DNA of 20,332 nucleotides from a virus, in IMG/VR virus record IMGVR_UViG_3300031784_000243, positions 1 to 20,332 of that record; one strand, written 5' to 3'. The position numbers and the translations under genes were made by a program. This document shows, in pieces, positions 1 to 20,332 of this stretch; the stretch's first letter is position 1, and each line of letters opens with the position of its first letter. Under the pieces are notes generated by a model. The model searched no databases, had not been told where the DNA came from, and was given only the letters and a program-made list of their open reading frames with translations.

Positions 1-2
1 CG

Positions 3-122
3 ACGGCCGACAGCTTCGAGTACCAGCAGGACGGCACCACCGTCCACGCCAAGGTGATCAACCCGGTGACCTTCCGCGGCGACAACCCGGTGCTGTTCGC
101 CTGCGTAGCGAGGCCGCAGTAA
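3..122 (+). CDS. C-terminal end of a head-tail joining or head-closure protein (partial)
   Basis: An open frame enters from the left edge and gives 39 residues, ending in VLFACVARPQ and then TAA. The stop overlaps the next ATG by one base (TAATG), so the two genes are probably translationally coupled. The fragment contains a short beta-rich stretch (VHAKVINPVTF). Its position immediately before a tail-completion protein and a tail terminator suggests a neck or head-closure protein. Too little is present to assign a family. Confidence 0.6.
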   Translation, partial: TADSFEYQQDGTTVHAKVINPVTFRGDNPVLFACVARPQ

Positions 123-577
123 TGGCACTCGGCAAGTCCTTCCGCGATTTCGTGCTGGGCAAGACCCGCACCGCCACCCGCAACGCCATGGAGGCCCTGG
201 CTCACAACACCGTGCGGGAGTTGCAGGAAGCAGGCCCCTACTGGGACGGCTACTTCGCCAACGAGTGGGTGGTGGTCGCTGGCAACGTGAACATCCCCGC
301 CACACTGCAGGGGGTGGAGCAGAGCACCAAGCCCGAGGCACGCGAGAACCGGGTCTACACCATGCCGCCGATCCCACCTGCCGATCTGCGCAAGGGCTAC
401 ACCATCGGCAACCAGATGGAGTACCGCGCCATTGCCATGGACTTGGAGCCGGGCCGCATCAAGAACGGACCTGGCACCGCCGAGCAGGACTGGTACACCA
501 ATCTCATGGAGGGCGGCGAGCTGATCCGCATCAACAAGGAAGCCGCCAAGGCTGCCTTCCAGGAGGTGTTCAAGTGA
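122..577 (+). CDS. Tail-completion / HK97 gp10-like neck protein
   Basis: This 151-residue protein sits in the normal slot of HK97 gp10-like or lambda gpZ-like proteins, which join the tail to the head. The N-terminal third is helical and basic (FRDFVLGKTRTATRNAMEAL). It is followed by a beta segment around YTIGNQMEYRAIAMDLEPG (about residues 93-111), which resembles the 'I-N-YA-x-x-x-E-G' pattern of gp10-like proteins. The C-terminus is helical (INKEAAKAAFQEVFK). The ATG overlaps the upstream TAA. The TGA overlaps the GTG of the next gene (GTGA), indicating coupled translation. The family call rests on gene order and weak motif likeness. Confidence 0.65.
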   Translation: MALGKSFRDFVLGKTRTATRNAMEALAHNTVRELQEAGPYWDGYFANEWVVVAGNVNIPATLQGVEQSTKPEARENRVYTMPPIPPADLRKGYTIGNQMEYRAIAMDLEPGRIKNGPGTAEQDWYTNLMEGGELIRINKEAAKAAFQEVFK

Positions 578-1008
578 CCCTGCAAGCCATCCGCCGCTTC
601 TTCGAGCAGCCCGTCGAGGACAGCATCACCCTCTACGACGCCTCCATCCCGGTCTTCACCGACAACCAGACCTACGTCGATAACGATGCGGAGTCTGAGT
701 TCGTGTTGATGCGGGTGAACTTCGGCCCGACGACTGAGCAGACCTTCTGCGGGCCGATGGAGCGAATCCGTGGCTCCCTGGTGGTGGAGATCTACACCCC
801 TAAGGGTCGTGGTCCTGGCCGCGCCCAAGAGATCGCCAGTGAGGTGGCCTTCGCACTGAACAGCCTCCCCCGCCACACCAACACCACCACCCCCGATGTG
901 GTGAGCGGGCGCATCAACGAGATCAACGGCCCCACCTTCACCTCCCTGGACGGCAGACCCCACCAGCTGACCAGACTGAGTTGCGGTTTCCAGGCTGCCT
1001 ACAGTTAG
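574..1008 (+). CDS. Tail terminator-like protein (gpU-type)
   Basis: The GTG at 574 overlaps the preceding stop as GTGA and gives 144 residues. Starting further upstream would only read the previous gene in another frame. The protein opens with a helix (LQAIRRFFEQP). It then has a beta sheet around FVLMRVNFGPTT and RIRGSLVVEIYTPKG, followed by the helix RAQEIASEVAFALNSL. This beta-beta-GxGxG-helix layout is what I know from DUF4128/gpU-like tail terminators, which cap the tube during assembly and dock it to the head. Length and position, directly before the tube protein, fit. The stop is TAG, and a 75-base gap precedes the next gene. Confidence 0.7.
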   Translation: MTLQAIRRFFEQPVEDSITLYDASIPVFTDNQTYVDNDAESEFVLMRVNFGPTTEQTFCGPMERIRGSLVVEIYTPKGRGPGRAQEIASEVAFALNSLPRHTNTTTPDVVSGRINEINGPTFTSLDGRPHQLTRLSCGFQAAYS

Positions 1009-1070
1009 GTCAGCCAGAGCCCCCGCTGGTGACGCCCCCAACTGAAAATGTTGTCTCGCCACCCTTAATT

Positions 1071-1075
1071 AGGGG
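1071..1075 (+). promoter_or_regulatory. Shine-Dalgarno-like AGGGG that supports an ATA start
   Basis: AGGGG lies eight bases before the ATA at 1084. No ATG, GTG or TTG exists in the tube-protein frame between the TAA at 1066-1068 and the GTG at 1207, yet the frame is already protein-like upstream of 1207. The purine run therefore favours ATA as the initiation codon. CTG at 1129 is the main alternative. Confidence 0.45.
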
Positions 1076-1083
1076 CTGGAAAA

Positions 1084-2175
1084 ATAGCCGTCAACTGCCA
1101 AACTAGCGCCCTTACGGGCTCCGATGGTCTGATCACCTTCAAGCCTGCAGGTGTTCAGTTCTGTCTGTCTGACGCAACTGACTTCCCTGCCGGCAAGTAC
1201 CTGACCGTGCCTGGCAACCATGACTACCGCGTGGGCGACCCCGTGGTGTTCAAGACGGAAGGTGCTGGTGTGCTCGACACCGCGCTGACCGCCAACACGA
1301 AGTATTTCGTGGTGGATGTCAACAAGACCAGCATCGCCGTGTCCGCCACCAAGGGCGGCGTGCCGATCACCCTTGCTGGCGCTGGCGGCCAAGCCGGCTC
1401 CGGCATCGCCACTCTGGCTGCCGCTACTGCCGGTGCGGGCTACGTCCCTGGCACCTACACCGATGTCCGCCTGGTGCAGACAACCGGTGGTGGCAGTGAG
1501 TCCAGCGCCCGCGCCACCATCGTGGTTCCTGTTGGCGGTGCTATTAACGCTGGTGCCATCACGATCTCCTCGGCTGGTAAGGGCTACACCACTGGCGCTG
1601 GCTCCATCAGCCTGAGCGGCGGCCGCAACGCTGCCGGCGATGCGATCGACAAGACCGCTCCCGGTACTGCCTTTAGCGGTACTGCCACGCTGACCACCGC
1701 TCGGGAAAACACCACCGGTCACATCAACATCGGTTACTCCGAGTACAGCGTGACCTGCATGGTTCAGGAATGGAGCCTGGACTTCAGCCGTGAATCCATC
1801 GACATCACCACCCTGCCTTGCAGTGTTGGTGGCGATGCTGACAAGTACGCCTCCTTCCGCACCACCATCCCTGGCTTCGCCAGCGGTTCTGGCTCGATGA
1901 GCGTTCTGTTCTCTGGTGACAACACCAGCATGAGCAGCCGCCTGATTGCCAACTCGCTGTTGAAGTCTCAGGCCGGTGCCACGGTGAAGCTGTACGTCAA
2001 CGCCATCGAAGGCTCTGGCGGCATCATGGACGACACCGCTTCGTCCTATATCGAGGCACCCGTCTCGCTGGAGGGCTTCTCCATCTCGGTGAACACCTCC
2101 GACGCGATCGTGGCTTCGATCAACTTCAGCCTGTCTGGTCCCCCCAGCCACCTGTTCAACCTCAACCTCGCCTGA
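1084..2175 (+). CDS. Major tail (tube) protein with an inserted beta domain
   Basis: From an ATA start the product is 363 residues. The first GTG (1207) would remove 41 residues, including FKPAGVQFCLSDATDFPAGKY, which continue naturally into LTVPGNHDYRVGDPVVF, so an upstream start is likely. Residues of about 33-98 resemble the 'H-x-Y-x-x-GD-x-V' domain common in phage tail proteins. Residues of about 99-206 hold Gly-rich repeats (AGAGYVPGTYTDV and AGKGYTTGAGSI). The C-terminal part of about 150 residues has the tube-like motif VQEWSLDFSRESIDITTL. It is followed by PGFASGSGSMSVLF and ends with a short NLNLA tail. The gene lies after the tail terminator and before the chaperone, as expected for the tube subunit. 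A strong terminator follows. Two smaller proteins at 13042 and 13488 share the C-terminal motif. Confidence 0.75.
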   Translation: MAVNCQTSALTGSDGLITFKPAGVQFCLSDATDFPAGKYLTVPGNHDYRVGDPVVFKTEGAGVLDTALTANTKYFVVDVNKTSIAVSATKGGVPITLAGAGGQAGSGIATLAAATAGAGYVPGTYTDVRLVQTTGGGSESSARATIVVPVGGAINAGAITISSAGKGYTTGAGSISLSGGRNAAGDAIDKTAPGTAFSGTATLTTARENTTGHINIGYSEYSVTCMVQEWSLDFSRESIDITTLPCSVGGDADKYASFRTTIPGFASGSGSMSVLFSGDNTSMSSRLIANSLLKSQAGATVKLYVNAIEGSGGIMDDTASSYIEAPVSLEGFSISVNTSDAIVASINFSLSGPPSHLFNLNLA

Positions 2176-2198
2176 TACAACTCGGTCGAGGAGAGCTT

Positions 2199-2221
2199 GC
2201 CCCGCGAAAGCGGGGCTTTTT
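2199..2221 (+). terminator. Rho-independent terminator after the tail-tube gene
   Basis: A perfect 7-bp GC stem (GCCCCGC at 2199-2205 with GCGGGGC at 2210-2216) closes a GAAA tetraloop and is followed by five T residues. It lies 23 bases after the tube-protein stop, so the abundant tube transcript could end here. Confidence 0.9.
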
Positions 2222-2235
2222 ACTGGCACAAGATC

Positions 2236-2241
2236 TATACT
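2236..2241 (+). promoter_or_regulatory. -10-like box TATACT before the chaperone gene
   Basis: TATACT matches five of six bases of the sigma-70 consensus TATAAT. It stands 14 bases after the terminator T-run and 25 bases before the chaperone ATG. I see no convincing -35 element. Similar boxes (TAGACT or TAGATT) occur before four other genes in this window. Confidence 0.5.
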
Positions 2242-2266
2242 TACCTGAGTAACGCTGAATGACTGC

Positions 2267-2632
2267 ATGGCATCTGCCATCCGCGCCATCGACCGCCTGA
2301 AGAACGCCGCCAACCTGGTGCCCGCCCGCAAGGATGTGGAGCTGCACGACGGCAGCATCTTCACGTTCTGGTCCCGTCCCCTGACGATGGCTGAGCGGGA
2401 CAAGGCTCAGCGCACCGCCAAAGGTGATGACGCCAATGCCTTTGCCCTGCAACTGCTGGTGGACAAGGCCCTCGACGAAGGTGGGCAGCGCTTGTTCCAG
2501 CCCGCCGATCTAGCCGAGCTGAAGCACGAAGTGCGGGATGAGGATCTGCAGAAGCTGATGCTCGCTGTCCTCACCAGCGCGGAGGATGAGGAGCCGCTGG
2601 AGCCCAAAAGTTCTACAGGCGGAGCTAAGTAA
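2267..2632 (+). CDS. Tail assembly chaperone, gpG-like
   Basis: This 121-residue protein lies between the tube gene and the tape measure, the place of lambda gpG, which coats the tape measure before the tube polymerises. It begins with a helix, followed by the compact beta segment VELHDGSIFTFWSRPLTMAE. The rest is helical and acidic (ALQLLVDKAL, ADLAELKHEV, DLQKLMLAVL, AEDEEPLEP). Near its end, codons CCC AAA followed by A form a likely slip site from which ribosomes could enter the +1 frame and make the longer gpGT-like product. If they do not slip, translation ends at TAA 2630-2632. No strong Shine-Dalgarno sequence is seen. Confidence 0.8.
   Translation: MASAIRAIDRLKNAANLVPARKDVELHDGSIFTFWSRPLTMAERDKAQRTAKGDDANAFALQLLVDKALDEGGQRLFQPADLAELKHEVRDEDLQKLMLAVLTSAEDEEPLEPKSSTGGAK
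2603..2610 (+). other. Putative +1 programmed frameshift site CCCAAAAG
   Basis: In the chaperone frame the codons read CCC AAA AGT. The downstream gpT-like frame is offset by +1 and reads CCA AAA GTT over the same bases. A tRNA-Lys on AAA can slip one base forward and still pair with AAA, and tRNA-Pro could move from CCC to CCA. A -1 slip, as in lambda, would lead into a different frame, and a -2 slip leaves poor pairing. The fusion would have 175 residues. Confidence 0.6.
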
Positions 2633-2795
2633 GGACAACTGGCTGCTGCTGTCGTTCGCGGTGGCCAAGGAACTCGGGATGACCCTCACCCGCCTCTGGG
2701 CGGAAGTAACCCCCGAGGAGTTGTTGGGCTGGAGCGCCTACTTCGGGTATCTGAACGACCAGCAGGAGAAAGCCATGAAGCGGGCCCGCCGATAG
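2610..2795 (+). CDS. gpT-like extension of the tail chaperone (+1 frame, gpGT fusion)
   Basis: The +1 frame supplies about 61 residues after the slip site, to TAG at 2793-2795. The sequence includes LLLSFAVAKELGMTLTRLWA and EELLGWSAYFGYLNDQQEKA. The pattern 'LA-x-x-LG-x-T-x-x-x-L-x-x-x-x-x-x-EL-x-x-W-x-AY' is characteristic of gpT-like halves of tail assembly chaperones, which bind the tube protein. The frame could also start by itself at ATG 2586, but that lies inside the first gene and has no evident ribosome binding site. The 3' end forms part of the terminator stem. Confidence 0.75.
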   Translation, partial: VLQAELSKDNWLLLSFAVAKELGMTLTRLWAEVTPEELLGWSAYFGYLNDQQEKAMKRARR

Positions 2796-2806
2796 GCCCG
2801 CTTTTT
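2780..2806 (+). terminator. Rho-independent terminator at the end of the chaperone gene
   Basis: GCGGGCC (2780-2786) pairs with GGCCCGC (2795-2801) across an 8-base loop, and TTTTT follows. The stop codon of the gpT-like frame lies partly inside the hairpin, so a translating ribosome could affect termination. Confidence 0.85.
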
Positions 2807-2816
2807 ACTGCCCGCT

Positions 2817-2822
2817 TAGACT
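2817..2822 (+). promoter_or_regulatory. -10-like box TAGACT before the tape measure gene
   Basis: TAGACT follows the terminator T-run by 10 bases and precedes the TTG start by 27 bases. The downstream bases GAGGTAACGC resemble CTGAGTAACGC after the box at 2236. This repeats the terminator-then-box arrangement seen in front of the chaperone. Confidence 0.5.
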
Positions 2823-2849
2823 GAGGTAACGCGGTTAGGGCCTGAGTTC

Positions 2850-5800
2850 TTGGCTGACTACAACCAGAACATCAAGGTCACCGCCGACACCAAGCAGGCA
2901 GAACGCCAGCTGGACAAGCTGACCGGGCAGCTTGAACAGCTGCAGCGAGCAGGTGGGCTGAAGTTTGAGCTGTTTGGTAGTGGCGCTGGATTAAAGAACG
3001 CCGTCAGCGGGAACTTGCCCGCTGCGTTGAAACGCACCGGCGAAGCATTTGGTTCAGGTAGTGCGCAGGTCAAAAAGTTTTCGCTGGCTGTCCGCACTCT
3101 GGACAGCCAGATAAAGAGTGGCGCAATACGCGGAGGCGTTGGTGCTTTAGGTCTGGCACTTGCCAAGATGGCGCCTGCCACCGCACCAGCGGTAAAGAAC
3201 GTTGGCGCCCTGACGACTGCCCTAACAGGGCTGGTGGCCAAGACCACTGGCCTTGTTGGAGGCATGGGAGCCGCTGGCGCCGCCATTGCTGGTGTCGGCG
3301 CTGGCATTGATACCGCAGCCAAAGCAGCCGTTGGCGGTAGCAACGCCATTCAGGAACTGCTGCTCTACCTGAAGGATCTTCCGAACAGCTGGGGCTTGGC
3401 GGCGGTTGCTGCCATGGCGTTCGCGCCTGCGGCCATCACTGCCGGCAAAGCAATCAACAATGCGGTTGGTACGCAGGCGACCACAAAGCTTGCTGAATTC
3501 ACCGCCGGAATCCGGAACGCTGCCTCTGCAACGGAGAAGCTGGAAGGCAGTGTCATCTCGGCAGGAGATGCGTTCGAGGCGCTGCTGCAGGGGTCATCCC
3601 TCAACGAGCTCAACGCGCAGCTTCGTGACGCGGTAAAGCAGTCCGGCGCGTTTGAGTCCAGCACCGTCCAGGCATGGGAGGCCGCGCAGCAGCTGGCCTC
3701 CGCGATGAAGCTCCAGACGGCGGAGCAGAAGGAGATCAACGATCTGGTTCGGCAGGCCAGGGGCCTGCAGTCCCAGGACGTTCGGGACACCGAGGTGTCG
3801 CGGCGGATGGCACTGCTCACCTCCGGTCGCAACGCCCAGAAACAGATGGCGACCGAGCAGGCCCGCCTCAACACCGAGCTGGAGGACTACGCCCGCCTGG
3901 CTGCGGAGGTTGCAGCGCAGACCAAGGCATGGGCCGACAACCTCACCCGCGTGGAGCGTTCCAGCAAGGCGGGCGTGCTGGGCAACAAGAGCCAGATCCA
4001 GGCTCGCTTGGAGGAGATGCGGGAGAACAACCGCAGCGCCCAGATCGCCCGCGAACGCAGCGCCGCCCTCCAGGGCAAGGCATACGGACTGAACCAAGTT
4101 CCGGCTGGCGGCCAGCTGTTCCCCGGCGGCAACACCATGACGGCCCAACCGGGTTACCGGGCCGTCCAGAACGCTGCTGCCACCTACAAGCAGGCCGCCG
4201 AAGCCGCCCGGCCGCTGCTGCAGCAGGCCGAGCAGCGCACGATCCTGGAGGGCAAGTCGCTGCAGGTGGTACGCAACCGCACCAATGCTCTGCGCGAGCA
4301 GGCCGCGATTGACAAGAACTCAATCGCAATCCTGCGCCAACAAAACGCCGAGCGGATCAAAGCGGCCCAGCTGGATGAACGTGCCCTGACGGTGGCCCGC
4401 CGACAAACCCAACTGGCCGACCTGCGCAACAAGAAGAAGAAGGGCGAAGAACTGCAGGGCCGATTCGAAAACACCTTGGTTTCCGGTGCCTTCCCGCTGC
4501 TATTCGGTGCTGGCCCCTTGGCCACCCTCGGCGGCTTTGCCGGTGGCGCACTGGGGAGCAAGAACCCAATGATTGGGGTCTTTACCAGCGCCATCGGCCA
4601 AATGGTCGATCAGTTCGGGGCGGCCGCCATCGACATGGGCAAGGCCCTGCGCGACCCGATCACCAACTTCCAGAAGATCGCCGATGCGGGGCTGCTGGCC
4701 AGCAAGAGCCAGGAGTATTACGTCCAGCGGCTGATCGAGGTGGGGCAGATCAGCAAGGCCACCGCCGTGATCCAGGGCGAGTTGATCAAGAAGATTGGCG
4801 CCTCCGGCGTCAGCGATCTGCAGCGTGCTGGCGCTGAAGCCGACAAGCTGTCGAAAGCCTGGGCCGAGCTGAACCTGCAGATGCAAGCCGCCTTGGCTGG
4901 TCCGCTTGCGAGCTTGTTGTCGTGGATTACTGCTGTCGTTCGCCTGCAAGGAGGACAAAACAGCGGAAACAGTCAATTTGAAGAAATCAGCAAGGCCCTA
5001 AGTCCTGAGCTAAGGAAGAAGTTCCAAAATGAGATCTACAAAGTGCGCGAGGGCGCCACGGCGTTTTCGCCTGATCTAGACAAGCGAAGAGCGCAACAGC
5101 AAGCGATATTTGACAAGTATCGCGGGCTTGCCCCCTCACTTGGCGTCAAGGGCACGACCGACTCCCCAGAAGCACAGCAGCAAGCGGCGGAAGCGCGGCT
5201 GGCTACGGCAGAGCGTGCCGAAGAGTTGCGCCGTCAGGGCGTCCAGCTGGAGCTGGCAGCGGTGGATCAACGCCGCAACATTGAGGATCAGGTCTTCAGC
5301 TTCCGTCGCCGGGCGGCTGATTTTGAGCGCGCCAACCTTGACCTGAAGCGCAGCATTGAAGATCGAATCTTTGACCAGCGCCAGAGCATTGCGCGGCAAG
5401 AGTCGGACAACCTGCGCCAGCGCGACCAGCTGGCGATCGACCAACGCGACCGCGCCCTCAGCGGACTGCGGCTCACGGGCAACCAGCCTGGCACTGAGCT
5501 GGCGAACCAATGGCTGGACGCCACTCGCACTTACATCAAGGCCCGCAGCGAAGGAGAAGCCAATCTTCGGGAGAAAGAGCGCACCTTCCGCATCGACATG
5601 GCGGACTTTGAGCGTGAGGCGTACAAGTTCCGTTTGCAAGTGGAGCGCACGGTCGGCGATCTCAAGCGTCAAGCCGTGGACTACGAGCGCGACGTCCAGA
5701 AAACCATCCTCCAGAACGAGCGCTGGCTGCTGGATCGCCGCATCGCCGTCGCCGACTACGAGCTAGCGCAGCGCAAACAAGGCATTGCCGATGAGGCAGA

Positions 5801-7637
5801 CGCCGCCAAGCGCCTACAAATGACGAACGCCGCCATCACCAGCGTCACTGGTGGCGGAGGTGGTGCCGGAGCCCAGTCTGTTCTGGCGGCCGCCAACAGA
5901 AACCTTGGGCTATTTGCCGGGGAGTCGGAGCGGTGCGCGGATGCCATGCGGGTGCTGTTCAAAGAGGCCAACATCGGCATTGGTGTCACGAAGCAAGCCT
6001 GGGATGGCTTGGCCTCGGGCGGTCGGCTGGCTAGCAGTTTCTTCGGCTCCGACATCGGCCAGAAGATCACGAACATCCGCGACCTACGCCCTGGTGACTT
6101 GGTGGGCTTTGAGCGCACCTACGGCAACTGGGGCAAGGGGGTCCAAACCCACGTCGGCGTGTACGCGGGCGGCGGAATGATGTACGACCACAGCTCGCGT
6201 GGGGGGCTGACCAAACGCCCACTCAGCACGTTCGAGGGCAAGTTCATGTACGGCGTTCGCCCGAACGCCTACGGCGCAGGCAGTCCTGCCACCACCCAGA
6301 TGTCGCCGATCTTCCAGCGACCTGGGGCAGCCGCCAACAATGTTGTGCCCACCGGCGGGCTGGCGCGTCCCGACCTGTCCATGCCGAGCTTCAGCGCTCC
6401 GGGTGTCAAACCCATTGATGTCTCGGGACTGCTTGCTCAGAGCGACGCCTTAAAGACCCAGGGCGCCAAGCTCAAACTTGAAGCGCATGAGATCGGTAAA
6501 CAGACGGCAAAGGCACTGATTGACGGCGCCAAACAGGACTTAGACCAGCAGCTCAAAACCCTCCAGGCGCAACTGACGAAGCCCTTTGACGAGATGCTGC
6601 TCGACCAGCAACAGCAGGCGGACTATCAAAAGCAGTATTCCGAGCTATTAAGCAAAGGCATCCTCCCCGACCTTGCGGAGCAACTCGTCAATATCCGCCA
6701 GCAGGTGGAGCTTAAGGTACAGGAGCTTAATCTTGCCATCGCCGTACAGCAAGCAGTCGTTGACGCACTGAAGACTGAATACGATAAGACCAAAGATTTA
6801 GAGAGGAAAAGTGAGATAATGGCGCAGCTAATTGAGCAGCAAGAGTATCTCAACAAGCTCAAAGGGATTGAGCCGTCCATTCGGGAAGGAGGCAGGAAAG
6901 CCGAAGGTGGCGCCACCCAGGCCCAGTCCTCAGGGCAACGCCTGCAGGACGCCTACACCAAAGTTCAAGGCGAGCTGAACGCGCTGCTGGACCCGGTGAA
7001 CCAAGTGATCGCTGGCGCCAACGCCATCGGTGCCGCCTTCGGTGACGCCTTCCGCGGCATCATCAGCGGCTCGATGAGTGCCCGGGAGGCGCTGTCGCAG
7101 ATGTTCCAGCAGATCGGCGCCCACTTCATCGACATGGCGACCCAAATGATCGCCAAGTACCTGGAGATGAAGCTGATCGGACTGGCTCAGAGCTTCCTGG
7201 GCGGTGCTGCTGGCGGCGCCGGTCCGGTGGCGATGCCTGGCGCTGGTGTGGGCGGCGGCAGCTCGATGTTCATGCCCGGCGCACCGAGCTTCTTCGCCAC
7301 CGGCGGCTTCGTCACTGGTCCCACCCGCGCCGTCATCGGCGAGGGTGGCGAGAGCGAGTACGTCATCCCCAGCAGCAAGATGGGCGCGGCAATGTCCAAC
7401 TACCGCGCCGGTCGCCGTGGTGCCGGCGTGCTCGAAGGCGGCGGCGAAGCGGGCGGCGGTGGTGGCACCTTCACCCTGGAGACCGTGGTGATTAACCGCC
7501 AGGAATACGCCACGATTGAGCAGGTGCGAGAGATGGGCGCTGCCGCTTCCCGCCGGGGTGCTGAAGGCGGACACGCCAAGTCGATGGGCGCCCTGCGTAA
7601 CAGCAGGTCCCAGCGGGCACGGTTGGGGATCCGCTGA
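2850..7637 (+). CDS. Tail tape measure protein with internal NlpC/P60 peptidase domain
   Basis: This 1595-residue protein, from a TTG start preceded by TTAGGG, follows the chaperone and sets tail length. Alternating helical and Gly/Ala-rich hydrophobic stretches occur at about 92-160, and LVSGAFPLLFGAG to GGALGS at about 544-572 looks membrane-active. Residues of about 770-1010 form a long charged coiled coil with an imperfect 25-residue repeat (RNIEDQVF from R809 and RSIEDRIF from R834). A probable NlpC/P60 endopeptidase follows: Cys1029 in ERCADAMRVLF, RPGD at 1080-1083, and His1101 in THVGVYAGGGMMYDHSS. It would cut peptidoglycan during DNA entry. The C-terminus has the motif FATGGFVTGPTRAVIGEGG, then SEYVIPSSKM, common in lambda-type tape measures. 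Two AT-richer segments suggest mosaicism. The stop overlaps the next ATG (TGATG). Confidence 0.92.
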   Translation: MADYNQNIKVTADTKQAERQLDKLTGQLEQLQRAGGLKFELFGSGAGLKNAVSGNLPAALKRTGEAFGSGSAQVKKFSLAVRTLDSQIKSGAIRGGVGALGLALAKMAPATAPAVKNVGALTTALTGLVAKTTGLVGGMGAAGAAIAGVGAGIDTAAKAAVGGSNAIQELLLYLKDLPNSWGLAAVAAMAFAPAAITAGKAINNAVGTQATTKLAEFTAGIRNAASATEKLEGSVISAGDAFEALLQGSSLNELNAQLRDAVKQSGAFESSTVQAWEAAQQLASAMKLQTAEQKEINDLVRQARGLQSQDVRDTEVSRRMALLTSGRNAQKQMATEQARLNTELEDYARLAAEVAAQTKAWADNLTRVERSSKAGVLGNKSQIQARLEEMRENNRSAQIARERSAALQGKAYGLNQVPAGGQLFPGGNTMTAQPGYRAVQNAAATYKQAAEAARPLLQQAEQRTILEGKSLQVVRNRTNALREQAAIDKNSIAILRQQNAERIKAAQLDERALTVARRQTQLADLRNKKKKGEELQGRFENTLVSGAFPLLFGAGPLATLGGFAGGALGSKNPMIGVFTSAIGQMVDQFGAAAIDMGKALRDPITNFQKIADAGLLASKSQEYYVQRLIEVGQISKATAVIQGELIKKIGASGVSDLQRAGAEADKLSKAWAELNLQMQAALAGPLASLLSWITAVVRLQGGQNSGNSQFEEISKALSPELRKKFQNEIYKVREGATAFSPDLDKRRAQQQAIFDKYRGLAPSLGVKGTTDSPEAQQQAAEARLATAERAEELRRQGVQLELAAVDQRRNIEDQVFSFRRRAADFERANLDLKRSIEDRIFDQRQSIARQESDNLRQRDQLAIDQRDRALSGLRLTGNQPGTELANQWLDATRTYIKARSEGEANLREKERTFRIDMADFEREAYKFRLQVERTVGDLKRQAVDYERDVQKTILQNERWLLDRRIAVADYELAQRKQGIADEADAAKRLQMTNAAITSVTGGGGGAGAQSVLAAANRNLGLFAGESERCADAMRVLFKEANIGIGVTKQAWDGLASGGRLASSFFGSDIGQKITNIRDLRPGDLVGFERTYGNWGKGVQTHVGVYAGGGMMYDHSSRGGLTKRPLSTFEGKFMYGVRPNAYGAGSPATTQMSPIFQRPGAAANNVVPTGGLARPDLSMPSFSAPGVKPIDVSGLLAQSDALKTQGAKLKLEAHEIGKQTAKALIDGAKQDLDQQLKTLQAQLTKPFDEMLLDQQQQADYQKQYSELLSKGILPDLAEQLVNIRQQVELKVQELNLAIAVQQAVVDALKTEYDKTKDLERKSEIMAQLIEQQEYLNKLKGIEPSIREGGRKAEGGATQAQSSGQRLQDAYTKVQGELNALLDPVNQVIAGANAIGAAFGDAFRGIISGSMSAREALSQMFQQIGAHFIDMATQMIAKYLEMKLIGLAQSFLGGAAGGAGPVAMPGAGVGGGSSMFMPGAPSFFATGGFVTGPTRAVIGEGGESEYVIPSSKMGAAMSNYRAGRRGAGVLEGGGEAGGGGGTFTLETVVINRQEYATIEQVREMGAAASRRGAEGGHAKSMGALRNSRSQRARLGIR
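5271..5423 (+). repeat. Imperfect 25-residue tandem repeat in the tape measure coiled coil
   Basis: Two adjacent units beginning at residues 809 and 834 share the pattern R-x-IED-x-[VI]-F-x-x-R-x-x-x-A-x-x-E-x-x-NL. Such rod-like repeats fit a length-measuring helical segment. The DNA copies have diverged. Confidence 0.55.
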
Positions 7638-8170
7638 TGACAACGCAAGCGATCACCAACTTCGTCCGCATCACCGACAAGGCGGGTGTGGTGCAAGGCC
7701 GCTACCAGAACGGCAAGGTGGGCGAGGTGATCACCCTCGACGGCGAGGACTACAGCTACCTCTCGTTCCTGTACCGAGGCGCCACGCGCAACCGCACTGG
7801 CGACAACCTAGAGGCTGAGCTGATCCTGGCGAGCAACCGCCTGGCCATGAGCATCGGTGCCCAGGCGGTGCAGCGCAAGTGGTATGCGCGGGTGACCACC
7901 TGCACGATGCACCCGCGCACCTTCGCAGTGGGTCGCAAGCTGACGCGTGACACTTGGCTGGCGGCATCAATGAGCTACGACCCCGAGCAACTGACGGTGT
8001 TGCTGAGCAGCGGCATTGATGCGGTCGGCGCTAATGCTCCCACCCGCTGCCTGACCAGCGATCTGGTGGGTCAGCTGCCCTCGACCAGCGCAATCAGCAA
8101 CCGCGCTTGGATCGGGGCGCTGTTGCTAGGGCCTCTTCTGTTGTCCATCCTTGGCGCAGTCTGTATCTGA
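7637..8170 (+). CDS. Minor tail protein (distal tail / tail-tip connector)
   Basis: This 177-residue protein begins one base inside the tape measure stop and occupies the lambda gpM/gpL position, where distal tail proteins link the tube to the tip. The first half is beta-rich (FVRITDKAGVVQG, GEVITLDGEDYSYLSFLYRG). The middle has AMSIGAQAVQRKWYARVTTC, then WLAASMSYDPEQLTVLLSSG. The segment RCLTSDLVGQLPSTSAISNR reads like a natural C-terminus, but the frame continues for about 21 hydrophobic residues from W158 (WIGALLLGPLLLSILGAV). The last 45 bases overlap, antiparallel, the 3' end of the HNH gene. The hydrophobic tail may therefore have been gained when the endonuclease inserted. I do not recognise a precise family. 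Confidence 0.7.
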   Translation: MTTQAITNFVRITDKAGVVQGRYQNGKVGEVITLDGEDYSYLSFLYRGATRNRTGDNLEAELILASNRLAMSIGAQAVQRKWYARVTTCTMHPRTFAVGRKLTRDTWLAASMSYDPEQLTVLLSSGIDAVGANAPTRCLTSDLVGQLPSTSAISNRAWIGALLLGPLLLSILGAVCI

Positions 8171-8686
8171 TGAGCTGGGCGGGTAGGCGTCTTCTTTCAT
8201 GAGCCTTGCCTTTACGGCCTTGGCCTTTTCAAAATCTATGGTTGAGAGCACATACTTTCCCCGGTGACTGACGGCGTAGCGAGGGACGCAGCGACCACGG
8301 CGGCGGTCCATGTGGATTGAGATGCCAGCGACGCCGGTAGTGTTGTCAGAACGGATATTTCTGTTCAGACAATTATCTGAAGGCGACAAGAGGCGAAGAT
8401 TCCACGGTCTGTTGTCAAACGCATTGCGATTGATGTGGTCAAGTTGCAAGCCGGCGGGCACATCCCCATTGCCTAGCCACTTCCAGATCAAGCCGGCAAC
8501 CGAGTATGACGTGTGTTCTATTTCGCAGTACAGGTAGCGTTTCTGGCTAATCAGAAATCCTGCGGGGCGTCCCCGACGGCGGTGCCCCCAGGAGACGGGG
8601 GCGTCTTCTTTCCAGTACAGGATGCCTTTCAAAGGGTCAAGACTAAACAGGTCCCAGAGGTGGCTAGCTTCGGGGAGGGGCTTCAT
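8126..8686 (-). CDS. HNH homing endonuclease with AP2-like DNA-binding C-terminus
   Basis: This 186-residue protein lies on the strand opposite to all neighbouring tail genes. Residues of about 63-110 hold the HNH core: VAGLIWKWLGNGDVPAGLQ, then LDHINRN with the metal-site Asp83-His84, DNRPWNLR with Asn96, and SPSDNCLNRN with Asn105 and Asn108. After it, TGVAGISIHMDRRRGRCVPR and GKYVLSTIDFEKAKAVKARL look like an AP2-type DNA-binding fold, a common partner of phage HNH enzymes. Such free-standing enzymes cut endonuclease-free copies of the locus and spread by repair. It probably has its own promoter (TATAAT on this strand, 8723 to 8718). The first 125 residues seem intact, with no sign of decay. 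Confidence 0.9.
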   Translation of the reverse strand: MKPLPEASHLWDLFSLDPLKGILYWKEDAPVSWGHRRRGRPAGFLISQKRYLYCEIEHTSYSVAGLIWKWLGNGDVPAGLQLDHINRNAFDNRPWNLRLLSPSDNCLNRNIRSDNTTGVAGISIHMDRRRGRCVPRYAVSHRGKYVLSTIDFEKAKAVKARLMKEDAYPPSSSDTDCAKDGQQKRP

Positions 8687-8717
8687 TGCTAGCTAGGGGC
8701 AGGGCGGGATGGGTTTC

Positions 8718-8723
8718 ATTATA
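8718..8723 (-). promoter_or_regulatory. TATAAT -10 box for the HNH gene
   Basis: On the minus strand the sequence is a perfect TATAAT, 31 bases before the HNH ATG at 8686. No good -35 is visible. It sits directly beside the start of the plus-strand gene at 8731. Because the host tail operon runs the other way, an independent promoter is needed for expression. Confidence 0.55.
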
Positions 8724-8730
8724 GGCGCAA

Positions 8731-9111
8731 ATGATTGAGGCGCACCGCTTGGTAGGGATGAGGTTCAGGCTGGGAGCCGACCCTGAGCGGCATGGCGCTA
8801 CTGACTGCTTGGGGCTGTGCCGAGCGGTGCTGAGCACCTATGGCATTGAGACACCGCGCCCTACGAGGTCGTGGTATCGGCGTTTGCGACAGCGCGACTG
8901 GTCGGTGTTTCCTGAGCAGCTGAGTCTTTGGGGGGAAGTAGTCGCAGAACCTAGACTGAGGGGAACGGTGGCCTTGTGCCGATCTGAAGAAGGCGGCTAT
9001 GGCTTGGCAGTGTCTTGGGCGGATGGATGGCTGAGTTTCCAGATGGCTCAAGTTCGCTGGTCCCCCATCAATCAACTGCAAGTCACCGCGCTCTACTGCC
9101 CGTCGAGGTAG
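8731..9111 (+). CDS. NlpC/P60-like tail-tip protein (gpK position), catalytic His apparently missing
   Basis: The 126-residue product resembles the peptidase half of lambda gpK, a tail-tip protein. HRLVGMRFRLGADPERHGA leads into TDCLGLCRAVLSTYGI, which has the NlpC/P60 nucleophile at Cys26 preceded by Asp25. In active relatives a His-Val-Gly segment follows some 50-70 residues later. Here the matching stretch reads GYGLAVSWADGWLSF (residues 89-103) and has no His, so hydrolase activity is doubtful. The tape measure carries an intact-looking NlpC/P60 domain. The 3' end overlaps the next gene by up to 85 bases. No clear Shine-Dalgarno sequence precedes the ATG. Confidence 0.75.
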   Translation: MIEAHRLVGMRFRLGADPERHGATDCLGLCRAVLSTYGIETPRPTRSWYRRLRQRDWSVFPEQLSLWGEVVAEPRLRGTVALCRSEEGGYGLAVSWADGWLSFQMAQVRWSPINQLQVTALYCPSR

Positions 9112-12100
9112 CGCTGTGCGAGGCGATTGGCATCAACGCCGAGGAGTATTTCTACTTCCAGCAGCTGAGCGATGCCTACAACGGCAAGCGCCCTGAGGAG
9201 TATGACCTGGCCGGCGTGCCGGATGTCAGGAACGGCCCGGTAACGCTGTTCATTGTCAATCTCGTCATCGGCATTGCGCTGACGGCGATTGGTGCCCTGC
9301 TGGCACCGAAGCCGCAGCAGCCGAAGACACCGCCGTCGCTGAAAACCAGCGATGCCAACGGCGCCAAGCGCTATGCCAGCACCGAGAACTTCGACAGCGT
9401 TCAGCAGTTGGCGGCACTGGGAGAGGTCATCCCCCTGGTCTTCGCGCACCGTGACCGCAAGGGAGCCGGCGGCGTCCGCGTCAAGGCGATGCTGCTCTGG
9501 AGCCAGCTGCTTAGTCGTGGCACCGGCCAGCAACTCAAGGCGCTGATGTTGCTGTCGATGGGGCACCTGAGCACTCGCCCTGACTTCGCCGGCTATGCCA
9601 TTGGCGACCAGACACTGAAGAACTACACCGCAGCGAAGGTGGCGCTGTACATGCGTAAGAGCGGCGGGCGGGTGCTGGAGAGCGACCGCTACAACAAAGG
9701 TCAACTGGAGGAATCACCTGCCACCGATGTCTTCACGGTCTGGGATGACGCCGAAGCCCGCTACGAGCCCTGGTTTAGTGGCACCCGCACTCCCTCCACC
9801 CAGACGCAGTTCGGTTGCTACGCACCGATGGCTAACGGCTGCCGGTACCGCCTCACCTACGAGCTGGTGCTGATCCCCCAGGACATGGACAGCAAACTCA
9901 AGGAAGACAACCGCACCAAGATCGACAAGCTAAAGCGCAACTGGCCCTCGCGTCAGGGCTTCGTCGGTGGCATCAACGGGTTCAACCCAGTTGGCTCCCT
10001 GCTGACCTACAAGATCAGCGGCGAGAAGCAAGACAAAGCCTACGAGCCTTGGGGGGTTGATGATGTCCGCGCCTCGATTGAGGACCGGCGTCTACTGACC
10101 GACACGTTGATCACCAACGGCGACCAGTACCTGGCGGGCAACGCCCTGGTGAACTGCGAGTCGCAGAGCGACTTCATCTGGCTGACCGGGCGCGACAAGA
10201 TCTTCAAATTCCGCGTCCTTGAAGGTGGCAACTGCCGGGTGGACGGCACCATCAGCGATGGGCAGCCGTTCCACTGGCAGCTGCAGCGGGTGGCGATTGG
10301 CACGATCGCCAACACCCGCGCCTGCGATGTCACCGAGCTGGGCATCAAGAGCACGGTCTGGCGGCAGATGAGCTTCCCCAATGTCAACAGCCAGCCCGAC
10401 GAGAAGACCATTGAGCGCTACGAGAACAGGAACGGCAGCATCCAGCTGGGCCAGCTCAACCGCTACATCAAGCGTTTCAGCTTCTTCCGTCTGCAGTGGC
10501 GGGTGCTCGGCACTGACGACGGCTGGCGCAACCTGAGCGGCGGCGTGCCGTTTGCCGTGCGCGGACTGGCGCCCACTGCCCAGTACAACTTCATCCGCAT
10601 CCGCCACCCGCGACGCGGGCAGTACGAGTTCCGCATGTTGCCAGTGCCAGGCGCGGAGATTTTCTACTCGTGGAGGAACCGTCAGGTGCGGCTGCTAGTG
10701 CCGGGTCAGCTGCAGAGTTACCACCAAGACGGCTTCTTCGTGGTCTACGCCGGTCAGATGCTCACGATGACGCCAAACGAGATGAGCAACAAGCAGTGGA
10801 TCGTGGGGCAGCCACCTCCGAAGCAGAACAACATCTCCGGCCTGAGCATCAACTCCAAGGGCACCCGTCCGATTGGCTGGGTCCTCAGCGATACACGCTA
10901 TAACCGCAACAGTGATTTTGTTGCCATCGCTGTCACTGGCGTATATCGGATCGTCCTCAAGGGTCAGATCATCAAATACAGCCGCACCGGCAAGTTCAAG
11001 CCAGTCGTTGACGGCAGCCGTCGCTTCAATATCGGTGCTGCCAAAGACAATGTGATCTTCGAGCAGCTGCATGAGCTGCGGATCGAGACGCTAGGCCCCG
11101 AGGCGCCTACCACCAGCTGGACCGTACCGATTCATGGCGGCAGCGGCAGTGGCGCCAAGGCCACGGTCAACCGTTACTCCAATGGCGCTCTGGACTGGAG
11201 CGTGGCGGACGGCGGCAACGGGTACAACCAGAACGACACGGTGTACATCCAGCCGCCCGGCTACGGCCCGATCTACATGACAGCGGCCATCCCGATTGAC
11301 AGCTACCTAGAGGAAAACCTCAATCCATTTGATGCCGTCGCGGATTACAAGATCTACGACGGTGAGAGCATGAGCCATGAGAATGAGCCTGAGCATGAGG
11401 TCGTCTATGTGAATGAACAACTGGCGCAGTCAGTAGTCCCGAACTACGACCACCTGGCTCTGGTTGGTCTGCGGCTGAACTCCACCAAGGAGTGGACGAA
11501 CTTCCAAGAGCTGTCGGCGTATGTTCGCAACGGCATCGAGGTGGAGCGGTTGTGTGACGACAACGGCAACCCGATTGCTGAGGGCACCCGCAACGCCACG
11601 CAGAACCTGCCAGAGATCGCCTACTGCCTGCTGACCGACGAGCTGATCGGCGCAGGCAAGACAGTGGGCAAGGCTGCGGTCAACCGTGATCGGATGCAGG
11701 AGGCGGCCCGCTTCTGCTACGCCAATGGCTTCAATTTCGACGGGGTGATTGGCGCCAAGCTCAACCTGCGCGACTGGATCTTCCAGCAAGCCGGCTACTG
11801 CCTACTCGACTTCACGGTGCTCGGCGGTCAATTCAGCCTGGTGCCATCGGTGCCAGCCACCCGTGCCGGGGTCATCGACTTCGCCGCCAAACCCGAGATC
11901 AAAGCCCTCTTCACGGACGGCAACATCAAGGATCTCAAGGTGACCTGGCTGAGCCCCGAGGAGCGGCAGCCGTTCAAGGCAGTGATCAGCCTGCGGGAGG
12001 AAGTGGACAACGGCTTTGCCCGCACCCGCACCGTTTCAATGCGGCTGTCTGATGGGCTGGGTGGCAACGACGCTGACCCCGAGGAAACCTTCGACTGGAG

Positions 12101-12608
12101 CGACTGGTGCTGCAGCGCTGAGCACGCGATGCTTTTCGCCAAGTACGCCTTGAAGCTGCGCAAGCTGGTGGATCACGGCATCGCCTTCGCCACCACGCCC
12201 GCCAGCGCCTTGGGGCTGTCACCTGGTGATTACATCCGCCTGGTCTCCGAGGTGACGCACACCAGCCGCTTTAACAATGGCAGCATCGACAGCGAGGGGC
12301 TGATCACCAGCACCACCACGCTGGCGAACGGGGACCATCCGGTGCTGATCTGGAAGCCGGGAACGGTGGGCGTGACCCAGACCACGCTGACGGTGCGCGA
12401 TGGCCGCGCCCAGCAGGGCGGGCTCTACAGCACGGTGTTCACCATCGCCAACAGAACCACCACCAGTCGCGTCTACAAAGTCGAGAGCTTGACGATCGGC
12501 GACGAGGGCTTCGTCGAGGTGGCGGGCAGCTATCAGCCGATCACGGATGACGGCAAGTTGGCCGCTTTACAGTGGGCGGACAGCGACTTTGTGCTGGAGC
12601 TGGGCTAG
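9027..12608 (+). CDS. Large tail-tip / central fibre protein (gpI/gpJ-like)
   Basis: The frame gives 1193 residues from ATG 9027. A CTG at 9114, preceded by GAGGT (9105-9109) just past the upstream stop, is a credible alternative start and would drop 29 low-complexity residues. An N-terminal hydrophobic segment (VTLFIVNLVIGIALTAIGAL, about residues 72-91) recalls gpI-like proteins. It is followed by ALGEVIPLVFAHRDRKGAGG, then VKAMLLWSQLLSRGTGQQL, the type of start seen in gpJ-like host-specificity proteins. Around residues 705-745, GSGAKATV and GGNGYNQNDTVYI match the Gly-rich beta motif of the tube protein. The C-terminal third (from about NGIEVERL) has the domain order typical of gpJ-like baseplate hubs. 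It would close the tube tip and contact the host surface. The stop overlaps the next GTG (TAGTG). Confidence 0.82.
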   Translation: MAEFPDGSSSLVPHQSTASHRALLPVEVALCEAIGINAEEYFYFQQLSDAYNGKRPEEYDLAGVPDVRNGPVTLFIVNLVIGIALTAIGALLAPKPQQPKTPPSLKTSDANGAKRYASTENFDSVQQLAALGEVIPLVFAHRDRKGAGGVRVKAMLLWSQLLSRGTGQQLKALMLLSMGHLSTRPDFAGYAIGDQTLKNYTAAKVALYMRKSGGRVLESDRYNKGQLEESPATDVFTVWDDAEARYEPWFSGTRTPSTQTQFGCYAPMANGCRYRLTYELVLIPQDMDSKLKEDNRTKIDKLKRNWPSRQGFVGGINGFNPVGSLLTYKISGEKQDKAYEPWGVDDVRASIEDRRLLTDTLITNGDQYLAGNALVNCESQSDFIWLTGRDKIFKFRVLEGGNCRVDGTISDGQPFHWQLQRVAIGTIANTRACDVTELGIKSTVWRQMSFPNVNSQPDEKTIERYENRNGSIQLGQLNRYIKRFSFFRLQWRVLGTDDGWRNLSGGVPFAVRGLAPTAQYNFIRIRHPRRGQYEFRMLPVPGAEIFYSWRNRQVRLLVPGQLQSYHQDGFFVVYAGQMLTMTPNEMSNKQWIVGQPPPKQNNISGLSINSKGTRPIGWVLSDTRYNRNSDFVAIAVTGVYRIVLKGQIIKYSRTGKFKPVVDGSRRFNIGAAKDNVIFEQLHELRIETLGPEAPTTSWTVPIHGGSGSGAKATVNRYSNGALDWSVADGGNGYNQNDTVYIQPPGYGPIYMTAAIPIDSYLEENLNPFDAVADYKIYDGESMSHENEPEHEVVYVNEQLAQSVVPNYDHLALVGLRLNSTKEWTNFQELSAYVRNGIEVERLCDDNGNPIAEGTRNATQNLPEIAYCLLTDELIGAGKTVGKAAVNRDRMQEAARFCYANGFNFDGVIGAKLNLRDWIFQQAGYCLLDFTVLGGQFSLVPSVPATRAGVIDFAAKPEIKALFTDGNIKDLKVTWLSPEERQPFKAVISLREEVDNGFARTRTVSMRLSDGLGGNDADPEETFDWSDWCCSAEHAMLFAKYALKLRKLVDHGIAFATTPASALGLSPGDYIRLVSEVTHTSRFNNGSIDSEGLITSTTTLANGDHPVLIWKPGTVGVTQTTLTVRDGRAQQGGLYSTVFTIANRTTTSRVYKVESLTIGDEGFVEVAGSYQPITDDGKLAALQWADSDFVLELG

Positions 12609-13012
12609 TGGCATCCGTTGAGTTCCCTGCCATCAGACCCACCGGCAGGTCGTACAGCCCCGGTACTTATCCGTCAGCTGAGTTCAAGGCATTAAACGGC
12701 GCGACGACACGGATGCTGTTTGGCAACCGTCGCAGCGACGCGGAGCTGAGCCTGGAGTTTCAAAACATCAGCGATGACGATGCTGCGCTGATCCTCGAGC
12801 ACTACGAGCGGGTGGTGCCCAGCGATGATTGGGTGAGCTTCACGAATACCACCGGCGCTGAGGGAGCATCTGCGGCGCTGCGCCCGTACCTAAAGGAGAA
12901 TGGTGACAGCGGCCTGCGCTGGCGTTATGCCGATGCCCCGCAGATCAGCAGCGTCTTCCGTGGACGCAGCACCGTCCAAGTCACCTTTGTTGGCCAACTG
13001 GACGCCGCCTAG
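12608..13012 (+). CDS. Small minor tail protein
   Basis: A GTG start overlapping the previous TAG (TAGTG) gives 134 residues, MASVEFPAIRPTGRSYSPG onward. The sequence is beta-rich with the segments NGATTRMLFGNRRSDAELSL, FQNISDDDAALILEHYERV and RGRSTVQVTFVGQL. Proteins with an 'F-x-x-x-x-P-x-x-x-x-x-PG-x-x-P-x-x-x-x-x-x-x-NG' opening occur downstream of tip proteins in marine and freshwater phages, but I cannot name the family with certainty. The stop TAG is also the first half of a TAGACT box. Coupling by overlap suggests it is made in ratio with the tip protein. Confidence 0.7.
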   Translation: MASVEFPAIRPTGRSYSPGTYPSAEFKALNGATTRMLFGNRRSDAELSLEFQNISDDDAALILEHYERVVPSDDWVSFTNTTGAEGASAALRPYLKENGDSGLRWRYADAPQISSVFRGRSTVQVTFVGQLDAA

Positions 13013-13015
13013 ACT
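13010..13015 (+). promoter_or_regulatory. -10-like TAGACT box overlapping a stop codon
   Basis: TAGACT contains the stop TAG of the preceding gene and lies 26 bases before the GTG at 13042. The following TTCAGCGTGA is nearly the same as TCAGCGTGA after the box at 14361. Confidence 0.4.
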
Positions 13016-13041
13016 GACTTCAGCGTGATGCGGTCGTAACC

Positions 13042-13488
13042 GTGCCTTTCTATAGCGGCCAGCAGGGTCAACTGTTCATTGATGGAGTCAAGGCTGCACA
13101 TGTGCAGAACTGGTCCTTCCAGACCAGCCAGGCCGTGCTGGACACCACCGGCCTGGGAGACACCGACCGCACGATTACTCCGGGAGTGCGCAGCACCAGC
13201 GGCAGCTGCCGACTCTTCTACTACCAAGCCACAGCCGGCGGTGGTGGCGATGTAACCAAGCTACTGAACAAGTGCGTGAAGGACGGCAAAGGTGAAGGCG
13301 ACGGAAAAGCCGCTGACTCAAGCTCAGCCAAGCTGAAGCTGATGGTGGCGGATGGCAGCACCGCTGGCCGCTACATCGAGATGTACTGCTTCCTGACCAA
13401 CATCTCCATGTCGATGGCGGTGGGTGAGGTGCTGTCGGCGGATGTGAGCTTTGAAGCCAATGGTGCCCCCACCGGCGTCCTCATGTAA
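13042..13488 (+). CDS. Tail-tube-like protein, second copy of the fold
   Basis: This 148-residue protein starts with GTG (VPFYSGQQGQLFIDG). It has the motif VQNWSFQTSQAVLDTTGLGD (residues 21-40), followed by TPGVRSTSGSCRLFYY and a C-terminal FLTNISMSMAVGEVLSADVS then FEANG. These match the C-terminal domain of the protein at 1084-2175 (VQEWSLDF..., PGFASGSGSMSVLF, ISVNTSDAIVASINF). It therefore probably adopts a tail-tube or distal-ring fold, but it is much shorter and lies after the tip genes. It may form an extra ring, a decoration, or a fibre adaptor. The stop overlaps the next ATG (TAATG). Confidence 0.72.
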   Translation: MPFYSGQQGQLFIDGVKAAHVQNWSFQTSQAVLDTTGLGDTDRTITPGVRSTSGSCRLFYYQATAGGGGDVTKLLNKCVKDGKGEGDGKAADSSSAKLKLMVADGSTAGRYIEMYCFLTNISMSMAVGEVLSADVSFEANGAPTGVLM

Positions 13489-14363
13489 TGGCTGTCTATC
13501 TAGGTGACTCGGGCTTTGTTGAGCTAAAGCGCGACACCCTCGGCGACGAACTGATCACGCAGCTGGACCCGGCGGATGTCAACGAGGACCGCCGCCGCTT
13601 CTCGGTGGATTTTGCGGCGGGTTCACTGGTCACCGGCGATGCGGTCGAGATCGCAACGCTGGACGGCAGCGACCTGCAGCTGGTGGCGGGGCACAACTAC
13701 CCCGATGGGCGTTGGTATGTGCATGTGGACCCCGCTGGCGGGCTGCGTCTGTACAAGAGCTTTGAGGCATCACTGACGGGGCTGATGGAAACAGCGCTGC
13801 CGCTGGAGACACCTGCGGTTGCTAAGCAGGTGAGCATCCGCACCCGCAACAGCCGCTTCCGTCCGATCGGGCGGATCCGCGAGTTCGAGCTGACCACCAG
13901 CCGCGAGACGGTGGATGTGACGCTGCTGGGCAAGGAGTTCCGTCAGCACTACGAGGCGGGCTTGATCAGCGGGCAGGGGTCAATGACCACGCTCTGGGAG
14001 CACAGCTACAGCCTGTGCGACCCGACTTACAGCTCAAACGCACCCGAGTTCCCGGTCTACTTGGCACGGCTGGTGCTGCGTATTCAGCAGGGCGCCGACT
14101 TCTTGGGGCGCTTTTTCATCTACCACGACTCGGATGAAACGGGCGGGCAGAATCCGAGCGTTTGGTATGAGGGCGATTGCATCGTCACCAATGTGGCGGT
14201 AACGGTGCGCCCCACGGAAGTGATCGAGGCGAGGGTGGAGTTTGTCACCAGCGGCACGGTCGCGCTACACCTGGGCAGGCCACCTTCTTACCTGCTGCAG
14301 GAAGACGGAGAGAGGATCCTGCAGGAGAGCGGAGACGGTTTGCTCTTGGAGTGGGAGACCTAG
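13488..14363 (+). CDS. Tail-tube-like protein, third copy, with an N-terminal extension
   Basis: The 291-residue product has a unique N-terminal domain of about 125 residues (MAVYLGDSGFVELKR onward, LVTGDAVEIATLDGSDLQLV). The tube-type motif follows: IREFELTTSRETVDVTLLGK (about 130-149), AGLISGQGSMTTLWE and VTNVAVTVRPTEVIEARVEF. The end PPSYLLQEDGERILQESGDG, followed by LLLEWET, has two copies of a short 'LLQEDG-x-x-ILQE' motif found at ends of phage tail proteins. Its overlap with the 13042 gene suggests co-assembly, perhaps as a tip ring that seats the fibres encoded next. The stop TAG is part of another TAGACT box. Confidence 0.72.
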   Translation: MAVYLGDSGFVELKRDTLGDELITQLDPADVNEDRRRFSVDFAAGSLVTGDAVEIATLDGSDLQLVAGHNYPDGRWYVHVDPAGGLRLYKSFEASLTGLMETALPLETPAVAKQVSIRTRNSRFRPIGRIREFELTTSRETVDVTLLGKEFRQHYEAGLISGQGSMTTLWEHSYSLCDPTYSSNAPEFPVYLARLVLRIQQGADFLGRFFIYHDSDETGGQNPSVWYEGDCIVTNVAVTVRPTEVIEARVEFVTSGTVALHLGRPPSYLLQEDGERILQESGDGLLLEWET

Positions 14364-14366
14364 ACT
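14361..14366 (+). promoter_or_regulatory. -10-like TAGACT box overlapping a stop codon before the first fibre gene
   Basis: TAGACT includes the TAG stop of the preceding gene and lies 33 bases before the proposed ATT start. It is followed by CAAGTCAGCGTGAG, close to the sequence after the box at 13010. Confidence 0.4.
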
Positions 14367-14388
14367 CAAGTCAGCGTGAGCTGTTAGC

Positions 14389-14394
14389 AGGGGG
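14389..14394 (+). promoter_or_regulatory. Shine-Dalgarno-like AGGGGG that supports an ATT start
   Basis: AGGGGG is five bases before ATT at 14400. The only in-frame codons between the TAG at 14385-14387 and this ATT are CAG GGG GCG GCC. ATT is therefore the only plausible initiator that keeps the conserved fibre opening PDLEISKLPVL. Confidence 0.6.
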
Positions 14395-14399
14395 CGGCC

Positions 14400-16853
14400 A
14401 TTCCAGACCTTGAGATCTCCAAACTGCCCGTGCTGGCTGCTGCCAGCCTGCAGGCGACGGACCCCCTGGCGGTAGCGGACCTTTCCGCTTCTGAAACCAA
14501 GAAGATCACAGCGAAGGATCTGGTTCAGGCGGCGATGGCGATGGTGGCGCCGGGGTCGCTGCCTTCTGCTGCGATCAAATTCCCGCTGCCCTCCAACACG
14601 GTGGATGCGGCTGCCATTCAGGCGCTGGCGATCACCACCGGCAAGATCGCCCTTGACGCGATCACCTCCGCGCAGATTGCCCCCAACGCAGTCACTGCCA
14701 GCGAGCTGGCTGACCTGTCGGTGGACACGGCTGCCTTGGCCAACCTGGCAGTCACCGGCGACAAGATCGCCAACGACACAATTACTGCCGTTCAGATCGC
14801 CCCGAACGCCATTGGCTCCTCTGAGCTGGCGAACGGTGCGGTGGGCACGCCGGCCCTACTGGACGGTGCTGTCACCCAGGCCAAGTTGGCCACCGACAGC
14901 GTGGGTGCTGTCCAGATCCAGACCAACGCCATCACGGCAGCTGAATTAGCAGACGGTGCGGTGGATACCGCGGCCCTTGCCAACCTGGCAGTCACCGGCG
15001 ACAAGATCGCGGCGAACACAATTACTGCCGTTCAGATCGCCCCGGCGGCAATCACCGATGTAGAGCTGGCCGCCAACTCGGTTAGCACCGCAAAGGTTCA
15101 AGACAATGCGATCACAGCAGCCAAGATCGCTGACAACAGCATCGGCGCTCTACAGATTGCCCCCAACTCGATCACTGCCAGTGAGTTGGCTGATGGGTCT
15201 GTAGACACGCTGGCAGTCCACGACGCTGCTATCACCAACGCCAAGTTGGCAGGCGGCATCACTGGTGACAAGATCGTCAGCATTACCGGCGCCCAGATCA
15301 CAACCGACAGCATCACTGCGACGCAACTGGCGCCCAACGCGGTTACGGCAGTTGAGCTGGCGGACAACGCCGTCGATACTGCCGCGCTGCTCGACAAGGC
15401 AGTCACCACCAGCAAGATCGCCGACGACAGTGTTGGCGCCCTGCAGATCGCGCCCCACGCCATTACCGCCAGCGAATTGGCGAACGGCTCGGTGGACACA
15501 CTGGCAATCATTAATAGCGCGGTCACTGACGCCAAGCTGGCGACCGGCATCGACGGCGCCAAGTTCACCGATGACACGGTCACGGCTGCCAAGATCCCGG
15601 CAGCCAGCCTGGACCGGGGACTCAACAAGACCAGCGGCGCCATCGGTCACAGCAATGCCATCACCGCCGGCACCCGCAGCGGCATCACCTACGACGCCCA
15701 AGGCCATGTCACCGGCACGGCGCCACTGGTGCCCAGCGACCTGCCCCTGGGAACGGCAACGGATGTGGGTGCGCTCAGTGTGCCCACCACATCTGGCCTA
15801 GCCGTCAGCGGCACCGGAGCGCTGGGCCACAGCAATGTGGTGACCGCCGGCGCTAGCAGCGGCATCAGCTATGACGCGCACGGGCACATCACAGCGGTGA
15901 CCCCGCTGGTCGGCAGTGATCTGCCGTCTGCCACATCCACCACGCTGGGCGCGGTAAGCATCCCTGGACCGGCGCTATCGGTGAATGGCACGGGCCAGCT
16001 GAGCCACGGCATTAGCGGCGTTGCACCCGGCACCTACACCAAGCTCACGGTTGACGAGCGGGGGCACGCCACGGTTGGCGCGCTGATCACGGCTGCTGAT
16101 GTCCCCAGCCTGGACGCCAGCAAGATCACCAGCGGCACGCTGGATCCGTCACGCATTGCCGCCAAGAGCATCACCAACCAGATGCTGGCGGACTACAGCA
16201 TCGCCTACATCCAAGAGGCAACGCCCTCAGTCTCAGGACAACACGCGGGAACGCTGTGGCTCCAGGAGAGCACCGGTCAGCTGCGGATGTTCAACTCCAA
16301 CAGCTGGTTCCCTGTCGGCTTTGGACGACTGAGTGCGGAGAACCTGCGTTACTGCGGCACTTTCAATGCTGCTACGGGGCAGATCACGGGCGTCACGCAA
16401 TTTGGTACGACGGAAGGGTTCAAGATCGGCGACCCGCTACCAGCCGCCACGGATGCCAAGAGCGGCGTCTACTTCGTCTGCGCCACGCCCGGCAACGGCA
16501 CACCTGTCACAGCTGGTGTCACCTACGACAACGGCGACTGGGTTCTGTGCAACGGCGTTACCGCCGGCTGGGTGCGTGTTGACACGCTGAGTGGCGGTGG
16601 TGGTGGGGGGTCGTCGGCGAGCCACCTGGATGACTTGCTGGATGTGACGCTGACCGCAGCCTCGGCTGGTGACCAGCTGGTGTTCGGTGCTGGCGGACAG
16701 TGGATCAACAAGGCACCTGCCACCTCCAGCGCAACTGCTGCTGGTCTGGTGCAACTGGCCACGCAGGCTGAAGTAGATGCAGGCACTGACGCGCTGAAAG
16801 CGGTGACACCAAAGACTCTGCAGGATGCTGTTCTTTCGTGCGGCACTTTTTGA
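14400..16853 (+). CDS. Tail fibre / receptor-binding protein with extended repeats (ATT start)
   Basis: The 817-residue product would start at ATT. A start at the next GTG (14430) would remove ten residues (PDLEISKLPV, counted after the initiator), part of the 'ISxLPxLxxxxLxxxDxLxVxDxSxxETKKIT' opening common to phage fibres. Residues of about 80-405 are short degenerate units of the type NAITAAKIADNSIGALQIAP and SITASELADGSVDTLA. These likely form a trimeric beta or coiled shaft. The region from about 405 has repeated 'DAxGHxTxxxPLxxSDLP' segments, then TPSVSGQHAGTLWLQESTG, a Gly-rich linker (GGGGGGSS, about 732-739), and a C-terminus with GLVQLATQAEVDAGTDALKA, then VTPKTLQD, a fibre-type module. 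It probably binds the host surface. Confidence 0.85.
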   Translation: MPDLEISKLPVLAAASLQATDPLAVADLSASETKKITAKDLVQAAMAMVAPGSLPSAAIKFPLPSNTVDAAAIQALAITTGKIALDAITSAQIAPNAVTASELADLSVDTAALANLAVTGDKIANDTITAVQIAPNAIGSSELANGAVGTPALLDGAVTQAKLATDSVGAVQIQTNAITAAELADGAVDTAALANLAVTGDKIAANTITAVQIAPAAITDVELAANSVSTAKVQDNAITAAKIADNSIGALQIAPNSITASELADGSVDTLAVHDAAITNAKLAGGITGDKIVSITGAQITTDSITATQLAPNAVTAVELADNAVDTAALLDKAVTTSKIADDSVGALQIAPHAITASELANGSVDTLAIINSAVTDAKLATGIDGAKFTDDTVTAAKIPAASLDRGLNKTSGAIGHSNAITAGTRSGITYDAQGHVTGTAPLVPSDLPLGTATDVGALSVPTTSGLAVSGTGALGHSNVVTAGASSGISYDAHGHITAVTPLVGSDLPSATSTTLGAVSIPGPALSVNGTGQLSHGISGVAPGTYTKLTVDERGHATVGALITAADVPSLDASKITSGTLDPSRIAAKSITNQMLADYSIAYIQEATPSVSGQHAGTLWLQESTGQLRMFNSNSWFPVGFGRLSAENLRYCGTFNAATGQITGVTQFGTTEGFKIGDPLPAATDAKSGVYFVCATPGNGTPVTAGVTYDNGDWVLCNGVTAGWVRVDTLSGGGGGGSSASHLDDLLDVTLTAASAGDQLVFGAGGQWINKAPATSSATAAGLVQLATQAEVDAGTDALKAVTPKTLQDAVLSCGTF
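14739..15043 (+). repeat. Internal direct repeat with 240-base period in the fibre shaft
   Basis: Bases 14739-14770 and 14979-15010 are identical over 32 bases. After a short divergent stretch, the 28 bases beginning ACACAATTACTG (14776-14803 and 15016-15043) also match. The offset is 240 bases, exactly 80 codons, so the shaft grew by in-frame duplication or could expand or contract by recombination. Confidence 0.8.
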
Positions 16854-16861
16854 GCCCCACC

Positions 16862-16867
16862 TAGATT
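16862..16867 (+). promoter_or_regulatory. -10-like TAGATT box before the second fibre gene
   Basis: TAGATT lies eight bases after the stop of the first fibre gene and 47 bases before the GTG start. It is the weakest of the recurring boxes because the leader is longer and lacks the AACGC/CAGCGTGA continuation. Confidence 0.3.
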
Positions 16868-16901
16868 GGTTGCAGCCCGGAATGGGCCTGTAACTCAGCC
16901 T

Positions 16902-16909
16902 GGGGAGGT
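16902..16909 (+). promoter_or_regulatory. Strong ribosome binding site GGGGAGGT before a GTG start
   Basis: GGGGAGGT lies five bases before GTG 16915. It fixes that GTG as the start. It is one of the strongest Shine-Dalgarno matches in the window. Confidence 0.75.
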
Positions 16910-16914
16910 CACCC

Positions 16915-18525
16915 GTGTCCATCAAACTGCGTTTGAAGCACAGCGCCACTGCCAATAAGGCACCGCTGCCTGGCGATCTGGTCGAGGGTGAGCTGGCACT
17001 GAACATCAACGCTGCCAGCCCTGCGGCATACATCAAGGACAGCACCGGCGCTGTTGTGAAGCTGGCGGGCGCGGGTGCAGTTACTGCAACTGCAAGTGAA
17101 ACTGTCAGTGGTGTCGTCGAGCTGGCTACAGCGGCTGAGACCACCGGCGGCACCGACAACACCCGCGCCGTCCACCCGGCTGGCTTGAAGGTTGAGCTGG
17201 ACAAGAAGGCACCACTAGCCAGCCCGGCACTGACCGGGGCACCGACGGCACCTACGGCAGCGGCGGGCACCAATACGACGCAGCTGGCCACGACAGCGTT
17301 CGTCCACGCAGCGACACCCAACGCCAGCGCGACTGTGCCTGGCCTGGCGCAGTTGGCGGATGCAACTGCGATCACGGCTGGTACGGCTGGTCGAGTGGTG
17401 GATGCTGCTCAGCTGAAGGCGGTCAGCGACGCTGACGATTGGTCCCGCACCGGCACCACACTGTCGCCAAAGACTGCTGGCGATGTGGTCAACATCTCTG
17501 CAGGGACTGCAGCGCTGCCTGGCCTGGCGGTGGTGGGTGACGCTGGCACTGGCCTGTCCTCACCGGGCCCAGGGCAATTAGCCATCAGCAGTAATGGGAC
17601 TGGAAGGTTGTTTGTTGATGCGAATGGAAGGCTAGGTGTTGGCGTAGCCTCTCCTGGATTCGCTCTAGACGTAGCCGGCACCATAAGGAGTTCTTCCACA
17701 CTTAAGGTTGATAGCACGACTCAATTTAGGCTACTGGAGTTCCTGAATAGTGGCACAAGATTAGGCTTTGTCGTATTTGATAGTGTTAATAATGCGCTAG
17801 GGTTTAACGCAGAAAGTGCAGGTGCTTATCAAGTATTCAACACAGGAGGCTCCGAACGCCTGCGCATCACCTCGGCAGGGCTCGTCGGGATTGGCACAAC
17901 GAGCCCTGGGTTCCCTCTTGATGTAGTTGGTACCATCGGCACCACTCCAGCATTAGCCAACTCTGGGTCCCTTTTGCTCTCAGGAAACTCAGGAGCTGCG
18001 GCGGGTTGCACAATCGAATCTTCGTTTACAAGCGGTGGCTATGGTCCGCTGTTGTTCAAAGTAAACAATGGTGAGGCCGCCCGCATCGACTCCAGCGGCA
18101 GGCGCTTATTAGTTGGAACGTCTACGACTTCCAGCGTTACTACTCTGCTTTTGCAGGGTAACTCCAGTGGCGGTTCTGAAGCCGCAATTCTTCGGCTTGC
18201 TCGTGGTGCATCTGCTCCTGCTGATGGAACGAGCTTAGGAGCTATTTCTTTCCAAGATTCCGGGCATGTAGGCGCTGCTGCCGTTCTTGCCGCACGAGAT
18301 GGTGGCACGTGGACATCCGGCAGTAGCCAACCAACGCGCCTGGTGTTCTCCACTACTGCCGATGGGGCGGGTTCTCCGACGGAGCGGATGAGGATCAAGA
18401 GCACTGGCACGATTAACTTTTCCACCGTTGCGACCTATGCCGACAACACTGCTGCCAAGGCTGGCGGCCTTGTCGCTGGTGACATCTACCGCAAGGCTGA
18501 TGGCACCCTGATGATTGCCTTCTAA
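16915..18525 (+). CDS. Second tail fibre protein with mosaic distal part
   Basis: This 536-residue protein opens with IKLRLKHSATANKAPLPGDL and then VEGELALNIN, a virion-attachment start known in many phage fibres. At about residues 97-131 is a classic fibre module (ASPALTGAPTAP followed by TTQLATTAFV). From about 220 there are two copies of 'GxGRLFVDANGRLGVGxxSPGxxLDVxGTI' (SERLRITSAGLVGIGTTSPG in the second), then related partial copies (ARIDSSGRRLLVGT, ERMRIKSTGTINFS). The last part, VATYADNTAAKAGGLVAGDI then YRKADGTLMIAF, is a conserved C-terminal end in some phage fibres. GC content is about 73% at 17221-17280 but about 38% at 17761-17820, so the distal adhesin is probably a recent acquisition. 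No S74-type self-cleaving chaperone domain is seen. Confidence 0.82.
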   Translation: MSIKLRLKHSATANKAPLPGDLVEGELALNINAASPAAYIKDSTGAVVKLAGAGAVTATASETVSGVVELATAAETTGGTDNTRAVHPAGLKVELDKKAPLASPALTGAPTAPTAAAGTNTTQLATTAFVHAATPNASATVPGLAQLADATAITAGTAGRVVDAAQLKAVSDADDWSRTGTTLSPKTAGDVVNISAGTAALPGLAVVGDAGTGLSSPGPGQLAISSNGTGRLFVDANGRLGVGVASPGFALDVAGTIRSSSTLKVDSTTQFRLLEFLNSGTRLGFVVFDSVNNALGFNAESAGAYQVFNTGGSERLRITSAGLVGIGTTSPGFPLDVVGTIGTTPALANSGSLLLSGNSGAAAGCTIESSFTSGGYGPLLFKVNNGEAARIDSSGRRLLVGTSTTSSVTTLLLQGNSSGGSEAAILRLARGASAPADGTSLGAISFQDSGHVGAAAVLAARDGGTWTSGSSQPTRLVFSTTADGAGSPTERMRIKSTGTINFSTVATYADNTAAKAGGLVAGDIYRKADGTLMIAF

Positions 18526-18535
18526 CCTTTACCCT

Positions 18536-18575
18536 TTCACTCACACACACAACAACAACAACGACAACGAAAACC
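18536..18575 (+). promoter_or_regulatory. C/A-rich unstructured leader with CA and CAA runs
   Basis: The 50 bases between the fibre stop and ATG 18576 contain CACACACACA, then CAACAACAACAACG, and almost no G or T near the start codon. No Shine-Dalgarno sequence is present. Such a leader would be free of secondary structure and could allow ribosomes to start without it. No terminator separates it from the fibre gene. Confidence 0.4.
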
Positions 18576-18875
18576 ATGACCATCACTAACACCTGGGCCA
18601 TCGCTGATCTTTCTCGCAACGTGGCTGACGGCAAGATCACCACGATTCATTGGACCCTTTCGTCCACTGATGGCACGTACCAGGCCGGCTGCTACGGCAG
18701 CATCGGTGTCGATGGTGATGTGACCGTCGCCTACAAGGATCTCACCGCTGACACCGTGATCGGCTGGGTGAAGGACCACTTCGGCACTGAGAAGGTGACC
18801 GAGCTGGAGCAGGCCATGGCCGATCAACTCGAACAGCAGCGGGCACCCAAGACTGCTGCAGGGGTGCCCTGGTGA
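18576..18875 (+). CDS. Small conserved phage protein of the GVPW-ending type (DUF7936-like)
   Basis: This 99-residue protein has the layout TWAIADLSRNVADGKITTIH and then W, followed by YGSIGVDGDVTVAYKDLTAD and VIGWVKDHFG, the acidic helix VTELEQAMADQLEQQ and the end PKTAAGVPW. I recognise this architecture from proteins common in cyanophages, where it often lies near tail fibres. I believe the family is catalogued as DUF7936, but I could not verify that. Function is unknown, and a structural or fibre-associated role would fit the location. The TGA stop abuts the stop of the opposing gene with no gap. Confidence 0.78.
   Translation: MTITNTWAIADLSRNVADGKITTIHWTLSSTDGTYQAGCYGSIGVDGDVTVAYKDLTADTVIGWVKDHFGTEKVTELEQAMADQLEQQRAPKTAAGVPW
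18841..18869. terminator. Possible hairpin at the convergent junction
   Basis: GGGCACCC (18841-18848) pairs with GGGTGCCC (18862-18869) over a 13-base loop inside the end of the GVPW gene. No T-run follows on either strand, so it may only be a weak or bidirectional attenuator. It is the only hairpin I see at this junction. Confidence 0.3.
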
Positions 18876-19223
18876 TCAGGTGATCATCTTGGTGTTGGCG
18901 GCTGGATCCTCGTCGTCCTGAAAAACCTCAGGCCCGAATCCCGTTGCCAGCACCTCTTGTGAAAGGCTGGGCGACTTATCTTGAATAGCGCCAGCCTTAT
19001 TAAAGGCACGCTGCTGATCAGCTGCCTCAATGCTGGCAATCCAGCTGTCGAAGCTATCCCGCGAGGCAACGCCCTTGGGTAGCTTCAGCCACCTGCGCAG
19101 CGCCTTCACGTCACGGAAGAACATGCTCCCTGGGCTGGAGTAGGCGATGTAGAACCTGCCCGATGCGTCAAGGCCGGTCTCAACGGATTGGTACTGGCTG
19201 AGGTGGATTTTTTCCCTCTTCAT
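18876..19223 (-). CDS. Hypothetical protein of the minus-strand accessory cluster
   Basis: The 115-residue product starts at ATG 19223, chosen because the stop of the 47-residue gene upstream overlaps it as ATGA. A GTG at 19238 would add only five residues. The protein begins KREKIHLSQYQSVETGLDAS and contains YIAYSSPGSMFFRDVKALRR then WLKLPKGV, suggesting a small alpha/beta fold with a basic helix. The second half is helical and acidic, ending in DDEDPAANTKMIT. I do not recognise the family. It faces the end of the tail operon and is the last gene of its own transcript. Confidence 0.65.
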   Translation of the reverse strand: MKREKIHLSQYQSVETGLDASGRFYIAYSSPGSMFFRDVKALRRWLKLPKGVASRDSFDSWIASIEAADQQRAFNKAGAIQDKSPSLSQEVLATGFGPEVFQDDEDPAANTKMIT

Positions 19224-19363
19224 GGCCACCGCCAGCACGAGATGTCGATCCCGTTCTCTTGAGCCCAGCGACTGAAGCGTTCAATGCTGGTGAAGGTCAG
19301 ACAACGCACCTCAGCCGGGACTTCTGGGGGCGGCTGGGTGATGGGTGGGCAGTAGGTGATCAT
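19220..19363 (-). CDS. Small hypothetical protein of 47 residues
   Basis: The frame reads MITYCPPITQPPPEVPAEVR, CLTFTSIERFSRWAQENGI and ends DISCWRWP before TGA. It is supported by an ATGA overlap with the next gene, tight packing within the cluster, and an AGGAC ribosome-binding-like sequence shortly upstream. The C-terminal half looks amphipathic with Trp and Cys residues. It would be missed by length-filtered gene finding. Function is unknown. Confidence 0.5.
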   Translation of the reverse strand: MITYCPPITQPPPEVPAEVRCLTFTSIERFSRWAQENGIDISCWRWP

Positions 19364-19411
19364 TCGCAAGTCCTAATTTGGCAAAAGTTAGAAGTTGGCT
19401 AGTGGGTCTGA

Positions 19412-19603
19412 CTAAGGGAGCAGCGGTGAACTATCCGGAAATCCCGGAGGGTTGACCAGCCCGCAACGGCCCCAGTAACCGCGTTGTGATTTGGGGTCTT
19501 CCCAAGGCAAGGCTGCGGGGTAACGCGTCTCCGCGTTGGCCCAGCGGAAATTACCGATCTTGCCCGCGTGGCTACATATGTAGATGAAAGGCAACTCAGA
19601 CAT
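19412..19603 (-). CDS. Small hypothetical protein (63 residues)
   Basis: From ATG 19603 the product begins MSELPFIYICSHAGKIGNFR and includes AETRYPAALPWEDPKSQRGY, then WGRCGLVNPPGFPDSSP. The many Trp, Pro and aromatic residues suggest a compact protein rather than a random frame. A GTG at 19642 would add thirteen residues that lack this character. The MSEL opening also occurs in the gene at 19934. I do not recognise a family and cannot assign a role. Confidence 0.55.
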   Translation of the reverse strand: MSELPFIYICSHAGKIGNFRWANAETRYPAALPWEDPKSQRGYWGRCGLVNPPGFPDSSPLLP

Positions 19604-19718
19604 AGAAATTGATTGGGCCAATGAGGTTAGGCGACGGGACACAGAACAGGCTTAATGTTTATCAACGCGAACAACACTTGGGTTAATGCGTGCGATGCTG
19701 AACAACTAGAGGGTCTGA

Positions 19719-19934
19719 CTACTGGGCTTCAAGCTCGGCGGCGATGGCGAGTAAGTCGTCCGCGTCGCACTGCCATATGTCGTGGCCAGGATGCCTTTGC
19801 GTCTGGGCTACAGCAGCACGAAGGGCGGCAGCAATGGAGTTGAACTGGGGGCCAGGCACGCCGTCTTCCACCCAATCAAACTTGCTGTTGAAGGCGTGAA
19901 ACACTGCCTTAGCAGCGGGTGAAAGTTCAGACAT
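19719..19934 (-). CDS. Small helical protein of a cyanophage-like family
   Basis: The 71-residue product begins MSELSPAAKAVFHAFNSKFD and continues to SIAAALRAAVAQTQR, ending in DLLAIAAELEAQ. The pattern 'LSPAAQAVLDAF ... IAAALRAA ... LLAIAAELE' is familiar to me from small proteins encoded by cyanobacteria and their phages, function unknown. It is preceded by a 14-base spacer after the stop of the 19949-20203 gene, so both are probably co-transcribed. Confidence 0.65.
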   Translation of the reverse strand: MSELSPAAKAVFHAFNSKFDWVEDGVPGPQFNSIAAALRAAVAQTQRHPGHDIWQCDADDLLAIAAELEAQ

Positions 19935-19948
19935 AGGAGTGAGGTGGA

Positions 19949-20203
19949 CTAGGAGGGGTCGTAAGTAGCGGCAAAGATGTCTGGCTTGCAGGGGTAAAAC
20001 TCTCCCTTAACCCCGCGAATAATCCAGTCGCCGGGGTTGGCTCGATGCCTCCCCTCAAGGGTTTCGATCAGCAGAAACTCGCCAATCGCACTGGCCTCTC
20101 CTCCTTGGTCAACGATCCATTTAATCAGCCCTGCCGCAGAAGATGCACTTCCAGTGTGCTCGCGGGCTTCAATCTGAACGGGCTTTTTGGTGAAGTAGGG
20201 CAT
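19949..20203 (-). CDS. Small conserved phage protein with PGDWIIRGVKGEFYPCKPDIF motif region
   Basis: This 84-residue protein begins MPYFTKKPVQIEAREHTGS. Its most characteristic stretch, ANPGDWIIRGVKGEFYPCKP then DIFAATY, is conserved in many phage and prophage accessory proteins of otherwise unknown role. The middle is a helix (AAGLIKWIVDQGGEAS) followed by a beta strand (FLLIETLEG). The stop is followed after 14 bases by the next ATG, and its own ATG follows the previous stop by 14 bases, which marks tight operon packing. Confidence 0.75.
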   Translation of the reverse strand: MPYFTKKPVQIEAREHTGSASSAAGLIKWIVDQGGEASAIGEFLLIETLEGRHRANPGDWIIRGVKGEFYPCKPDIFAATYDPS

Positions 20204-20217
20204 GGTAGTGATGTTGA

Positions 20218-20331
20218 CTAAGAGGGCAGAGATTCGAGCGCCTGCTTAATCGTTTCAAGGTCTTGGTGAAACTCTCTGGTGTCATCAGCTCCAGTGGCGA
20301 TGGCATAGAGAGCACCCAACGCCTGCTCCTT
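20218..20331 (-). CDS. C-terminal end of a small accessory protein (partial)
   Basis: The frame enters from the right edge and gives 37 residues, KEQALGALYAIATGADDTRE onward to KQALESLPS and TAG. The helical, charged sequence resembles small phage accessory proteins with an N-terminal part beyond the window. It is followed after a 14-base spacer by the next gene, as part of the same operon. Confidence 0.55.
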   Translation of the reverse strand, partial: KEQALGALYAIATGADDTREFHQDLETIKQALESLPS

Positions 20332-20332
20332 C

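Follow-up and report, generated by a model that had tools for sequence, protein, structure and literature searches.

Three homologous proteins of the phage tail-tube fold are encoded in a single siphophage tail module: the main tail tube protein (TTP) and two further proteins, T2 and T3, whose genes lie between those of the J-like hub and the tail fibre protein FIB1. We consider it fairly probable that T2 and T3, produced from one coupled gene pair, serve specifically as adaptors of the tail tip, with T3 as the ring or collar that bears FIB1. Rings of this fold are already known from the tail tip; what appears to be new is a constant pair of such proteins encoded between hub and fibre, in an abundant lineage of which no cultured member was found.

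Tail module and probable host of the virus

The window, that is, the whole stretch of DNA analysed, is the complete IMG/VR record IMGVR_UViG_3300031784_000243 (20,332 bases), which is probably a genome fragment. On its + strand lies a siphophage tail module, in the order terminator, TTP, chaperone followed by a short reading frame, tape measure, two small tip genes, J, MT4, T2, T3 and two fibre genes (Table 1). The identity of TTP is based on its match to PHROG 1407, its relatives and the place of its gene, which is the canonical one between the tail terminator and the chaperone and tape measure genes. The earlier note had this gene running from 1084 to 2175, which is correct; its 5' end offers no ATG, GTG or TTG, and the ATA codon at 1084 is likely the start. 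Likewise, the ATT at 14400 is the likely start of FIB1, as deduced from its relatives.

Table 1. Features of the tail module in the window
Feature	Coordinates	Strand	Size, match or remark
Tail terminator	upstream of TTP, usual place	+	PHROG 179
TTP, main tail tube protein	1084..2175	+	363 aa; PHROG 1407 major tail protein, 4.7e-8
Tape measure protein	2850-7637	+	
J-like hub / central fibre protein	9015..12608 (start uncertain)	+	PHROG 27845 tail protein, 5.9e-25; PHROG 31 central tail fiber J, 7.9e-5
MT4, probable distal-tail (gpM-like) protein	12605..13012	+	5' of T2; PHROG 15525 minor tail protein
T2, bare tail-tube-fold protein without decoration insert	13042..13488	+	148 aa; PHROG 1407, 3.1e-9
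T3, tail-tube-fold protein	13488..14363	+	291 aa; 1-base overlap with T2; hhalign to TTP, 3.7e-11
FIB1, tail fibre protein	14400..16853	+	directly 3' of T3; PHROG 892 tail fiber, 4e-55
FIB2, second tail fibre protein	16915..18525	+	PHROG 9942 tail fiber, 1.7e-25

The host of this virus is likely cyanobacterial, because the nearest cultured relatives are the cyanophages S-2L and KBS-S-2A when judged by TTP (45.7% identity to the S-2L major tail protein over the matched parts), and the Synechococcus phages S-LBS1, S-CBS1 and S-CBS3 when judged by J (tblastn to tail proteins). Synechococcus or Cyanobium is the likely host. A single-pattern scan across 84,980 genomes of bacterial and archaeal species revealed no relative of T3, and hence no prophage host.

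Homology and predicted folds of TTP, T2 and T3

Pairwise BLASTP related TTP to T2 (E=2e-9, 28% identity over 140 aa), TTP to T3 (E=7e-6) and T2 to T3 (E=5e-4). In Smith-Waterman comparisons against 500 shuffles, scores as high as the real ones were obtained 0, 0 and 1 times for the same three pairs. Alignments of each family were then built from relatives, comprising 24 sequences for T3 (A1), 26 for T2 (A2) and 14 for TTP (A3). Profile-profile comparison of the whole families yielded E values of 2.7e-12 for T2 and TTP, 3.7e-11 for T3 and TTP and 2.7e-6 for T3 and T2; restricted to the core domains the values were 3.1e-13, 1.7e-11 and 7.6e-7, respectively, and five column-shuffled controls of the core profiles gave 0.04 to 0.5. 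A chance likeness is ruled out by both kinds of shuffling, and by these comparisons TTP, T2 and T3 are homologous. The six peptide strings on which the earlier note had built its case are all present in the reading frames to which it assigned them. The motif core that it described for the closing beta strand is also there, with one spacer residue too few in its wording: it truly reads v-x-x-a-x-v-x-F-x-x-x-G (AIVASINFSLSG, EVLSADVSFEANG, EVIEARVEFVTSG).

The three proteins differ in what is inserted in the tail-tube core. In TTP this core is split by an insertion of about 190 residues between the first two strands, and in T3 an insert of about 110 residues lies at the same point, between strands 1 and 2. 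A decoration domain common to TTP and T3 was hinted at by a long hhalign alignment, but the inserts alone were unmatched (prob 1.2%) and this candidate was rejected. T3 is strongly acidic (pI 4.65), and ends in a conserved, repetitive acidic tail of the LLQE...LLQE...LLLE type, in which a simple pattern detected three repeats in 80 of the 108 family members.

All members of the T2 family (26/26) matched PHROG 10528 and PHROG 1407, both annotated as major tail protein, and 18 of 24 T3 members matched PHROG 10528 at E<=0.1. A PDB sequence search with the family profiles returned no real match. The AlphaFold2 models had pLDDT values of 79.5 (T2) and 73.3 (T3). The T2 model retains the helix, strands and loop of the tail-tube fold, and its best Foldseek matches in the PDB were tail-tube proteins throughout, with E values from 1e-5 to 1e-3: those of monocin (1.2e-5), lambda gpV (1.7e-5, prob 1.00) and roseophage R4C (3.3e-5) and, among the others, those of 80alpha and GTA. 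For T3 the top matches were mostly tail-tube proteins as well (T1, FCWL1, Sf11, NF5, lambda and GTA), with weaker scores (E 0.002 to 0.07, prob 0.9 to 0.99, TM <0.5); this medium-confidence model had no PDB match below E=0.001, and therefore the fold of T3 rests on the model and the profile match together. When the T3 model was compared with predicted viral proteins, most of the matches bore no name and some were named major tail protein. T2 is thus a member of the phage tail-tube-fold (major tail protein) superfamily, and T3 belongs to the same class, more weakly by structure. The earlier proposal of three tail-tube-fold paralogues in one module agrees with BLASTP, shuffles, profile-profile comparison and the predicted folds of T2 and T3; in the structure predictions and profile checks, neither differing folds nor absent profile similarity was observed.

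Gene order, co-variation and origin of T2 and T3

We examined 133 related loci from IMG/VR, which include 107 T3 genes. Upstream of T3 there is T2 in 104 of these and a contig edge in the other 3; downstream, 97 are followed by a relative of FIB1 and the other 10 by the edge of the contig, without exception on either side. The co-occurrence of the extra proteins and their place beside the fibre genes, both raised in the earlier note, are thus fixed wherever the contig reaches, in the order J, MT4, T2, T3, FIB1. Together with the window, the 108 T3 genes form 49 clusters at 90% identity. The distance from the T2 stop to the T3 start is between -4 and +3 nt in all 105 measurable cases, with a 1-nt overlap in 62, and because the junction is always this tight, translation of T2 and T3 is suggested to be coupled. 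At the locus of the main tube, from terminator to chaperone and tape measure, it is TTP that is found; T2 and T3 come after J every time.

A profile-guided scan detected a T3 relative in at least 553 IMG/VR stretches. A search of cultured phages brought up no T3, even when a marine member was the query and matches up to E=1 were considered. S-LBS1, S-CBS1, S-CBS3 and S-2L have no T2 or T3 beyond their main TTP; for KBS-S-2A the same negative extends only as far as its record, which stops inside the J gene.

The neighbour of T2 on its 5' side, MT4, is probably a distal tail ring protein, to judge from its profile matches and from its place in some relatives. Every family member (36/36) matched PHROG 15525 (minor tail protein) and 3 of 36 matched PHROG 1302 (distal tail protein); none of the 36 matched Pfam PF05939, and the MT4 profile aligned with the Phage_min_tail protein of Synechococcus phage S-H1, a clear PF05939 member of the lambda gpM family (hhalign E=1.7e-5, prob 79%). 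Furthermore, in the L070/L072 group MT4 directly follows the tape measure gene, in the position of lambda M, and T2-T3 still lie between J and FIB1. In lambda, gpM has a topology identical to that of the tube domain and connects the tube with the hub (PMC10721106). MT4 was considered as a fourth copy of the tube fold detectable by sequence and rejected, as its profile showed no similarity to T2.

In a tree of the core domains, T2, T3 and TTP formed three separate clades (supports of 99/99, 100/99 and 98/91, respectively). Because these clades are separate and supported, we place the split among the three before the whole virus group, with no recent duplication in the window virus. Outside its family T2 was closest to short main tube proteins of cultured phages, with that of S-H1 at 5.4e-17 by hhalign; tblastn from S-H1 led to the Prochlorococcus phages MED4-184, MED4-117 and P-HS2, to phage DSL-LC06 and to Roseobacter phages. 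When three of the short main tube proteins were added to the tree, T2 clustered with them and apart from the resident TTP (95/82), on long branches, and the AU test did not reject a T2+TTP clade (p=0.25 in the larger tree, p=0.33 in the smaller). T2 may therefore derive either from the resident tube gene or from that of another phage. The tube-fold gene has been duplicated more than once in such phages, because the tube locus of S-H1 holds two tandem short tube-like genes.

Co-variation was assessed by Spearman correlation and Mantel tests of pairwise distances in 19 non-redundant contigs with all the genes. Three blocks emerged: TTP with the chaperone (rho 0.63), G6-G7-J (rho 0.56 to 0.76) and MT4-T2-T3 (rho 0.40 to 0.42; T2-T3 Mantel p=0.0005). 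Distances of T2 and TTP were not correlated (rho 0.09, p=0.22), and those of T3 and TTP weakly so (rho 0.32, p=0.002). Single relatives illustrate this: T2 and T3 of L008 are 67% and 61% identical to those of the window, and its TTP 33% over half its length; in L029, it is TTP that is close (71%), with T2 at 50%, T3 at 54% and J at 35%. Because of these blocks and identities, we conclude that T2 and T3 vary together, and with MT4, more than they do with the tube. Both remain full-length and are usually at least as well conserved as J, a behaviour that differs from that of typical receptor-binding parts. The earlier note had regarded T2 and T3 as two duplicates of the tube gene; their homology to it stands, but descent from the resident gene was not borne out, given the separate old clades, the grouping of T2 with the tubes of other phages and its distances independent of TTP; the AU test did not reject T2 with the resident TTP.

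Proposed role at the tail tip

Beyond the homology, the T2 fold, the conserved order and coupling, the co-variation and the absence from cultured relatives, which are observed, we infer ring formation, presumably as hexamers, the copy number, a position at the tip and contact with the fibre. T2 would form a decoration-free ring adjoining that of the distal tail protein; T3, which has an inserted domain and a repetitive acidic tail, would form the neighbouring ring or a collar onto which FIB1 is grafted. The additional rings or fibre collar envisaged in the earlier note are the most likely role by analogy with T5 p140 and p132 (PMC10038345), the ring itself being presumptive. In T5, the p140 ring follows the last TTP ring and precedes the distal tail ring; it has the TTP fold without the Ig domain and is thought to derive from a TTP duplication in spite of only 9% identity, and the p132 collar that surrounds it is where the side fibres attach (PMC10038345).

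T2 and T3 resemble p140 in fold and gene setting: they are extra TTP-fold proteins divergent from the resident TTP, encoded in the neighbourhood of the tip genes and probably linked to fibre attachment. T2 also lacks the decoration domain, and the insert of T3 is of another kind, with no relation to the TTP insert by hhalign (prob 1.2%). Unlike T5, with one TTP-fold protein and an Ig-fold collar, this virus has a pair of TTP-fold proteins, and no gene for a collar came to light: Pfam and PHROG profile scans of the window proteins detected no p132-like Ig-fold collar family. This lack of an identified collar gene weighs against the ring reading, as do the medium-confidence T3 model and the weak correlation of T3 with TTP distances. 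In roseophage R4C, moreover, the fibres join the hub-megatron complex and an extra TTP-fold ring is not described (PMC10276861), so that extra rings are not a general requirement. The authors of the T5 work viewed p140 and p132 as landmarks of T5-like phages only, and expected anchoring to differ elsewhere (PMC10038345). In T4, the TTP-like gp54 adjoins gp48 (PMC10038345). The TTP-like rings of T4 lie between baseplate and tube; however, the T4 tail is contractile, gp54 and gp48 initiate tube and sheath, and their genes are not located between a J-like hub and fibres. The distal tail protein of siphophages, such as lambda gpM, is also a ring of tube topology between tube and hub, but its likely counterpart here is MT4, to which T2 shows no profile similarity. 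Among cultured phages the T2 family is closest to the main tube proteins of S-H1 and MED4-184, which differ in being main tube proteins of the canonical locus, whereas T2 is accessory and encoded after J. The tail modules of S-LBS1, S-CBS1 and S-CBS3 share a related J-like protein followed by MT4-like genes, but they have two of the latter and no T2 or T3. The literature on two tail tube proteins yielded either two copies of a single protein or, in a pelagiphage, the tubular proteins A and B, and not the T2-T3 case.

The shared fold would also suit T2 and/or T3 as minor or alternative tube subunits, variant or decorated, mixed along the tube; T2 resembles proteins that serve as sole main tube protein elsewhere, and in S-H1 the two tandem short tube genes occupy the canonical locus. 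We regard this as unlikely, since the T2 and T3 genes stand beside hub and fibre in every contig, and since T2 is uncoupled from TTP although TTP and its chaperone are coupled. The wider tail-tube fold superfamily includes terminator and joining proteins, so that an action at the head end, in termination or head-tail joining, is conceivable on grounds of fold; with a terminator gene already in its usual place upstream of TTP, and with T2 and T3 matching major-tail-protein families and not terminators, it is extremely improbable.

An unlikely alternative is that T2 and T3 act as fibre-base adaptor or fibre assembly factor, keeping the fold without forming a continuous tube ring. The strict adjacency of T3 and FIB1 is consistent with it, as are the insert of T3 and its conserved C-terminal repeat tail, the latter absent from TTP, and the many virion roles in which the tail-tube fold is known. 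The nearest relatives of T2, however, are genuine tube-forming proteins, whose helix, strands and loop it retains, and the fibre adaptors treated in the T5 work, p132 and BppU of TP901-1, have an Ig fold instead of the TTP fold (PMC10038345). We favour T2 and T3 as probable ring-forming adaptors. A more specific proposal, which we offer tentatively and consider less likely than not, is that the translationally coupled T2-T3 pair builds a socket for the fibres, either as a hetero-ring or as two rings, and that MT4-T2-T3 is inherited as a block and exchanged among viruses whose main tubes differ.

Outside the T5 group, little is known about how siphophage tails carry their side fibres, and a very common aquatic lineage in which two dedicated proteins of the tube fold are encoded just between hub and fibre provides concrete candidates for a fibre socket. 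As T2 scores as 'major tail protein', it is a likely annotation trap. TTP, T2 and T3 add to the cases in which a single fold serves several parts of the same tail. If the socket proposal is true, fibre anchoring, which T5 achieves with p140 and p132, would have been solved a second time and independently by T2-T3, and this solution would be spread across an abundant lineage of uncultured phages.

Tube-like genes of cultured cyanophages

The tube locus of Synechococcus phage S-H1 (L150) contains two short tube-like genes in tandem, both annotated as hypothetical, which match each other with a phmmer E-value of about 1e-42. In the cultured cyanophages S-LBS1, S-CBS3 and S-CBS1, the position following the gene of the J-like hub protein is occupied by two genes resembling MT4, the probable distal-tail protein, in place of MT4 and the two tail-tube-fold homologues T2 and T3.

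Domains and inserted sequences of the tail module

The tape measure protein carries an NlpC/P60 peptidase domain (2e-5, above the Pfam cut-off), and a second, separate match to this family is weak. An HNH endonuclease gene (HNH_3 match, 4.3e-9), oriented opposite to transcription, separates a pair of tip genes whose counterparts in relatives are adjoining or overlapping, and it may have altered the C-terminus encoded by the tip gene located upstream of it. Glycine-rich 'G-Y' stretches that are alike by eye were found in the insert of the main tail tube protein, where the stretch is covered by a weak match to PHROG 4406, and in the J-like protein near residues 730-765 (GYxPGTYT...GKGYTTG and SGAKATV...GGNGYNQND, respectively).

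Coordinates of the features described
Feature	Position	Strand	Location
Start codon, main tail tube gene	1084		window
Insert with 'G-Y' stretch	1400-1690		main tail tube protein
NlpC/P60 domain	about 5930-6230		residues 1028-1125 of the tape measure protein
HNH endonuclease gene	8126-8686	minus	between two tip genes
Second NlpC/P60 match	8731-9111		window
Apparent start codon, FIB1	14400		window
Tube-like gene	13582-13998		S-H1
Tube-like gene	14001-14423		S-H1

Start codons of the fibre and tube genes

The tail fibre gene FIB1 seems to start at a rare ATT codon (IPDLEIS...) preceded by a G-rich stretch; in the related loci L033, L049 and L058, TTG replaces ATT at the same codon. The main tail tube gene lacks ATG, GTG or TTG at its start, where the likely initiation codon is ATA, and this codon is shared with L067, L076 and L077, while ATT is present in L070 and L072 and GTG occupies the same position in the remaining relatives inspected. 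The tube gene, which should be highly expressed, would use a rare initiation codon.
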